64,000 nucleotides of DNA from Actinomadura fibrosa. Lineage in GTDB: Bacteria; Actinomycetota; Actinomycetes; Streptosporangiales; Streptosporangiaceae. Under the pieces are notes generated by a model, which ran no database searches, was not told the DNA's origin, and saw only the letters and a program-made list of their open reading frames with translations. Every line of letters begins with the position of its first letter. Within the stretch, counting starts at the first letter, position 1. The translations under genes and the position numbers were made by a program. Of this stretch, positions 1 through 64,000 are shown piece after piece. The DNA is taken from positions 1 through 64,000 of the forward strand of contig NZ_CAACUY010000028.1 of the NCBI RefSeq assembly GCF_900659615.1. Direction: 5' to 3'.

Positions 1-1
1 C

Positions 2-982
2 AACGCGCCCGGCTGCGCGGGCAGCGGACAGTGCGCCGCCGGATGCCCGCACAACGCGAAGAACGGCGTCCACCTCAACGCGCTCCCGCAGGCGTGCGCG
101 GCGGGCGCGCGGATCGTGACGCGGGCGCGCGTGGAGCGGATCCTCGTGGAGCGCGGGACGGCGACCGGCGTCCGCGCGCGCCGTCCCGACGGGTCGGCCT
201 TCGAGATCCTCGCCCCGCGCGTCGTCGTCGCGGCGGGCGCCACGCAGACGCCTCCGCTGCTGCGGCGGTCCGGCCTCGGCGGGCATCCGGCGCTCGGCCG
301 CGGCATGGCGGTCCACCCGGCCACCAACCTGGCCGGGCGCTTCGCCGAGCCCGTCGTGGCGTGGACGGGCGTCATGCAGAGCGTGGGCATCGAGGAGCTG
401 CACGCCGACGGCATCCTGATCGAGGCCACGGCGAGCCCGCCCGGCATGAGCTCCTTCCCGCTGCCCGGCACCGGCCGGGCGCTGCGCCGCGAGCTCGCGA
501 GCGCCGACCGGCTCGCGGTGCTCGGCGCGATGATCGCGGACGCGCCGTCCGGCCGGGTGCACGGCGCCCGGCACCGCCCGCTGCTCCGCTACGACCTCGC
601 CCCGGACGACGCCGGACGCCTCCGCCGCGCGCTCGTCGCGATGGGCCGGGTGCTGTTCGCGGCGGGCGCCGAGGAGGTCCTCACCGGCCTGCCCCGGCAC
701 CCGGCCGCCCGGACCGCCGCGGAACTCGCGGACGCGGTCGCCGGCACGCCCGCGGCCGACCTGCACCTCGCCGGGTTCCACCCGACCGGCACCGCGAAGC
801 TGGGCGCCGACGCGGAAGCGGCACCCGTCGCGCCGGACGGGCGGCTCCGCGGCGTGCGGGGCGTCCACGTCGCCGACGCGTCCGTCCTGCCGACCTGCCC
901 GGAGGTCAACCCGCAGCTCACCGTGATGGCGATGGCCCTGCGCATCGCCGAGGGCATCGCCGAGGGCGCCGCCGGAACGTGA
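2..982 (+). CDS. GMC-family oxidoreductase, C-terminal part (5' truncated)
   Basis: This frame is open from the window edge, so the N-terminal FAD-binding half lies outside. The visible part starts with a Cys-rich stretch (CAGSGQCAAGCPHNAK), as found in the cholesterol-oxidase-like branch of flavin-dependent GMC oxidoreductases. It continues through a substrate-binding region and ends with the GMC C-terminal signature: HPTGTAKLG, then VADASVLPTCPEVNP. The His of HPTGT and the Asn of NP correspond to the family's catalytic His/Asn region. The product probably oxidises an alcohol or sterol-like substrate with FAD. It converges on the response-regulator gene with about 20 bp between the stops. 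The family is clear; the substrate is unknown. Confidence 0.9.
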   Translation, partial: NAPGCAGSGQCAAGCPHNAKNGVHLNALPQACAAGARIVTRARVERILVERGTATGVRARRPDGSAFEILAPRVVVAAGATQTPPLLRRSGLGGHPALGRGMAVHPATNLAGRFAEPVVAWTGVMQSVGIEELHADGILIEATASPPGMSSFPLPGTGRALRRELASADRLAVLGAMIADAPSGRVHGARHRPLLRYDLAPDDAGRLRRALVAMGRVLFAAGAEEVLTGLPRHPAARTAAELADAVAGTPAADLHLAGFHPTGTAKLGADAEAAPVAPDGRLRGVRGVHVADASVLPTCPEVNPQLTVMAMALRIAEGIAEGAAGT

Positions 983-1003
983 CGGCGAGGGTCCGGTGGC
1001 GGT

Positions 1004-1648
1004 TCAGGAGCCGAGGTAGCGGAGGACGGCCAGCACGCGGCGGCTGTAGCCGGTCGCGCGCGACAGGTCGAGCTTGTCGAAGATCGCGTTGACGTGCTTC
1101 TCGACCGCGCTCTGCGAGATGTGGAGCTGCGCCGCGACCGAGGCGTTCGTGTGGCCCTGCGCCATGTGGTCCAGGACGTCCCGCTCCCGGGGCGTCAGGC
1201 GGCTCAGCGGGTCCACGTGCGTGCTTCGCTTCAGCAGCTGGCGCACCACCTCGGGGTCGAACGCCGCACCGCCCGCGCCGACCCGGTCGAGCGCGTCGAG
1301 GAACTCGTCCACCTGCGCGACGCGGTCCTTCAGCAGGTAGCCGACGCCGGTGGTGTCGGACGTGAGCAGCTCGGTCGCGTAGCGCTTCTCCACGTACTGC
1401 GACAGCACCAGCACCCCGACCTCCGGCCAACGCCGCCGGATCTCCAGCGCGGCGCGCAGCCCCTCGTCAGTGTGGGTCGGCGGCATCCGCACGTCCACGA
1501 CCACGACGTCCGGCGGGCCGGCCGCCACCGCCGCGAGCAGCGCGTCGCCGTCGCCGACGGCCGCGGCGACCTCGTGCCCCTCCTCGGCCAGCAGGCGGAC
1601 CAGGCCCTCGCGCAGCAGCGTCGAGTCCTCCGCGAGGATCAGCCGCAC
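1004..1648 (-). CDS. NarL/LuxR-family DNA-binding response regulator
   Basis: This 214-residue two-component output protein starts at GTG 1648, 10 bp inside the end of the upstream kinase gene, so the two are probably translationally coupled. The receiver domain (about 1-120) has the acidic pocket E7/D8, phospho-acceptor D52 in VVVVDVRMP and the conserved Lys 107 in LLKD. The LuxR-type helix-turn-helix (about 150-212) begins with LTPRERDVLDHMAQGHTN and includes ISQSAVEKHV. Longer frames reaching back to 2464 run through the kinase and have no support. It most likely receives phosphate from the kinase encoded just upstream. Targets are unknown; the dedA gene at the head of the operon is one candidate. 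Confidence 0.93.
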   Translation of the reverse strand: MRLILAEDSTLLREGLVRLLAEEGHEVAAAVGDGDALLAAVAAGPPDVVVVDVRMPPTHTDEGLRAALEIRRRWPEVGVLVLSQYVEKRYATELLTSDTTGVGYLLKDRVAQVDEFLDALDRVGAGGAAFDPEVVRQLLKRSTHVDPLSRLTPRERDVLDHMAQGHTNASVAAQLHISQSAVEKHVNAIFDKLDLSRATGYSRRVLAVLRYLGS

Positions 1649-2886
1649 GGCAGCTCCGCGGTGATCACGGTCGGGCCGCCGGGCGGGCTGTCCACGCCGA
1701 ACGTCCCGTCCAGCGCCGCCACCCGCCGGGCCAGGCCCGCCAGGCCGCCGCCGTGCGGGTCGGCTCCCCCGGTCCCGTCGTCCTCGATGCGCACGCGCAC
1801 CATCCTCGCGCACCCCGCGCGCTCGTGCGCGGCGACCCGGACCTCCACTCGCCCGGCGCCGGAGTGCTTCGCCGCGTTCGTCACGGCCTCGCACACCACG
1901 AAGTAGGCGGCCGTCTCGACCGCGTGCGGCGGGCGCTCCGGAAGGTCGTAGCCGATCGCCACGGGCAGCGGCGACCGCTCCGCCACCGTCTCCAGCGCCG
2001 CCCGCAGCCCCTCGCCGTCCAGCGCCGCCGGATACACCCGCCAGCTCACCTCGCGGAGGTCGCCGAGCGCGCGCTGCGCCTCCTCGTGCGCCTGCCTCAG
2101 CAGGACGGCCGCGCGCTCCGCGTCGCCCGCCGCCCGGCGGGCGCGGCCGATCAGCATCCCCAGCGCGACGAGCCGCTGCTGCACGCCGTCGTGCAGGTCG
2201 CGCTCGATGCGGCGGCGCTCGTCGTCCACCGCCTCCACCACCTGCGCCCGGGTGACCGACAGCTCCGCGATGCGGCGCTCGTACTCCGCCAGCGGGGACG
2301 GCCCGAGGCAGCGCCGCGCCACGGCACGCTCCAGCGCCACGACGCCGACGAGGCCCTGCGCGGCCAGGAACGCCAGCACCAGCCCCGCCGCGGTCAGATA
2401 GAGGACGATCCACCACTCCGGCGCGATGCCGTCCACGTAGTCGCCGGTGACCCACCATCCCCACGCCAGCCCGGCCGCCTCCTCCGCCCCGTACGCGAGG
2501 AGCAGCAGGATCAGCCCGCCGAGCAGCCCCACCGGCACCCGCAGGACGAGGTAGGCGAGCGCCCGCAGCGGCCCGTACTCGGCGGGTCTCCCCTCCCCCA
2601 GGAACGCCGCGAGCCGCCGCCGCTCCAGCTCCGCGAGCCGCAGCGCGCCGTCCCCGACCGACCGCGGCACCGTCCGGCGGCCGCGCGAGAAGGCCAGCGC
2701 GTACACCATGACCGGCGCCGCCACCAGCAGCAGCCCCAGCTCCGCGCCCGCGGAGCAGGCGCCGAGCGCGAGGCCGACCACGGCGCGCGCCACCGCGCCC
2801 GCTCTCCGCCGCAGGCCACTGCCACCGTCTCCGTGCTCCGGGCCGGGCGGCGGTGCGGTGGCCTGGCCGTCAGAAGATGCGATCAC
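1639..2886 (-). CDS. NarL-type sensor histidine kinase (HisKA_3/HATPase_c)
   Basis: This is a 415-residue membrane sensor kinase. Hydrophobic segments lie at about 36-66, 108-132 and 156-184. A short coiled region leads into the HisKA_3 dimerisation box DDERRRIERDLHDGVQQRL, with phospho-accepting His 232. The HATPase domain shows the N box (CEAVTNAAKHS), a G1-like IEDDGTGG and a G2-like GGGLAGLARRV. The start at 2886 lies 17 bp inside the dedA gene, and the stop overlaps the regulator start, so dedA, kinase and regulator look like one operon. The signal cannot be told from the sequence; the sensing part is mostly membrane-embedded with little extracytoplasmic sequence, which would suit an envelope-sensing role. 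Confidence 0.92.
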   Translation of the reverse strand: MIASSDGQATAPPPGPEHGDGGSGLRRRAGAVARAVVGLALGACSAGAELGLLLVAAPVMVYALAFSRGRRTVPRSVGDGALRLAELERRRLAAFLGEGRPAEYGPLRALAYLVLRVPVGLLGGLILLLLAYGAEEAAGLAWGWWVTGDYVDGIAPEWWIVLYLTAAGLVLAFLAAQGLVGVVALERAVARRCLGPSPLAEYERRIAELSVTRAQVVEAVDDERRRIERDLHDGVQQRLVALGMLIGRARRAAGDAERAAVLLRQAHEEAQRALGDLREVSWRVYPAALDGEGLRAALETVAERSPLPVAIGYDLPERPPHAVETAAYFVVCEAVTNAAKHSGAGRVEVRVAAHERAGCARMVRVRIEDDGTGGADPHGGGLAGLARRVAALDGTFGVDSPPGGPTVITAELPCG

Positions 2887-3595
2887 GTTCGAGTTCTCTC
2901 ATCCCTTGCTTCTCCGCCCGATGCGCCCCGGGCTCCTTCCCCGCCCGCCGTGACCTCACGATACGGACGGCGACGAACGCCAGCGCCCCGGCCGCCACCA
3001 GCGCGACGACCAGCTTGGAGTAGATCCCGACGTACTGCTCCACCGTCCGCCAGTTGTCGCCCAGCCCGTATCCGGCGAGGACGAACGCCGTGTTCCACAG
3101 CAGGCTGCCCAGCGCCGTGTACAGCAGGAACGTGCCCATCCGCATCCGCTCCACCCCGGCCGGGACGGAGATCAGGCTGCGGAAGATCGGGATCATGCGG
3201 CCGAAGAACACCGCCTTGGCGCCGTGCCGCGCGAACCACGCCTCCGTCCGGTCGAGGTCGGCGAGCTTCACCAGCGGCAGCCGCGCCACCAGCCGCCGGA
3301 TCCGGTCCCGGCCGATCAGCGCGCCGATCCCGTAGAGCGCCAGCGCGCCCGCGACGGACCCGGCCGTCGTCCACAGCAGCGCCGCGACCAGGCTCATCCG
3401 CCCCTGCGCCGCGGTGAACCCGGCGAGCGGCAGGATCACCTCGCTCGGCAGCGGCGGGAACAGGTTCTCCAGCGCGATCGCCAGCCCGGCGCCGGGGGCG
3501 CCCATCCGGTCCATCAGTCCGGTGGCCCAGCCCGCGATGCCGCCCGCCGGCTCGGTCCCGGCCGCCGCGGTGAGGAGGTGCGTCGTCTCGATCAT
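2870..3595 (-). CDS. DedA-family membrane protein (SNARE-associated/VTT domain)
   Basis: The 241-residue polytopic protein has the DedA core: ENLFPPLPSEVILPLAGF near residues 39-56, and the conserved FFGRMIPIFRSLISVPAG segment at about 130-147. DedA proteins act in membrane homeostasis, and several are undecaprenyl-phosphate or phospholipid flippases, so a role in envelope lipid recycling is likely (family knowledge). ATG 3595 was chosen because it begins the conserved region; upstream in-frame sequence is not family-like. No convincing Shine-Dalgarno is visible, so the mRNA could be leaderless. Its coding end overlaps the histidine kinase start by 17 bp, making it the first gene of the three-gene operon. 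Confidence 0.92.
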   Translation of the reverse strand: MIETTHLLTAAAGTEPAGGIAGWATGLMDRMGAPGAGLAIALENLFPPLPSEVILPLAGFTAAQGRMSLVAALLWTTAGSVAGALALYGIGALIGRDRIRRLVARLPLVKLADLDRTEAWFARHGAKAVFFGRMIPIFRSLISVPAGVERMRMGTFLLYTALGSLLWNTAFVLAGYGLGDNWRTVEQYVGIYSKLVVALVAAGALAFVAVRIVRSRRAGKEPGAHRAEKQGMRELERDRIF

Positions 3596-3921
3596 GCCTA
3601 CGACGCTAGGAATCCGGGGGGTGCCGCCACCATGGAGCGCACCGCCCGGACGACCGGCCGCGCGCCGCACCCCCGCCCTGCGGAAAACCGCACCCCGCGG
3701 ATCGACACCCGCGCCCGCAGGAACCCGCGCCCGCGTGCATCGGGAGGTCGAACGCCACGGATGGGCCGAAACCGCCACCTGGCAGGGCAAGGCAGTCCTA
3801 GGCTGTGCTCACAGCGCTCCCAGGCACCGCGGGATGCCAGGCGCCACGCGAGCGCGTCGCCACCGGCCAGGTGCGAGAGCGTCGTCACCGCCGCCGCCGG
3901 GCCGGGAACGAAAGGAGCACC
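3596..3921. other. Divergent intergenic region dedA / methyltransferase 1
   Basis: About 325 bp separate two divergent genes. It should carry both promoters, but no clear -10/-35 pair was resolved. The only clear signal is the AAAGGAG ribosome-binding site at 3911-3917 in front of GTG 3922. Frames crossing it encode Arg/Pro-rich, low-complexity translations that do not look like proteins. Confidence 0.5.
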
Positions 3922-4737
3922 GTGGTCGAGGACATCCCGGAGGAGGCCCCTCCCGGCATCGACACCTCCACGCCCAGCTTCGCCCGCGTGTACGACTACT
4001 TCCTCGGCGGCAAGGACAACTTCGCCGTCGACCGGCAGGTGGCCGACATGGTGATGCAGCTCGTCCCGGAGGCCCCCGTGGTCGCCCAGGGCAACCGCGT
4101 CGCGATCGGACGCGCGGTGACCTACCTAGCGGGCGAGGCCGGGATCGACCAGTTCGTCGACATCGGCTCGGGGCTGCCCACGTCCAGCAACGTCCACCAG
4201 TACGCCCGGGACGCCTCGCCCAGCGCGCGCGTCGTCTACGTGGACAACGACCCGATCGTGCTGGCCCACGGCCGGGCGCTGCTCAGCGAACCGGGCGTGG
4301 CCACGTTCATCCAGGGCGACCTGTACGAGCCCGACAAGATCTTCGCGGACGAGGCGCTGACCGCGCTCATCGACCTGGACCGGCCCGTCGGCGTCATCCT
4401 GGCCGCGATCATCCACCACGTGCCGGACGAGCGGGACCCGGCGGGCGTCGTCCGCGGGCTGCTGCGGTTCCTGCCGCGCGGCAGCCACGTCATGCTCACC
4501 CACCTGCACGACTCGGGCGACGACCCGCGCGTGGAGGAGGCCAAGCGCGTCCTCCAGTCGGGGCTCGGCGGGTCCTACTTCCGCCCGGCCTCGGAGATCG
4601 AGCGGTTCATGGACGGGCTCACGATCCTCGAACCGGGAGTGGCCCACGTGACCGAGTGGCGGCCGAACGGGCCGCCGGGACCGCTGGAGCATCCCCTGCA
4701 CACGCAGATGGTCGCCGTGCTGGGACGCAAGGACTGA
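3922..4737 (+). CDS. SAV2177-family SAM-dependent methyltransferase (copy 1)
   Basis: The 271-residue protein belongs to the actinomycete PF04672/DUF574 family. The N-terminus has the family signature around IDTSTPSFARVYDYFLGGKD. The Rossmann core shows DIGSGLP (80-86) for SAM binding and VVYVDNDPIVLAHGRALL (104-121), with the acidic residues that would hold the ribose. The tail EPGVAHVTEWRP is also family-typical. GTG 3922 was chosen for AAAGGAG at 3911-3917 and because similarity begins there; the open frame extends further up without support. Substrates of this family are generally unknown. Two paralogues lie at 17357-18160 and 36400-37215. Confidence 0.9.
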   Translation: MVEDIPEEAPPGIDTSTPSFARVYDYFLGGKDNFAVDRQVADMVMQLVPEAPVVAQGNRVAIGRAVTYLAGEAGIDQFVDIGSGLPTSSNVHQYARDASPSARVVYVDNDPIVLAHGRALLSEPGVATFIQGDLYEPDKIFADEALTALIDLDRPVGVILAAIIHHVPDERDPAGVVRGLLRFLPRGSHVMLTHLHDSGDDPRVEEAKRVLQSGLGGSYFRPASEIERFMDGLTILEPGVAHVTEWRPNGPPGPLEHPLHTQMVAVLGRKD

Positions 4738-4966
4738 CGGCGGCGCGGGACCGGGCCGCCAGGTGCGCGGCGCGCTCCAGCTCGTCCTCGAAGGCGAGCA
4801 CCACCATCTCCGGGCCGTCGGGCCGCGGCCGGACGAGCAGGTAGGGGATCCCGGCGCGCTCGGCCAGGTAGGCGACGCCGTCCTCGTCGTGCGCGTAGAG
4901 CCGGGCGCCGCGGAACCGGGCGAGCACCTCGTCGTACGGGGCGGTCTCCTCGCGCATGCGGGACAT
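4619..4966 (-). CDS. Hypothetical protein (small acidic, family not recognised)
   Basis: The 115-residue frame starts at ATG 4966. Residues 1 to about 75 look protein-like (ARLYAHDEDGVAYLAERAG, then GPEMVVLAFEDELERAAHLA). The last third is Ala/Arg/Pro-rich and runs 119 bp antisense through the end of methyltransferase 1. A convergent overlap this long is unusual: the true stop may have been lost, or the reading frame may shift near 4740. No conserved domain is recognised. Confidence 0.45.
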   Translation of the reverse strand: MSRMREETAPYDEVLARFRGARLYAHDEDGVAYLAERAGIPYLLVRPRPDGPEMVVLAFEDELERAAHLAARSRAAVSPCVPARRPSACAGDAPAVPAARSAATRSRGPLPVRGS

Positions 4967-5049
4967 TCCCCCATCCCCACGTGTCGCGCCTGTTTCCGAC
5001 GGGTGAAGGGACGCCCAACTCCGTCCGAGCAACATCCTCGAACGGCAAG

Positions 5050-5103
5050 GGGGTGAGTCGGCCGCCGCCCAGGAACCTTAGATGGCGGTGGCCGACTCAC
5101 CCC
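5050..5103. terminator. Very strong stem-loop (probable bidirectional terminator)
   Basis: The arms at 5050-5069 and 5084-5103 pair over 20 bp with one mismatch (left arm GGGGTGAGTCGGCCGCCGCC), enclosing a 14-nt loop. It sits about 25 bp beyond the stop of the chaplin-like gene and upstream of the small minus-strand ORF. There is no U-tract, as is common for actinomycete terminators. Confidence 0.75.
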
Positions 5104-5129
5104 GGTCTACGACCGGTTACGGACGGTCA

Positions 5130-5363
5130 TCACTGCGTCTGGCCCACACAGGTCCCCGTCTGCTCGCTCCCCACCGGGATCAGGTCGACGGGGATCGCGA
5201 GCACGTTGGCGTCGGCGCCGCACAGGCCGATGGGGACGTTGAGCAGGGTGTTGGAGTTGGTGTTGGTGTCGCCGCCGGCGTCGGCCTGGGCCGGGCTCGC
5301 GGCGACGAGCACGCCGAGGATCAGGGTCGCCGCACCGACGGCGAGGGGGGCTGCCTTGCGCAT
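5130..5363 (-). CDS. Small secreted chaplin-like protein
   Basis: The 77-residue precursor begins MRKAAPLAVGAATLILGVLV and has a signal-peptidase site near ASPAQA-DAGG, leaving about 50 residues. The mature part (NSNTLLNVPIGLCGADANV, ending TGTCVGQTQ) resembles a degenerate chaplin repeat: Asn/Val/Gly-rich, hydrophobic, with two Cys about 27 residues apart. Chaplins are amyloid-forming surface peptides that coat aerial hyphae. This one lacks the usual Gly-Asn core and a sorting signal, so a surface or spore-coat role is inference. ATG 5363 follows GGAG. The gene stands alone, with a strong hairpin after it. Confidence 0.72.
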   Translation of the reverse strand: MRKAAPLAVGAATLILGVLVAASPAQADAGGDTNTNSNTLLNVPIGLCGADANVLAIPVDLIPVGSEQTGTCVGQTQ

Positions 5364-5757
5364 GGGAGTCTCCGTTCTGCGGGCCCTGTCGCGGGCCGGT
5401 CCGAGGCGAATACCCCGCAACTTCGGAGAGTAATCGATCGGTCACGGAATGCTTGCCATTCGGTCGCCCCGGCGGAAGGTGCGGAAGGGAGGCGGCCTCC
5501 GCTCGACCTGCGGATTAAGCGGAGAGTGAAATCCGTGCCGGGCCCGCGGCCGCACGAGGAGGCTCGGCGGACCGGGATCCCGCAGGCAGCGGCGGGTTCC
5601 GGGCCATGGCGGCGGCAGGTTTCGGACACCGTGTCCGGCCAAGAAGTTTTTCTGATCGACTTTTCCGTTAAGAGCCCTTCTTGTAGCGTTCGCAGCGTTT
5701 TGTGAAGTGAATTCATGATCGGACTTTCCCGCCACGAGATCATGTAAGGACGCCGCG
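5364..5757. other. Divergent intergenic region, no gene seen
   Basis: Almost 400 bp separate two divergent genes. The right part (about 5640-5745) is clearly AT-richer than its surroundings and probably holds the promoter for the gene at 5758, which has AAGGAC about 5 bp before its ATG. Nothing protein-like was found. Confidence 0.5.
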
Positions 5758-6255
5758 ATGCCTCTGGCGACAGGTCTGGCCGCGGCCGCGCTCCTCGGCC
5801 TGCTGACGCTGCTGGCCACCGCGCGGCACGGCCGGCGCCGAGACAGCTCCCCCCACGGCCACCCCGAGTCGCTCACGGCGGTCCTCGACCCCGGCGACGA
5901 GGAGTACCTCGCCTGGCTGGCCGACCACCACTGGCCCGGTGACGAGTACCTCGACCTGGAGCACGAATGGCGGGTCGAGTTGGGCCTCCTCGACCCGTCC
6001 GGGCTCTACGACTCGCCCGAGTGCCCCCAGTGCAACCTCCGCCGCGAGGACGTGTGGCCCTGCCCGGCGTGCGGGCGGCTGCTGCACCCCTCGTGCGGGC
6101 ACGGCATGCGGCGCCGGAGGGTCGACCGCCCCTACCGGACGCACGGGACCAATCCGGAGGCCGTCATCGGCGAGTGGATCTGCACCGGCTGCGCGTCCGT
6201 CGTCGGCCTGGACGTCGACCACGGGGACGAGCAGGACGGCGATCTTCTGCACTGA
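5758..6255 (+). CDS. Membrane-anchored protein with Cys/His zinc-finger-like domain
   Basis: The 165-residue protein has one N-terminal hydrophobic segment (residues 2-22) and a basic stop-transfer. Next comes an acidic module (HPESLTAVLDPGDEEYLAWL, then DEYLDLE), followed by a Cys/His cluster: CPQC, CPAC, HPSCGHG and CTGC. The spacing resembles a treble-clef or PHD/RING-type zinc site. The acidic module is shared with the small protein at 9694-9981, which lacks the zinc part. The function is not recognised. It is probably membrane-bound, with the finger at the C-terminal side. Confidence 0.75.
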   Translation: MPLATGLAAAALLGLLTLLATARHGRRRDSSPHGHPESLTAVLDPGDEEYLAWLADHHWPGDEYLDLEHEWRVELGLLDPSGLYDSPECPQCNLRREDVWPCPACGRLLHPSCGHGMRRRRVDRPYRTHGTNPEAVIGEWICTGCASVVGLDVDHGDEQDGDLLH

Positions 6256-6391
6256 ACGTCCCGAAATGCCCCGCCTTCCGGGCCGCCACACGCCTCGAAA
6301 GGTAAAGAATTCCCCATAGACTTGCATATTTCGGACGGGCAGCGGCAGGCTTGAACTATGTCCCTATTACCGGGACGTAGTGGAGGATCCC

Positions 6392-6598
6392 GTGACCGCA
6401 CCCGCACCGACCTGCCCGCACGAGCCGCCCTGCCCCGCGTCCGGCGCACCGGACCGGGAGGCCGCCCGCATCGTCGCCCACCACCCCGAGCAGGGGTGGA
6501 GCCTCCTCTGCAACGGCACCGTCGTGTTCGAGGACACCGGCGAGCTGCTGCCGGACGGCCGCGCGATCGCACCGCACCGCCCGGCCACCACCGTCTAG
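6392..6598 (+). CDS. DUF5999-family small protein
   Basis: This is a 68-residue actinomycete protein. The conserved features are CPHEPPCP at the start, PDREAARIVAHHPEQGWSLL, then CNGTVVFEDTGELLPDG and IAPHRP. GTG 6392 follows GGAGGA (6382-6387) at a short spacing; an earlier in-frame GTG at 6380 overlaps that Shine-Dalgarno and is less likely. Members are widespread in streptomycetes and relatives; the function is unknown to me. It stands alone, before a terminator-like hairpin. Confidence 0.85.
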   Translation: MTAPAPTCPHEPPCPASGAPDREAARIVAHHPEQGWSLLCNGTVVFEDTGELLPDGRAIAPHRPATTV

Positions 6599-6623
6599 AA
6601 CCGCCGCGCTCCAGACGCCGCCG

Positions 6624-6647
6624 CCTGCGGAACCCCGCCGCCGCAGG
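6624..6647. terminator. Putative terminator hairpin after the DUF5999 gene
   Basis: CCTGCGG (6624-6630) pairs perfectly with CCGCAGG (6641-6647) around a 10-nt loop. It lies between the convergent stops at 6598 and 6669. A second weaker GC hairpin follows directly. Confidence 0.4.
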
Positions 6648-6668
6648 GCGGGCGGTCCCCGTCCGCCC

Positions 6669-8831
6669 TCAGGCACCCGCCCCCTCAAGCGGCGCGATCC
6701 TGATCGGGACGGCGTTCAGCCAGGCCATCCCGGCGAGCCGCTCCAGGTCAGCGGGGTCCGGGGAGGCCAGTACGTTCACGTTCGCGCCGCCCGCCTCGTT
6801 CGCCCGGCGCCAGCCGCCCCGGTGCCCCCAGCCGTGCGGGACGGCGACGGTCCCCTCGGTCATCTCGTCGGTGACCCGCGCCGGGATCTCGATGGACCCG
6901 TGCGGCGAGGTGATCCGGCAGAGCGTCCCGTCCGCGATGCCGTACTCGGCGGCGTCCTTGGGGCTGATCCGCGCCGCCTGGGCGCGCCCGCCCCGCATCA
7001 GCGCCGGGGAGTTGTGCATCCACGAGTTGTGCGAGCGGATCTCCCGGAGGCCGATCAGGCGCAGCGGGAACCCGTCCGGCGGCTCCGCGGCCGCGGCGAG
7101 CCGCTCGACCTCCGCGACGATCTCCGGCGGCGCCAGGTGCACGCGCTTGTCCTTGTGGACGATGCGGCGGCGCAGCGTGCCCGTCCGCTGGTGGTCGCCC
7201 AGGACGATGCCGTGCGGCGCCTTCCGGAGCCGGCGCAGGCTGAGGCCGCGGCGGCGCAGCCCGTACCAGTCGCCGGCCGGGCCGGTGCGGATCAGGGCGT
7301 CCACGAGGAACCGCGGCGAGGGCCGGACGCCGAGGCGGTGCGCGAGCCGCTGGACGCCGAACGCGCCGAGCCCGAGGCCCATCCGGCGGGCCAGCCCCTC
7401 GATGATCTCCCATTCCTGGCGGGCCTCGCCGCGCGGCGGGACGACCGCCTCCGTCCACGTCACGTAGGGCGTGAGGTGGTTCTGGAGGAACGGCAGCGGG
7501 AAGTCCTCGCGCTCCAGGAACGTGGTGGCGGGCAGCACGTAGTCGGCCTTGCGGCCCGTGTCGCTGACGTAGAGGTCGATGCAGACGAGCAGGTCGAGCT
7601 CGTCCATGGCCTCGCCGAGCGCCGTCTCACCGGGGACGCTGAGCAGCGGGTTGCCCGCCGACACCATGAGCGCCCGCAGCCTCCCCGGGCCCGGTGTGGT
7701 GATCTCCTCGGCCATGACGCCGGCGGGGAAGGTGCCGAGGACGTCGGGGTAGCCGCCGACGCGCGACCGCGTCCGGCCGTAGGTGGCGAGCCCGGACATC
7801 CGCAGGATCTCGTCCACGCGCAGCGGCGCCGCGCCGAACAGCGCGCCGCCGGGCCGGTCGAGGTTCCCGGTGACCAGCGTGACGGCGTCGATGAGGAACG
7901 CGGTGAGGGTGCCGTGGCGGCCGAGGCAGGTGCCCGTCCGCCCGTACACGACGGCGCGCCCGGCGCCCGCGAGGTCCCGGGCCAGCCTCCGGGCGTCCTC
8001 GGCCGGCACGCCGCTGCGCGCCTCGGTGTCCTCGGGGGCGAAGCCCTCGGCGAGGGACCGCAGCCGGTCGGTGCCGGACGCCTGCCCGGCGCACGCGGCG
8101 GCGTCCTCCAGCCCCTCCGCGAAGATCACGTGCAGCAGGGACAGCAGCAGCCAGGCGTCCCCGTCCGGGGCGACGGGCAGGTGCTCGTAGGCCCGCGCGG
8201 TCTCGGTGCGGCGCGGGTCGGCGACCACGACCCGGCCGCCGCGGCGCACGATCGCCGACAGGTCCTCGCGGATGCGCGGGGCGGTGATGAGGCTGCCGTG
8301 CGACACCAGCGGGTTGGCGCCGAGCATGAGCAGCAGGTCGGTCCGCTTGAGGTCGGGGATCGGGACGAGCACCGGCGCCCCGTAGAGCAGCGCGCTGGCG
8401 GCGAAGCGGTTGTTGACGTCCTGCGACCCGGCCGAGTAGACGTGCGGTGACTTGAGCGCGGCCATGAACGAGTTCATCCACAGCGGATGGCTGTAGGAGA
8501 ACGTCGCCGGGTTCCCGAAGTACCAGCCGATGGACGACCCGCCGTGCTCGCGGCGGATCGCGTTCAGCCGCCTGGCGATGTCGCCGAGCGCCTCGTCCCA
8601 GCTCACCCGCTCGAACTCGCCGTCGGGACGGCGACGCAGCGGATGCAGGACCCGGTCGGGGTCGTTCTGCACCTCCGCCATCGCGATGCCCTTCGGGCAG
8701 GCGAAGCCCTTGGACAGCGGATGCTCCCGGTCCGGCCGGATCTGGAGCAGCTCACCGTCCCGGACCGTCGCCTCCAGCCCGCAGAGGGGCTCGCAGATCC
8801 GGCAGTAAGTGTGCACTTGCATCGTCCGCAT
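6669..8831 (-). CDS. Molybdopterin-dependent oxidoreductase (bis-MGD family, [4Fe-4S])
   Basis: The 720-residue protein has the N-terminal [4Fe-4S] motif C10-x2-C13-x3-C17...C45 (YCRICEPLCG, then FACPKG). The molybdopterin domain includes VSWDEALGDIARRL, MLGANPLVSHGS and PRRTETA. The C-terminal molydopterin-dinucleotide-binding domain includes GRAQAARISPKDAAEYGI and VAVPHGWGHRGG. Relatives include formate dehydrogenase-like and nitrate reductase-like enzymes; the substrate cannot be assigned. No Tat signal is seen, so it is cytoplasmic. ATG 8831 was chosen; ATG 8822 is an alternative three codons in. No partner subunit lies next to it. Confidence 0.92.
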   Translation of the reverse strand: MRTMQVHTYCRICEPLCGLEATVRDGELLQIRPDREHPLSKGFACPKGIAMAEVQNDPDRVLHPLRRRPDGEFERVSWDEALGDIARRLNAIRREHGGSSIGWYFGNPATFSYSHPLWMNSFMAALKSPHVYSAGSQDVNNRFAASALLYGAPVLVPIPDLKRTDLLLMLGANPLVSHGSLITAPRIREDLSAIVRRGGRVVVADPRRTETARAYEHLPVAPDGDAWLLLSLLHVIFAEGLEDAAACAGQASGTDRLRSLAEGFAPEDTEARSGVPAEDARRLARDLAGAGRAVVYGRTGTCLGRHGTLTAFLIDAVTLVTGNLDRPGGALFGAAPLRVDEILRMSGLATYGRTRSRVGGYPDVLGTFPAGVMAEEITTPGPGRLRALMVSAGNPLLSVPGETALGEAMDELDLLVCIDLYVSDTGRKADYVLPATTFLEREDFPLPFLQNHLTPYVTWTEAVVPPRGEARQEWEIIEGLARRMGLGLGAFGVQRLAHRLGVRPSPRFLVDALIRTGPAGDWYGLRRRGLSLRRLRKAPHGIVLGDHQRTGTLRRRIVHKDKRVHLAPPEIVAEVERLAAAAEPPDGFPLRLIGLREIRSHNSWMHNSPALMRGGRAQAARISPKDAAEYGIADGTLCRITSPHGSIEIPARVTDEMTEGTVAVPHGWGHRGGWRRANEAGGANVNVLASPDPADLERLAGMAWLNAVPIRIAPLEGAGA

Positions 8832-8893
8832 GCGCCGATTGTGCACCAACCGCGCCCCCGGCGGGAGGGCCCCCTCCCCCGCCGGAGATCCCC

Positions 8894-9595
8894 TCACCGG
8901 ATCACATGGCGGTCGAAACCCAGCCTGGCCAGCTCTTCCATGGCCGCCCACGGCTCCTCCGGAACCGGCATCGGAACCTGGTGGCCGCGCTCCGCGTAGA
9001 CGACCATGCGCTGGAGGTCTCCGACCATCAACTCGATGAGCTGCCGCTCGTCCCCGCCGTCCCGGTAGGCGTCGTAGCCGAGGTCCGGTCCGGTGACCTG
9101 CCACGCGACGTCCGCCCACTGCCGCCGCGCCGTCGCCAGCGCCCGGCGCGTCATGTACGGCTTGGCGACCAGGATCCCCCGCCGCACCGCGATGCCCAGC
9201 CGATCCAGCAGCGCCCGGGTCGCGGTGATGTTCTCTCCGGTGTTGGACGCCGTCTCCTCCAGCAGCAGGGCGTCCTCGGGCACTCCCGCCGCCAGGACGA
9301 CCCGCGCGAACACGCGCGCCTCCGTTTCGTCCCACCCGGCCGTTATTTTGCCATTGCCACCCGAGACCACTACCAGCGGCGCCCGGCCATCGCGCCAAAG
9401 CCGCGCCGCGTGCGCCGCCACCCGCGTGTCGTGGCAGCCCAGCGCGAGGAGCACGTCAGCCTTGGAAGGGAGGTCGGTGAGCACGAGATGGTCCCAGACG
9501 ACCCGGGCCAGCTCGCGGGCCCGTTCGTCCACCGCGGGCGCCGCGCGCCGCCCGTCCCGGTGCCGGGCGGGCCGATCGTCTCCGGAAGTTCGCAT
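8894..9595 (-). CDS. YdcF-like protein (DUF218)
   Basis: The 233-residue protein has the DUF218 core: ADVLLALGCHD, then APLVVVSGGNG at about residues 72-82, EARVFARVVLAAGVPEDALLLEE, and ASNTGENITATRALL. These correspond to the nucleotide-like ligand site of E. coli YdcF, which binds SAM in vitro, and of the related SanA proteins. No transmembrane segment is seen, so it resembles the soluble form. It lies on the same strand as, and upstream of, the molybdopterin oxidoreductase with about 60 bp between. Biological role unknown. Confidence 0.85.
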   Translation of the reverse strand: MRTSGDDRPARHRDGRRAAPAVDERARELARVVWDHLVLTDLPSKADVLLALGCHDTRVAAHAARLWRDGRAPLVVVSGGNGKITAGWDETEARVFARVVLAAGVPEDALLLEETASNTGENITATRALLDRLGIAVRRGILVAKPYMTRRALATARRQWADVAWQVTGPDLGYDAYRDGGDERQLIELMVGDLQRMVVYAERGHQVPMPVPEEPWAAMEELARLGFDRHVIR

Positions 9596-9693
9596 GTCGG
9601 GCTCCCATCCGATCGATCACTTGGGTAGCGTTCTACTGTTTTGCTACTTACGCAGGAATCGTGCGAAACTCGACCGCGAAAGGACGGGGTGGT

Positions 9694-9981
9694 GTGATCG
9701 CATTCCTGGTCCTCGTGTCACTGGTCGCCCTGTTCGGCCTGTGCCTGCCCAACCTGTTCCGCCCGATGGCCCCGTCCCCCGCCGCGGACGAGTCCCCCGA
9801 CGACGCCTCGGGCCCGCCGCCCGACGTCCACCCCGAGTCGATGACGGCCGAACTCGACCCCGGCGACGAGGAGTACCTCGCCTGCCTCGCCGACGAGCTG
9901 TGGCCCGAGGACGAGTACCTGGAGATGGAGCCCACCTCGGACGGCGAGGAGGAACCGGGCAGCAACAGCAAACACCGCTGA
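9694..9981 (+). CDS. Small membrane protein sharing the acidic module of the 5758 gene
   Basis: The 95-residue protein has an N-terminal hydrophobic segment (VIAFLVLVSLVALFGLCL), a Pro/Asp-rich linker, then HPESMTAELDPGDEEYLACL and WPEDEYLEMEP. This matches residues 36-68 of the protein at 5758-6255 almost residue for residue. The tail is short and acidic and has no zinc-finger region. GTG 9694 is preferred because AAAGGA (9679-9684) precedes it; GTG 9661 would add 11 polar residues. Function unknown. Confidence 0.7.
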   Translation: MIAFLVLVSLVALFGLCLPNLFRPMAPSPAADESPDDASGPPPDVHPESMTAELDPGDEEYLACLADELWPEDEYLEMEPTSDGEEEPGSNSKHR

Positions 9982-10155
9982 CCACGGCTCCCATGTCGCT
10001 CCCGCCGCTCCCGTAAACCGCCGCACCGGACGAACCGTCCCACGGTAGTCGGGCGCTCCCCTCGACAGCTCCGGAAGGCGGCGGCACGGGGAGCCCGGCA
10101 TGTTCGAGTCCGGCCCGCTCCCGCGTCCGCCCTGAGGCGACGTTGCGAGGACGCG

Positions 10156-12177
10156 ATGGCAGTGCGAGACGTGCCAAGGCCCGGCTACATCGGAGTGGAC
10201 GTCGACCCCGGCGGAACGACACGGCTCTTGCGGCTGTGTCACCTGTTCCTCGGAGAAGGCGAGACGGCCCTGGCGCTTGCCACGACCGTCAAGGCGCTCC
10301 CCACCCTCACGCATGTCCTCGTGACCGACCAGAGGATCCTCGGCTTCGCCGCGGAGAAGCTGGCCCAGGAGGGGCCCCGGCAAGAGACGCCCCTGGACGC
10401 GGTCGCCGCCGTCGAGCTCCGGCGGTCGTACAAGCAACGCTGGTTCCTCGTGACACGTGACGAGTCGGGCACCGAGACCGACTTCGGCGACCTGCACGAG
10501 CAGGACGCTCCTCGCGTCCGCGAACTCATTCAGAGCAGCATCCGGCCGCCGCACCCGAGGCCCGCGGTCCCCGCTCCCGCACAGCCCCCTGCACCGGCAC
10601 CCGTCTCGATTCCCACGCCGAGTCCGGCCCCTGCGCCCCTCCCGGCCGCCGCACCTCCTTCAGCGCCGGCGCCGGCGCAACCGGGCTGGAGCTACAACCC
10701 GCCGCCGACATGGCCCGCACCGCCACCGGGATGGACGCCTTCGCCCGGCTGGCAGCCGGATCCGAGCTGGCCTCCCGCGCCGCCGGACTGGCAGTTCTGG
10801 CTGCCTCCAGCACCTCCGGCGGCCCCGGCCGCGGCGATGCCGCCCGCGCCCGCACCGGTGGCCCCGGCACCGGTTCCGCCCGCACCGGCCCGCCCCGCGC
10901 TGCCTACTCCCGCGCTGCCTACTCCCGGGCCGCCTGCTTCCGGGCCGTCCAGGAGCATGCCGGGGTTCGGCGGAAGGAAGCAGCGCATCGAGGAGCTGGA
11001 GGCGGAGAACGCCGAGCTGCGTACGTGGCTGGAGCGGCTCGGCGGGCTCGGGGCCCGCGAGGTCGCCGCCGAGATCGAGCGGCTGCGCTCGGAGGCGGCC
11101 GATGTGGAACGCGAGAAGGAGAAGGCGCGCCTCCGCCTTGAGCGCCTGCGCCGAGAGATCGTCGAGACGGAGGACCTCGCCCTCCTCCAGGAGGCCGGCG
11201 TCTATGAGTACCAGCACCCGCTGGCCGATGTCGTCGCCTACAAGGCCGAGCTGGCCCGCGTGAAGGACCGGATCAAGGCGATGGCCCGCAACGGCAAGGC
11301 GGTCGTGGCGACGACCGACTGGACGGTCAACGGCTCGGCGAGCCAGGGCGGCAAGATGGTGCGCGATTTCTCCCGTCTGATGCTGCGCGCCTACAACGCG
11401 GAGGCGGACAACCTCGTCCGGACGATGCGTCCGTACAGGCTCCAGTCGGCGATCGACAGGCTCGACAGGAGCGCGCAGACGATCGAGCGCCTCGGCAAGA
11501 CGATGGACATCCGGGTGAGCCGCGAGTACCGCCAGATCCGCGTCAAGGAGCTCGAACTCACGGCGGACCACCTCGCGAAGGCCGAGGAGGAGAAGGAGCG
11601 GATCCGCGCCGAACGGGAACGCCAGCGTGAGGAGGAGAAGGCGCGCAGGGACTTCGAGCGTGAGAAGGCGCGGCTGCTGAAGGAACGCTCACACGTCGAG
11701 TCCGCCCTCGCCCGCCTGGAGGCCAGGGGTGACGAGGCGGGCGCCGCCGACCTGCGCTCCAGGCTGGCGGACGTCGAGAACGCGATCTCCGACGTCGAGG
11801 GCCGTGCGGCCAACGTCCGCGCCGGCTACGTCTACGTCATCTCCAACATCGGCGCGTTCGGGGAGCGCATGGTGAAGATCGGTATGACGCGCCGCCTGGA
11901 GCCGATGGACCGGGTCCGCGAGCTCGGCGACGCGTCCGTCCCCTTCCGCTTCGACGTCCACGCGCTCATCTTCAGCGAGGACGCCGTCGGCCTGGAGAAC
12001 GCCCTCCACCAGGAGTTCGCCGAGCAGCGCGTCAACCGGGTCAACCTCCGCCGCGAGTTCTTCCACGCCACGCCCGCCGAGGTGCGCGGCGTGCTCGAAC
12101 GCATGGCGGGCAGCCATCTGCTCGAATACACCGAGCTGCCCGAAGCCGCCGAGTACCGCGCGAGCCGCCGCGCCTGA
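10156..12177 (+). CDS. PH-like / coiled-coil DUF4041 / GIY-YIG (T5orf172) protein
   Basis: The 673-residue protein has four parts. Residues 1-130 resemble a bacterial PH-like domain (VTDQRILGFAAEKL, RRSYKQRWFLVTRDESG). Residues 130-270 are a Pro/Ala-rich linker with aromatic positions. Residues 275-550 are strongly heptad-like and include a DUF4041-like segment (ALLQEAGVYEYQHPLADV, VRDFSRLMLRAYNAEADNLV). Residues 556-650 are a GIY-YIG fold of the T5orf172 type (GYVYVISNIGAFGERMVKIG, RVRELGDASVPFRFDVHAL, then ALHQEF). DUF4041/T5orf172 proteins are common in phages and mobile elements. This suggests a DNA-acting or anti-phage role, but neither is shown. Confidence 0.85.
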   Translation: MAVRDVPRPGYIGVDVDPGGTTRLLRLCHLFLGEGETALALATTVKALPTLTHVLVTDQRILGFAAEKLAQEGPRQETPLDAVAAVELRRSYKQRWFLVTRDESGTETDFGDLHEQDAPRVRELIQSSIRPPHPRPAVPAPAQPPAPAPVSIPTPSPAPAPLPAAAPPSAPAPAQPGWSYNPPPTWPAPPPGWTPSPGWQPDPSWPPAPPDWQFWLPPAPPAAPAAAMPPAPAPVAPAPVPPAPARPALPTPALPTPGPPASGPSRSMPGFGGRKQRIEELEAENAELRTWLERLGGLGAREVAAEIERLRSEAADVEREKEKARLRLERLRREIVETEDLALLQEAGVYEYQHPLADVVAYKAELARVKDRIKAMARNGKAVVATTDWTVNGSASQGGKMVRDFSRLMLRAYNAEADNLVRTMRPYRLQSAIDRLDRSAQTIERLGKTMDIRVSREYRQIRVKELELTADHLAKAEEEKERIRAERERQREEEKARRDFEREKARLLKERSHVESALARLEARGDEAGAADLRSRLADVENAISDVEGRAANVRAGYVYVISNIGAFGERMVKIGMTRRLEPMDRVRELGDASVPFRFDVHALIFSEDAVGLENALHQEFAEQRVNRVNLRREFFHATPAEVRGVLERMAGSHLLEYTELPEAAEYRASRRA

Positions 12178-12201
12178 CCGGGCGGACGCCGCCGCCGGTC
12201 A
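12175..12201. terminator. Shared inverted repeat between convergent stops
   Basis: TGACCGG at 12175-12181 pairs with CCGGTCA at 12195-12201. Both stop codons lie inside the arms: TGA of the GIY-YIG gene and the reverse-strand TGA of the PRPP synthetase gene. This fits a compact bidirectional terminator. Confidence 0.4.
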
Positions 12202-13143
12202 GGGGGCGTCGAAGAGGGCGCTCACGGACTCGCCGTCGTGGATGCGGCGGACGGCCTCGGCGAGGGCGGGGGCGATCGACAGGACCTGGAGCTTGCCCTC
12301 GTGCTCGCCGTCCGGGACGGGCACCGTGTTGGTGCAGACGATCTCCAGGACGTCGGGCTCGGCCGCCAGGCGCTTGAGGGCCCCGGCGGCGAACAGGCCG
12401 TGGGTGCAGGCCACCCGGATCGAGCGGGCGCCGAGCTCGCGCAGCCGGTCCAGCAGCTCCAGGACGGTGCTGCCCTTGGCGATCTCGTCGTCCAGCACGA
12501 TCACGTCGCGGCCGGCGACCTCGCCGATCACGGTGCTGATCACGACGCGGTCGTCGGAGAAGCGCTGCTTGGCGCCGGCGGCGACCCCGACGCCGAGGAG
12601 GCGGGCGAACGCGGCGGCCTCCTTGGCGTTGCCGAGGTCCGGCGAGACGACCGTCGTCCGCGACAGGTCGTAGCGGCGGAAGTGCGCGGCCAGCTCGCGC
12701 AGCGCGTGCAGGTGGTCGACCGGCACGGAGAAGAACCCGTGCACCTGCGGCGAGTGCAGCGTCATCGCGAGGACGCGGCTCGCGCCGGACGTGACGAGCA
12801 GGTCGGCGACGAGGCGCCCGCCGATGGAGATGCGCGGGCGGTCCTTCTTGTCCGAGCGGGCGTAGGAGTAGTGGGGCATCACCACGGTGATGCGGGCGGC
12901 GGACGCGCCGCGCGCGGCGTCGCACATCAGCAGCAGCTCGACCAGGTGCTGCTGGACGGGCGCGACGAGCGGCTGGATCAGGAACACGTCGCGCTCGCGG
13001 CAGTTGGCCTGGAGCTGCACCTCCATGCAGTCGTTGGCGAACCGGTCGACGCGGACCGGGCTCAGCGGCACCCCCAGATGCGCGCACACCTCGGCGGCCA
13101 GCTCGGGGTGTGCACTGCCACTGAAGACGGCGATCTCGCGCAC
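12199..13143 (-). CDS. Ribose-phosphate pyrophosphokinase (divergent PRPP synthetase)
   Basis: The 314-residue protein has the PRPP synthetase fold. The N-terminus (IAVFSGSAHPELAAEVCAHL) is followed by VRVDRFANDCMEVQLQANCR, the MPHYSYARSDKKDRPR loop, the catalytic-flexible region (VVSPDLGNAKEAAAFARLLG) and the PRPP-binding loop VIVLDDEIAKGSTVLE. It would make PRPP from ribose 5-phosphate and ATP. Some motif positions differ from the housekeeping enzyme: DLGNAKEA replaces a DxGGxxRA-like motif, and EIAKGST replaces D(I/M)xDTGGT. It may therefore be a secondary isozyme or a related phosphoribosyl enzyme. Confidence 0.85.
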   Translation of the reverse strand: MREIAVFSGSAHPELAAEVCAHLGVPLSPVRVDRFANDCMEVQLQANCRERDVFLIQPLVAPVQQHLVELLLMCDAARGASAARITVVMPHYSYARSDKKDRPRISIGGRLVADLLVTSGASRVLAMTLHSPQVHGFFSVPVDHLHALRELAAHFRRYDLSRTTVVSPDLGNAKEAAAFARLLGVGVAAGAKQRFSDDRVVISTVIGEVAGRDVIVLDDEIAKGSTVLELLDRLRELGARSIRVACTHGLFAAGALKRLAAEPDVLEIVCTNTVPVPDGEHEGKLQVLSIAPALAEAVRRIHDGESVSALFDAP

Positions 13144-13219
13144 GGGGACGGCTCCACTCGCATCGGATCAGGCGGGCGGCCTCCATGCTAGGGGTGGCGG
13201 CGGCTCGGGCGCTTCAAGA

Positions 13220-13633
13220 TCAGGTGGAGTCGCCGCCGTTCAGCGGGACGCGGCGGGCGAGGATCCTGCGGTGGGTGATCCGCCAGCCCTCCGGCAGGCG
13301 GACGGCGGTGTCCTCGTAGGTGACGCTGCCGCAGGAGCCGTCGGTGCGGATGCCGATCCCCTTCGAGCGGACGCGGGCCCGGTCGGCGGTCTCGGCCTCG
13401 ACCACGACGTTGGTGACGTGGTGGCCGACGGGGTTCCCCGCGCCGAGCGCGAGCGCGGCGTCCCGCAGCGCGGCGAGCCCCTCGATCGGCTCGCCGCCGA
13501 GATCGGTGACGTCGTAGACGACGTCCTCGGTGAACAGCTCCCGCATGCGGTCGAGCTCGCCGGCGTCGGTGAGATGCCCGTGCAGGGAGACCAGATCGGT
13601 GATCGCCAGGCGGTCCTCGATGGTGAACGGCAT
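13220..13633 (-). CDS. SnoaL-like / NTF2-like protein
   Basis: The 137-residue alpha+beta-cone protein begins IEDRLAITDLVSLHGHLTDAG and has EDVVYDVTDLGG, HHVTNVVVEAE and GWRITHRRILARR, typical of SnoaL_4-like proteins. Members include polyketide cyclases, dehydratases and many unknowns. The upstream 38-bp palindrome contains the GAGAGGAC ribosome-binding site, so this gene is very likely repressed by a dimeric regulator. No obvious regulator gene is adjacent; the ArsR-SRPBCC gene upstream has a different operator. Confidence 0.85.
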   Translation of the reverse strand: MPFTIEDRLAITDLVSLHGHLTDAGELDRMRELFTEDVVYDVTDLGGEPIEGLAALRDAALALGAGNPVGHHVTNVVVEAETADRARVRSKGIGIRTDGSCGSVTYEDTAVRLPEGWRITHRRILARRVPLNGGDST

Positions 13634-13637
13634 ACCC

Positions 13638-13675
13638 GTCCTCTCTAAATGGGGAGTTCCCCGTTTAGAGAGGAC
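13638..13675. promoter_or_regulatory. 38-bp palindromic operator (TetR-like) upstream of the SnoaL-like gene
   Basis: The 18-nt arms (GTCCTCTCTAAATGGGGA and TCCCCGTTTAGAGAGGAC) differ at one position and flank a central GT. The inner part (AAACGGGGA...TCCCCGTTT type) resembles TetR-family operators. It begins 5 bp upstream of the ATG and covers the Shine-Dalgarno. Binding there would block transcription or translation directly. As RNA it would form a long hairpin hiding the ribosome-binding site. Confidence 0.8.
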
Positions 13676-13699
13676 GGTAGCAGGACGGCACGCCGCCGG

Positions 13700-14470
13700 T
13701 CATTCCTTCTCAAGCAGCGTCTTCAGCGCGGACATGATCTGCGGCCAGCCCTGGCTCACCAGGCCGATCAGCGCCGTGCCCGGCTTCCCGGCGTCGTGCA
13801 GGACGGTGAGCTTGACCGACGTGTCCTTGGGTTCGAGCTCGAAGGTCACCTTGGACCGGGGGTCGCTCGACAGGTCGGCCAGCATGTCGTCGGCCACGCC
13901 GTTGGCCTCGGCCCACTCGGGCGTGAACGTGTGCCACGTGTAGGCCAGTCTCCGGTAGGGCTCGGCCTCCAGGACGACCTGGTCCGGGTGGCTGATCGTC
14001 ACGCCGTTCTCCGTCCAGGTGATCGGCGACCCCGGCTTCCAGTCGGTGTCGAAGGCGACGCCCCAGTACCGGGCCGTGAAGGCCGGGTCGGTCAGCGCCT
14101 CCCAGAGCCGCTCCGGCGTGGTCTCGATCCAGATCGTGTAAACGAACGCGCTGTCGGACACGGTCGCTCCTTCCAGAGCCGTCTTCAGATCGGTCAGCGC
14201 CCGCGCCCGCTCCCGGTCGTACCGGCTGATCCAGCGGTCGGCGATGGCGTTGATCGGCACCGCGTTGAGGTAGTGCAGCTTCTCGCGGCCCCGCCGCACC
14301 GTCGTCACGAGGTTCGCGGCCTCCAGCACCGCCAGGTGCTTGCTGACCGACTGCCTGGTCATGTCGAGCCCGGCGCACAGGTCCCGCAGGCTCTGCCCGT
14401 TCCGGGCGTTGAGACCGTCCAGCAGCCGGCGCCGGCTCGGATCGGCCAGCGCTTTGAACACCTCGTCCAC
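13700..14470 (-). CDS. ArsR-family HTH fused to SRPBCC (AHSA1-like) domain
   Basis: The 256-residue protein has an N-terminal winged helix (VDEVFKALADPSRRRLLDGL, LDMTRQSVSKHLAVLE, VTTVRRGREKLHYLN) on residues 1-90. A C-terminal START/AHSA1-like ligand-binding domain follows (YTIWIETTPERLWEALTDP, then YWGVAFDTDWKPG). Such fusions act as ligand-responsive repressors in one chain. GTG 14470 has GGGGAG five bases upstream. The longer form from ATG 14494 would begin inside the operator, so it is less likely. The array of GGTTGC half-sites upstream suggests autoregulation. Confidence 0.9.
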   Translation of the reverse strand: MDEVFKALADPSRRRLLDGLNARNGQSLRDLCAGLDMTRQSVSKHLAVLEAANLVTTVRRGREKLHYLNAVPINAIADRWISRYDRERARALTDLKTALEGATVSDSAFVYTIWIETTPERLWEALTDPAFTARYWGVAFDTDWKPGSPITWTENGVTISHPDQVVLEAEPYRRLAYTWHTFTPEWAEANGVADDMLADLSSDPRSKVTFELEPKDTSVKLTVLHDAGKPGTALIGLVSQGWPQIMSALKTLLEKE

Positions 14471-14486
14471 GGCGACTCCCCAACAC

Positions 14487-14537
14487 GCAACCATTTGGTT
14501 GCCTATCGGCACCATAGGCAACCGACGGGTTGCCTGT
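14487..14537. promoter_or_regulatory. ArsR operator array (GGTTGC/GCAACC half-sites)
   Basis: Two inverted repeats overlap. GCAACC-ATTT-GGTTGC lies at 14487-14502. GGTTGCCTAT (14497-14506) pairs perfectly with ATAGGCAACC (14514-14523). A further GGTTGCCT half-site is at 14529-14536. The GCAACC-n4-GGTTGC layout is typical of operators for ArsR-SRPBCC regulators. It lies directly upstream of the ArsR-SRPBCC gene and may also influence the divergent gene at 14687. Confidence 0.75.
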
Positions 14538-14686
14538 CAAGATGGCCGTTCGCTCGCCGTCTGTGCTGGTCGGCGCGGTTCTCGGACGAAGCCGAATGAG
14601 AAAGCATCCGACAGAACGGAAGGCGCCGCCCGCACTGGGCTACGGTTTGCGAAGGCCCTTACGGCGATCCCGTGCAGGAAGCGGAC

Positions 14687-15577
14687 ATGAGCACAGCTGC
14701 AGTCGAGCCAGCCGGCGGTGGATCCCACGAGGCGTGGGAGGCCGGGCCGACGGTCGCCCGGATGGTGCTCGGCGCGCAGCTCCGGCGGCTGCGCGAGGCG
14801 GACGGGTACAGCCGCGACGAGGCCGGGGACGCCCTCTGCCGGACCGGCGCGTGGATCCGCGACCTGGAACTCGGGCGCGCCAGGCTCGCGCTGCGCGACG
14901 TCGCCGCCCTGTGCACGGCCTACGGCCTCACCGACCGGGCCGCGCGCGCGACCCTGCTCGGGCTCGCCCGGCAGGCGAACGCGCCCGGCTGGTGGTCGGC
15001 GTTCCAGGACGTGATCCCGCCCTGGTCGGAGGCGTACATCGGGCTGGAGCAGTCCGCCAGCGTGATCCGCACGTACGAGACGCAGATCGTCCCGGAACTG
15101 CTGCAGACGGAGGCGTACGCCCGCGCGCTGCTGGCCCGGCGGCACTCGGAACGGGACGCCGAGCGGATCGTCCGGCTGCGGATGCGGCGGCAGGGCATCC
15201 TGCACCGGACCCGCCCGGTGCGGCTCTGGGCGGTGATCGACGAGGCCGCCCTCCGGCGCGCGTTCGGCAGCCGTCCGGTCGCGTTCGGCCAGCTGGAGCA
15301 CCTCATCGACATGTGCGACCTGGCGCACGTGACGCTCCAGGTCCTGCCGCTGGACGCGGAGGCCCCGGCCGTCTCCGGGGGGACGTTCACGCTGCTGCGC
15401 CCGCCCGAGCGCGAGCTCCCCGACGTCGTCTACGTGCAGCGCCTCAACGGCGCGATGTACCCGGCCGACGCCGATGCCGTGGCCTCCTACTGGCACGCCA
15501 TGAACCGGCTCGTGCTGAAGGCCGCGCCCGCCCGGTCCACGCAGCCGATCCTGCTGAGGATCCTGCGGGGGCTGTGA
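14687..15577 (+). CDS. XRE-family regulator with DUF5753 domain (module A)
   Basis: The 296-residue protein has an N-terminal helix-turn-helix (VARMVLGAQLRRLREADGYS, ELGRARLALRDVAALC) at about 25-85. The DUF5753 domain follows (IGLEQSASVIRTYETQIVPE, LLQTEAYARALL, LWAVIDEAALRR, VTLQVLPLDAEAPAVSGG). ATG 14687 is preceded by AGGA in AGGAAGCGGAC; a GTG at 14672 is less likely. These are sporulation- or secondary-metabolism-linked regulators in actinomycetes, usually next to a DUF397 gene. Here the downstream partner is a TPR-like protein instead. Paralogue at 37616-38524. Confidence 0.9.
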   Translation: MSTAAVEPAGGGSHEAWEAGPTVARMVLGAQLRRLREADGYSRDEAGDALCRTGAWIRDLELGRARLALRDVAALCTAYGLTDRAARATLLGLARQANAPGWWSAFQDVIPPWSEAYIGLEQSASVIRTYETQIVPELLQTEAYARALLARRHSERDAERIVRLRMRRQGILHRTRPVRLWAVIDEAALRRAFGSRPVAFGQLEHLIDMCDLAHVTLQVLPLDAEAPAVSGGTFTLLRPPERELPDVVYVQRLNGAMYPADADAVASYWHAMNRLVLKAAPARSTQPILLRILRGL

Positions 15578-15747
15578 CGCCCGCCGGGAGGAGGTACCTC
15601 GAACCCGGGCGACGGATCATGTCCCGCGCCCCCGTACAGAACAAGACAGGACACCTCATGCGCGCAGCCGCCTGCAAAGCGTGGGTACGGCTGGCACCAT
15701 GAGCGACGGGACACCATGGTCTGCACGGGCGACGAGAGCGGCTCACC

Positions 15748-16668
15748 ATGATCGACGATAGTGCGCGACCCGGCGGGTCGGAGGACTTCATCGCGGCGCT
15801 CAACGCGTTCTACGTGTCGTGCAACCGGCCGCCCTACCGCAAGCTCGCGGAGCTCTCCGAGCAGCTGAGCGACCTCTACGGCAAGCGCGGCCTGCCCGTC
15901 CTGTCGGCGACCGCCGTGTTCGAGGTGCTGGCGGGCCGGCGCAAGCGGCTGCCGTCCTCGGCCTGGGTCGCCTCGTTCATCCTCTGCTGCCAGCGCCGGG
16001 CCTGGGAGACGGGCGTCCTCCCCGTCGACCCGGGCATCGAGGCGCTGCCCTCCTGGCAGGCCAGGCTGCGCGCCGCGCACGGGCCGCCGGCCCCGCGCCG
16101 CGGCGACCGCTCGTCCGCCGCATGCGAGACCGCGGTTCCCGGTGGCCGCGCGCCCTCCGTGCCCGGCGCCCGTACGCCGCCGGACGCCGAGACCGACCCC
16201 GCCGTCCCGCTCCGCCTCACCCCGTCACACCGGGCGGCCATCGCCGACTACGGCGAGCACGGGCGGGAGCTCCTCGACCGCGCGCCGACCGGCGAGCCCG
16301 ACGCCGTCTACCGCATCGCGGTACTGATCGGCACCGACCCGGCGCGCGTCCCGGAGGCCGCGGCGCTGCTCATCGAGGCGGCGGCGGGCGGCCATCCCGG
16401 CGCCCTCGACCTGCTGGACGCCGGCTCCGGCGACCTCGACCACCGCCACGCCGCCGCGCACGCCTACCGGCTCGGCGAGGCCGCGGCCCGCACGGGCTCC
16501 CCCGCGACGGCGCTCGCCTACTACCGGGCCGCCGTCCAGGGCGGCCGCCTCGACGCCGCCTTCAAGATCACCGAGATCCTCCAGGACGCCGGAACGGAGG
16601 CCCCCGCCTCCTGGCTCGCCCCCGCCGGAGACCACCGGAACACCGAACCCCCACCCCACAACACCTGA
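15748..16668 (+). CDS. HTH-like plus TPR-like helical protein (module A partner)
   Basis: The 306-residue protein has an N-terminal region (EDFIAALNAFYVSCNRPPYR, then LSATAVFEVLAGRRKRLPS) that looks like a small helical DNA-binding or adaptor domain. A Pro/Ala-rich linker (110-160) follows. The C-terminal helical repeats (AVYRIAVLIG, AALLIEAAAGGHPGALDLLD, ATALAYYRAAVQGG) resemble TPR/Sel1 units. It is homologous over both domains to the protein at 38698-39810, which also follows a DUF5753 regulator. The pairing suggests that regulator and partner work together. No named family is recognised. Confidence 0.75.
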   Translation: MIDDSARPGGSEDFIAALNAFYVSCNRPPYRKLAELSEQLSDLYGKRGLPVLSATAVFEVLAGRRKRLPSSAWVASFILCCQRRAWETGVLPVDPGIEALPSWQARLRAAHGPPAPRRGDRSSAACETAVPGGRAPSVPGARTPPDAETDPAVPLRLTPSHRAAIADYGEHGRELLDRAPTGEPDAVYRIAVLIGTDPARVPEAAALLIEAAAGGHPGALDLLDAGSGDLDHRHAAAHAYRLGEAAARTGSPATALAYYRAAVQGGRLDAAFKITEILQDAGTEAPASWLAPAGDHRNTEPPPHNT

Positions 16669-16675
16669 CGGAAGA

Positions 16676-17002
16676 TCAGGTGGGGGCGCTGAGCGGGGTC
16701 AGCCAGTGGATCTCCAGGTCCTCGCGCAGGTACTCCAGGCGGCGCCGCTGGAAGTCGGCGAGCTCGGGCCGCGCCAGGTGCGCGCGGAGGTCGTCGGCCG
16801 AACGCCACAGCTCGTAGAACACCAGCGTGCCCGGGTCGGCCGCGTCGCGGTGGACTTGGTACTGGAGGGCGCCCGGCTCGGCCCTGGTCGGTTCCACGAA
16901 CGACAGCAGCAGCCGCTCCAGCTCCTCCGCCCGCTCGGGCCGGGGACGGGCGAAACCGTAGACGCCGACGGGACCGCCGGTCTCAGGTACGACGATTGTC
17001 AT
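16676..17002 (-). CDS. ABM-superfamily monooxygenase (quinol monooxygenase-like)
   Basis: The 108-residue alpha+beta-barrel protein includes PVGVYGFARPRPERAEELER, EPGALQYQVHRDAADPGTLV and FYELWRSADDLRAHLARPEL, typical of the antibiotic biosynthesis monooxygenase superfamily (YgiN-like). These are cofactor-free monooxygenases on quinols or polyketide-like aromatics, or stress proteins. ATG 17002 abuts an operator and faces a divergent ArsR regulator 55 bp away, which most likely controls it. Confidence 0.87.
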   Translation of the reverse strand: MTIVVPETGGPVGVYGFARPRPERAEELERLLLSFVEPTRAEPGALQYQVHRDAADPGTLVFYELWRSADDLRAHLARPELADFQRRRLEYLREDLEIHWLTPLSAPT

Positions 17003-17046
17003 ACCTTGGACGCTAGCGAGCACCAAGGTACGATGCAAGTCGTACC
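17003..17046. promoter_or_regulatory. Divergent promoter/operator for ABM and ArsR genes
   Basis: The 55-bp intergenic region holds two perfect 7-bp inverted repeats: ACCTTGG (17003-17009) with CCAAGGT (17023-17029), and GGTACGA (17027-17033) with TCGTACC (17040-17046). They share three bases. This fits binding by the ArsR-type product of the gene at 17058 to both promoters. Confidence 0.65.
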
Positions 17047-17057
17047 TAGGGGGTGGG

Positions 17058-17360
17058 ATGGATCTCGGGAAGGTGTTCGCCGCGCTGGCCGACGACTCGC
17101 GGCGGCGGGTCGTGGCCGAGCTCGCGGCCGACCCCGGCGGCGGCGAGCGCGCGTGCGGCTCCTTCGACCTGCCGGTGAAGAAGGCCACGCGGACGCACCA
17201 CTTCCGGGTGCTGCGCGAGGCGGGGCTGATCGTCCAGCGCGACCACGGCAACGGCAGCGCCGTCTCGCTGCCGAGGGCCGACATCGAGGAGCACCTGCCC
17301 GGCCTGCTGGCGCTGCTGGTCGAGGAGCTCGGCCCCCGGCCGGGCGCCGGCTCCGCCTAG
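17058..17360 (+). CDS. ArsR-family transcriptional regulator
   Basis: The 100-residue winged-helix repressor includes LGKVFAALADDSRRRVVAEL, ATRTHHFRVLREAGLIVQRD and GNGSAVSLPRADIEEHLPGL. There is no metal-binding Cys pair in helix 3 (ArsR-type CVC), and the single early Cys is in GERACGSFD, so it is probably not a metal sensor. It is divergent from the ABM monooxygenase and likely represses it. Its TAG stop overlaps the reverse stop of methyltransferase 2 in a shared CTAG. Confidence 0.88.
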   Translation: MDLGKVFAALADDSRRRVVAELAADPGGGERACGSFDLPVKKATRTHHFRVLREAGLIVQRDHGNGSAVSLPRADIEEHLPGLLALLVEELGPRPGAGSA

Positions 17361-18160
17361 GGCTTGCGGCCGACCGCGCCGAACGCGTCCACGGCCTCGG
17401 GGGCGTCCCCGACGGTGACCTCCGGCCGCCACTCGGTCACCGACACCACGCCGGGCTCCAGCAGTTCGAGCCCGTCGAAGAAGCGGGCGATCCCCTCGGG
17501 CGAGCGCAGCACCAGCGGCGCGTTCCCCGAGGCGTTCCAGACCTCGACGATCCGGTCGGACGCGGCGCCGTGCACGACGTTCGTCCCGTCGTACATGGCC
17601 AGGAAGCTCCCGGACGGCAGCGCCGCGACGAGGCGCCGGACGATCCCGTACGCCTCCTCGTCGTCGGTGATGAACTCCAGGATGCCCATCAGCGTGAGCG
17701 CGATGGGACGGGAGAAGTCGAGCGTCCGCTCGGCCGCCTCCAGGATGCGGTCGGGCTCGCGCAGGTCGGCGTCGATGTACGCGGTCGCGCCCTCCGGCGT
17801 GCTGGTGAGCAGGGCCTGCGCGTGGGCCAGCACGAGCGGGTCGTTGTCGACGTAGACGATCCGGGACTCGGGCGCCGCGCGCTGGGCGACCTCGTGGGTG
17901 TTGTCGACCGTCGGCAGGCCCGTCCCGACGTCGATGAACTGGCGGACGCCCTCCTCGGCCGTCAGGTGCCAGACGACGCGGTTCAGGAACAGCCGGGACG
18001 CGCGGGCCAGCCGCGCGACGTCCGGGAGCATGGTCAGGATCTGGTCGCCGACCTCCCGGTCCACGGGATAGTTGTCCTTGCCGCCCAGCCAGTAGTTCCA
18101 GATGCGGGCCACGTGGGAAACGCTCGTGTCGATCTCGGGCGCGGGTCCGTGCTCGCTCAT
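17357..18160 (-). CDS. SAV2177-family SAM-dependent methyltransferase (copy 2)
   Basis: The 267-residue paralogue carries the family landmarks EIDTSVSHVARIWNYWLGGKD, DVGTGLPTVDNTHEVAQ and IVYVDNDPLVLAHAQALL, and ends EPGVVSVTEWRP. It is closer to copy 3 than to copy 1: both share VDNTHEVAQ/ADNTHEVAQ, and LLTSTPEGA matches LLTSTPQGA. ATG 18160 follows GGAAGG; ORF extension to 18196 has no support. It converges on the ArsR gene and shares a CTAG stop overlap. The substrate is unknown. Confidence 0.9.
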   Translation of the reverse strand: MSEHGPAPEIDTSVSHVARIWNYWLGGKDNYPVDREVGDQILTMLPDVARLARASRLFLNRVVWHLTAEEGVRQFIDVGTGLPTVDNTHEVAQRAAPESRIVYVDNDPLVLAHAQALLTSTPEGATAYIDADLREPDRILEAAERTLDFSRPIALTLMGILEFITDDEEAYGIVRRLVAALPSGSFLAMYDGTNVVHGAASDRIVEVWNASGNAPLVLRSPEGIARFFDGLELLEPGVVSVTEWRPEVTVGDAPEAVDAFGAVGRKP

Positions 18161-18306
18161 GCGCCGCCCTTCCGCGGAGGTTAGCCGGACCCCCATCCTG
18201 TCCCGGGACGCGGCGCGGCGACAGCGATTCGCGCACGGCCGCCGCGCCCTGATCCCTCCCCCGCTCCGCTCTGTGGTCTCCTTGGCCGTACCCGGGCCGG
18301 GTGCTA

Positions 18307-21141
18307 TCAGTCCTTGACCACGGTGTTCGCGGAGATCCGCGCCGTCGCCGCGTCCAGGGTGACCCGGTGCCGCGTGCCGTCCGCCGCCGCGACGCGGGCC
18401 TCCCAGGCCGCGCCGTCCCGCCGCCGCTCGAACTCCAGCGAGGTCACCCGTCCCGGAACGGCCTTGAGCGCGACGTCGGCGGCCGCCGCGGCGGTGACCT
18501 TCGCGTTCCGCAGCGCTGCCGCGCCGTCCGCGGACCTTCCTTCGTGGCCGCGGTGGCGCCCGTGGTCATCGCCGTGATCGTCGCCTCGGTCGTGCCCGTG
18601 GTCGTCGCCGTGGTCGTCGTCGCGTCCGCGGTCGTCCCCGCGGTCGCGCGGCTCGTTGGTCAGGACCTTGCCCGTGCCGGAGTCGACGACGACCTCCCGC
18701 CAGGTGCCGTCCTGCCGGGCGAAGGCGGCCACGCTGTCGGCGGCGGCGAGGCCGGCGCGCTCGGCGAGGCGCCGCCAGTGGGCGGCGAAGTCCGGGCGCG
18801 CGAGCGGACGCGGCGGCTCGGGCCTCGACGTGTCGGGCAGCGGCGAGCTCTCGCGCGGGTCCTTGGGGGTCCTCGGGAGCTGGGCCAGTGCCTGGACCTC
18901 GTCGGTGTAGGGCAGGTCGTAGCGATACTGGACGGGCAGGCCGAGCGCGGGGTCGCTCTGCGGCGGGTCGCCGTCGGGGCGGGGATCGAGCACCAGGCCG
19001 GGCAGCGAGAGCGCCACGAGGGGCAGGTCGAACAGCTTGTCCGACTCCGTGCCGAGCCATTCGCGGGCGGGCGCGGAGGTGCCGCCGTAACGCGGCCAGC
19101 CCGCGGCGCCGTCCGCGGTGAAGCGCCACTCCTTCGGCAGGTCCAGGCCGTCCTGGCGGATCACCGGCAGCTCGAACGGGACGAGCTGGCGGCCGGCGAT
19201 CGGCACGTTGGGCGGGCTGACGCTCTGGGTGAGCGCGAGGGCCTGCACCATCGGCAGGGTCGGGTGGCGGCGCCAGACGAGGGGCAGCGCGGCGCCGAGG
19301 GTGTCGGGCGGCAGCGCGCCGCTGTTCACCAGGGTCCGCAGGAGCACCGGGTCGGCGCCGTACTGGAAGGCCCAGGCGCCGAGGCCGGCCGAGGGGGCGG
19401 ACTCGCTCCGCGCCTCGAAGCCGATCGCGTCGAAGGCGAGCCGCACGAGGGGCGGGAACAGCTCGCGCCCGGTGACGGTGCGGAGGGGGACGGTCGCCAG
19501 GCCGCCGATCCAGTCGTCGAAGCCGGGCAGGGCGTCGGCCGCGGTGGGCGCCTCGGTGCTCAGCCAGAACAGGCCGCTGACCGCCACCTCGGGTGCGTCC
19601 AGTGCCACGTCGGCGGACTGGAGCTGGAATCCCCCGCCGACCGGGCCCAGCACCCATGTGGCGGTCATGCGCTGGGCCGCGGCGAGGGTGAGGCTCCAGG
19701 GCTGCTCGCCGGGGACCCGGCCGAGCCCGGCCGGATCGTCGTTGCCGAAGCTGACGGCGCCGCGCAGCAGGTTGCCGGGCACCGGGGCGGGCTCCTGCCG
19801 GGCCGCGCCCGCGTCGAGGTAGATCTGCTCGGACAGGTTGGGCAGCGGGAGCTGGGCCCAGCCGTCGTCCAGCGGAGTGAAACCCCACAGCACGGGCGGC
19901 GCGACCGGCCCGGTCTCGCCCTGCGCCGGCCGGCTCCAGGACGGTTCGGGCAGCAGCAGCGTGGCGCGGAGCCGGCGCGCGGCCTCGTTCGGGTCGAAGG
20001 CGAGCGAGGTGGCGCCGAGGGTGACCCGCTCGCTCCAGCCGGTGCCGTCCCGGTCGGCGTCGTAGCCGAACGTGCCCGCGGGACCGGCGGGCGGGCCGCC
20101 CGCCGCCAGCTGCACCCGCAGTTTCGTGCCGTCGGCGGCCACGCGGGCGCTGGTGGGCGTGATCCGGGCGAGCGTGTCCGGCTGCGCGGCCGGATCGTAG
20201 GGGCGGCGGTCGGACAGCAGCACGGCGAACTCGTCGCCCGCGAAGCCGATCGGACGCGTGCCGGGCTGCTCCTGCCAGGGCGCGATCTCCCAGAACAGGC
20301 GCGGGACGGAGAGCGGGTCGGCGAGCTCCAGGGTGGCCCACCCGGGTGCGGGGACCGGCTCGGCCAGGCCGTTCAGCGGGTTGTTGGGGTTGACGTAGCG
20401 GTTGAAGCGGCGCCAGGAGTCGATGATCGCCACCCGTTCGGCCGCGGTCAGCCGCTCGGCCTCGATCGTCATCCGGAAGCCGCGCACCCGCGTCCCCGCC
20501 GCCGGTTCGGGGTCGGGGACGAGCCGGGCCAGCTGGAACACGGCGGTGACCTGCGCGCTGTCCCACAGCAGGCGGACCTTCCCGCAGACCGACAGGCCGC
20601 CGGAGTGGACGGAGAGGGCGCCGAGCAGGCGGGCCGGGCCGGTGCGCTGGGTGATCGCCGCCGTGTCGAGCCCCAGTGCCGTGTACAGCTTCTGGGTGGC
20701 GCCGGCCTGGGCCGTCATCGGATCGAGGACGATCTCCCCGCCGAGGCAGGTGAAGGCCGGCAGCTTGCCGGCCGCGTTCTTGGGCCAGCCGTCGGGCGGG
20801 GCCTGGAGGAGCAGCAGGCTGGCGGTGCCGGCGGTGATCGCGGCCCGGATCGCCTGCGGCGACAGCTTGCCGTCGGGCTTGTTCCCGCCGCGCTTCCACA
20901 CGTACTGCGGCGTGCTCCCGTTGGTCGGGCTGATCGTGACGCTGGTGGCGTAGACCAGCGCCAAGACGGAGCCCGGCAGCAGCACACCGTCCTCGCCGAC
21001 CGCCTGCCGCGGTGTCGTGTCCGCGAACAGGGTGCGGAACGCGAAGTCGGTGACCGGATCGGCCAGCCGGATCACGTCGGCCTCGGCCGCCCAGAACGGG
21101 CCGGAGATCTTCAAGCTCGGCAGCTCGGGAAGGGTCGTCAT
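18307..21141 (-). CDS. Large hypothetical protein with C-terminal PepSY-like units and His/Asp tract
   Basis: The 944-residue protein is the last gene of the three-gene operon; ATG 21141 follows AGGAG and lies 55 bp after the giant gene. Residues 1 to about 780 are beta-rich, with many Trp and Pro-Gly turns, and match no family I know. The C-terminus resembles two PepSY units: about 790-828 (WREVVVDSGTGKVLTNEP) and about 875-944 (HRVTLDAATARIS). They flank a low-complexity tract of about 35 residues made of Asp, His, Gly and Arg (DDHGDDHGHDRGDDHGDDHG), which could bind metal. No signal peptide or membrane segment is seen, which is odd because PepSY is usually extracytoplasmic. Confidence 0.8.
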   Translation of the reverse strand: MTTLPELPSLKISGPFWAAEADVIRLADPVTDFAFRTLFADTTPRQAVGEDGVLLPGSVLALVYATSVTISPTNGSTPQYVWKRGGNKPDGKLSPQAIRAAITAGTASLLLLQAPPDGWPKNAAGKLPAFTCLGGEIVLDPMTAQAGATQKLYTALGLDTAAITQRTGPARLLGALSVHSGGLSVCGKVRLLWDSAQVTAVFQLARLVPDPEPAAGTRVRGFRMTIEAERLTAAERVAIIDSWRRFNRYVNPNNPLNGLAEPVPAPGWATLELADPLSVPRLFWEIAPWQEQPGTRPIGFAGDEFAVLLSDRRPYDPAAQPDTLARITPTSARVAADGTKLRVQLAAGGPPAGPAGTFGYDADRDGTGWSERVTLGATSLAFDPNEAARRLRATLLLPEPSWSRPAQGETGPVAPPVLWGFTPLDDGWAQLPLPNLSEQIYLDAGAARQEPAPVPGNLLRGAVSFGNDDPAGLGRVPGEQPWSLTLAAAQRMTATWVLGPVGGGFQLQSADVALDAPEVAVSGLFWLSTEAPTAADALPGFDDWIGGLATVPLRTVTGRELFPPLVRLAFDAIGFEARSESAPSAGLGAWAFQYGADPVLLRTLVNSGALPPDTLGAALPLVWRRHPTLPMVQALALTQSVSPPNVPIAGRQLVPFELPVIRQDGLDLPKEWRFTADGAAGWPRYGGTSAPAREWLGTESDKLFDLPLVALSLPGLVLDPRPDGDPPQSDPALGLPVQYRYDLPYTDEVQALAQLPRTPKDPRESSPLPDTSRPEPPRPLARPDFAAHWRRLAERAGLAAADSVAAFARQDGTWREVVVDSGTGKVLTNEPRDRGDDRGRDDDHGDDHGHDRGDDHGDDHGRHRGHEGRSADGAAALRNAKVTAAAAADVALKAVPGRVTSLEFERRRDGAAWEARVAAADGTRHRVTLDAATARISANTVVKD

Positions 21142-21196
21142 CTGCTGCTCCTGGTCCGCTCTCGGCCTCGGGGGCCGCACTCGAAGGCCGTGGTGC

Positions 21197-24100
21197 CTAC
21201 ACGTCCGCGGGCTCGATCGGCCGCGGTTCGCTCGGCGTGGCGCTGCCGCGGTGGGCGCGGATCACTAGCGACCGTCCGCTCATGCCGCCGCCCTGGCTCG
21301 CGCGGTGCAGCCGCCGAAGGGCGAGCTGGTCGGGCCGGCCGGGGTAGGCCGGGAGCAGCGCGTCCGGATCGTCGGCGCGCATCATGCCGTGGTAGCGCAT
21401 GAGCACGGCGCCGAGCAGCAGCTTCCCGGCGAGGACGCCGCTCAGCCCGGCCTGCGTGGGGCGTACCGCGACGGTGAAGGGGACCGTGACCGTGGACGGC
21501 GGCGGGCCGCCCGTCCCGGCGTCCCGTACCGCCACGATCAGCTTCTCCACGGCCGCGGCGAACTCGGGGAACCGGGCCCACCGCCGCAGGGCGTCGATGT
21601 CCGCGCCGCTCATCGCGCCGGTCCATCCGATGGTGGTGTACTGCGTGCCCGCCGCGTTGCGTGCGACCTGCACCCTGCCCCGGAGCTCGTCGGGGATCTG
21701 CTCCGGTCCGGCGGGGATCTCCACCCGGGTGCTGGCGTCGGGATCCGCGCCCGCGGCCTGGGCGATGAGCTGGTTGACCGCACCGGTGAAGGCGCTGTCG
21801 CCGGGAAGCAGCCGCAGATCTCCGGCGGCGGCGTCCGAAGGTCCCTCCCAGACCAGGGTCAGGGTCTGCGCGGGCAGGAAGTCGATCAGCGCCGCGAGGC
21901 GGCTCGGCAGCGTCGCGGCGGGGGCGCTGACCGGCTCGGTGACGTCCCAGCTCTCGTACAGCCGCCGGATCTTCGCCGCGTCCGCCGCGCCGACCAGCCC
22001 GACCAGGGCGTCGCGGTCCGCCCGCGTCATCACCCCGGCGAACAGCAGGCGCCCGTGCTCGTCGACGGCCACCCGGTTGCGCGTGCCGAGCGGCAGGTTC
22101 GCCGTGGGGTAGCCGGCGCTCAGCCGCTCCTCGCTCACCTGCACCAGGTCGACGGCCAGCGGGAAGTCGCCGAGGGGGTCCGCCGGGGGCGCCAGCGTGG
22201 TCCGCGCCACCAGGAACCGCTTGCCGAGCTGGCGGTGGGTGAACCGCCCGGCGACCGGGTCGTAGAAGCACTCGGCCTGCACCTCGATGTTGCCGCTGAA
22301 CAGCTCGACGATCTGGTAGACCACCTCGGGGTCGGGCAAGGCGCTGAGCTTGCGCGCCGCCGCCCCGTTGCCGGCGGGGTCGGGCCGCTCGCCCGGCCAG
22401 CGCTGCTGGGCCTCGTCGGAGAGGCTGTCCCAGAGCCGGCGCAGCGGGACGGTGACGGTCCGCACGCGGGTGTCGGGCTCCAGTGGGGCGTCGCCGGGGA
22501 TGCCGTCCGGGAAGGGCGGCAGCCGGTGCCAGACGATGTCGGCGCCGCTCACGGTGGCGCTCGGCAGCGGCGAACGGTAGGCCAGGTCGCGCTGGGTGAC
22601 GCTGTTGACCGGCGAGACGGTGCCGTCGGTCTGGGCGATCACCAGCAGGCGGTGCTCGTAGTAGAAGGGCAGGGCCCGCCACTGGAGGGCGAGGGCGCCC
22701 CGAGAGAAGTCGCCGACGCGTTCGGGCAGGTCGAGGCCGCGCAGCTCGTCCTGGTCGGCCGCGCCGCCGAGGTCGAGGTGGTCCGGCGTGCCCGGCAGGC
22801 CGTCCGGGACGGGCGGGTACTCCCCCTCGACGAGCCGCACGGGCAGCTCGTGCTGGTGGTCCGCCGCGAAGTCGCGCACCCAGCGGTACCAGGCCGGGTA
22901 GCCGAAGCGGCGCAGGAGGCTGAAGGCGACCTGGCGGAAGGCGAGCTGGCGCACGAGGGTCTGGTTGCGCTCGGCGAGGGCCTGCTCGTGGTGCTGGGCG
23001 ACGATGACCTCCCAGATCGCGCCGGGCGCCGGCGGGGCGGCCGGGGTGGCCGGCCCGTCGAGCCGGCGCGAGCCGAGGATGAGCGGAGCGTCGACGGCCT
23101 GCGTGCGCCCGATCACCACGTCGAGGCCGCCCGCCGCGGGGTCCACCTTCACGGCCGGGGCGCCGGCGTCGGCGGCGGCGCGGCCGGGGAAGAGCGTGGG
23201 CGAGCGGCGCAGGCTCTGCCAGAGCAGGTCGTAGCGGCCGAAGGGCTGGAGGTAGTAGCGCAGGGTGTGCGCCCAGCGGTCCTCGACCGGCTGGGTGTAG
23301 GTCAGGCGCCCGCCGGCGTCGGGCGTCGCCAGCGCGGGCGAGCCCGCGCGCGGGTAGGCCGTGGCCGTCCAGGGCCCGGTGCCCGTCCTGCCCAGCCCGT
23401 CCGGCCCCGTGCCGATCGCGCCGCCGGCGTCGAAGAAGCGCGCCGTCCAGGCCAGGACGTCGGGCAGCGCCTTGGCGATCTCGGCCTCGCCGGTGGGGAA
23501 AGTGACCTTGCGGGTGCCCGGCACCTTGGGGTCGTTGCTGTTCAGGGTCTCCACGTAGTACGTGAGCCGCAGCCACTGGACGCGCTCGGGCGCGCTGCCG
23601 TCCGCCGCGGCGAACACCTTGGCCAGGGCCTCGGTCGCGACGGTGAAGTGGTCGGTGCGCTCGTCCGTCGGGCCGAACTCCTCGCTGCGCACCGTCCCGG
23701 CCAGGCCGTCCGCGGCCTGGCGGTCGGCCGCGGCGAGGGAGGGACGCACAAGCTCGATCTGGGCGGCGCTGAGCATGGTGCGAGCGCTGAGCAGCTTGCG
23801 GCCCTGGTCGTAGTCGAGCAGCGACGCGATCGCCGGGACGAAGGGCCCGGGGTCCGCGCTCAGCTTCACCGACGGGCGTACCTCGATCGTCGCGGGCAGC
23901 GTCGCACCGCGCAGGAGCATGGCCGCCTCGCCGTTCAGCGGCAGCCTGATCCGGCGGGTGGTCGGGGTCGGCTGCGGTTCGAGCTCCAGTTGACCGGTCC
24001 TGCCGTCAGGACGGTCGACCAGGCTGCAAGGCGCGGTGAGCGTGAAGCGCACCTCGACCTCGGTGTTCGAGCGTCCGCTGATGGTGACGGCGCGGTAGCG

Positions 24101-27100
24101 CAGCCGCTGCCGCACGGCGGGCCGCAGGCTGAGCTGGACCAGGGCCAGGAGGTCGTCGCCCTCGGCCGGCCGCTCGCCGAGCTGGACGCTGCGTCCCGGC
24201 TGGAACAGCAATTCCACATGGAGGTGGCGGCGGAGGGCGGCGAACGCCGCGGCGTCGGGGTCGGGATCGGGGCCGGTCCCGCCGCTCCCGAGCCGCGCGA
24301 ACAGCTCCTTGAGCAGTTCCAGCAGCTTCGGGCCGTGCAGGGTGCCCGCGGAGGGGTCGTGGAGGCTGAAGGTCACCGCCAGGCCGAGGCGCTGGAGCGC
24401 GCCCCAGCCGTACCGGTCCGCGCCCGGCGGGCAGCTGGCCAGGAAGTCGGCCAGGTCGTTGGGCAGCGTCGGCGGGCTGGCCTGGAGCGCGGCGGCATAG
24501 CCGTCCGACAGCCGGCCCTGCGGGTCGGTGGTGCTGCCGGGGCGCATCGCGCGCAGCCGCTCCACCAGGCGTTCGAGCAGCGGGTGCAGCGCCGTCTCGC
24601 GCCTGCCGCCGGGCTGGGTGACGCCCTTCCACTCCGGCCATTCCAGGTAGGAGTCCTGCCAGGAGTACCAGGGGCCGCGCTCGTCCCGCACGCCCTGGGC
24701 GGACGGATCGGGCGGGCGGCGGCGCTGGACGGCGCCGGGGTACCAGGCCTCCCACTGGCCGGTGTTCAGCGTGTCGCCGGGCGCGAGCGGCAGGTCGTCC
24801 GCCGGGATCATCTGGACCTCTTGGAGGAGCCGCAGCTCCTCGGCGAGGCGGGCGGGACTGGCGAAGGTGTCCGTGGTGGCCGCGTCGATGTTCAGCTCGT
24901 ACAGCCGGTAGCCGGCGTTCAGCTCCAGAGGGTAGGCGGCGTCGCCGCTCGGTCCCTGGTTCCAGCGGAACCGGATCGCCCGGATGCCGAGGGGATGCGG
25001 CCGGAACCCGACGGTCGCGCCGATGTCGCCGGTGAAGACGAACGGGGGCGGCCCGGCCGTCTCCGCGGCGGACCCGTCGGCGTCCTGGACCGGCATCGGC
25101 GTGTGCGCCAGGCCCGGCTCGGCCCGCTCGTCCTCGGGCCGCACCACGTCGAAGGCGGTCGGGCGGGGCAGCCACTCCAGCTCCGCCGGGCGGCGCTCCT
25201 CGCGCGGGTTGCCCGTGTGCTCGATGCGGTCGGCCGGCGCGGGCGTGGTGGGCGGCGCGGCCACCGCTTCGGCGGCGAGCATGAGCTGCACCGGCGCCAG
25301 CGCCGAGGGCACGTCGCGGTCGGAGATCGTCTGGAAGAAGACCCGCCACGCCTCGGGACGCCACGCGCCGTCGGGCAGCACGCCCCGCTCGCGGAGCACG
25401 GCGACCGGGATCACCGCTCCGCGCGCACCGGGCGGCCCGAAGACGGGATCGAGGTCGATCTTGATGTCGGTGGGCAGCGGCCGGGCGTTCGACGTCGGCA
25501 GGCCGGCGGTGCGCCCGCGCTGGGTCGTGCTGTCCAGGCCGTAGGAGCCGATCGGCACCGTGCTCTCACGGCGGAAGATCAGCCGGTAGGTGCGGATCGG
25601 CACCGCGGGGCCGTCCTGGCGGGCCGGCTCGCTCCACTCGACGTAGACCTGGCGCGGCGCCAGCACCGTGGGGGTCGCCGCGGTGCCCGCCGGTTCGAGG
25701 TCGGACGGGGCGATGCTGTAGCTCACCGTGAGGTCGCCGTCCACCGGCACCGCGGGAGGAGTGCTGGGGTAGCGGGTCGCGATCAGGGTCAGCGGGCGCC
25801 CGGCGGTCCCGGCGAAGTCGACCGGGGTGATCGTGTAGACGTAGCCGCGTCCCTCGCGCGGCAGGGCGGCGCGGTCGGCCGCCGTGTCCGGGAAGTGGTC
25901 GACCACCTGGAAGCGCGGCTGGAGCAGCGCGAGGGTGTCGGTCGGGACGGCCTCGCCCGCTTCCCCGGCGCCGGGGACGTCGGTGGTGTGGCGGTGCAGC
26001 ACCGCGACCGGTTTCACCGTGGTGGTGTGCTCGGCCTCGCCGCCGTCGAGGGCGCGCCTGCGCACGAGGTAGTGGGCCAGGTGGTGGTCGGGGTCGTTCT
26101 GCGCCCGGCTCATCCCCGGCGTGCCCGGGCGCTGCCAGCTCAGGTCCCAGGCGAGGGCGATCGTGCTCGCGTCGCTGTACTGGCGCACCTGCTGGAACTC
26201 GGGCGGGAACAGGCTGAACTGGGCCTGGGCGACGTTGAAGGCGCGCACGTCCTGGCCCGCCGTTCCGGGGTCGGTCGCCTCCGGCCGCTCGCGCTGGCCG
26301 ATGGACGGCTGGGCGTCCAGGCCGGTCGCCACCTGGTCGAGCCACGCCGGACGGTGGCCGTCGGCGCTCCGCACCGCGAACACCAGTCCCATCTGGAAGG
26401 CCAGGGAGCGGGCGACGATCTTGGCGCGCTCGGCCTGGTCGGCCTCGGCTTGGAAGGCGCGCAGGTCGGAGATGATGTCGTGGATGATCACTCCGCGCAT
26501 CTGGTGGGCCTGCTGGTCGGCCTGGACCGCGCCGACGGTGCCGGGATCGCCGCCGTCCTGGGCGGTGCCGTCGGCGGCGTAGATCGTCGTGTCCGGGCCG
26601 AAGGCCGACTCCAGCAACCGCTCGTAGAGCTCCTGGCGGTCGCGCTTGAGGAAGGGCGAGCCGCTGAACTGCTCGTACGCCCCGCGCACGGCGGCCTCGA
26701 AGGAGCCGTCGGACGGGTTCTGCACTCGCGGGTCGCTGACCGGTGGCCGATAGCCCGGCAGCGCGCCGGGGTCGCCGACCGGGCGGGCGACCGCGCCGTC
26801 CCCCGCGCCCGTGTAGGTCTGCTTGAAGGCGTTGGCGAGGTGCTGGGCCAGGCTGAGCCCGTCCGCCAGGGGCGCGGGGGCGCCCGGTTCTCCCGTGGCC
26901 TGGTTCACGACGCGGCGCTCGGCGGAGCCGTCGGCGTAGAGCCGCGCCGCCCAGTTCACCTTCCAGGTGATCGGCTCGCCCGCGGTGACCGCACCGCTCA
27001 CGTCGACGAACCGCGGATCGGGCAGGGGATCGAAGTGCCGGAGCGTGTAGCTCTCGCCCGCCGCCGGTTTCGGCACGCGCAGGGCGAAGTCCTTCCCGAC

Positions 27101-30100
27101 CGCGGTGCCCGCGGAGGGCGGCGGCGGCAGGAAGCCCCGCTCGGGTTCGGCCACCGGGAAGCCCTCCTCGTCGAGGACGAGCCGCCCCTGCGCGTCCCGG
27201 TGCAGCCGTTCGGCCTGCGGCAGCAGGACGAAGTACGTGTGCTTCTCCGCGTCCCAGCTCGGCGCGTCGCGCAGGACGAAGACGACGTAGCCGGGCACAT
27301 GGAACACGTCGGCCTCGGCCGGGGCCGCCGTCTCCTCGCCGAGCACGGCCCTGAGGGCGCGCGGCGGCAGGGCCGGGCGCCGCGCGTCCAGCCCGCGCGC
27401 GAGGTCCGGCGCGGCGTCCAGTGCGGTGCCGGTGCCGGGCACCGGCTCGACCTCGGTGGCCTCCAGCCCCAGCGACAGGAACCCCTTGGTCCGGTCGAGG
27501 GCGGCCTGGACGTTGTCCTCCTCGAACGCCACCTTGACCGTGGCATGGAGGCTGTGGCCGCAGCACGAGACGCCGACCGTTCCGACGCCCCGCACGCCGG
27601 GCACGCTCAGCCCCTTGACGCCGATCTCCAGGCCGGCGCTGAACGCGATCTCCAGGCTGAATCTGAACGAGAGCCGGATGGTGGTGAAGACCAGCGGGAT
27701 CTTGATCCAGAACTCGATGGCGAAGGCGACCTGCACCTCCAGCCCGATCGCGCCGTAGACGGCCGAGCCGTTCACGGGGTCGCGGAAGTCGATCACGCCG
27801 ATGTAGCGCGCCCCGAAGGCCACCCGCGCGGTGGCGCTGATCCGCATGCCGACCAGCCCGAGGTCCACGCCCGCGCTCAGTTCGAGCCTGCCGCGGGCCA
27901 GGAAGCTCGTCCCGAGCACCATCTCCGTGGTCGAGACGCGGAGGATGAACCCGCCCTCGACCTCCACGGCCAGCGGACCGAGCTGGGTGTGCCAGCGCAG
28001 CATGTTCGGCCAGCCCAGCTCGTAGTGGAACAGCCCAGGCTCGATCAGCAGGGTCGCCGAGAACCGGCTGTTCGCGATCGCGTCCCGGACGAAGTCGGGC
28101 AGCGGCGGATGGACGCCCGGCTTCCCTCCCTCGGGCTTGAAGACGTGGGCCAGGAAGCGCTTCTGGCGGGGTGAGAGCAGCACGAAGCCGCTCAGGATGG
28201 GGTTCTCGCGGACGCCGTCCTTGTTGGTGACGTAGTCGGCGTAGTTGGTGTTGAACCAGCCGCGCACCGCCATGAAGAAGGTCAGGTCGCTGCGCAGGGC
28301 GATGATCGCGTCGACGAGGAAGACGCAGGCGAGGTCCGCCTCGGCGAGGGCCTCGTAGCGCAGGGGCGAGGCCGACGCGGAGGTCTGCGAGATCATCGCC
28401 CGCAGGACGATCGTCCAGCGCGGGTCCTGCCCGGCGTCCTCCAGGTCCACCGCCCAGCGGTCGCGCTTGGACAGGTCCCCCTGGGTGCGCGACAGGCCCT
28501 CCAGGGTCTTGAGCAGTTTCCGGACGTCGTTCTCGGCGTCGGCGGCCTTGATGGCGGCGATCGTGAAGCGGTAGCCGAAGCCCATGCCGATCTCGCGCAG
28601 GTAGATCTGGATCACCGGGATCATGAAGCTGACCTGGCGGATCTCCAGGTAGAGGAACCAGGCCCGCAGCCACGGCGAGCCGGCGCCGCGGCGCACGCGC
28701 AGGAACCCGAAGCTGGCCGCGATGGCGGGCAGGCCCTGGATCTGCACCAGGCCCTCGCCGACCAGCCCGGTCTGGTCGGGCTGGTCGACGAAGTCGACCG
28801 CGCCGTTGAGCCGGAAGGCCGCGCCGATGGCCAGGTTCACCGCCAGGTGCGTGAAGTGGATGCGCGGCAGGAACTCGCCCGGCAGCGGCAGGCCGATGAA
28901 CAGCTCGTGGTAGTCGGGCCGCGAGTCCGGCGTGTCGCCCGGGCCCTGGGCGAACTTGAGCTGGCCGGTCACCTGCATGGCGCCGTCGCCGTCGAAGAAG
29001 TCGCACTGCGGCACGAATCCGATGGCGCGCAGTTCCATCTCGAAGCAGCCGAGGAAGTTGAACGACACGGGTTTGGGCAGCTCGATCAGGAACTTCACGT
29101 GCTTGGCGATCACGCGGGCGTCGCCGGTGAGCGGGCACTGGACGAGGTCGATGCGGGTCTTGCCGAGCAGGGCCAGCGGCCCGTCGGGGTCGTCGCCGGG
29201 GGCCGCCACGAACTGGGCGGACCCGGTGACGGTGAAGTAGAGGTGGAAGGCGCCGTCGTCCACGAACCGCAGGCCCAGGGCGTCGACCGAGAACTGGAAG
29301 CGCGTGCCCTTGCAGTCGAGCAGCTTGACGCCGCGCAGGTTCGCCGCGCCCTGCACCAGGGTCAGGTTCCCCCCGTCGCGCTGGGCGAACTGCAGGGCGA
29401 TGTCGGCCGTGGCGTCGCCGACGAGGTCGGGCGGCAGCGGGCCCGAGCCGGCGATGGTGAAGTCGGCGATGCGGTTCTCGCGGATCACGAAGCCGCTGTC
29501 GGTGAAGCGGAAGCGCGTGCGCAGGCCGTTGAGGCGGGCCGGCCGGTCGGTGACGGCGGCGGCGAGGCTGACGCCCTTGGGCGTGAGGGCGAAGTCCCGC
29601 ACGCTGAAGGTGATCGGCTCCTCGCTGGCCCGCGTGAAGTCGAGCTCCAGCACGGCCCCTTCGGGCTGCTGGATCTGGTAGTGGTAGTCCTTCGTGGCGA
29701 TGGTGAGGTAGTGGAAGGTCTTGTCGCCGAGATCCCTGCCCTTGAACCGCCAGCGCAGCCCGAATAGGTCGGGGAACTCCCGTTCGGCCTCCGTGGAGCG
29801 CAGCTCGATCCCCTGGTCGTGGTCGACCTTGAGGGCGAACGTCCGGAGGTTGAAGGTCAGGCGGCACAGCAGGTCGAGGCTGATGCTCAGTATCCGCACC
29901 CGCACCCCGATGTCGAAGGCGACCTCGCCCTGCGGAAGGGTGATCGGCAGCCCGTCGAGCGGTGTGCGGGTGTAGAGCTGCACGAACTGGGAGTCCCCGC
30001 CCTGGCCCTGCTTGAGGAAGGGCAGCGTGAAGTCTCCGCCGCCCGCGTCGACGTCGACGCTCAGCTGCGCCGTCCAGCCGTCCTGGAGGTCGGCCGGGTC

Positions 30101-31216
30101 GAACGCCACGGGCGTGCAGAGGGCGGCCGGGTCGTTGAGGTCGAGCGGGGCGATCGGCGTGGTGAGCTGGCGGAAGAAGCCGGGCAGCTCGGCGGCGCCG
30201 AGCGCGACGTCGAGCAGCACCAGGCTCCGCGGGCCGTCCGCGGGCGTGAGCGAGACGCTGAAGAGGGGCTTGCCGGGCGGCTGCGGCGTCTCGTCGTTGT
30301 GCAGTTCGCGGTCGCCGTCGCGGTTCCAGGCGAAGGTGCTGCCCGCGGTCACGGCGCCGTCCCCCGCCAGGGTGACGACGAAGGCGGCGCGGCCGAGGCC
30401 CGCGCCCTGGCGCAGCAGCAGCAGCGAGAAGCGGCTGGAGGCCGGAAGGCCCACGCTGAGCCCGGGGAGCGCGAAGGCGGCGCCGGGCGCGGCCGCCTGC
30501 CAGTCCAGGCGCACCTCTTCAAGCCCGTCGCCGATGATCAGCCGCAGCGTGACCTGCTGCTCGCCCGCCGGGCTGCGGTCGCCCAGGTTCGGCAGGAACC
30601 GGCCGAGCAGCCCGTTGAGACCGCCCTCCTTCCACTGGAGCACCAGGCACGCCTTGCCGCCCGCGCGGTGGAAGGCGACCGCGGCGCCGTCGACCACCAC
30701 GCCGGTGTCGCCGACCATCACCGGGTGGGGCAGCTGGGCCGTGAACGGCGCGTCGAAGACGATGCCGTCCTTGCTGGCGCTGCCGCTGAGCTTCGGCATG
30801 GCGAGCTGGACGAAGGGGCGTCCGGGATCGGGCTCGTAGCGGACGTCGCCGCCGCCCGCCACCCTGCGCATGGGGCGCAGCAGCTCCGGGCCGAACCGCA
30901 GCGCGACGGGCACGTCGGTCACGCGCAGCACCGTCTTCGGCAGCACGTCGATCTCCAGGCCCAGTTCCGCCGCCGGGGCGTCACCGCCGCCGGGGAACAG
31001 CACCAGGCTCACCGCGTCGACGCCGGGCAGGCCCAGGACGAACTCCTGCTCGAACAGCAGCCGGGTGGTCAGGTTGACCTCGCCGGCCTTGGCGGTGGTC
31101 TGCGGCGGCTCGATCCAGACATGGTCGAGCGTGGCCGGATCGGAGGGCCGGGGCAGGAAGGCAGGCCACTTGCTGCCGAAGTACTCGTTGAGGGTCACGA
31201 ACATGGTGCTGCTCAT
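21197..31216 (-). CDS. Giant hypothetical protein, 3,339 residues
   Basis: A single uninterrupted frame of 10,020 bp. ATG 31216 overlaps the stop of the PLD-like gene as ATGA, which decides the start. There is no signal peptide. Residues about 1-450 are beta-rich (LRLIIGDGLEEVRLDWQ). Residues about 450-1250 are a long run of alternating hydrophobic/polar strands (FQFSVDALGLRFVDDG, IHFTHLAVNLAIGAAFRLNG, YLREIGMGFGYRFTIAAIK, LSFRFSLEIAFSAGLEIGVK), as in a repeating beta-groove or barrel. From about 1300 on, mixed alpha/beta segments and fibronectin-like pieces (VYVEWSEPARQDGPAVPIRT) occur. The strand-rich part recalls DUF6603-type giants, but this is not certain. Function unknown. Confidence 0.88.
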   Translation of the reverse strand: MSSTMFVTLNEYFGSKWPAFLPRPSDPATLDHVWIEPPQTTAKAGEVNLTTRLLFEQEFVLGLPGVDAVSLVLFPGGGDAPAAELGLEIDVLPKTVLRVTDVPVALRFGPELLRPMRRVAGGGDVRYEPDPGRPFVQLAMPKLSGSASKDGIVFDAPFTAQLPHPVMVGDTGVVVDGAAVAFHRAGGKACLVLQWKEGGLNGLLGRFLPNLGDRSPAGEQQVTLRLIIGDGLEEVRLDWQAAAPGAAFALPGLSVGLPASSRFSLLLLRQGAGLGRAAFVVTLAGDGAVTAGSTFAWNRDGDRELHNDETPQPPGKPLFSVSLTPADGPRSLVLLDVALGAAELPGFFRQLTTPIAPLDLNDPAALCTPVAFDPADLQDGWTAQLSVDVDAGGGDFTLPFLKQGQGGDSQFVQLYTRTPLDGLPITLPQGEVAFDIGVRVRILSISLDLLCRLTFNLRTFALKVDHDQGIELRSTEAEREFPDLFGLRWRFKGRDLGDKTFHYLTIATKDYHYQIQQPEGAVLELDFTRASEEPITFSVRDFALTPKGVSLAAAVTDRPARLNGLRTRFRFTDSGFVIRENRIADFTIAGSGPLPPDLVGDATADIALQFAQRDGGNLTLVQGAANLRGVKLLDCKGTRFQFSVDALGLRFVDDGAFHLYFTVTGSAQFVAAPGDDPDGPLALLGKTRIDLVQCPLTGDARVIAKHVKFLIELPKPVSFNFLGCFEMELRAIGFVPQCDFFDGDGAMQVTGQLKFAQGPGDTPDSRPDYHELFIGLPLPGEFLPRIHFTHLAVNLAIGAAFRLNGAVDFVDQPDQTGLVGEGLVQIQGLPAIAASFGFLRVRRGAGSPWLRAWFLYLEIRQVSFMIPVIQIYLREIGMGFGYRFTIAAIKAADAENDVRKLLKTLEGLSRTQGDLSKRDRWAVDLEDAGQDPRWTIVLRAMISQTSASASPLRYEALAEADLACVFLVDAIIALRSDLTFFMAVRGWFNTNYADYVTNKDGVRENPILSGFVLLSPRQKRFLAHVFKPEGGKPGVHPPLPDFVRDAIANSRFSATLLIEPGLFHYELGWPNMLRWHTQLGPLAVEVEGGFILRVSTTEMVLGTSFLARGRLELSAGVDLGLVGMRISATARVAFGARYIGVIDFRDPVNGSAVYGAIGLEVQVAFAIEFWIKIPLVFTTIRLSFRFSLEIAFSAGLEIGVKGLSVPGVRGVGTVGVSCCGHSLHATVKVAFEEDNVQAALDRTKGFLSLGLEATEVEPVPGTGTALDAAPDLARGLDARRPALPPRALRAVLGEETAAPAEADVFHVPGYVVFVLRDAPSWDAEKHTYFVLLPQAERLHRDAQGRLVLDEEGFPVAEPERGFLPPPPSAGTAVGKDFALRVPKPAAGESYTLRHFDPLPDPRFVDVSGAVTAGEPITWKVNWAARLYADGSAERRVVNQATGEPGAPAPLADGLSLAQHLANAFKQTYTGAGDGAVARPVGDPGALPGYRPPVSDPRVQNPSDGSFEAAVRGAYEQFSGSPFLKRDRQELYERLLESAFGPDTTIYAADGTAQDGGDPGTVGAVQADQQAHQMRGVIIHDIISDLRAFQAEADQAERAKIVARSLAFQMGLVFAVRSADGHRPAWLDQVATGLDAQPSIGQRERPEATDPGTAGQDVRAFNVAQAQFSLFPPEFQQVRQYSDASTIALAWDLSWQRPGTPGMSRAQNDPDHHLAHYLVRRRALDGGEAEHTTTVKPVAVLHRHTTDVPGAGEAGEAVPTDTLALLQPRFQVVDHFPDTAADRAALPREGRGYVYTITPVDFAGTAGRPLTLIATRYPSTPPAVPVDGDLTVSYSIAPSDLEPAGTAATPTVLAPRQVYVEWSEPARQDGPAVPIRTYRLIFRRESTVPIGSYGLDSTTQRGRTAGLPTSNARPLPTDIKIDLDPVFGPPGARGAVIPVAVLRERGVLPDGAWRPEAWRVFFQTISDRDVPSALAPVQLMLAAEAVAAPPTTPAPADRIEHTGNPREERRPAELEWLPRPTAFDVVRPEDERAEPGLAHTPMPVQDADGSAAETAGPPPFVFTGDIGATVGFRPHPLGIRAIRFRWNQGPSGDAAYPLELNAGYRLYELNIDAATTDTFASPARLAEELRLLQEVQMIPADDLPLAPGDTLNTGQWEAWYPGAVQRRRPPDPSAQGVRDERGPWYSWQDSYLEWPEWKGVTQPGGRRETALHPLLERLVERLRAMRPGSTTDPQGRLSDGYAAALQASPPTLPNDLADFLASCPPGADRYGWGALQRLGLAVTFSLHDPSAGTLHGPKLLELLKELFARLGSGGTGPDPDPDAAAFAALRRHLHVELLFQPGRSVQLGERPAEGDDLLALVQLSLRPAVRQRLRYRAVTISGRSNTEVEVRFTLTAPCSLVDRPDGRTGQLELEPQPTPTTRRIRLPLNGEAAMLLRGATLPATIEVRPSVKLSADPGPFVPAIASLLDYDQGRKLLSARTMLSAAQIELVRPSLAAADRQAADGLAGTVRSEEFGPTDERTDHFTVATEALAKVFAAADGSAPERVQWLRLTYYVETLNSNDPKVPGTRKVTFPTGEAEIAKALPDVLAWTARFFDAGGAIGTGPDGLGRTGTGPWTATAYPRAGSPALATPDAGGRLTYTQPVEDRWAHTLRYYLQPFGRYDLLWQSLRRSPTLFPGRAAADAGAPAVKVDPAAGGLDVVIGRTQAVDAPLILGSRRLDGPATPAAPPAPGAIWEVIVAQHHEQALAERNQTLVRQLAFRQVAFSLLRRFGYPAWYRWVRDFAADHQHELPVRLVEGEYPPVPDGLPGTPDHLDLGGAADQDELRGLDLPERVGDFSRGALALQWRALPFYYEHRLLVIAQTDGTVSPVNSVTQRDLAYRSPLPSATVSGADIVWHRLPPFPDGIPGDAPLEPDTRVRTVTVPLRRLWDSLSDEAQQRWPGERPDPAGNGAAARKLSALPDPEVVYQIVELFSGNIEVQAECFYDPVAGRFTHRQLGKRFLVARTTLAPPADPLGDFPLAVDLVQVSEERLSAGYPTANLPLGTRNRVAVDEHGRLLFAGVMTRADRDALVGLVGAADAAKIRRLYESWDVTEPVSAPAATLPSRLAALIDFLPAQTLTLVWEGPSDAAAGDLRLLPGDSAFTGAVNQLIAQAAGADPDASTRVEIPAGPEQIPDELRGRVQVARNAAGTQYTTIGWTGAMSGADIDALRRWARFPEFAAAVEKLIVAVRDAGTGGPPPSTVTVPFTVAVRPTQAGLSGVLAGKLLLGAVLMRYHGMMRADDPDALLPAYPGRPDQLALRRLHRASQGGGMSGRSLVIRAHRGSATPSEPRPIEPADV

Positions 31217-32853
31217 GGCAGGCAACCCCCCCACGCCTCGCGCGAGTCGACATCGGCGTAACGGTCGTACTTATCCTGATCTTTTTCGCTGAGCACCGTC
31301 GGCGTCGAGGGCAGCGGCACGGGGATGACGGCGGACGGCAGGACGACCCCGCTGCCCGGCGTCCCCCACGCGCTGTTCCAGACGTTGAGCGCCTGGTCGA
31401 TGTCGGCGATCTTCTGCTGGTCGGCCGGGGCGAGCAGGCCGAAGGCGTCGCTCCAGAGCCGCACCCGGTACTGCTGCACCAGCAGGTCCTCCTCGTCGAG
31501 GAGGCCCACCGCGTGCTCGACGTCGCTGTAGAGGCTGCGCCGGAAGGCGTTGGCCGAACCGATGACCGCCCAGTGGTCGTCGACGATCGTGCTCTTGGTG
31601 TGGACGATCACATCGCGGCTGAACGCGCGCACCCGGCCGCGCTGCTGGGCGTTCAGGTCGTGGAGCAGCCCCTTGAACAGCGCGACGTTGGCGTACGGCG
31701 GGAAGTGCGGGTCGTTCGGGTCGGTGGCCCCGCAGACCAGGATGACCTTGAGGTCGTCGCGGGCCTTGAGGGCCTGGTTCAGCCAGATCATGATCTCGAC
31801 CGACCAGAACCCCTGGTCCTCGATGTAGACGTAGCGCTCGGCGGTGAGGACGGCGTTGAACCAGGCGGAGCGCACCTCGAAGAGGCCGTCCGGGGCGAAG
31901 GAGATCTTCTTGTTCTCGGGGAGCAGGTTGATGGTCTTGTAGTTGAAGCGCGGCACGGTGCGCAGCGACTGGACGTGGTGCTTGCCCACCGCCGTGGTCG
32001 GCAGGGTGCGCGCCGGAACGACCGGAGTGGCGGCCGTGTGGCTGGCGATCTTCTCGTCGGCGAAGCGGAACGACCTGATGTCCCGCGCCTTGAGCTCGTT
32101 CCACATGCTGCGGTACAGGTCGTACATCGCCTGCACCGCCGGTCCCTCGACCTTCGCCTGCACGTCGTGCCACGTCCTGGACGGGTGCGGCTGGCCGCCG
32201 TGGCGGTCGCCCACCAGGTCGAGTCCGCCGGTGTAGCCGATGGCGGTGCTGCCGTTGCCGACCAGCACCATCTTGGCGTGCACCGCGCCGGCGGAGTGGG
32301 CGATGATGTTCAGGCATGCCTTGTCGGCCAGCGCGGGCGCCTTGCGCAGCTCGCGGATCGAGCCCATGGTGCCGACGTTGACGTCCCGGATGCTGCCGGC
32401 CCCGTTCTGGACGGACGCGGTCAGGACGAAGTAGTCGGCCATCACCGAGAACGAGATCCAGCCCAGGACGCGGACGTCGACTCCGGCCGCCGCCTTGGCC
32501 TTGAGCAGGTCGACCAGATGGTTCGGGGCTCCGGGCCCGTCGAGCGAGAACGGGTTGTCCAGCCCCACCGAAGGCCCGGTCGACGCGCCCGACGAACTGG
32601 GCGAGGGGTTGACCCTCCCGCCCAGCAGATGGAGCCACCAGCCGGCGATGTAGAGGAACTGGCCGCTGTTCTCGCTCGGCGTCCCCTGCCCGAGGGCGGC
32701 GATCTGCGCGGCGAGGTCGGCGAAGTAGGTGCCGCCGTCGATCAGCGGGGTGACCCGGCAGCCGCCGAACGTGGCCGGCAGCGGTTCCGAGGGAGGACTC
32801 GTGTCATCGGGCTGGACGAAGTACTTCTTCCTCAGCGCATCGATATCGGCCAC
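31213..32853 (-). CDS. Phospholipase D-like protein with two HKD motifs
   Basis: The 546-residue protein heads the operon. The first HKD motif is H192-A-K194 in VHAKMVLVGNGSTAIGYTGG, followed by LDLVGDRHGG. The second, near residue 417, is VHTKSTIVDDHWAVIGSANA, then SLYSDVEHAV. Both His/Lys pairs are intact, so catalysis is plausible. Members hydrolyse or transfer phosphodiesters: phospholipids, cardiolipin or, less often, nucleic acids. No signal peptide is seen. GTG 32853 is preferred because GGGAG lies 7 bp upstream; the longer frame to 32907 adds a Trp/Phe/Cys-rich segment without a ribosome-binding site. Its stop overlaps the giant gene's start, so the two are coupled. Confidence 0.9.
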   Translation of the reverse strand: MADIDALRKKYFVQPDDTSPPSEPLPATFGGCRVTPLIDGGTYFADLAAQIAALGQGTPSENSGQFLYIAGWWLHLLGGRVNPSPSSSGASTGPSVGLDNPFSLDGPGAPNHLVDLLKAKAAAGVDVRVLGWISFSVMADYFVLTASVQNGAGSIRDVNVGTMGSIRELRKAPALADKACLNIIAHSAGAVHAKMVLVGNGSTAIGYTGGLDLVGDRHGGQPHPSRTWHDVQAKVEGPAVQAMYDLYRSMWNELKARDIRSFRFADEKIASHTAATPVVPARTLPTTAVGKHHVQSLRTVPRFNYKTINLLPENKKISFAPDGLFEVRSAWFNAVLTAERYVYIEDQGFWSVEIMIWLNQALKARDDLKVILVCGATDPNDPHFPPYANVALFKGLLHDLNAQQRGRVRAFSRDVIVHTKSTIVDDHWAVIGSANAFRRSLYSDVEHAVGLLDEEDLLVQQYRVRLWSDAFGLLAPADQQKIADIDQALNVWNSAWGTPGSGVVLPSAVIPVPLPSTPTVLSEKDQDKYDRYADVDSREAWGGCLP

Positions 32854-33259
32854 CAGACGACTCCCGAAGATCCAAAAGATTCCACGACAGAGCAGAACTC
32901 TGGTCACTGGAAACAGCGAGATAACGCCGGACCTGGCCGGGAATCAGAGCCGGAACGATAGAGCGGGACAACCGCTGACCTGACCTTGTCACGCGACGTC
33001 CGCCTCGACAACGGTTCGGCCCGATCCGGTCAGCACGGCCCCGCACCCGCGTGTTTCGCGGATCTTTTAGCCCCCTCAAGGCGGAGAATAGGCCCGAAAG
33101 ATCGATCAGCGCGACTCAGGTCCGGACGATCTCCCGTAACGTCCACCGGGCCAGCGTTGATCGTTGACGCTTCGGCACGCGACGCACGTCCTCAAGAAGG
33201 GGAACCGGCGTGTTGGCCTGAACGTCTGTGAGACATGCCGCGAGAGACGGAGTGGGATC
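32854..33259. other. Divergent intergenic region upstream of the PLD/giant operon
   Basis: Some 400 bp separate the operon from the divergent small membrane protein gene. It is AT-richer than its surroundings and should hold both promoters. I could not pick a reliable -10/-35 pair or an inverted repeat. Confidence 0.5.
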
Positions 33260-33772
33260 GTGTTGCATGAACTCGCCGATGCGGCGGCCATCATCCAGGC
33301 GATCGCAGTGATCCTGGGAATCCTGTTCGCGGTAGTACAACTCCGCCAGGTGTCGATGGCCCGCAACCTGGAGACGATGAACACCCTCTTCGACGGATTC
33401 GACGAGCTCTCCACGTATGCCGAGAGGAAGGCGATCCTCGATACCGGCCCGGTCGACCCGGCCACCGCTTCAGAGCGGGACCTTCTGCTCTACGCGCGAC
33501 ATGCCGACTTCTTTCACTCCCTCGGCTTCTACTCTCGCAACAAATTCGTGTCGCGCCGGTATCTCCTGGAGCTCTACAGCGGCGGGATCATAAGCATGTG
33601 GCAGTGTCTTGAGCCGTTCGTGCAGTACATGCGCGATGAGAAGGGTGTATCGAACTACAGCCACGACTTCGAGGACCTGGCCACCGCCGCTCGCGCGTTC
33701 CGAGCGAAGAGGTTCCCATCCGAGAACCTCAGCTGGGCCGCAGGAATATCGACTGGCGACGGGACCGGCTGA
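33260..33772 (+). CDS. Small membrane protein (DUF4760-like)
   Basis: The 170-residue protein has one N-terminal transmembrane segment (AIIQAIAVILGILFAVVQLR), then a cytoplasmic helical domain with ARNLETMNTLFDGFDELSTY, LLLYARHADFFHSLGFYSRN and LLELYSGGIISMWQCLEPFV. This layout resembles DUF4760-type proteins, which often occur in accessory regions. GTG 33260 has GGAG 7 bp upstream; the longer frame from 33164 is Cys/Arg-rich and not supported. Function unknown. It is divergent from the giant operon. Confidence 0.7.
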   Translation: MLHELADAAAIIQAIAVILGILFAVVQLRQVSMARNLETMNTLFDGFDELSTYAERKAILDTGPVDPATASERDLLLYARHADFFHSLGFYSRNKFVSRRYLLELYSGGIISMWQCLEPFVQYMRDEKGVSNYSHDFEDLATAARAFRAKRFPSENLSWAAGISTGDGTG

Positions 33773-34089
33773 GCACGATCTGAGTCTGGACACCCGCGAC
33801 GGGCTGCCGTCCGGAGCGGACTGTCCCCGTGCGGCGACCGAGTACGGCGACGAGGTGATCGCGCCGTCCGCCATGGTCGGCGGGAGTTCAGCGGTGAGCG
33901 CGGGCAGCGGGAAGGCTTTGCCAATTCGGTTCTCGTCCAGGGAAACGTGATGTGCGGGGCCGGTAATGGACATCTTCTGTGGGCGGTGGGATGTGGTCCT
34001 CGGCGGGGTTCGACGATCATGATGCTGCGTGTCCGGGTGGCCTGTTCGCACCGGGCGGGTCGCGCGAGCGAATCGACGAAGGAGCGCAT
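33773..34089. other. Intergenic region, no convincing gene
   Basis: Just over 300 bp. Short frames occur on both strands, one on the minus strand at about 33800-33950 with a mildly protein-like translation (FPLPALTAELPPTMADGAIT), but no start or homology supports them. AAGGAG near 34079 belongs to the next gene. Confidence 0.45.
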
Positions 34090-35856
34090 GTGCAGCATGA
34101 CGTCCGAGTTCGCAGGAGCCGCGGGTCGCGTCAACGCCGGGTCTTAACGGCGGCGGCTACCGGGATGGCGATGATCGTGGGGCTGCTGGCGGGGCCGCTG
34201 GACGGCTCCGCGATGGCGGCCACGGTCGACACCACGCGGAACAATGCGTGGACCTCGTTCGCCAACAACAGCATCACGTCTTATGCGTCGTGGAGCGGCG
34301 CTGACGGGACGATCGGGGTGAAGCTGCCCGACGGAAAGGTGTCGTTCGCCTTCAGCGACACCCTGCGCGGGCCGGTGACGCCGGAAGGCTTCCATCCGCC
34401 GTTCCAGACGGCCGGGGTGTTCAACTCGATGGTGATCGCCGACAGTACGTCCGCGAGTGCCGCCCTGCAGACCGTCCGGGTGCTCGACGAGGGCAACAAC
34501 TGGAACGCCAAGCCGCTGGTTCCCGCGGACCCGGGATACAAGTACTGGGCCGGAGACGGAGGGGTCTACGGGGGCCGGCTCGTCCGCTTCTACACCCGGC
34601 TGACCGCGGGGCCCTCGGGCTGCTTCATCGTCGGTGAGCCGAAGAGCACCTACGTCGCCAAGTTCGACTTGACCGACCCCAACGGCCGTCCTGAGCTCCC
34701 CACCTACAACGCGGGGGCGTCCTATGCCATCAGCCCCACGTTCGCGCCGCAGCACATCTCCTGGGGCACCGCGATCCTCGATGACGGCGGCTACACCTAC
34801 ATCTACGGTTCGGAGGACGACTGCGGCCAGCCGGACCGCCGGCTGCACATCGCCCGGGTGCCGACCGGTCAGTTCAACCAGCCGTGGGAGCAGGTAGCCG
34901 ACCTGCCGATGCCGAACGGGCTGGGCAGCGAGTTCAGCGTCTCCAAGGTCGGCAGCACGTACCAGCTGATCACCCTGAAGGGCAACGACCGTGTGATCGT
35001 CGCCTACCCCTCCTCGACGCCGGCGTCGTTCGGCGGGACGCCGACGGTCCTGTACAACCTCCCGGTGTACAAGTCCTCGGACCTGCTCCAGTACGCGGCC
35101 CGCATGCAACCGGCGCTGACGACCTCCAGCGAGGTCGTGCTGAGCTACAACACCAACACCGTCCGGGTCAGCAAGGACGGTTGCGTCGACGAGAACGTCC
35201 TGGACGCCTCGATCTACCGGCCGCGATTCGTCCGGCTCTCGCGCAGCGCACTTCCCTCGGCGTCCAGCGCCGCACGGACAACGACCGCTGCGCCATTCCC
35301 TCCGACGGCGACCGCGGCCCGGCGGGGCCTGGTCTGGAACACCCAGGGACTGGCGGGCCGCCCGGCCGCACAGGCGACCGCGCAGGCGATGGCGGCGGCG
35401 TCCGTTCCGATCCCCATCGGGAGCGTCGTCTGGGGGCCCCGCGACGCTTGCGGCGCGAACGCCTCCCCGTCCAACCTCACCGCGACCAAGGACCCGGCCC
35501 CGGCCCTGACGACCAAGGTCACCTGGACCTACAAGGGCCCCACCGTGGACACGAGCGTCGCCCGCTGGACGCCCAACGAGGGCTGGAGCGCCCTGCCCCT
35601 GATGCTCCTCGGCGCCTCGCCCCTCCCCGCCGTCCCAGCCATCCAGAGCCCTCCGCTCAGCGTCCTGTCGGGGACCCCGCAGCGCGTCCAGTGGACCGAC
35701 ACTCCCTACGCTCAAAGCGGCCAGACCATCAAGTACCAGCTCTGCATCAAGCCCGCCAACCGCGGCATGACCCCCGACGTCAACGACACCGACGGACGCT
35801 GGCAGGAGGGCGAACCCAGCCCCGACTGCCAGTTCGTCTCCCTCACGATCCCCTGA
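34090..35856 (+). CDS. Secreted beta-propeller-like protein (DUF4185-like)
   Basis: The 588-residue precursor has a basic, RR-containing N-terminus, a hydrophobic core (VLTAAATGMAMIVGLLAG) and an Ala-rich cleavage region (SAMAA-TV). The mature part has DGTIGVKLPDGKVSFAFSDT, NSMVIADS, YWAGDGGVYGGRLVRFYT, then WGTAILDDGGYTYIYGSED and GSEFSVSKVGSTYQLITLKG. This blade-like pattern is seen in DUF4185/GH43-like propellers. The C-terminal third is Pro/Ala-rich, with a final Trp/Cys region. GTG 34090 follows AAGGAG by 5 bp. It may bind or cleave a polysaccharide; no catalytic triad was assigned. A terminator follows 13 bp after the stop. Confidence 0.8.
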   Translation: MQHDVRVRRSRGSRQRRVLTAAATGMAMIVGLLAGPLDGSAMAATVDTTRNNAWTSFANNSITSYASWSGADGTIGVKLPDGKVSFAFSDTLRGPVTPEGFHPPFQTAGVFNSMVIADSTSASAALQTVRVLDEGNNWNAKPLVPADPGYKYWAGDGGVYGGRLVRFYTRLTAGPSGCFIVGEPKSTYVAKFDLTDPNGRPELPTYNAGASYAISPTFAPQHISWGTAILDDGGYTYIYGSEDDCGQPDRRLHIARVPTGQFNQPWEQVADLPMPNGLGSEFSVSKVGSTYQLITLKGNDRVIVAYPSSTPASFGGTPTVLYNLPVYKSSDLLQYAARMQPALTTSSEVVLSYNTNTVRVSKDGCVDENVLDASIYRPRFVRLSRSALPSASSAARTTTAAPFPPTATAARRGLVWNTQGLAGRPAAQATAQAMAAASVPIPIGSVVWGPRDACGANASPSNLTATKDPAPALTTKVTWTYKGPTVDTSVARWTPNEGWSALPLMLLGASPLPAVPAIQSPPLSVLSGTPQRVQWTDTPYAQSGQTIKYQLCIKPANRGMTPDVNDTDGRWQEGEPSPDCQFVSLTIP

Positions 35857-35868
35857 CCTGACCCCCCG

Positions 35869-35905
35869 CCCCGCTGGACCGGCCCGAACAGCCGGTCCAG
35901 CGGGG
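35869..35905 (+). terminator. Terminator hairpin after the secreted propeller gene
   Basis: A perfect 15-bp stem (CCCCGCTGGACCGGC at 35869-35883 with its complement at 35891-35905) closes a 7-nt loop, 13 bp after the stop codon. No U-tract follows. Confidence 0.8.
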
Positions 35906-36399
35906 CACCAGGGCTGGCAACTCGCCCAGGTTCCTGGTCGACGCCAGATGGACCGGCACCAGCGACTACGACGGCGAGCGCCGCTACACCTGAATCCTGG
36001 GCCAGTTGCGCGCACGCCGCGACAACTCCGCCGCCATGTCGTGGCCGGTCGTCAACGCCGTGCTCAACGACCTGGCGGTGACCCGGCGAAGCCTGCGGTA
36101 AATATCGCGACTAGCGCTCCTGAACCATTCGGTTCAAGAGCTCTCCTAGGTCGATATTACGCCCGGCCGCAACTTCACTCGCTCAGGCACGAAGACCCCT
36201 CATGGTTCTCTCGGGCATTTCGGTGACCATGCGCTTTGACTGGGAGAAACCGGCGAGCCCGACTGTGACAGCTGCTGCTGGCGAAGCCACCGAGTGTTCA
36301 CCGCAAATCCCGGCAAAGCTGGGGAGAAAGGGCTCTCAAAGGCGAGGAAACGACCTACGGTGAGGATGGGTTGTCGTCTTGGGGAAGCGGGGCACAGAG
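35906..36399. other. Gene-poor stretch with possible gene remnant
   Basis: Almost 500 bp. One plus-strand frame reads FLVDARWTGTSDYDGERRYT, a TGA near 35993, then continues in the same frame with AMSWPVVNAVLNDLAVTRRS to a TAA near 36100. It looks like the decayed end of a protein, but the family is not recognised. A 58-nt stem-loop at 36101-36158 follows. The rest is AT-richer and leads to methyltransferase 3. Confidence 0.4.
36101..36158. repeat. 58-nt imperfect palindrome (long stem-loop)
   Basis: AATATCG (36101-36107) pairs with CGATATT (36152-36158). CTAG pairs with CTAG. GCTCCTGAACC (36116-36126) pairs with GGTTCAAGAGC (36131-36141) with one mismatch, around an ATTC loop. It is distinctly AT-richer than the region. 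It could be a small palindromic mobile element, a terminator or a structured RNA. Confidence 0.65.
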
Positions 36400-37215
36400 A
36401 TGGATGGCGCGCACGATCCGGATTCGCCGCCGACCCCGGAGATCGATACCTCGGTGTCGCACTCGGCGCGGATCTGGGATTACTGGCTGGGCGGGAAGGA
36501 GAACTACGCGGTCGACCGGAGACTGGGTGATCAGATCGCCGAAGTCCTCCCCGACATCGTCGAGCAGGCGCGCGCGGATCGCCTGTTCCTCGGGCGCGTG
36601 GTCACCTACCTCGTCGCTCAGGGCATCCGGCAGTTCCTGGACATCGGCACCGGGCTGCCGACCGCCGACAACACCCATGAGGTGGCACAACGACGCGCAC
36701 CTGACGCCCGCGTCGTCTACGTCGACAACGATCCCCTGGTGCTCACGCACGCGCGGGCCCTGTTGACCAGCACCCCGCAAGGGGCGACGGCCTACCTCGA
36801 CGCCGACATGTACGCGCCCGAAGCCGTCGTGGAGGGGGCGCGGGCGACGCTGGACTTCACCCGGCCGGTGGCGATCACGATGCTCGGCGTCGTGTGGCAC
36901 ATCACCGACGACGCGCAGGCTCGCGACATCATCCGCCGACTGATGGACCAGACGGTTCCGGGCAGCTATCTGGCGATCGCGCATCCGACGCTGGAGGTCA
37001 CCGGCGAGAAGATGGCCGAAGCGATCCGCCAGTGGAACCGGTTCGGCAAGCCGCCGGGCTGCCACCGCGACCCGGCCCAGCTCGCCGGACTGTTCGCCGG
37101 ACTGGAACTGGTCGAACCGGGGATCGTTTCCTGCACCCGATGGCGTCCGGAGAACACGTCGTTCGGTGAACCGGCCGCCAGCGACCAGTACGGCGGTCTG
37201 GCGCGCAAGCCGTGA
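36400..37215 (+). CDS. SAV2177-family SAM-dependent methyltransferase (copy 3, module B)
   Basis: The 271-residue paralogue has EIDTSVSHSARIWDYWLGGK, DIGTGLPTADNTHEVAQRRA, VVYVDNDPLVLTHARALLTS and the tail EPGIVSCTRWRPE. ATG 36400 starts MDGAHDPDSPPTPEIDT; a TTG at 36379 would add seven residues. It is most like copy 2 in this window. It precedes the DUF5753/TPR-like pair on the same strand, with 400 bp between. Confidence 0.9.
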   Translation: MDGAHDPDSPPTPEIDTSVSHSARIWDYWLGGKENYAVDRRLGDQIAEVLPDIVEQARADRLFLGRVVTYLVAQGIRQFLDIGTGLPTADNTHEVAQRRAPDARVVYVDNDPLVLTHARALLTSTPQGATAYLDADMYAPEAVVEGARATLDFTRPVAITMLGVVWHITDDAQARDIIRRLMDQTVPGSYLAIAHPTLEVTGEKMAEAIRQWNRFGKPPGCHRDPAQLAGLFAGLELVEPGIVSCTRWRPENTSFGEPAASDQYGGLARKP

Positions 37216-37615
37216 CCTGCGGAACGCGGCACCCGCCGCGAACCGGTCGCAAGCAGGCACGGGGAGCGCAACGGGCGTCTGCCGGGCACGCGCTTCCCCG
37301 GTCACCACCGACCCGGGCGTGAGCCTGGCCGCCGAAGCACTCGTCGTCCAAGCGGGCGGAGTTCAAAGTACTGGGTGGTATTCGCACTCCTGGACGGCGG
37401 GGCAAACCACTCATGCCGGACCTGTTGCGGCGCGTCACCGGCTATGACTGGCGGGAGTTGCAGCGAACTGGTACGGCTGGACACTAAGCACCCAAACTCG
37501 ACCTCCACCTGGTCAAGCCCATGCTCCTCGGCGCTCGCCCGCAGTGGAGGCCGCGCGGGTGCGCGGCCCGCACGGACCGACCCCACGAACGGCCCCACGA
37601 GGTGAGGAGGGCGGC
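37216..37615. other. Intergenic region between methyltransferase 3 and XRE regulator
   Basis: 400 bp with no convincing gene. One very short frame (about 37410-37484, MPDLLRRVTGYDWRELQRTG) is mildly protein-like, but too short to call. GAGGAGG at 37604-37610 serves the next gene. Confidence 0.4.
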
Positions 37616-38524
37616 GTGAGCGTGATGCCGAGCGGTCTGCTCGCCGCCCAGGTGTCACAGCAGATGAGCGCCGACGAGGCTCCCGGCCCCACCATGCCGC
37701 GGTTGCTGCTGGGCGCCCGGCTGCGCCGGCTGCGCCGCCAGCGCGGGCTGCACAAGCGCGACGCCGCCGCGGTCGTCGGCTCCGAGGCGCGGCTGGCCGG
37801 CCTGGAACTGGGGCTCATCGGCACTCGGCTTCAGGAGGTGGTCGCGCTGTGCGACCTGTACCGCGTCGAAGAGCACGCCACCCGGGTGGCCCTGGTCGAG
37901 CTGGCCCGCCAGTCGCATCGCCCCGGCTGGTGGCTGCGCCACCGCCGCGTGATCCCCGGCTGGTACGTGCCCTACCTCGGAGCCGAGCAGACAGCCAGCA
38001 CCATCCGCTGCTACACCTGCCAGTTCATCCCGGACCTGCTGCAGACCGCCGAGTACGCGCAAGCCCACATCCGGCTTCTGCACCCCCAGATGCCGCCGGC
38101 ACGGCGGCGGCAACTGCTTCAGCTGCGCATGGAACGCCAGCAGATGCTCTACCGCGATGAACCCACGCGGTTGTGGGCGGTCCTGGACGAGGCGGCACTG
38201 CGCCGCCCCGTGGGAGCGGTCCGAACGATGTACGACCAGCTTGAGCGGCTCCGCGACGTCTGCCTGCTGCCGCAGATCACCATCCAGGTCATGCCGCTGG
38301 CCGGCGGGACGCCCGCCGTTCTGGGCAGCCCGATCACGCTGCTGCGCTGGTCCGCCGGCGAACTCGCCGACCTGGTCTTCCTGGAGCAGATGAACTGCGG
38401 GGTCTACCCGGACCGGCCCGACGACACCGAGCTCTACCGGCACGGCCTGAACCTGCTGGTCGCGCAGGCGCTGCCACCCAGCGAGAGTCCCGAGTTCCTC
38501 CGCACAATGATCAACTGCCTGTAG
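37616..38524 (+). CDS. XRE-family regulator with DUF5753 domain (module B)
   Basis: The 302-residue paralogue of the 14687 gene has the HTH (LLLGARLRRLRRQRGLHKRD, LELGLIGTRLQEVVALCDLY) and DUF5753 (YLGAEQTASTIRCYTCQFIP, DLLQTAEYAQAHIRLLHP, LWAVLDEAALRRPVG, ITIQVMPLAGGTPAVLG). GTG 37616 follows GAGGAGG by 5 bp; the open frame to 37544 is not supported. It lies 173 bp upstream of its TPR-like partner. Unlike most DUF5753 regulators it has no DUF397 gene beside it. Confidence 0.9.
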   Translation: MSVMPSGLLAAQVSQQMSADEAPGPTMPRLLLGARLRRLRRQRGLHKRDAAAVVGSEARLAGLELGLIGTRLQEVVALCDLYRVEEHATRVALVELARQSHRPGWWLRHRRVIPGWYVPYLGAEQTASTIRCYTCQFIPDLLQTAEYAQAHIRLLHPQMPPARRRQLLQLRMERQQMLYRDEPTRLWAVLDEAALRRPVGAVRTMYDQLERLRDVCLLPQITIQVMPLAGGTPAVLGSPITLLRWSAGELADLVFLEQMNCGVYPDRPDDTELYRHGLNLLVAQALPPSESPEFLRTMINCL

Positions 38525-38697
38525 TCGTTCGATAGCGAATATGGCATGTGGCACAGACGCGCGGCCGCGCCACGTGCCAGGCTGACCCTCGGCCGCACGC
38601 CCCGATCCGGCCGATGACCCGACATGCTTGAAGGGGCGTGCCGTCCGCCGGCGCGTGACAACGGGCTCGGCGACCGCAGCGGAACCAGGAGGGTGCG

Positions 38698-39810
38698 ATG
38701 GCGAGGGACACCGGCCGCTTCGATCCCCACGATGCCCCGCTGCCGGCCACCCGGGCAGCGGGGTCCCCGCACCCGTCGGTGCACCCGCCGGTCGCGCCGA
38801 GCGTCCTGGTCCCGGGCGGATACCGCAGGGCACCGGCGGGCAGAACCGACCGGCCGCGACGCCACCGTTCCGCCCCGTGCCGCACACGCGCCGAACCGCC
38901 AGGCGGCAAGCGTCCCGAGCAGGCCTCGGGCCCGACCAGCAGCGACCGGGACGTGATGGCTCACCACCCCTTCCTCCCCTCGGGGCACGGCGACTTCATC
39001 GCCGAGCTCCAGCGATTCCGCGCCGACTGCGGCGACCCGCCCTACCCCGGCGTGATCAGCAACGTCGAACGGCTGGAGACGCTGTATCCGCTCAGGCACC
39101 CGCGCAAGACCCTGCCCACCACCCTGTCGGCCTCCGCCATCAGCCAGGTCTTCAGCGGCTCACGGCCCCGCCTGCCCTCGGCCGAGCTCCTGGCCGTCCT
39201 CGTGCTCGCCCACCTGTACTGCGCCGTGGAGAACGGCAGCGTCCAAGGCGATCCCGACACCGGTGCCCCGCGGCACTGGCAGGAGATCTTGCAGGCGTGG
39301 CAGGCACGGCGCCGCCAAGCCCAGCTCGCACAGCGGCCACCGTCCTCAGACGACCAGCCGCCGGCCGATCACCGGCCGAGCCCTACCGTGAACACCGCTC
39401 CGTCCGGCGGCCGTCGCGCCGACCCCGTCCATCCGACCGAACCCGAGTTGGAAACGCTCAGCGCCCACGGCCCCTACGGCGCCGTCCTGGCCGAGCGAGC
39501 ACGAGACGGCGACAGCCACGCCATCTACCAGATCGCTGTGATCCTGGCGACCAACCCGTACCACGCCGCCGGCGCGCTCGCCTACCTGCTCGATGCCACG
39601 GCCGCCGGACATCTCGACGCCGCCGAGCTGGTCCCCTCCCCCGGCCAGCGCGTCGACCATCAGCGCGTCCGCGCCCACGCCGGCGAACTCGCACGCGCCG
39701 CCGAGGCACGAGGCGACCAAGCGGCGGCGCACGCTTTCCGCTCCTGCGCCCTCCAAGCCGAACTCGGCGAGACCTCCGCCGCCGCACCGGAGCACGACGG
39801 CAGCGACTAG
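38698..39810 (+). CDS. HTH-like plus TPR-like helical protein (module B partner)
   Basis: The 370-residue protein has an N-terminal low-complexity extension of about 85 residues. A domain homologous to the 15748 protein follows (GDFIAELQRFRADCGDPPYP, then LSASAISQVFSGSRPRLPSA). Then come a polar linker and C-terminal helical repeats (AIYQIAVILATNPYHAAGAL, YLLDATAAGHLDAAELV). ATG 38698 follows AGGAGG. An internal ATG (MAHHPFLPSG, near 38956) might be an alternative start, since conservation only begins there. It has the same partner relation as module A. Confidence 0.75.
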   Translation: MARDTGRFDPHDAPLPATRAAGSPHPSVHPPVAPSVLVPGGYRRAPAGRTDRPRRHRSAPCRTRAEPPGGKRPEQASGPTSSDRDVMAHHPFLPSGHGDFIAELQRFRADCGDPPYPGVISNVERLETLYPLRHPRKTLPTTLSASAISQVFSGSRPRLPSAELLAVLVLAHLYCAVENGSVQGDPDTGAPRHWQEILQAWQARRRQAQLAQRPPSSDDQPPADHRPSPTVNTAPSGGRRADPVHPTEPELETLSAHGPYGAVLAERARDGDSHAIYQIAVILATNPYHAAGALAYLLDATAAGHLDAAELVPSPGQRVDHQRVRAHAGELARAAEARGDQAAAHAFRSCALQAELGETSAAAPEHDGSD

Positions 39811-40362
39811 GACCGCGCCTGCCCTCCAGCCTTCCCCCGGTGCGGTGATCTGCGGGTAGCCCGACGCCATGCCGCCTGTCGGCTGTGAGCTCGTTGTGCC
39901 TTGCCAGTCCCTACGCCACTGCCTTCAGACCAGCCCGGCACGCGCAGCGGGGACGCGGCGAACCTCCCCAAGCCAGGCCGTGGCCGTCCCCGCCTGGTCG
40001 GCTGCGCCCTGGTTCGTCGGCTGCTGCTGCGGTCGCCTCGGCCCGCGCCCGGGGCCGCGCCACCACCGTCCAGCACACATTCCGCGCGAATACCGTGTTT
40101 CATCTTCCAGCAGACATATGCCGCCCATTCACCGAGGCTGCATCATTGCCGACATACAGCATCGCTGTGCGGCGCTCAACGAACGTGCACCAACGTTCAC
40201 CGGCCTTCACCGGCATCTTCGCCGCCTTCACGATCATGCCTTTCTTCGCCGTCGGCGCTGGTCTTGCTTCGATCGCTCCTGAGAACCAACCGAATCGCGA
40301 GACAGTTATGCCACTTCATGCCGACACACAAGCCTTTTCACGTCACACGAGAAAAGTCCCCC
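39811..40362. other. Gene-poor region before the cyclase-like locus
   Basis: About 550 bp. The first half is GC-rich with no protein-like frame. From about 40070 on it is AT-richer, with short repeats such as TTCACCGG twice in a row (near 40197-40215) and repeated AACG/CGTT tetranucleotides (near 40170-40200). The promoter for the cyclase-like locus is likely here. Confidence 0.4.
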
Positions 40363-40686
40363 ATGTCTCTTCCGTTCACTGCCTCGCAGCAGCGGAGCCG
40401 CCTGGTTCCGCATCGCGCTCAGGCCCGATGCGCCGGTGACCGCCACCTCCGTGACCGTGCACGCGGCAGCGTCGACGAACGCGCCCACGGGCGCGCAGGC
40501 GCCGGCCCACAAGGCCCAGAAGAAGTCGCTCTCGGGATGGCACTGACGACCGTGTGGATGCTGAAGACCGGCCGGCTTCTGGATCGAGACCCGATCCTGC
40601 ACGAACTCACCGCAGAAGAACTCATCGAGTTCTGGAGCGATGACCTCTACGAATGCGCAATCAATCAGGAGACGAAGACCCAATGA
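40363..40686 (+). pseudogene. Small protein gene with apparent frameshift(s), coupled to the cyclase-like gene
   Basis: The sequence makes best sense as one product read in two frames. ATG 40363 opens with MSLPFTASQQ. The next protein-like stretch is in another frame (AAWFRIALRPDAPVTATSVT, up to KKSLSGW, about 40394-40533) and hits TGA at 40538. The ending (ALTTVWMLKTGRLLDRDPIL, then LTAEELIEFWSDDLYE) is back in the first frame. Adding one base near 40531 would join SGW to ALTTVW smoothly. Its TGA overlaps the next ATG (ATGA). It could be real decay, programmed frameshifting or sequence error. No family is recognised. Confidence 0.45.
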
Positions 40687-41264
40687 GCGGCGCTAAGCCC
40701 CGCCACCACCTGCTCATCGCCACCGACATCACTCGGTTCTCACAGCGCGACGAAGCGGCGCAGATCCTCCTGCGCAAGGTCATGTACCAGATCACCCGGC
40801 AGGCATGCGACACCGCCGGACTCCCCTGGCACACCCTGAGCCCCGAAGACCGCGGCGACGGCATCCTGCTGGTCTCCTCTCGGGCCGGCCTGGAGACCTT
40901 CCTCACCACGCTGATACAGGAGCTGCGCGCCGGCATCCAGGCCCACAACCGAACCGCCCAGACGGCCGACCACCGCCTGCAGATGCGCATCGCGCTGACC
41001 GACGGTTACGTGCACCGCGACGAGTACGGCGTCACCGGCACCGCCGTGAACTCACTGTTCCGGCTGCTCGACGCCGAACCACTCAGGAAGCAGATCCAGG
41101 AGGCCCAGGCCGACTTCGGTCTCATCGTCTCCGATTCGGTCTACCAAACGGCAGCCGGATACCACCTCATCGATCCCGGGTCGTTCAGCCAGGCGGATGT
41201 CGACGTCAAGGGCACCCGTCTCACCGCCTGGATCCTGGACCCGATGCCTGGGCGGGAGGCCTGA
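40683..41264 (+). CDS. Stand-alone nucleotide-cyclase-like protein (class III fold)
   Basis: The 193-residue protein is a single cyclase homology domain. It has the first metal Asp in LIATDITRFS, the second in EDRGDGILLV, and a GTAVNSLFRLLDAEPL segment with Asn and Arg in the positions that stabilise the transition state in class III cyclases. The residues that select ATP or GTP are not obvious. It shares these motifs with the N-terminal domain of the STAND protein at 45219. The start overlaps the preceding small gene as ATGA. The likely role is second-messenger synthesis or nucleotide sensing in a signalling or defence module. Confidence 0.75.
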   Translation: MSGAKPRHHLLIATDITRFSQRDEAAQILLRKVMYQITRQACDTAGLPWHTLSPEDRGDGILLVSSRAGLETFLTTLIQELRAGIQAHNRTAQTADHRLQMRIALTDGYVHRDEYGVTGTAVNSLFRLLDAEPLRKQIQEAQADFGLIVSDSVYQTAAGYHLIDPGSFSQADVDVKGTRLTAWILDPMPGREA

Positions 41265-41320
41265 CAGGAACCACCGCACACGCGGACACCCCGCTGCCGA
41301 TCGAACGCCGCCTGGCGGCC

Positions 41321-41342
41321 GAAGCCGGCTTTCGGCGGCTTC
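41321..41342. terminator. Hairpin between convergent cyclase-like and ABC genes
   Basis: GAAGCCG (41321-41327) pairs with CGGCTTC (41336-41342) around an 8-nt loop. It lies in the 220-bp space between convergent stops at 41264 and 41487. Confidence 0.4.
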
Positions 41343-41486
41343 ACCGAGGCACCCGCCGGTGCGGCGACCAGTGCGACGACGGCCGCCATCAGCGGGACGA
41401 CGGTCCACAGGCGACGGAGGATGCCGCGGAGGTCGGCGGGGACGGGCGGCGCCACGGAGGGGACGGGCGCCGCCCGCCGTGCGAGG

Positions 41487-43247
41487 TCAGCCTCCGGCGT
41501 GGTCGCCGACGGCGTCCTTCGCGGCCGGGACGTCGTCGCCGGGAGCATGGCTGCTGCGGCTTTCCGCCCAGAAGCGGGCGTAGCGGCCGTCGGCGGCGAG
41601 CAGCTCGTCGTGGGTTCCCGACTCGACCACGCGGCCGCCGTCGACGAACGCGATCTGGTCGGCGTGCGCGATGGTCTCCAACTGGTGGGCGACCACGATC
41701 CGGGTGCGGCCCTCCTGGAGCGCCAGCGCGCGGGTGATCGCCGCGGCGTTCGCCGGGTCGAGCGCGGAGGTCGCCTCGTCCAGCAGCAGGATCGGCGCGT
41801 CCTTGACCAGTGCCCGGGCGAGCGCGACGCGCTGCCGTTCGCCGCCCGACAGCGCGTGGCCGCCCTCCCCGACGCGGGTGGCGAGGCCGTCGGGAAGGCG
41901 GTCGGCGATCGAGTCGACCTGTGCCGCCGCGACGGCGGCGGCGAACTCGGCGTCCGGGACGTCCGGCCGTCCCGCGCGGATGTTGTCGGCGAGGGTGCCG
42001 TCGAACAGGTACACGTCCTGGAACACGAGGGCGAGGCGGTCCATGAGCGTCGGCGTGGTCAGGTCGCGGACGTCGGCATCGCCGACCGACACCGAGCCCG
42101 CGTCGACGTCGTAGAAGCGGGCGATGAGCCGGATGACGGTTGATTTGCCCGCCCCGGACGGGCCGACGATCGCTGTCATCGTCCCCGGCGGGACCGTGAG
42201 GTCCATGCCCCGCAGGACGGGTTCGCCCGGCCGGTAGCCGAACTCCACGCCGCGGAGCCGGATGCCGGTGTGCGCGGGCTCGGCGCCGGTCTCGGGCTCC
42301 GGCAGCGGCGGCGTGGCCAGGAGTTCCTCAAGGCGGCGCAGCGCTCCGGCGTGGTGCCGGACGGTGGCGCCGATCTGCGCGAGCGACGAGATCGGTTCGA
42401 GGAACCGGACGGCCAGCACCAGCAGCACGATGACCTCCGCGCCGCGTCCGGCGTCGGCGGTCACCTGGACGGCGCCGACGGCGAGCAGGACGGCGAGCGC
42501 CGCGACGGTCACGGCGGCGAACAGGGCGCGGCCGGGCGCGCCGCCGCGCAGCCTGCGGGCGGCGGTCCGGTGGTGCTCCGCGAGGGCCCGGTCGAGCAGC
42601 CCGTTCTCGTTGCGGACGCGGCCCGCCGAGCGCAGCACGCCCTGCGCCTCGGCGAACTCGACGACCCGGTCGGTCTGCCGCGCCGCCGCCTCGTCCGCGG
42701 CCTCGTCCGAGCGCGCGATCCAGCCGACGCTGACGCGGTAGCCGAGGTAGAGCAGCGGCGCGAGCGCGAGCGTGACGGCGCCGAGGACCGGGTTCAGCAC
42801 GGTGATCGCGACCGCCACCGTGAGCGGGGTGACGACGGCGGTGACGATCGGCTGCACCAGGTGGGCGACGGTTCCGGCGCTGTCCTTGACGCCCTGGCTG
42901 ACGTCCTGCGAGAGCGTGCCGACGCGGGCGGCGTCGAACCAGCCGATCGGCAGCCGCGCCAGGTGGTCGCCGATCCGGTGGTGCAGGACGCTGATCAGCC
43001 GGATGCCCAGCCGGAAGCTGACCATCGACTGCACGTAGAAGGCGGCCAGCGTCGCGGCGGCGACGGCCGCGAGCGCGCCCGCCCACGGCCACATCGCTTC
43101 GGTGTCCCCGTCCAGCAGCCTGCGCAGGACCGGGATCGCCAGCACGAACGTGAGCCCTTGCAGGACGGCGAACGCGAACACGGCCAGCAACTGGACCAGC
43201 AGTCCCCGCTCGTGGCCGGCGAACACCCGGCGCGCGGCCGCGATCAT
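41487..43247 (-). CDS. ABC transporter, fused permease/ATPase, second subunit (iron-linked)
   Basis: The 586-residue half-transporter has an N-terminal six-helix exporter-fold membrane domain (about 1-310; VQLLAVFAFAVLQGLTFVLA, HHRIGDHLARLPIGWFD). The ATPase follows: Walker A GPSGAGKS, Q loop VFQDVYLF, signature LSGGERQRVALARAL and Walker B ILLLDEATSALD. Its ATG overlaps the stop of the partner gene by 4 bp, so the two form a heterodimer. The iron box upstream and the IrtAB/YbtPQ-like arrangement suggest ferric-siderophore import, or siderophore export. Confidence 0.92.
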   Translation of the reverse strand: MIAAARRVFAGHERGLLVQLLAVFAFAVLQGLTFVLAIPVLRRLLDGDTEAMWPWAGALAAVAAATLAAFYVQSMVSFRLGIRLISVLHHRIGDHLARLPIGWFDAARVGTLSQDVSQGVKDSAGTVAHLVQPIVTAVVTPLTVAVAITVLNPVLGAVTLALAPLLYLGYRVSVGWIARSDEAADEAAARQTDRVVEFAEAQGVLRSAGRVRNENGLLDRALAEHHRTAARRLRGGAPGRALFAAVTVAALAVLLAVGAVQVTADAGRGAEVIVLLVLAVRFLEPISSLAQIGATVRHHAGALRRLEELLATPPLPEPETGAEPAHTGIRLRGVEFGYRPGEPVLRGMDLTVPPGTMTAIVGPSGAGKSTVIRLIARFYDVDAGSVSVGDADVRDLTTPTLMDRLALVFQDVYLFDGTLADNIRAGRPDVPDAEFAAAVAAAQVDSIADRLPDGLATRVGEGGHALSGGERQRVALARALVKDAPILLLDEATSALDPANAAAITRALALQEGRTRIVVAHQLETIAHADQIAFVDGGRVVESGTHDELLAADGRYARFWAESRSSHAPGDDVPAAKDAVGDHAGG

Positions 43248-44986
43248 CGGATCCCCGCTTCCATCGGCTCGCCCATCCGGGCGACGAGTCCGGCGTACCG
43301 TCCCGAACCGGCCATCAGTTCCCGGTGGGTGCCGCGCTCGACGATGCGCCCCTCCTCCAGGACGAGGATCTGGTCGGCCGTGGTGACGGTCTCCAGCCGG
43401 TGCGCGATGACGAGCACGACCCGGCCCGCCATCAGGGCGGTGAGCGCGCGGCCGATCGCGGCGGCCGACTCGGGGTCGGCGAAGGCGGTCGCCTCGTCCA
43501 GCACGAGGATCGGCCGGTCGGCGAGCAGGGCGCGGGCCAGCGCGACCCGCTGCCGCTCGCCGCCCGACAGCCGGGCGTCCTCGCCCACGACGGAGTCGTA
43601 GCCGCGGGGCAGCGCGGCCAGCCGCTCGTGGATCTGGGCGGCCCGCGCGGCGGCCTCGACGTCCGCGCGGGACGCCTCTGGCCGGGCCAGTGCGATGTTG
43701 TCGGCGACGCTCGCCTCCAGCAGCACGACGTCCTGGAAGACGAACCCGACCCGCCGGTACAGCTCCTCGGCGTCGAGGTCCCGCAGGTCGGCGCCGCCGA
43801 TCCGGATCACACCGGACGTGGGGTCGGCGAAGCGCGGCAGCAGCGATGCCAGCGTGGACTTGCCCGACCCCGACGGCCCCACGAGCGCGGTGACGGTGCC
43901 GGGCTCCAGCGTGAACGACACGTCCCGCAGCACCGGGTGGCCGGGCCGGTAGGCGAAGCCGACGTTCTCGACGACGACGCGGTGCCCGTCCGGTGCCACC
44001 GGACGCTCCGGGGCCTCCAGCACGGGCGTGGCCAGCAGCTCGCGCAGCCGTCCGGCCGCCGCCGTGGCCTCCTTGAACGACAGCGCGCCCGTGAGCCCGA
44101 GCAGCGCGTCCCCGATCGCCAGGCCGAGCAGCGTGAACGGCAGGACGTCGACCGCCGGCATCGTCCCCGCCTGGACGAGCGCGCCGCCGGCGGCGAGCGT
44201 GACGACCAGCAGCAGCACCGGCGACACCAGCGCGGTCGTCGCCGAGATGACCCGCAGCAGCGGCGCGTTCGCGGCCGTGAACAGGATCCGGTACTCGTCG
44301 GCGGCGCGGGCGAACGCCGCGTGCGCCCGTCCGGCCTGCCCGAACGCCTTGACGACCGCGATGCCGCGCACGAACTCGACGACCGCCGTGTTCAGCGCGA
44401 CCATCGCCGCCCCGGCGCGCGCCACGCTGCCGTGCGAGCGGGCCAGCAGCCGGGTGTAGGCGACGACCGCGACCACCACGGGCGCCAGCACGACCAGCGT
44501 GAGCGGGACGTCCACGCTGAGCAGGTAGAGGACCGACGCCACCGGCGCCGTCACCGCCACGGCGAGGTCGATCGCGGCGTGCGCGACGAGGTAGTGGAGG
44601 TCCTTCACGTCGTCGTCGAGCGCGCTCTTGACCCGGCCCGGGCCGTTGTCGCCGAACCATCCGAGCGGCACCCGCGACAGCCGGGCGGCCACCCGCCGGC
44701 GGACGTGCAGCTGCAGGTCGAGGTCGGCGCGGTGGCCGATCTCGTAGGCCGCGCCGACGAGCGCGAACCGCCCGGCGGCCCCGGCCGCGCCCACGGCGAC
44801 GACCGTCCAGACGCGCCCGGTGTCCGGGTCCCCGTCCAGGACGGCGCGGGCGAACTCGTACACCGCGATGTACGGGACGAGTCCGGCGACCGTCCCCGCG
44901 ACACCGAGCACGACCGCGAGGACGAGCCTGCCGCGGACGGGCGCGAGGACGTCCCACAGGGCGTTGGGGGGTGAAGAACGGCTCAC
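43244..44986 (-). CDS. ABC transporter, fused permease/ATPase, first subunit (iron-linked)
   Basis: The 580-residue half-transporter has membrane helices at about 17-300 (LVLAVVLGVAGTVAGLVPYI, RLSRVPLGWFGDNGPGRVKS). The ATPase shows Walker A GPSGSGKS, VFQDVVLLEASVADNI, signature LSGGERQRVALARALL and Walker B ILVLDEATAFAD. The D-loop is AFADPES rather than SALDPES, which suggests an asymmetric site in the heterodimer. GTG 44986 follows AAGGAG. The gene begins about 13 bp from an iron-box palindrome, so transcription should be repressed when iron is plentiful. No siderophore biosynthesis or esterase gene is adjacent. Confidence 0.92.
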   Translation of the reverse strand: MSRSSPPNALWDVLAPVRGRLVLAVVLGVAGTVAGLVPYIAVYEFARAVLDGDPDTGRVWTVVAVGAAGAAGRFALVGAAYEIGHRADLDLQLHVRRRVAARLSRVPLGWFGDNGPGRVKSALDDDVKDLHYLVAHAAIDLAVAVTAPVASVLYLLSVDVPLTLVVLAPVVVAVVAYTRLLARSHGSVARAGAAMVALNTAVVEFVRGIAVVKAFGQAGRAHAAFARAADEYRILFTAANAPLLRVISATTALVSPVLLLVVTLAAGGALVQAGTMPAVDVLPFTLLGLAIGDALLGLTGALSFKEATAAAGRLRELLATPVLEAPERPVAPDGHRVVVENVGFAYRPGHPVLRDVSFTLEPGTVTALVGPSGSGKSTLASLLPRFADPTSGVIRIGGADLRDLDAEELYRRVGFVFQDVVLLEASVADNIALARPEASRADVEAAARAAQIHERLAALPRGYDSVVGEDARLSGGERQRVALARALLADRPILVLDEATAFADPESAAAIGRALTALMAGRVVLVIAHRLETVTTADQILVLEEGRIVERGTHRELMAGSGRYAGLVARMGEPMEAGIR

Positions 44987-44998
44987 GAAGCCTCTCCT

Positions 44999-45025
44999 TG
45001 AATTAGGTATACCTAACCTAATTCA
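44999..45025. promoter_or_regulatory. DtxR/IdeR-type iron box
   Basis: TTAGGTATACCTAACCTAA at 45003-45021. Its reverse complement matches the known consensus TTAGGTTAGGCTAACCTAA at 16 of 19 positions. It also sits in a larger perfect repeat: TGAATTAGGT (44999-45008) with ACCTAATTCA (45016-45025). It lies directly upstream of the ABC transporter start, where a bound regulator would block transcription. Confidence 0.85.
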
Positions 45026-45218
45026 TCCCCCGCCCCCGCATCGAGGCTCCCAGCGATCAAGGAGTGTTGAGAGAGCTCGAAGGACGCAGCACGGACGCGT
45101 CCGGGGCGTTCGCCGCGGACTGGCCACGGCGGGCAGGAGGGGCCGCCACACTGTTCGTCACGCGGCCCGCCGCTGCGCGCGGGCGCGAGATCGAGGTGGA
45201 ACAGAGGAGCCTGACGTC

Positions 45219-48077
45219 GTGAGCAGGGTGCATCGATCGATCGTCTGCCTCGACGTCGAGGGCTTCGGCGATCCCCGGAGGACCGACGATGACCGGGCCG
45301 TAGTGCGGGACGGGCTGTACCGGGCCGTGTCCGAGGCGTTCGACGAGGCGGGCGTGCCCTGGCAGGACTGCCATCACGAGGATCGTGGTGACGGCCTCCT
45401 GGTCCTGGTGGCATCCGAGGTCGCCAAGGAGGTCCTGGTCACCGGCCTTCCGGGGCGGCTCGCCGTGAAGCTGGCCGTCCACAACCGGGCGGAGGGGCCG
45501 CGGGCACGGATCCGGCTGCGGATGGCGGTGCACGCCGGTGAGATCCGGCACGACGCGCACGGGGTGATCGGCAGCGCGATCAACCTGGCGTTCCGGCTGC
45601 TGGACGCGGCGCCGGTCAAACGGGTGCTGGCCGGCTCCTCGGGACTTCTCGCGCTGGTCGCCTCCGACTGGTTCTACACCGAGGTCGTCCGGCACACTCC
45701 GCGGAGCAGGCCCTTCTCGTACCACCGGATCCGGGTCGCGGAGAAGGAGACCGACACCGTCGCGTGGGTCTGTCTGCCCGACGATCCGTCCCCGGACGGC
45801 GCGAGGCTCGCAGCGGTACGAGCCGTCCCGCCGCCGGACGACCCGTGGTCTCCGCCGTGGCAGCTACCGGCGGACACCGTGCACTTCACCGGCCGGAGCG
45901 CTGAGCTCTCGCGGCTGCTGGCCCTCGGGTCAGGTGCCCGGCGCCCGGTGGGCGCCGCGATGGTGGGCGCGATCGACGGTATGGCGGGGATCGGCAAGAC
46001 GGCGCTGGCCGTCCATGCCGCCCACCGGCTCGCGGATCGGTTCACCGACGGATGCCTGTTCCTGGATCTGCACGGGTACACGCAGTCGGTCGCGCCGCTG
46101 AGCCCCGCGGAGGCGCTCGAACGGCTACTCCGCGCGCTCGGGGTCCCGGGCCGGCGGATCCCCGGCGGCGTGGACGAGCGCGCCGCGCTCTACCGCGGCC
46201 GCCTCGCCGGAAGCCGGACGCTGATCGTGCTCGACAACGCCGCGGGCGCGGAGCACGTCCGCCCGCTGCTGCCCGCGGAGCCGAACTGCCTCGTGCTGGT
46301 CACCAGCCGCCGCCGGCTGGCCAGCCTGGACGAGACCCTGCCGATCTCCCTGGACGTGCTCGGCCCCGCCGACGGGCTGGCCCTGCTCGCCGCGAGCGCC
46401 GGACGGCGCCTCGCCGGGGCCGGCGAGCGTGCGGCGGCCAGGCAGGTGGTGGACCTGTGCGGCCGGCTGCCGCTGGCCATCCGGATCGCCACGGCCCGCC
46501 TGCGCTCCCGTCCCGCGTGGACCGTGGCGGACCTGGCCCGTTCGCTGGCCGAGCGGCACGGCGCGCTCGCCCGGCTCGACGACGGCGAGCGCGACGTCGC
46601 CGCCGCGTTCTCGCTCTCCTACGGCGCCCTGACGTCCGGCCAGCGGCGGATGTTCCGGCGTTTCGCACTGCACCCCGGCAGGGAGGGCGGCACTCACGCG
46701 GCGGCCGCGCTCGCGGGCACCACCGTCGCCCAGGCCGAGCGGCTGTGCGAGGACCTGCTCGACGCCCACCTGCTGCACCAGTCCGCGCCCGGCCGCTACG
46801 GGTACCACGACCTGATCCGGGACTTCGCGGTCGAGGCCGCCGCCACCGAGGAGCCGCCGGACCGGTGCCGCGCGGCCGTCACCAGCCTGCTCGACCACTA
46901 CGTGGCCACCGCGAGCGCGGCGATGCGCGTCCTGTACCCGGACGAGGAGGACCGCCGCCCGCGCGTCCCGGCGACCCGCTCGCCCGTCCCGCCGGTGACC
47001 GAACCGGCCGCCGCGCTGGCGTGGCTGGACGTCGAGAGGCCCAACCTCGTGGCCGCGTGCGCCCACGGCACCGCGCACGGCTGGCCCGAGCGGACGACTC
47101 GGCTGGCCGCCGTCCTGTTCCGGTACCTGGACGTCGGCGGCCACCTGGCCGACGCCGAGGCCGTCTACGGTCACGCGCGGCAGGCGGCCGAGGACGCCGG
47201 TGATCGGACCAGCGAGGCGCACGTCCTGACCAGTCTCGGCGGCGTCTACTGGAACCAGGGCCGCTACGAGCACGCCGCCCAGGCCGTCCAGGACGCCCTG
47301 GCCATCTTCCAGGCGACAGGCGACCGCTTCGGCCAGGCCCGCGCCCTGGGCAACCTCGGGCTCATCTACTGGCGCCAGGGCCGGTACCCGCAGGCCGCCG
47401 ACCACAGTCGGCAGGCCCTCGCCCTGCACCGCGGCTCCGGCGACCTCGCGGGCCAGGCGCGCGCGCTGGGGAACCTCGGCCTCGTCCGGTGGCGGCAGGG
47501 CGAGAACGGCAAGGCCATCAGGGCGGTGCGGCAGGCCATGGCCTGCTACGGAAAGCTCGGCGATCGGCGCGGCGAGGCGCGCATGCTGGGCAACCTCGGC
47601 AACGTGCGTCACCACCAGGGCCGCCACGCCCAGGCCGTCCACCACCATCGCCGCGCGCTGGCCCTCTACCGCGAGCTCGGCGACCGGGTCGGTGAGGCGG
47701 ACGCGCTGACCAATCTCGGCCTTCCCCTGAGACGCCAGGGCCACGTCCAGCAGGCGGCCGACCACCACCGGGAGGCCCTGGCGCTCTACCGCCGGCTCGG
47801 CGACCGCAACGGCCAGGCCCGTGCGCTCAACGGCCTGGCCGAGGCGCTCACCGAACTCGGACACACCGCCCGAGCCCGCACCCACCACGATCTGGCGCTG
47901 ACCTTCACCCTCGGCACAGGCGATCCCTACGAGCAGGCCCGAGCCCACACCGGCCTGGCCATCACCCATCACGGCACTGCGGCGCGCGACCACGCGCAGC
48001 GGGCCTTGGCCATCTACACCGACCTAGGAGTTCCCGAGGCGGCGGATCCGGTGGCCGTGGTGGGCCAGGGCTGTTGA
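45219..48077 (+). CDS. Nucleotide-cyclase-like / STAND NTPase / TPR fusion
   Basis: The 952-residue protein has three parts. Residues 1-180 form a cyclase homology domain (IVCLDVEGFGD, HEDRGDGLLVLVAS, VIGSAINLAFRLLDAAPVKR) with both metal Asp residues and the Asn/Arg pair. Residues about 225-640 form an NB-ARC-like STAND ATPase (GRSAELSRLLAL, P-loop GMAGIGKT near 253, Walker B TLIVLDNA, then CLVLVTSRRRLASLD, GRLPLAIRIATARLRSR). Residues 647 to about 940 are TPRs repeating every 40 residues (GQARALGNLGLIYWRQGRYP, QAADHSRQALALHRGSGDLA). TPRs would sense, STAND would oligomerise and the cyclase would be the output. GTG 45219 follows GAGGAG. Confidence 0.9.
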   Translation: MSRVHRSIVCLDVEGFGDPRRTDDDRAVVRDGLYRAVSEAFDEAGVPWQDCHHEDRGDGLLVLVASEVAKEVLVTGLPGRLAVKLAVHNRAEGPRARIRLRMAVHAGEIRHDAHGVIGSAINLAFRLLDAAPVKRVLAGSSGLLALVASDWFYTEVVRHTPRSRPFSYHRIRVAEKETDTVAWVCLPDDPSPDGARLAAVRAVPPPDDPWSPPWQLPADTVHFTGRSAELSRLLALGSGARRPVGAAMVGAIDGMAGIGKTALAVHAAHRLADRFTDGCLFLDLHGYTQSVAPLSPAEALERLLRALGVPGRRIPGGVDERAALYRGRLAGSRTLIVLDNAAGAEHVRPLLPAEPNCLVLVTSRRRLASLDETLPISLDVLGPADGLALLAASAGRRLAGAGERAAARQVVDLCGRLPLAIRIATARLRSRPAWTVADLARSLAERHGALARLDDGERDVAAAFSLSYGALTSGQRRMFRRFALHPGREGGTHAAAALAGTTVAQAERLCEDLLDAHLLHQSAPGRYGYHDLIRDFAVEAAATEEPPDRCRAAVTSLLDHYVATASAAMRVLYPDEEDRRPRVPATRSPVPPVTEPAAALAWLDVERPNLVAACAHGTAHGWPERTTRLAAVLFRYLDVGGHLADAEAVYGHARQAAEDAGDRTSEAHVLTSLGGVYWNQGRYEHAAQAVQDALAIFQATGDRFGQARALGNLGLIYWRQGRYPQAADHSRQALALHRGSGDLAGQARALGNLGLVRWRQGENGKAIRAVRQAMACYGKLGDRRGEARMLGNLGNVRHHQGRHAQAVHHHRRALALYRELGDRVGEADALTNLGLPLRRQGHVQQAADHHREALALYRRLGDRNGQARALNGLAEALTELGHTARARTHHDLALTFTLGTGDPYEQARAHTGLAITHHGTAARDHAQRALAIYTDLGVPEAADPVAVVGQGC

Positions 48078-48137
48078 CGCCGGCGGCAGGCAGGCTCAAG
48101 GTGCGTCCGGGGGCGCCGCGAAGCCAAGGAGCCGAAG

Positions 48138-49337
48138 ATGCCCGCCCAGGACCAGACCGTCCGCCCGTTCCGCATCGGTTTCCCCGAAGCCGAGATCACC
48201 GAACTGCGCCGGCGCGTCAACGCGACCAGATGGCCCGAGCGCGAGACGGTCACCGACGACTCGCAGGGCGTCCGCCTCGCGCTGATGCAGGACGCCGCGC
48301 GCTACTGGGGGACGGACTACGACTGGCACAGGTGCGAGGCGGCGCTCAACGAGCTGCCGCACTTCATCACCGGGATCGACGGCCTGAACATCCACTTCCT
48401 CCACGTCCGGTCCCGGCACGAGGACGCCCTCCCACTGATCGTCACGCACGGATGGCCCGGCTCGATCATCGAGCAGTTGAAGATCATCGGACCGCTCACC
48501 GACCCGGCCGCGCACGGCGCGAGCGCGCAGGACGCCTTCCACCTGGTGATCCCGTCGCTTCCCGGATACGGGTTCTCGGCCAAGCCGTCCACCACCGGCT
48601 GGGACCCGGCCCGCGTCGCCCGCGCGTGGGCGACGCTGATGGAGCGCCTGGGCTACACCCGGTACGTGGCGCAGGGCGGTGACTGGGGCGCGGCCGTCAC
48701 CCAGACGATGGCCGTGCAGGCGCCGCCGGGACTGCTCGGCATCCACTCCAACATGCCCGGAACCGCCCCGGCCGCCATCAACACCGCGGTCAAGCGCGGC
48801 GACCCGCCGCCGCCCGGCCTCACCGAGGAGGAACGGCGCGCCTACCAGCAGCTCAGCCGCTTCTACGCCTCACATGTCGCCTACGCCCAGTTCATGGCCA
48901 CGCGTCCGCAGACCCTGTACGGGCTCGCCGACTCGCCGGTCGACCTGGCCGCGTTCATGCTCGACCACGGCGACGGCACCGGCCAGCCCGGACTCGTCGA
49001 ACAGGCCCTGCAAGGACGCCTCAAAGGCGACCTCACCCGCGACGACGTCCTCGACAACATCACGCTCTACTGGCTGACCAACACCGGAGTCTCCTCGGCC
49101 CGCCTCTACTGGGAGAACAAGGCCGACTTCTTCGACGCCAAGCCCATCACCATCCCGTTCGCCATCAGCGTCTTCCCCGACGAGCTCTACCAGGCACCGC
49201 GCAGCTGGGCCGAGCGCGCCTACCCGCACAACCTCGTCCACTACAACCGGGTCGACCGCGGCGGCCACTTCGCCGCCTGGGAACAACCCGACCTGTTCGC
49301 CACCGAGATCAGAGCCGCGTTCCGCACCCTGCGCTGA
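48138..49337 (+). CDS. Epoxide hydrolase (EHN/alpha-beta-hydrolase)
   Basis: The 399-residue protein has the N-terminal EHN domain ([29 protein letters not shown]) and the hydrolase fold with oxyanion [18 protein letters not shown] and the nucleophile elbow [11 protein letters not shown] (Asp). [15 protein letters not shown] near the end carries the catalytic His. It opens epoxides by an ester intermediate. Tyr residues of the lid are present in the [10 protein letters not shown] region but were not assigned. ATG 48138 follows GGAG. It follows the STAND gene by 60 bp, perhaps unrelated in function. Confidence 0.92.
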
Positions 49338-49367
49338 AGCGCACCAGCGGAGCGGTGCTCTTGGAGC

Positions 49368-49976
49368 TCAGTTCCTGCGCGAGATGACCATGATGTATTC
49401 GCAGGGAGCGTCCGTTCGGTTGGCGAAGCCATGGTCCGCGTCGGCCTGGAAGAACAGGGAGTCGCCCGTGTTCAGCGTCTCGTTGATTCCGCCGACCGCG
49501 ACGGTGAGGGTGCCTTCGAGCACCACGAGCTGCTTCTCCGTCCCCGGCGGATACGCGGGCAGCAGCCCGGTGGAGACCTGCGCGGGAAGGTAGTGGACGA
49601 CCATCTCGGCTCCCCCCGCGCCCGGCGCCGCCGACACCATGTGCCGCTCGAAGCCGGTCTCCGGATCCCGGAACACGGGCCGGTCGTCCTTGCGCATGAC
49701 GACGGCCACGCCGGACGCGGCGGCGGCCGGCGCACCGATGAGATCCGAGAGCGCCACGTCGAGCGCGTGAGCGATCCTGGACGCGACGCCGATCGTCGGG
49801 CTCTTCTCACCGCGCTCGACCTTGGACAGCATCGCCCGGCTGACCGCCGACCGCGCGGAAAGCTGTTCGAGCGTCAGTCCCGCCTCCTCGCGGCGCCGCC
49901 GCACGTTACCGCCGAACGCGCCGGCCAGGTCGTCACCATGCTGCGGTCCGGCCGCGTTCACGTCTTGCTCGGCCAC
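49368..49976 (-). CDS. XRE-family regulator with cupin domain
   Basis: The 202-residue protein has an HTH (FGGNVRRRREEAGLTLEQLS, ARSAVSRAMLSKVERGEKSP, TIGVASRIAHALDVALSDLI) at about 18-75 and a C-terminal cupin (LPAYPPGTEKQLVVLEGTLT, LNTGDSLFFQADADHGFAN). Such regulators bind a small molecule in the cupin. GTG 49976 follows GAGGAG; the open frame beyond is not supported. It is divergent from the metallo-beta-lactamase-fold gene, and operator-like repeats lie between them. It converges on the epoxide hydrolase gene with 30 bp between stops. Confidence 0.9.
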   Translation of the reverse strand: MAEQDVNAAGPQHGDDLAGAFGGNVRRRREEAGLTLEQLSARSAVSRAMLSKVERGEKSPTIGVASRIAHALDVALSDLIGAPAAAASGVAVVMRKDDRPVFRDPETGFERHMVSAAPGAGGAEMVVHYLPAQVSTGLLPAYPPGTEKQLVVLEGTLTVAVGGINETLNTGDSLFFQADADHGFANRTDAPCEYIMVISRRN

Positions 49977-50041
49977 CGTGCTCCTCGGTCGATGGGCATC
50001 TCGCAGCCCACAGTGTAGGGTTTCTCCTAAAGAAGACATGC

Positions 50042-50057
50042 GTCTCCTATTGGAGAC
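50042..50057. promoter_or_regulatory. Operator-like palindrome between XRE-cupin and MBL genes
   Basis: GTCTCC-TATT-GGAGAC is a perfect 6-bp inverted repeat, 16 bp upstream of ATG 50074. A degenerate copy (GTTTCTCCTAAAGAAGAC) lies about 20 bp further left. They are probable binding sites of the XRE-cupin regulator. Confidence 0.6.
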
Positions 50058-50073
50058 ATGCACGGGAGGCTCC

Positions 50074-50892
50074 ATGCGTCTGATCTCGACCGGCCGACAT
50101 CACGCCACCTTCGACTTCGGCGACCTACAGGTGGTCTCGTTACGCGACGGGTACATCGACATGCCGCCGACGAGGCTCCGCGACGAGGACGGGCGCCCGC
50201 TCGCCGAACTGCCCGCCGCCGTCCCCCTGGTCGGCGACAAGCTGCGGCTGTCGGTCAACGCCTTCTACGTCACCGACGGCACGCGCTCGGTCCTCATCGA
50301 CACCGGCGCGTCCGACGTCTGGCACGACCCCACCATGGGACTGATCTACGACGCGCTCGGCGAAGCGGGGATCGACCGCGCGCAGATCACCGATGTGGCC
50401 ATCACCCACAGGCACGAAGACCACGTGAGCGGCCTGATCACGCCGGACGGTTCAGAGGCGTTCACCGGACTGGAGCGCGTGTGGATCGGCGCGGGCGACA
50501 CCTCGGTATTCACGGGAAGGCTCGAACCGATTCGCGACCGAGTGGTACCGGTGTCGGAGAAGGTGGCGATCAACGACTGGGCCACCGCGATCCCGGCCCC
50601 GGGCCACACACCCGGCCACACCGTCTACGACATCGGCAGCAGCACCGGCCACCTGCTCGTCTGGGGCGACACCGTCCACGTCCCGACGCTCCAATTCGAA
50701 CAGCCGAACGTGTCCTGGGAGCTCGACGGCGACCAATCCCAAGCCCGCACCGCGCGAGCGTCCCTCCTCGAACAACTGACGCGACCAGACCACTACGTAG
50801 CCGGCGCCCACCTCGACTCACCCGGGATCGCCCGCGTAACCCCGTCCGGCGATGGCTACACACTGACCTACCTAGCACCATCCCTCACCTAA
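50074..50892 (+). CDS. Metallo-beta-lactamase-fold hydrolase
   Basis: The 272-residue protein has the metal motif THRHEDHVSGL (HxHxDH), SVLIDTGAS before it, APGHTPGHTVYDI for the third His, VWGDTVHVP with the bridging Asp, and a late His in YVAGAHLDSPG. This suits a two-zinc hydrolase such as an AHL-lactonase-like or organophosphate-hydrolase-like enzyme; the substrate is unknown. ATG 50074 follows GGGAGG. It is divergent from the XRE-cupin regulator, which likely controls it. No signal peptide is seen. Confidence 0.92.
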   Translation: MRLISTGRHHATFDFGDLQVVSLRDGYIDMPPTRLRDEDGRPLAELPAAVPLVGDKLRLSVNAFYVTDGTRSVLIDTGASDVWHDPTMGLIYDALGEAGIDRAQITDVAITHRHEDHVSGLITPDGSEAFTGLERVWIGAGDTSVFTGRLEPIRDRVVPVSEKVAINDWATAIPAPGHTPGHTVYDIGSSTGHLLVWGDTVHVPTLQFEQPNVSWELDGDQSQARTARASLLEQLTRPDHYVAGAHLDSPGIARVTPSGDGYTLTYLAPSLT

Positions 50893-50988
50893 TCGATGCA
50901 GGCACCTGTGTCCTGGTCCTTGACTGCTGATCGCGCCGTGACCCGCTACCGCGCTAACGGTCGGAGACTCGGCCCGCTCACTGGTCGT

Positions 50989-51333
50989 TCAAGGCCAGCG
51001 TGTGATGTTGGGATTGGCTATGTTGCGGTGTGGGGACTCTAGATCCAGACCGTCGGACTCGAACATCGTTATTCCGACGGTCAACGCGACGTCGGCAGGT
51101 TCAGCGTTCAAGTAGAGCGGGAGCCCGTAACGCACGTGCGTGAAGCCATGGTTGGTGTCTTCAGTGATCTCGATCGTCCAGCCGAACTCCTCATCCCATG
51201 CCAGGAAGGTCGATTGGGCACCCGGCCAGATGAGGGACACTTTCGTTTCGCCGCAATGAATGGCCCTGATGCCCAATGTTGTCAGGTCGTCGATGACGGC
51301 CTCGATATAGCGGCCCGGCAGGTGCTCACTCAT
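50989..51333 (-). CDS. DUF6292-like small protein
   Basis: The 114-residue protein begins MSEHLPGRYIEAVIDDLTTL and has a central WPGAQSTFLAWDEEFGWTIE, then YGLPLYLNAEPADVAL. The Y-x-x-A-V start and the later aWdee-GW motif resemble actinomycete DUF6292. ATG 51333 was chosen because the upstream part is Arg/Gly-rich and lacks conservation. Its base composition is less GC-rich than that of its neighbours. Function unknown. Confidence 0.7.
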   Translation of the reverse strand: MSEHLPGRYIEAVIDDLTTLGIRAIHCGETKVSLIWPGAQSTFLAWDEEFGWTIEITEDTNHGFTHVRYGLPLYLNAEPADVALTVGITMFESDGLDLESPHRNIANPNITRWP

Positions 51334-51556
51334 CTGCGTTCTCTTCCCTGATCCGATCCCGGTGCGGTGGCGCACCCCTGCGTCGGCCCCGGGCGCGCCT
51401 GCACTCCCGACGAGGGAACAGTCCGTCAAGCGCTCCGCACGGTGCCCCTCCCACGTGGGGACCTGGTCGGCTTGAGCCGTCGGTTCCTTCGCGGGAGGGG
51501 CACCCGGTTCAGCTGCACGTCGGCGGCCACCAGCCTGCGATCATCGATCGCGCGGG

Positions 51557-55112
<3,556 letters not shown>

Positions 55113-57290
55113 TTGGCCGGTCGTGGATCGCATGACGACGAGATAGGGAAGCTCCTCGGCCGGATGAGCCTCGCGGAGAAGCTCGGGCAGTTGCAGCAGT
55201 TCGCCTGGACGGGTGACACCGGCCCGGGTCAGGGGCAAGCGGCCCAGGTGCGCGACATGGCCCGCGCCGGACGGCTCGGCTCGGTGCTCAACGTGTACGG
55301 AGCGGCGCTGACGAACGAGCTTCAGCGCGTCGCCGTCGAGGAGTCCCGCTTGGGGATCCCCCTGGTCTTCGGTCTGGACGTGGTGCACGGATTCCTGACG
55401 ACCTTCCCGATCCCCCTGGCGCAGGCGGCGAGCTTCGACACCGGGGTCGCCGAGCGGGACACCGAGGTGTCGGCCCGGGAGGCGCGGTCCTCCGGCGTCC
55501 ACTGGGTCTTCTCGCCGATGATGGACGTCGCGCGCGATCCGCGCTGGGGCCGGATCTCCGAGAGCTTCGGGGAGGACCCGTACCTGACCGCGGTGTTCGC
55601 GGCCGCGAAGGTCCGCGGCTACCAGGGCCCGGACGGCGCGGCGATACCGCCCGGCAAGGTGGCCGCCTGCGCCAAGCACTTCGCCGCCTACGGCGCCGTC
55701 GAGGGCGGCCGCGAGTACAACACGGTGGACCTGTCGGAGTCGCGGCTGAGGGCGGTGCACCTCCCCCCTTTCCGGGCCGCCGTCGACGCCGGTGCCGCCA
55801 CGGTGATGGCGGCGTTCACGGCGATGAACGGGGTCCCGGCGCACGGCGACCGCCGTGCGCTCACCGGCGTCCTGAAGGACGGCTGGGGGTTCAGCGGGCC
55901 GGTGGTCAGCGACTGGACGGGCGTCGCCGAACTCGTCGCGCACGGCTTCGCCGCGGACGCCCGCGATGCCGCCCGCCTGGCCTTGGGCGCGGGCGTCGAC
56001 ATGGAGATGGTCTCCACCTGTTTCGCCGACCACGCGGAGCGGCTGCTGGCCGACGGCCGCCTCGCGCGGGAGCGGCTCGACGACGCGGTGGCGCGCGTCC
56101 TGCGGCTGAAGTTCCGGCTCGGCCTGTTCGAGCGGCCCTACTGCGACGGGCACGGGGAGGTCACCATCTCCTCGGCAGGCGACCGGCGGGCGGCGCGGAG
56201 GGCCGCGGGCCGCTGCATGGTCCTGCTCAAGAACGACGGGCTGCTCCCCCTCGTCGGCGGCCGCTCGATCGCCCTCGTCGGCCCGTTCGCCGAATCCCAG
56301 GACCTGCACGGGGCGTGGGCGGGTCCGGGCGCCGGGCGCTTCCCGGCGGTCACCGTGGCGCAGGGCGTCCGGGAGGCCGCGGGGGGCGCGGAGGTCGTCT
56401 GCGCCCGCGGCGTCGATCCCGAGGGCCGGGATGTCTCCGGCGTCCCGGCGGCCGTCGCCGCCGTCGAGGCCGCGGACGCGGCGGTGGTCGTGGTCGGTGA
56501 GCCGTCGCACCTGAGCGGCGAGGGCGGGTCACGCAGCGACCTCGGGCTGCCGGGCGCGCAGGACGCGCTCGTCGCCGCGGTCGCCGCGACCGGCCGCCCG
56601 TTCGCGGTCGTGCTGGTCTGCGGCCGTCCGCTCGCCCTCGGGCCGTGGCTGGACGCCGCGTCCGCCGTCCTGGTCGCCTGGCACCCCGGCGCCGAGGGCG
56701 GCCGCGCCGTCGCCGACGTCCTGTTCGGCGACGTCGACCCGAGCGGGAGGCTCCCGGTGTCGTTTCCGCGCGTCACCGGCCAGGTCCCGGTCCACTACGA
56801 CCACGAGAGCACGGGCCGCCCCTGCGAGCCCGGGCGCAGCAACCCCCGCTATGGGTCGCGCTACCTCGACCTGGAGAACGGTCCCCGGTTCGCCTTCGGG
56901 CACGGCTTGAGCTACACCACGTTCCGGTACGGCGAGCCGAGCCTGGACGTCCCCGCCGTCTCCGCCGAGGAGATCCGCGCGGGGGCGACCGTCGAGGCGT
57001 CGGTGCGGGTGACCAACACGGGTGAGCGGGAGGGGGACGAGGTCGTCCAGCTCTACGTCCACGACCGGGTGGCGAGTCTCGTGCAGCCCGTGCGCCGGCT
57101 CCGCGGGTTCCGCAGGATCACCCTTCCCGTCGGCGGGAGCACGACCGTGCGGTTCACCCTCGGCGCGGACGACCTCGGTTTCTGGACGAACGCCGCCGGC
57201 GGCGAGTTCCTCGTCGAGCCCGGCGAGACGGACGTCTACCTCGGCGGCGGCTCGTCGGCACCGGGCCGGTGCACGCTGACCGTCACCTGA
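55113..57290 (+). CDS. GH3 beta-glycosidase (beta-glucosidase/beta-xylosidase)
   Basis: The 725-residue protein has the GH3 N-terminal barrel (LVFGLDVVHGFLTTFPIPLA, SPMMDVARDPRWGRISESFG, CAKHFAAYGAVEGG), nucleophile Asp in PVVSDWTGV (near 267), the C-terminal domain (VLLKNDGLLPL, VVGEPSHLSGEGG) and a final fibronectin-III-like domain (VRVTNTGEREGDEVVQLYVH). It would cleave oligosaccharides from non-reducing ends. No signal peptide is seen, so it probably acts on imported xylo- or cello-oligosaccharides. The start is TTG 55113, with AAGGGA about 7 bp upstream. It is divergent from the xylanase operon. Confidence 0.92.
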   Translation: MAGRGSHDDEIGKLLGRMSLAEKLGQLQQFAWTGDTGPGQGQAAQVRDMARAGRLGSVLNVYGAALTNELQRVAVEESRLGIPLVFGLDVVHGFLTTFPIPLAQAASFDTGVAERDTEVSAREARSSGVHWVFSPMMDVARDPRWGRISESFGEDPYLTAVFAAAKVRGYQGPDGAAIPPGKVAACAKHFAAYGAVEGGREYNTVDLSESRLRAVHLPPFRAAVDAGAATVMAAFTAMNGVPAHGDRRALTGVLKDGWGFSGPVVSDWTGVAELVAHGFAADARDAARLALGAGVDMEMVSTCFADHAERLLADGRLARERLDDAVARVLRLKFRLGLFERPYCDGHGEVTISSAGDRRAARRAAGRCMVLLKNDGLLPLVGGRSIALVGPFAESQDLHGAWAGPGAGRFPAVTVAQGVREAAGGAEVVCARGVDPEGRDVSGVPAAVAAVEAADAAVVVVGEPSHLSGEGGSRSDLGLPGAQDALVAAVAATGRPFAVVLVCGRPLALGPWLDAASAVLVAWHPGAEGGRAVADVLFGDVDPSGRLPVSFPRVTGQVPVHYDHESTGRPCEPGRSNPRYGSRYLDLENGPRFAFGHGLSYTTFRYGEPSLDVPAVSAEEIRAGATVEASVRVTNTGEREGDEVVQLYVHDRVASLVQPVRRLRGFRRITLPVGGSTTVRFTLGADDLGFWTNAAGGEFLVEPGETDVYLGGGSSAPGRCTLTVT

Positions 57291-57300
57291 CCGCGGGCGC

Positions 57301-58203
57301 TCAGGGCAGCAGGCCGTGCCGGCGCGCGGCCACGACCGCCTCCAGGCGCGACCGGACGTGCAGCTTGCGGGCCGCGTTGCGCAGGTAGCTCTTGACCGTC
57401 TCCGTGGTGACCCCGAGGTCGGCCGCCACCTGCGTGTTCGTCCAGCCGAGGGCGACGCAGGCGAGCACGTCCAGCTCGCGGGCCGACAGGTACGGCGCCG
57501 ACCGCGGCCCGGACGGCGCGGCGCCCGCGCCGCACAGCTTCGCGCAGACCTGCTCCAGCCGCTGCCGCAGGGCGTCGTCGTCCAGGCCCTGCGCGAGGAC
57601 GCGCAGCTCCGCGTACGCCTCCCGGACCACCTCCTGCTCGGCCGCCGGCGCGGTCCGCGCCCCGCCGGGCTCCCGCCGTCCGAGCGGGTCGGCACCGCGG
57701 GCGGCCCGGTCGCGGACGGCCAGGTTCTGCTCCAGGTCCCGCGCGGTCTCCAGCGCGGCCTGGACGACCCGGTCCCCCAGCGGGAGGGTCGTGCGCGTCG
57801 TGCAGTACAGGACGGCCCGGACGGTCCGTCCGACGATCACCGGGACGGCCACCATCGCGCGCAGCCCCTCGGCCGTGATGACGTGGTCGTACTGGTGGCT
57901 GATCCCCGACGAGGCCACGTAGTCGTTCACCACGATGGGGCGGCGCCGCGCGACGACCTTGCCGCCCAGGCCGAGGCCGCAGTCGACGGCGACGCCGCGC
58001 AGCGCGCCCGTGGTGACGCCCGCGAACTGGGTGAAGCGCACCTGCCGGGCGGCGTTCACCGGCCCCCCGAAGGCGAGCGGCAGCGAGGTCATGTCCCGCA
58101 GGCAGGCCAGCGCGCGGTGGATCTGGGGCTCGTCGGTCGTCTCGGGCCTGTTCACGGTGCCGACCCCCTTCAGCTGGCCTTCCGCGCGAACGGCGGTGCG
58201 CAT
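57301..58203 (-). CDS. GAF-domain LuxR-family regulator
   Basis: The 300-residue protein has a GAF-like sensor (about 30-170; VAVDCGLGLGGKVVARRRPI, EGLRAMVAVPVIVGRTVRAV). A helical linker follows, then a C-terminal LuxR HTH (YLSARELDVLACVALGWTNT, LGVTTETVKSYLRNAARKLH). ATG 58203 has GGAG 7 bp upstream; GTG 58155 is an alternative. It is divergent from the acyl-CoA synthetase operon, and an inverted repeat lies between, so it likely activates or represses that operon in response to an aromatic or acyl ligand (inference). Confidence 0.88.
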   Translation of the reverse strand: MRTAVRAEGQLKGVGTVNRPETTDEPQIHRALACLRDMTSLPLAFGGPVNAARQVRFTQFAGVTTGALRGVAVDCGLGLGGKVVARRRPIVVNDYVASSGISHQYDHVITAEGLRAMVAVPVIVGRTVRAVLYCTTRTTLPLGDRVVQAALETARDLEQNLAVRDRAARGADPLGRREPGGARTAPAAEQEVVREAYAELRVLAQGLDDDALRQRLEQVCAKLCGAGAAPSGPRSAPYLSARELDVLACVALGWTNTQVAADLGVTTETVKSYLRNAARKLHVRSRLEAVVAARRHGLLP

Positions 58204-58290
58204 CAGGGTCGCTCCGGTCCCCGGCCCGCGCAAGCCCCGCCCCCTCACCCGGGGGTACCGGACCGCCGGGACCGCCGCGACCATCCCGTT

Positions 58291-58312
58291 AACACCCCGG
58301 AAACCGGGTGTT
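58291..58312. promoter_or_regulatory. Operator-like inverted repeat before the acyl-CoA synthetase gene
   Basis: AACACCCCGG (58291-58300) and CCGGGTGTT (58304-58312) form an inverted repeat with one extra C, around AAA. It lies 22 bp upstream of ATG 58335 and about 90 bp from the divergent regulator start. Confidence 0.55.
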
Positions 58313-58334
58313 CCACTTCGAGCGGGAGGTCCCC

Positions 58335-59981
58335 ATGACCGGGCTGCGACAGCGGGTCGCCGACGTGCTGGCCGCCTACGGCGCGCCGCGGGCGTGCCTG
58401 GCCGACGTCCTCTGCGACCGGCACCCGGCCGGGTCGAGCGCCTTCACGATCGTCCGGCCCAGCCCGGACGGCGGCCTGGCGTGCGCCGACCTGACGTACG
58501 GGGAGCTGCGCGACCGGTCGGCGCGGTTCGCGGCGGGGCTGCGCGACCTCGGCGTCGGCCCGGGCGACCGGGTGGCCACGCTGATGGGCCGGTCCGCCGA
58601 GCTGGTCGTGGCGATGCTGGGCATCTGGCGGCTGGGCGCGGTGCAGGTGCCGCTGTTCACCGCGCTGGCCCCGCCCGCGATCGCCGCCCGGGTCACCGGC
58701 AACGGGACCGTGGCGGTGATCACCGAGCCGGCGCAGCGCGCCAAGCTGGACGCGATCGCCGACCCCGGCCGGACGGTGGTCACGACCGGTGCGCCCGCCG
58801 GCGCCGACGCCGCGTTCGCGGAGCTGGCGGCCTCGCCGCCGCTCGCGGAGCCGGTGGCCGCCGGCGGCGACGCGACCATGGTCGAGCTGTTCACCTCGGG
58901 CACCACCGGCGCGTCCAAGGGGGTTCCGGTCCCGGTGCGCGCGCTCGCCGCGATGCGCGTCTACCAGGAGTACGGGCTGGACCACCGGGCGTCCGACGTG
59001 TTCTGGAACGCCGCCGACCCGGGCTGGGCCTACGGGCTCTACCACGCCGTCATCGGCCCGCTCCTCCTCGGCCGGCGCGCGGTCCTGCTGCGCGGCGGCT
59101 TCTCCCCCGAGCTGACGTGGCGGGTGCTGGCGCGGTGCGGCGTCACCAACTTCGCCGCGGGCCCGACGGTCTACCGGGCGCTGCGGAACGCGGCGGACGC
59201 GATACCCGCCGGGCTCCGCCTGCGCTGCTGCTCCTCGGCGGGCGAGCCCCTCAACCCGGACGTCGTCGCGTGGGCGGAGAGCGCGCTCGGCGTGCCCGTC
59301 CGCGACCACTACGGGCAGACCGAGCTCGGGATGGCCGTCGCCAACGGCTGGCATCCCGACATCCGGGCCGAGCTGCGGCCGGGCTCCATGGGCCGCCCGC
59401 TCCCCGGCTGGCGGCTGCGGGTGCTGCGCCCCGGCGCGGACGAGGCCGCGCCCGCGGGCGAGCCCGGACGGGTCGCGGTCGACCTGGCCGGCAGCCCGCT
59501 GATGTGGTTCACCGGGTACCGGGACGCGCCCGACCGCACCGCCGAGCGGTTCACCGCCGACGGCCGCTGGTACCTCACCGGCGACACCGCCGCCGAGGAC
59601 GCCGACGGCTACCTCCACTTCGCCGCCCGCGACGACGACGTCGTCCTCATGGCCGGCTACCGCATCGGGCCGTTCGAGGTGGAGAGCGTGCTGCTCCAGC
59701 ACGACGGCGTCGCCGAGGCCGCGGTCGTCGGCGTCCCCGACGACCTGCGCGGCGAGATCCTCGTGGCCCACATCGTGCTGCGGCCCGGGACGCAGCCGTC
59801 CGACGCGCTGGCGGCCGAGCTCCAGACGCTGGTGAAGACCCGGTTCGCCGCGCACGCCTATCCGCGCGAGGTCCATTTCGTGGACGGCCTGCCCAAGACA
59901 CCCAGCGGCAAGTTGCAGCGGTTCCTGCTGCGCCCCGGCCGGCCCCACGCGCGGCCGTCCGCGTCCGCCGCCGAGCGGTGA
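58335..59981 (+). CDS. AMP-binding acyl-CoA synthetase/ligase
   Basis: The 548-residue ANL-superfamily enzyme has the P-loop-like ELFTSGTTGASKG (near 184), then SSAGEPLNPDVVAWAES, DHYGQTELGMAVANGW (A5), RWYLTGDTAAEDADGYLHFA (A7/A8), DDDVVLMAGYRIGPFEVES and the catalytic Lys in KTPSGKLQRF. It is close to medium-chain or benzoate-type acyl-CoA synthetases. The carboxylate is not known; the downstream esterase and hydrolase may release it. ATG 58335 follows GGGAGG. It is the first gene of the plus-strand operon running to the window end. Confidence 0.92.
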   Translation: MTGLRQRVADVLAAYGAPRACLADVLCDRHPAGSSAFTIVRPSPDGGLACADLTYGELRDRSARFAAGLRDLGVGPGDRVATLMGRSAELVVAMLGIWRLGAVQVPLFTALAPPAIAARVTGNGTVAVITEPAQRAKLDAIADPGRTVVTTGAPAGADAAFAELAASPPLAEPVAAGGDATMVELFTSGTTGASKGVPVPVRALAAMRVYQEYGLDHRASDVFWNAADPGWAYGLYHAVIGPLLLGRRAVLLRGGFSPELTWRVLARCGVTNFAAGPTVYRALRNAADAIPAGLRLRCCSSAGEPLNPDVVAWAESALGVPVRDHYGQTELGMAVANGWHPDIRAELRPGSMGRPLPGWRLRVLRPGADEAAPAGEPGRVAVDLAGSPLMWFTGYRDAPDRTAERFTADGRWYLTGDTAAEDADGYLHFAARDDDVVLMAGYRIGPFEVESVLLQHDGVAEAAVVGVPDDLRGEILVAHIVLRPGTQPSDALAAELQTLVKTRFAAHAYPREVHFVDGLPKTPSGKLQRFLLRPGRPHARPSASAAER

Positions 59982-60042
59982 GCCACCGCCCACCCATCCG
60001 CACGTCCAGATCCCTGCTTCGACCACCCCCAGGGAGACCACC

Positions 60043-61071
60043 ATGCCCGCAACCGACCCGCGTCCGGCCGTCCCCGGCCCGGCCATGGCGACCCGGCGCG
60101 CCTTCCTCGCCGGCGCCGGCCTCACCGCCGCCGCGTCGCTCACCGCCCTCCGCCCCGGGACGGCCCGCGCCGCGACCGCCCGCACCGGTGCGGCGCGCGT
60201 CGTGGCGGAGAACCGCCTCAGCCCCCGCGTCCTCGACCTCACCGTCGACTCCCCCGCGCTCGCGACGACCGCCATGGCGCGGCTACTGCTCCCGGCCGGG
60301 TGGACACCGCAGCCGCGGCGGACGTGGCCCGTGCTGTACCTGCTGCACGGCGCCGAGGACGACTACACCTCCTGGACCCGCTCGACCGACGTCGAGGCCC
60401 TCACCCGGAACGCGGACGTGCTGGTCGTCATGCCGTCCGGCGGGCAGCTCGGCTTCTACTCCGACTGGTGGAACCACGGCGCCGGCGGCCCGCCGCGCTG
60501 GGAGACCTTTCACCTCACCGAACTCCGGCGGATCCTGGAGGCCGGATACGGGGCGGGCGCCTCGCGGGCCGTCGCCGGGCTGTCGATGGGCGGGTTCGGG
60601 GCGATGTCCTACGCCGGGCGCAACCCCGGCCTCTTCCGCGCCGCCGCGGCCTACAGCGGCGTCGTGCACACCACCTACCAGGGCGCCCGCGGACCCGCCT
60701 TCGTCCAGGAGTTCCTGATCAAGGACGGCTACGACCCCACCGCCCTGTGGGGCGACTACCAGCTCAACGCCGGCGTCTGGGCCTCTCACAACCCCTATGA
60801 CCTGGCCGTGGCCCTCGCCGGGATCCCGCTGTTCGTCTCCAGCGGCAACGGGACGCCCGGCCCCCTCGACCCGCCGGGCACCCCGCCGAGCCTCGCCATC
60901 GAGGAGCTCATCGGCGAGATGAACACCGCGTTCGTGCGGTGCCTCCGGCAGGCGGGCGCGAACGTCACCGCCGACCTGTACGGACCCGGCACCCACAACT
61001 GGCCCTACTGGGAGCGGGGCCTGCACCGGTCCTTCTCCCTCCTGATGAAAGCGATCGGCATCGATGCCTGA
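60043..61071 (+). CDS. Secreted esterase (FrmB/Ag85-like alpha-beta hydrolase), Tat signal
   Basis: The 342-residue precursor has a twin-Arg start (MATRRAFLAGAGLTAAASLT, then a cleavage site near ARAATA). The hydrolase fold has YLLHGAEDDYTSWTR, VMPSGGQLGFYSDWWNH and the nucleophile elbow AGLSMGGFGAMSYAGRNPG (Ser). The catalytic His is in GTHNWPYWERGLH. It resembles esterase D/mycolyltransferase-like enzymes, including feruloyl esterases. Two starts occur (60043, or ATG 60085 just before the Tat motif). Its end overlaps the next gene by 8 bp. Confidence 0.9.
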   Translation: MPATDPRPAVPGPAMATRRAFLAGAGLTAAASLTALRPGTARAATARTGAARVVAENRLSPRVLDLTVDSPALATTAMARLLLPAGWTPQPRRTWPVLYLLHGAEDDYTSWTRSTDVEALTRNADVLVVMPSGGQLGFYSDWWNHGAGGPPRWETFHLTELRRILEAGYGAGASRAVAGLSMGGFGAMSYAGRNPGLFRAAAAYSGVVHTTYQGARGPAFVQEFLIKDGYDPTALWGDYQLNAGVWASHNPYDLAVALAGIPLFVSSGNGTPGPLDPPGTPPSLAIEELIGEMNTAFVRCLRQAGANVTADLYGPGTHNWPYWERGLHRSFSLLMKAIGIDA

Positions 61072-62962
61072 ACCCACCACGACGACCGGCCCGCGCGGCA
61101 CGCGGACACGGTACGAGGTCACGGTGCACCGTGACGTCCGGATACCGACCGGCGAGGACGAAGTGACGCTGTCGGCGGACCTGTTCCTCCCCGAGGGCGC
61201 GGGCCCCGCGCCGGCGCTGCTGACCGTCCTGCCGTACCGCCGCGACCTCGCCGCCCTGCACGGCTCGCCGATGCAGCGCATGTTCGCCGCGCGGGGATAC
61301 GCGTCGCTGCTCGTCGACATGCGCGGCACCGGCTCGTCCGGCGGCGCGCCGCGTCCCCCGTTCGACCCGGACGAGGTCGAGGACGCGCTCGCCGCGCTCG
61401 CCTGGGCCGCGGACCAGCCCTGGTGCGACGGGGCCGTCGGCATGTGGGGCGAGTCGTACGGGGCCTTCATGGCGATGCGGACGGCGGCGCGCCGCCCCGC
61501 TGGGCTCCGCGCGATCGTCGCCGTGCAGGGCATGCTCGACCCCGAGCGGGACTTCGCCCACCCCGGCGGGACGCGCGGCGCCGCGATGCCCCTGGGGTTC
61601 TGGGCCCGCAACACCCTCCTCGCCCAGCTCCTGCCGCCGCTGGACGACTTCGACGACCCCGCGGAGCAGGAGCGCTGGACGCGGCGGCTCGACGCGGCCC
61701 CCTACCTCCTCGACCTGTTCCGGCACGGCCCGGGGGACCCCGTATGGGAGCGGCGCCGCGTCGACGCCGCCGCCATCGAGGTGCCCGCGCTGACCGTCGC
61801 GGGCTGGCGGGACCTGTTCGCCGACGCCAGCGTCCGGGCGTTCGAGCGGATGCGCGGCCCCAAGCGGCTGGTCGCCGGGCCGTGGATGCACGGCTCCCCC
61901 CAGTTCAGCCCGGTCGCGCCGATCGACTTCGTCGGCCTGGCCTCGTCCTGGTGGGACCGCTGGCTCCACGACGACGGCGCGGACGGCGGAGCGGAGGACG
62001 GTGCGGCCGCCGTCAGCCTGCACGTCCAGGGCGACCGGCCGCGCTGGCTCGGGTTCCCGGCGTGGCCGCCGCCCGGGTCCACGCTGAACGCCGCGCCGTG
62101 CACCTGGCAGCACACCGGACCGCAGCGCCCGGACCCCGCCGCCGGCGCGCTCAGCGGCCTCTGGGCGACCCCGGACGGCCCGTTCGGCCTGCCCCTCGAC
62201 CAGCATGACGACGACGCCGGCGGTCTCTGCGCCACGTCACCGCCCCTGGACGAGCCGCTGCTCATCGGCGGGCGTCCGGCGGTCACGGTCGCGCGTCCCT
62301 GGCGGCGCGTCTCGGTCAAGCTCACCGACGTCGACCCGTCCGGCCGCTCCACGCTCATCTGCGCCGGTCTGGAACGCGTGCCGGACGGCGCCGCCGAGGC
62401 GCGGATCGCGCTCGCCCCCACCGCCTACGAGGTGGCCGCGGGGCACCGGCTGCGGGTGGTCCTCGCGCCCGGCGACTTCCCGCGCGTCTGGCCGTCCCGC
62501 CCGTCCGGCGCGTCCGGGCCCGGACGGCCCGCCGCCACGGCCCTCGCGCTCCCCGTCATCGCGGACCGGGACGCCGTCGAGATCGACCTCCCGGAACCCG
62601 GCCCCGCCGACGCCCCGCCCGCGCCGCCGGGCCGCGAACCCGGCCCCACGGCGCAGTGGGAGATCACCAACGACCTGCTCAGCGGGACGACGACGGTCCT
62701 GGTGGGCGCGTCCGCCGCCCTCGCGGCGCCCGCCGGACGCGGGCACCGGCTGCGGATCCGGCAGGAGCTCACCGCCACCGCCCACCGCACCGACCCCGCC
62801 GCCTCGTCCGTCACCGGGAGCGTCACCGCCGACGTCACCACCGGCTCCGGCCGGCGCGTCACCCTCGACATCGCCCTCGACGTCACCGGCCAGGGCGTCC
62901 ACGCCGCCGGACGCGTCACCCGCGACGGCGAGACCCTCCTCGACCGGCACTGGCGCGCCTGA
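61064..62962 (+). CDS. CocE/NonD family hydrolase (S15 peptidase-like)
   Basis: The 632-residue protein has the Xaa-Pro dipeptidyl-peptidase fold: LSADLFLPEGAGPAPALLTV, SLLVDMRGTGSSGGAP, nucleophile elbow GMWGESYGAFMAM (Ser near 127), PALTVAGWRDLFADASVRAF (Asp) and GPWMHGSPQFSP (His). The C-terminal jelly-roll (VKLTDVDPSGRSTLICAGLE, RLRVVLAPGDFPRVWP) is typical. It hydrolyses esters or amides. Translation overlaps the esterase end by 8 bp. Together with the acyl-CoA synthetase it could feed a released acid to CoA activation. Confidence 0.92.
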   Translation: MPEPTTTTGPRGTRTRYEVTVHRDVRIPTGEDEVTLSADLFLPEGAGPAPALLTVLPYRRDLAALHGSPMQRMFAARGYASLLVDMRGTGSSGGAPRPPFDPDEVEDALAALAWAADQPWCDGAVGMWGESYGAFMAMRTAARRPAGLRAIVAVQGMLDPERDFAHPGGTRGAAMPLGFWARNTLLAQLLPPLDDFDDPAEQERWTRRLDAAPYLLDLFRHGPGDPVWERRRVDAAAIEVPALTVAGWRDLFADASVRAFERMRGPKRLVAGPWMHGSPQFSPVAPIDFVGLASSWWDRWLHDDGADGGAEDGAAAVSLHVQGDRPRWLGFPAWPPPGSTLNAAPCTWQHTGPQRPDPAAGALSGLWATPDGPFGLPLDQHDDDAGGLCATSPPLDEPLLIGGRPAVTVARPWRRVSVKLTDVDPSGRSTLICAGLERVPDGAAEARIALAPTAYEVAAGHRLRVVLAPGDFPRVWPSRPSGASGPGRPAATALALPVIADRDAVEIDLPEPGPADAPPAPPGREPGPTAQWEITNDLLSGTTTVLVGASAALAAPAGRGHRLRIRQELTATAHRTDPAASSVTGSVTADVTTGSGRRVTLDIALDVTGQGVHAAGRVTRDGETLLDRHWRA

Positions 62963-63003
62963 CTCCCCCCACCGGCCCGAAGACCACGGAAAAGGACACC
63001 ACC

Positions 63004-64000
63004 ATGATCGACGGTTCCACCCTCATCTCCGCTCCTCGCGGGGGGACGACCCCCCGCACCCCCCGGTTCCCTCCGCTCATCTCCGCTCCTCGCGGGGGGA
63101 CGACCCCCCGCACCCCCCGGTTCGCTCCGCTCCTTTCAAGACGCGGGTTCACCGCCTCCGGGCTCGTCCTCGGCGCGGGCGTCGCGCTCAGCGCCTGCGG
63201 CGGCCCCCACCGCAGCGGCGGGACGTCCGGCACCCTCCGGATCGGCCAGCCCCTCCCTCCCGTCAGCCTCGACCCCGCCAAGGGCGGCGGCGAGTCCCTC
63301 CTCTACGTCGGCCCCGCCTATGACCCGCTCATCTACCGCGCCCCCGACGGGAGTTACCAGCCGCGCCTGGCCACGACCTGGCGCTACATCGGCACCGGCA
63401 ACACCGCGTTCGAGATGACGCTGCGCCCGGGCGTGACGTTCAGCGACGGGACGCCGCTGAACGCGGCCGCCGTCAAGGCCAACATCGACTACTTCCGCAG
63501 GTCGGCGGGCCAGGCCGCCGCGTTCCTCGCGCCGGTCGAGGACGTCCGCGCCACCGGTGAGCTGACGGTGCGCATCACGCTGTCCGCCCCCGACCCGCAG
63601 CTGCCCGCGCTGTTCAGCCAGGACTTCTTCGCCGGGAACATGATCAGCCCGGCGGCGATCGCCCGGCCCGGCGCGCTCGCCACCCGCTCGGCCGGCGCCG
63701 GCCCGTACGTGCTGGACCCCGGGCAGAGTGTCACGGGCGACCACTACGCCTACGTCCCCAACCCCCGCTACTGGAACCGGCGGGACCGGCACTACGACAA
63801 GATCACCATCAAGGTGCTGCCGAACGAGAACACCGCGCTCGCCGCCCTCAAGACCGGGCAGGTCGACGTCATCTCCGGCGGCTACGCCATCGTGGACGGC
63901 GCCAAGGCCGCCGGGATGCGGGTCGCGTCCAGCCCGAGCATCGCCATGGGGCTCCAGCTCAACGACCGCGCCGGGCGGCTGTGCCCGCCGCTCGCCGACG
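63004..64000 (+). CDS. Oligopeptide/dipeptide-type ABC substrate-binding lipoprotein (3' truncated)
   Basis: The frame is open to the window edge (332 codons). A Tat lipoprotein signal (SRRGFTASGLVLGAGVALSA, lipobox Cys in LSAC-GG) starts only at residue 46, after an N-terminal stretch encoded by a 54-bp tandem repeat. The SBP_bac_5 domain follows: LRIGQPLPPVSLDPAKGGGE, FEMTLRPGVTFSDGTPLNAA, AGPYVLDPGQSV, then PNPRYWNRRDRHYDKITIKV and TALAALKTGQVDVIS. It would bind peptides or similar ligands outside the membrane. ATG 63004 follows AAAGGAC. Permease genes probably follow outside the window. Confidence 0.88.
   Translation, partial: MIDGSTLISAPRGGTTPRTPRFPPLISAPRGGTTPRTPRFAPLLSRRGFTASGLVLGAGVALSACGGPHRSGGTSGTLRIGQPLPPVSLDPAKGGGESLLYVGPAYDPLIYRAPDGSYQPRLATTWRYIGTGNTAFEMTLRPGVTFSDGTPLNAAAVKANIDYFRRSAGQAAAFLAPVEDVRATGELTVRITLSAPDPQLPALFSQDFFAGNMISPAAIARPGALATRSAGAGPYVLDPGQSVTGDHYAYVPNPRYWNRRDRHYDKITIKVLPNENTALAALKTGQVDVISGGYAIVDGAKAAGMRVASSPSIAMGLQLNDRAGRLCPPLAD
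63022..63129. repeat. Tandem 54-bp direct repeat with GC hairpins inside the lipoprotein start
   Basis: Copies at 63022-63075 and 63076-63129 differ at one base. Each contains the perfect hairpin GCGGGGGGACGACCCCCCGC (63038-63057 and 63092-63111; 8-bp stem, ACGA loop). The unit is in frame and encodes LISAPRGGTTPRTPRFPP and LISAPRGGTTPRTPRFAP. It looks like an intergenic-type repeat that has entered coding sequence. Confidence 0.85.

What the first reader, a model, noticed from the sequence alone, without database searches (positions are those of the whole stretch)
18307..32853. Three-gene operon: PLD-like enzyme, 3,339-residue protein, PepSY/His-Asp protein
A 14.5-kb minus-strand unit encodes a two-HKD phospholipase D-like protein, an uninterrupted giant protein (ATGA overlap with it) and a 944-residue protein 55 bp further on. 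None shows a signal peptide. The giant has a long alternating hydrophobic/polar strand pattern at about 450-1250, as in groove- or barrel-like lipid-handling proteins. With an intact PLD and a PepSY protein this suggests a lipid- or envelope-directed system, possibly exported by a non-Sec route or kept in the cytoplasm as a particle. Seen directly: gene order, coupling, motifs. Inferred: lipid link and joint function.
Basis: partly seen in the sequence, partly recalled or inferred. Interest (0 to 1): 0.85.

Follow-up and report, generated by a model that had tools for sequence, protein, structure and literature searches.

The report
Giant protein pair with swappable enzyme
A soil-bacterium gene cassette pairs two huge proteins of unknown family with an enzyme that may cut phospholipids; the same huge pair turns up in distant bacteria and on plasmids, sometimes beside a different enzyme, which suggests an undescribed carrier or delivery system.

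Summary
Gene order and coupling are real, but the third gene is misread. PLD (31213-32853) and giant A (21197-31216, 3,339 aa) are intact and overlap by ATGA. The 944-aa "PepSY protein" is a chimera: residues 1-813 begin a second giant, B (about 2,880 aa in relatives); the rest is the tail of an unrelated secreted PepSY protein. B's other 2,000 residues end another contig of the same assembly, so a misassembly at about 18.70 kb is most likely.

A-B is conserved: B follows A in 36 of 42 distinct loci; in the other six the readable sequence stops first. Hosts span actinobacteria, myxobacteria, Chloroflexi, cyanobacteria and proteobacterial plasmids. PLD accompanies A in 13/13 actinobacterial and 0/29 other loci; a few others carry PhoD, L,D-transpeptidase or papain-like genes. 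PLD divergence tracks A residues 1-100 (r about 0.9). A's core is predicted as a long amphipathic antiparallel beta-sheet. A matches no curated family; a DUF6603 locus of similar layout lies elsewhere in the genome.

Best reading: a mobile two-giant carrier with an interchangeable hydrolase docked on A's N-terminus. Docking and delivery are inferred.

The parts
31213..32853 (-). PLD-like enzyme, 546 aa, GTG start; HxK(x4)G and HxK(x4)D motifs
   Evidence: Pfam PLDc_2 E 3.2e-10 and PLDc E 5.9e-6; next to A in 13 of 13 actinobacterial loci; motifs
31213..31216 (-). ATGA overlap: PLD stop codon and A start codon
   Evidence: same coupling in 12 of 12 actinobacterial loci looked at
21197..31216 (-). 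giant A, 3,339 aa, no curated family
   Evidence: homologues in 42 distinct loci
30917..31216 (-). A residues 1-100, the segment that co-varies with the PLD (proposed docking segment)
   Evidence: r 0.90-0.91 with PLD identity, partial r 0.89-0.90, 0 of 300 permutations as high
27446..28909 (-). A residues 770-1257, predicted amphipathic antiparallel beta-sheet
   Evidence: pLDDT 87.5, pTM 0.78; face difference 3.22 against 1.27 shuffled
18703..21141 (-). N-terminal 813 residues of giant B; the remainder is on contig C34 of the same assembly
   Evidence: 85% identity to residues 1-813 of a 2,878-aa B; residues 875-2878 at C34:55456-61455
18307..18702 (-). NOT part of the system: tail of an unrelated secreted PepSY gene fused in frame to B at the junction
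   Evidence: 59% identity to a stand-alone gene in G203; DNA to the left is colinear with that locus

Best explanation
PLD-A-B is a mobile cassette encoding a two-giant carrier (A and full-length B) that works with one interchangeable hydrolase, here a PLD-like phosphodiesterase. Shown by sequence: A-B is the constant core; the neighbouring enzyme differs between some lineages; within actinobacteria the PLD and the first 100 residues of A vary as a unit while the rest of A is steady. Predicted: A's core is one large amphipathic beta-sheet; full-length B carries a laminin-G-like domain. Inferred: the enzyme docks on A's N-terminal segment, A's hydrophobic face engages lipid or membrane, B helps recognise a surface, and the assembly, having no obvious Sec signal, is released or presented to bring an envelope- or lipid-attacking enzyme to a target, probably in competition between bacteria.
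For: B directly follows A in 36 of 42 distinct loci, the other six being cut or stopping first. PLD in 13/13 actinobacterial loci and 0/29 others; directly adjacent hydrolases elsewhere: PhoD in L038, YkuD in L014 and L052, Peptidase_C70 in L019. Translational coupling of PLD and A. PLD identity follows A 1-100 and hardly the rest of A. Patchy presence: 14 of 65 genomes of the genus, 1 of 150 sampled over the family; flanks differ between loci (7 of 66 pairs share a tblastx hit); 8 of 11 plasmid records typed conjugative. Amphipathic sheet. LamG in B, E 7.9e-18. A second locus of the same genome has the same layout, PhoD-like enzyme coupled to a DUF6603 giant.
Against: No export route, immunity gene or target was found or systematically searched for. 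Of 17 hand-picked neighbour proteins only a minority are recognised hydrolases, and many proteobacterial loci show no adjacent enzyme. The PLD/A 1-100 covariation could be a recombination block without physical contact. Full B was not modelled. The PLD substrate is unknown: the first HKD motif lacks its Asp.
Confidence: 0.42

Rival explanations
1. Intracellular lipid handling: A (with B) is a cytoplasmic lipid-binding scaffold or particle, and the PLD or PhoD enzyme remodels the bound phospholipid.
For: Long amphipathic sheet; best aligned chain for the larger model is ApoB-100 (Z 14.6, rmsd 7.2, 270 residues); no obvious signal peptide; PLD and PhoD families include lipid phosphodiesterases (general knowledge).
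Against: L,D-transpeptidase and papain-like neighbours in other lineages do not act on lipid; LamG domain in B suggests contact with glycans outside; patchy and plasmid-borne distribution.
Confidence: 0.25
2. Defence against phages or plasmids: the cassette is a mobile immunity locus and the PLD-like enzyme is a nuclease effector.
For: Some PLD-like proteins are nucleases, and weak DrmC matches were seen (best E 2.2e-4); mobile, patchy distribution; defence-like genes near some plasmid loci such as Avs1c in L010.
Against: PADLOC gives no model for A or B; the adjacent enzymes elsewhere include PhoD, YkuD and Peptidase_C70 rather than nucleases.
Confidence: 0.13
3. A and B are parts of a contractile injection system or another known toxin particle, with PLD as its effector.
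For: A LysM domain inside A of L038; giant signal-less proteins with a separate enzyme resemble such particles in outline.
Against: A sheath-family protein was found in only 7 of 15 genomes that carry A; no sequence match in the PDB with profiles of A and B (one match at E 8.2 to a designed protein).
Confidence: 0.08
4. One reading: a natural three-protein lipid/envelope system with a 944-aa PepSY partner (a true rearrangement, not a misassembly).
For: The ORF is open in frame across the junction; the N-terminal half of the PepSY gene was not found elsewhere in the assembly.
Against: B is 2,878-2,890 aa in five of seven relatives looked at; the rest of B lies at a contig end of the same assembly; DNA left of the junction is colinear with an unrelated G203 locus.
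Confidence: 0.04

Closest known systems
DUF6603 (Pfam PF20248) loci
   Same: Giant beta-rich protein coupled to an enzyme gene and followed by further very large genes; PhoD-like proteins of the two kinds of loci are homologous (30% over 882 aa, E 5e-95); N-terminal regions align weakly (hhalign probability 42%, E 2.6e-4, controls 0.1%).
   Different: A does not match the DUF6603 model; one of 8 A homologues does at E 0.011, none of 13 in a second set; core profiles do not align (probability 1.4%); genes downstream of DUF6603 had no BLASTP match to A or B.
Phospholipase D superfamily (PLDc_2)
   Same: Pfam match over the cut-off and two HxK motifs.
   Different: First motif lacks the Asp; far below the cut-offs of the cardiolipin synthase models; coupled to a giant.
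Apolipoprotein B, LptD and porin-like beta-sheets (by fold only)
   Same: Long antiparallel meander with one hydrophobic face; VIA Z 14.6 to ApoB-100 for the 1,141-residue model, porins and Tom40 at Z up to 13.1 for the 488-residue model.
   Different: Porin alignments have rmsd of about 12-18; no Foldseek match with E<=0.001 for the 488-residue model; no sequence match in the PDB.
Polymorphic toxin and effector cassettes
   Same: A constant large partner with a changing hydrolase.
   Different: The enzyme is a separate upstream or downstream gene, not a C-terminal domain; immunity gene and secretion route not identified.

Membership tests
PLD superfamily | Two HxK(x4)D motifs | tested here: inconclusive
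   Second motif canonical; first is HxK(x4)G in 13 of 13; Pfam PLDc_2 over the cut-off
DUF6603 (PF20248) | Match to the family model over its cut-off | tested here: not met
   No match for window A at E<=1; best of 8 homologues E 0.011; none of 13
DUF6603 (PF20248) | Alignable core profile | tested here: not met
   hhalign probability 1.4% (only 3 DUF6603 sequences)
DUF6603 (PF20248) | Shared N-terminal helical region | tested here: inconclusive
   Only in the two Chloroflexi A proteins: probability 42%, E 2.6e-4, controls 0.1%
AsmA / TamB / repeating-beta-groove proteins | Sequence match to their Pfam models | tested here: not met
   No Pfam family at E<=1 for A; none of these among matches of 8 and 13 homologues
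AsmA / TamB / repeating-beta-groove proteins | Groove fold | tested here: inconclusive
   Amphipathic sheet predicted; fold searches cannot decide
ApoB / large lipid transfer proteins | Amphipathic lipid-binding sheet | tested here: inconclusive
   Z 14.6, rmsd 7.2, 270 residues with the larger model; lipid binding not testable here
Outer-membrane porins | Closed membrane barrel | tested here: inconclusive
   Z up to 13.1 but rmsd about 12-18; coordinates not available to check closure
Contractile injection system | Sheath gene in the same genome | tested here: not met
   PF04984 in 7 of 15 genomes that carry A
Known anti-phage defence systems | PADLOC model match of A or B | tested here: not met
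   No family at E<=1 for A or the window's B ORF; PLD has weak DrmC matches only
Polymorphic toxin cassette | Adjacent immunity gene and known secretion route | not tested
   No systematic search for immunity genes was made

The most novel reading that the evidence does not exclude
A new class of bacterial protein machine: two giant proteins without obvious signal peptides, one built around a single large amphipathic beta-sheet, form a lipid- or membrane-engaging carrier onto which interchangeable hydrolases (PLD, PhoD, L,D-transpeptidase, papain-like protease) dock through a swappable N-terminal segment; DUF6603 loci are a second branch of the same design.
Probability: 0.33. Interest if true: 0.9.

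Novelty: categorically new. Interest (0 to 1): 0.72.

Why it matters
A conserved pair of proteins totalling about 6,000 residues, spread over several phyla and carried on plasmids, matches no curated family. It offers a concrete, testable layout (constant carrier, changing enzyme, co-varying segment) and gives a first context for DUF6603, for which one full-text search found no paper. If the carrier reading holds it would be a new way to bring envelope-attacking enzymes to a target; if the lipid reading holds, a bacterial counterpart of large lipid-carrying proteins. It also corrects a chimeric gene that would otherwise be read as a PepSY partner.

Tried and rejected
Rejected: PepSY as a component. 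A search of the own genome with the N-terminal half of the G203 PepSY protein found only the window's own tail and weak matches (best other E 0.01), so that half is absent from the assembly and a true rearrangement is not fully excluded. DUF6603 as the direct family: model not matched, core profiles do not align. Phage origin: no match in 50,697 phage records and no confirmed relative in IMG/VR. Contractile injection: no consistent co-occurrence. PDB sequence searches with profiles of A and B and with three neighbour proteins gave nothing useful; the viral fold library gave only low-TM matches to phage and other viral proteins. Fold lists: ApoB-100 is the best VIA row for the 1,141-residue model but is not among the 50 rows shown for the 488-residue model, where porins and Tom40 lead; absence from such a list does not exclude a family. 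Weak or unconfirmed enzyme calls: L048 M23 (Pfam E 0.087); L033 (SxGC), L039 (His-rich, murein-endopeptidase-like) and L041 (NlpC/CHAP-like) rest on motifs recalled from memory with no supporting family match. Literature: searches listed no paper that I could recognise as describing this system; only listings and abstract starts were seen and no paper was opened.
Full report
What is there. The minus strand holds a PLD-like gene (31213-32853, 546 aa), giant A (21197-31216, 3,339 aa, ATGA overlap) and, 55 bp on, an ORF of 944 aa (18307-21141). The assembly has 10.9 Mb in 568 contigs. A is 77-88% identical over its length to A of ten Actinomadura loci and one Kribbella locus, so the organism is Actinomadura-like. 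Pfam, NCBIfam, PHROGs and PADLOC give no family for A at E<=1. A is under purifying selection (pN/pS 0.35-0.40 against three relatives).

The third gene is a chimera. In relatives the gene after A encodes B: 2,878-2,890 aa in five of seven Actinomadura loci looked at (of the other two, L064 gave a frame of 855 aa and in L066 my gene picker chose the opposite strand), and open frames of 2,532-2,896 aa in ten other genomes (an eleventh is cut by a contig end, and in three of 14 this search with the window's B found nothing). Window residues 1-813 match B; residues 814-944 match the tail of a separate secreted two-PepSY protein of genome G203 (59%). Five DNA blocks left of the junction are colinear with that G203 locus (two short further hits are not). 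Residues 875-2878 of B lie at C34:55456-61455 of the same assembly, on a contig of 61,457 bp, 82% identical to the relative. The junction near 18.69-18.70 kb is therefore most likely an assembly error. A true rearrangement is not excluded, because the N-terminal half of the PepSY gene was not found elsewhere in the assembly.

A-B is the conserved unit. One tblastn search gave 11 plasmid records and one scan of 84,980 species genomes gave 31 loci, of which L044 is the same record as L017. With the window this makes 42 distinct loci. B directly follows A in 36: 30 by profile search after dropping the duplicate L044 row and counting L021's two pieces once, and six by tblastn only (L025, L026, L030, L031, L034 and the window). 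In the other six (L023, L036, L037, L039, L051, L052) the held sequence ends inside A or, for L037, the frame stops at residue 1,801 about 0.4 kb from the end; the genome of L036 does hold B on another contig. In L025 B is in pieces and in L021 both A and B are. Hosts include Actinomadura, Kribbella, Pyxidicoccus, Anaerolineae, cyanobacteria, Planctomycetota, Binatia and alpha-, beta- and gammaproteobacteria. Eight of the 11 plasmid records are typed conjugative. Presence is patchy: 14 of 65 genomes of the genus, own included, and only the own genome among 150 sampled over the family. Upstream flanks of 12 actinobacterial loci share a tblastx hit in 7 of 66 pairs, strongly in one (L022/L030) and moderately in another (L025/L031), so the cassette sits in different places. 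No relatives were found in phage records or IMG/VR.

The enzyme slot. PLD is next to A in 13 of 13 actinobacterial loci and was not found in the held DNA of the 29 others (tblastn E 1e-4; L035 has almost no upstream sequence). I scanned 17 hand-picked neighbour proteins of other loci, not all neighbours. Directly beside A or B on the same strand are a PhoD-like gene (L038, upstream), YkuD genes (L052 upstream, L014 downstream) and Peptidase_C70 (L019 downstream; the L020 record annotates a papain-like protease in the same place). L048 has a gene overlapping A with a weak M23 match (E 0.087). L012 has PLD genes farther away. L013 has an Ig-like protein and then a gene clustering with the L052 YkuD; the L017 record annotates an M23 peptidase in a similar place. 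The other scanned neighbours gave unrelated families (cytochrome b561, response regulator, GGDEF, DUF499, transposase) or none (L033, L039, L041, L043, L051). So exchange of the enzyme is clear in some lineages and not seen in many proteobacterial loci.

A docking hint. Among 12 actinobacterial loci (L023 left out), PLD identity ranges from 58 to 86% for pairs whose A proteins are 84-86% identical. PLD identity correlates at 0.90-0.91 with identity of A residues 1-100 (partial correlation given A 301-end 0.89-0.90, 0 of 300 permutations as high), more weakly with 101-200 (partial 0.40 and 0.32; 1 and 8 of 300) and not with 201-350; some later bins show partial correlations of 0.17-0.31 with 8-36 of 300 permutations as high. 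The enzyme and A's first 100 residues thus travel or evolve together; a recombination block would give the same signal without contact. Outside actinobacteria the alignment of the seven closer relatives starts at A 187-193 in six and at 48 in one (L036), so this segment is lineage-specific.

Structure. Residues 150-1290 gave an all-beta model of moderate confidence (pLDDT 75.5, pTM 0.46). Residues 770-1257 alone gave pLDDT 87.5 and pTM 0.78: a long antiparallel meander with strands of up to 23 residues, mostly with one hydrophobic and one polar face (difference 3.22 against 1.27 when shuffled, 0 of 2,000); strands 831-841 and 871-882 are not amphipathic. VIA rows: ApoB-100 first for the larger model (Z 14.6, rmsd 7.2, 270 aligned), porins, maltoporin and Tom40 for the smaller one (Z up to 13.1, rmsd about 12-18), for which Foldseek has no match at E<=0.001. 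I read this as one large amphipathic sheet; whether it closes, forms a groove or wraps lipid is not known. Full-length B of a relative carries a laminin-G domain (residues 1252-1413, E 7.9e-18).

A sister layout. The same organism has a DUF6603 gene on contig C68; the end of a PhoD-like gene overlaps its start (GTGA) and more very large genes follow. That PhoD-like protein aligns over 882 aa (30%, E 5e-95) with the PhoD-like protein beside A in the Anaerolineaceae MAG. A second DUF6603 locus has a homologous PhoD-like gene (Pfam E 3.5e-5, just below the cut-off) and a third an M64 peptidase gene (E 1.8e-21). N-terminal regions of the two Chloroflexi A proteins and three DUF6603 proteins align with hhalign probability 42%, E 2.6e-4, against 0.1% in two control comparisons; the cores do not align (1.4%). 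DUF6603 was found in 3 of 149 genomes sampled over the phylum and in 2 of 14 other genomes that carry A. A is not filed under DUF6603, but the two kinds of loci look alike.

How it probably works. Shown: constant A-B, coupled genes, a changing enzyme in some lineages, a co-varying A N-terminus, mobility. Predicted: amphipathic sheet in A, lectin-like domain in B. Inferred: docking, lipid or membrane contact, release without Sec, attack on a target envelope. Rivals: intracellular lipid handling (0.25), defence (0.13), part of an injection system (0.08) and the original PepSY unit (0.04).

Known or new. No paper was found on DUF6603 or, as far as listings and abstract starts show, on a system like this (open-access library only). 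A matches no curated family; B has only LamG, and single A homologues carry LysM (L038) or WD40 insertions.

Noticed in passing
window 18690-18703: Probable chimeric assembly junction: left of it the window is colinear with an unrelated locus of a congener, so genes at 1-18690 may not be true neighbours of the cassette.
   Followed up: yes
L056 (G000:C68:22001-41192): The own genome carries a DUF6603 giant whose start overlaps the end of a PhoD-like gene, followed by more very large genes.
   Followed up: partly
L057:5196-6368 (+): An M64 (IgA) peptidase gene lies where other DUF6603 loci have PhoD, suggesting enzyme exchange there too.
   Followed up: partly
L021, L025, L037, L064: A or B is in pieces or stops early in a few loci; decay and sequencing error were not distinguished.
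   Followed up: no
L038, A about residue 2926: A LysM domain is inserted in A of the Anaerolineaceae MAG; another A homologue carries WD40 repeats (not located).
   Followed up: partly
L012 (Mesorhizobium plasmid pOM4): Around A-B lie two PLD genes and genes annotated as caspase, S8, M20 and trypsin-like proteins.
   Followed up: no
L029 (Kribbella antibiotica): The cassette is 77% identical in A to the window although the genus is distant, which suggests horizontal transfer; no tree was made.
   Followed up: no
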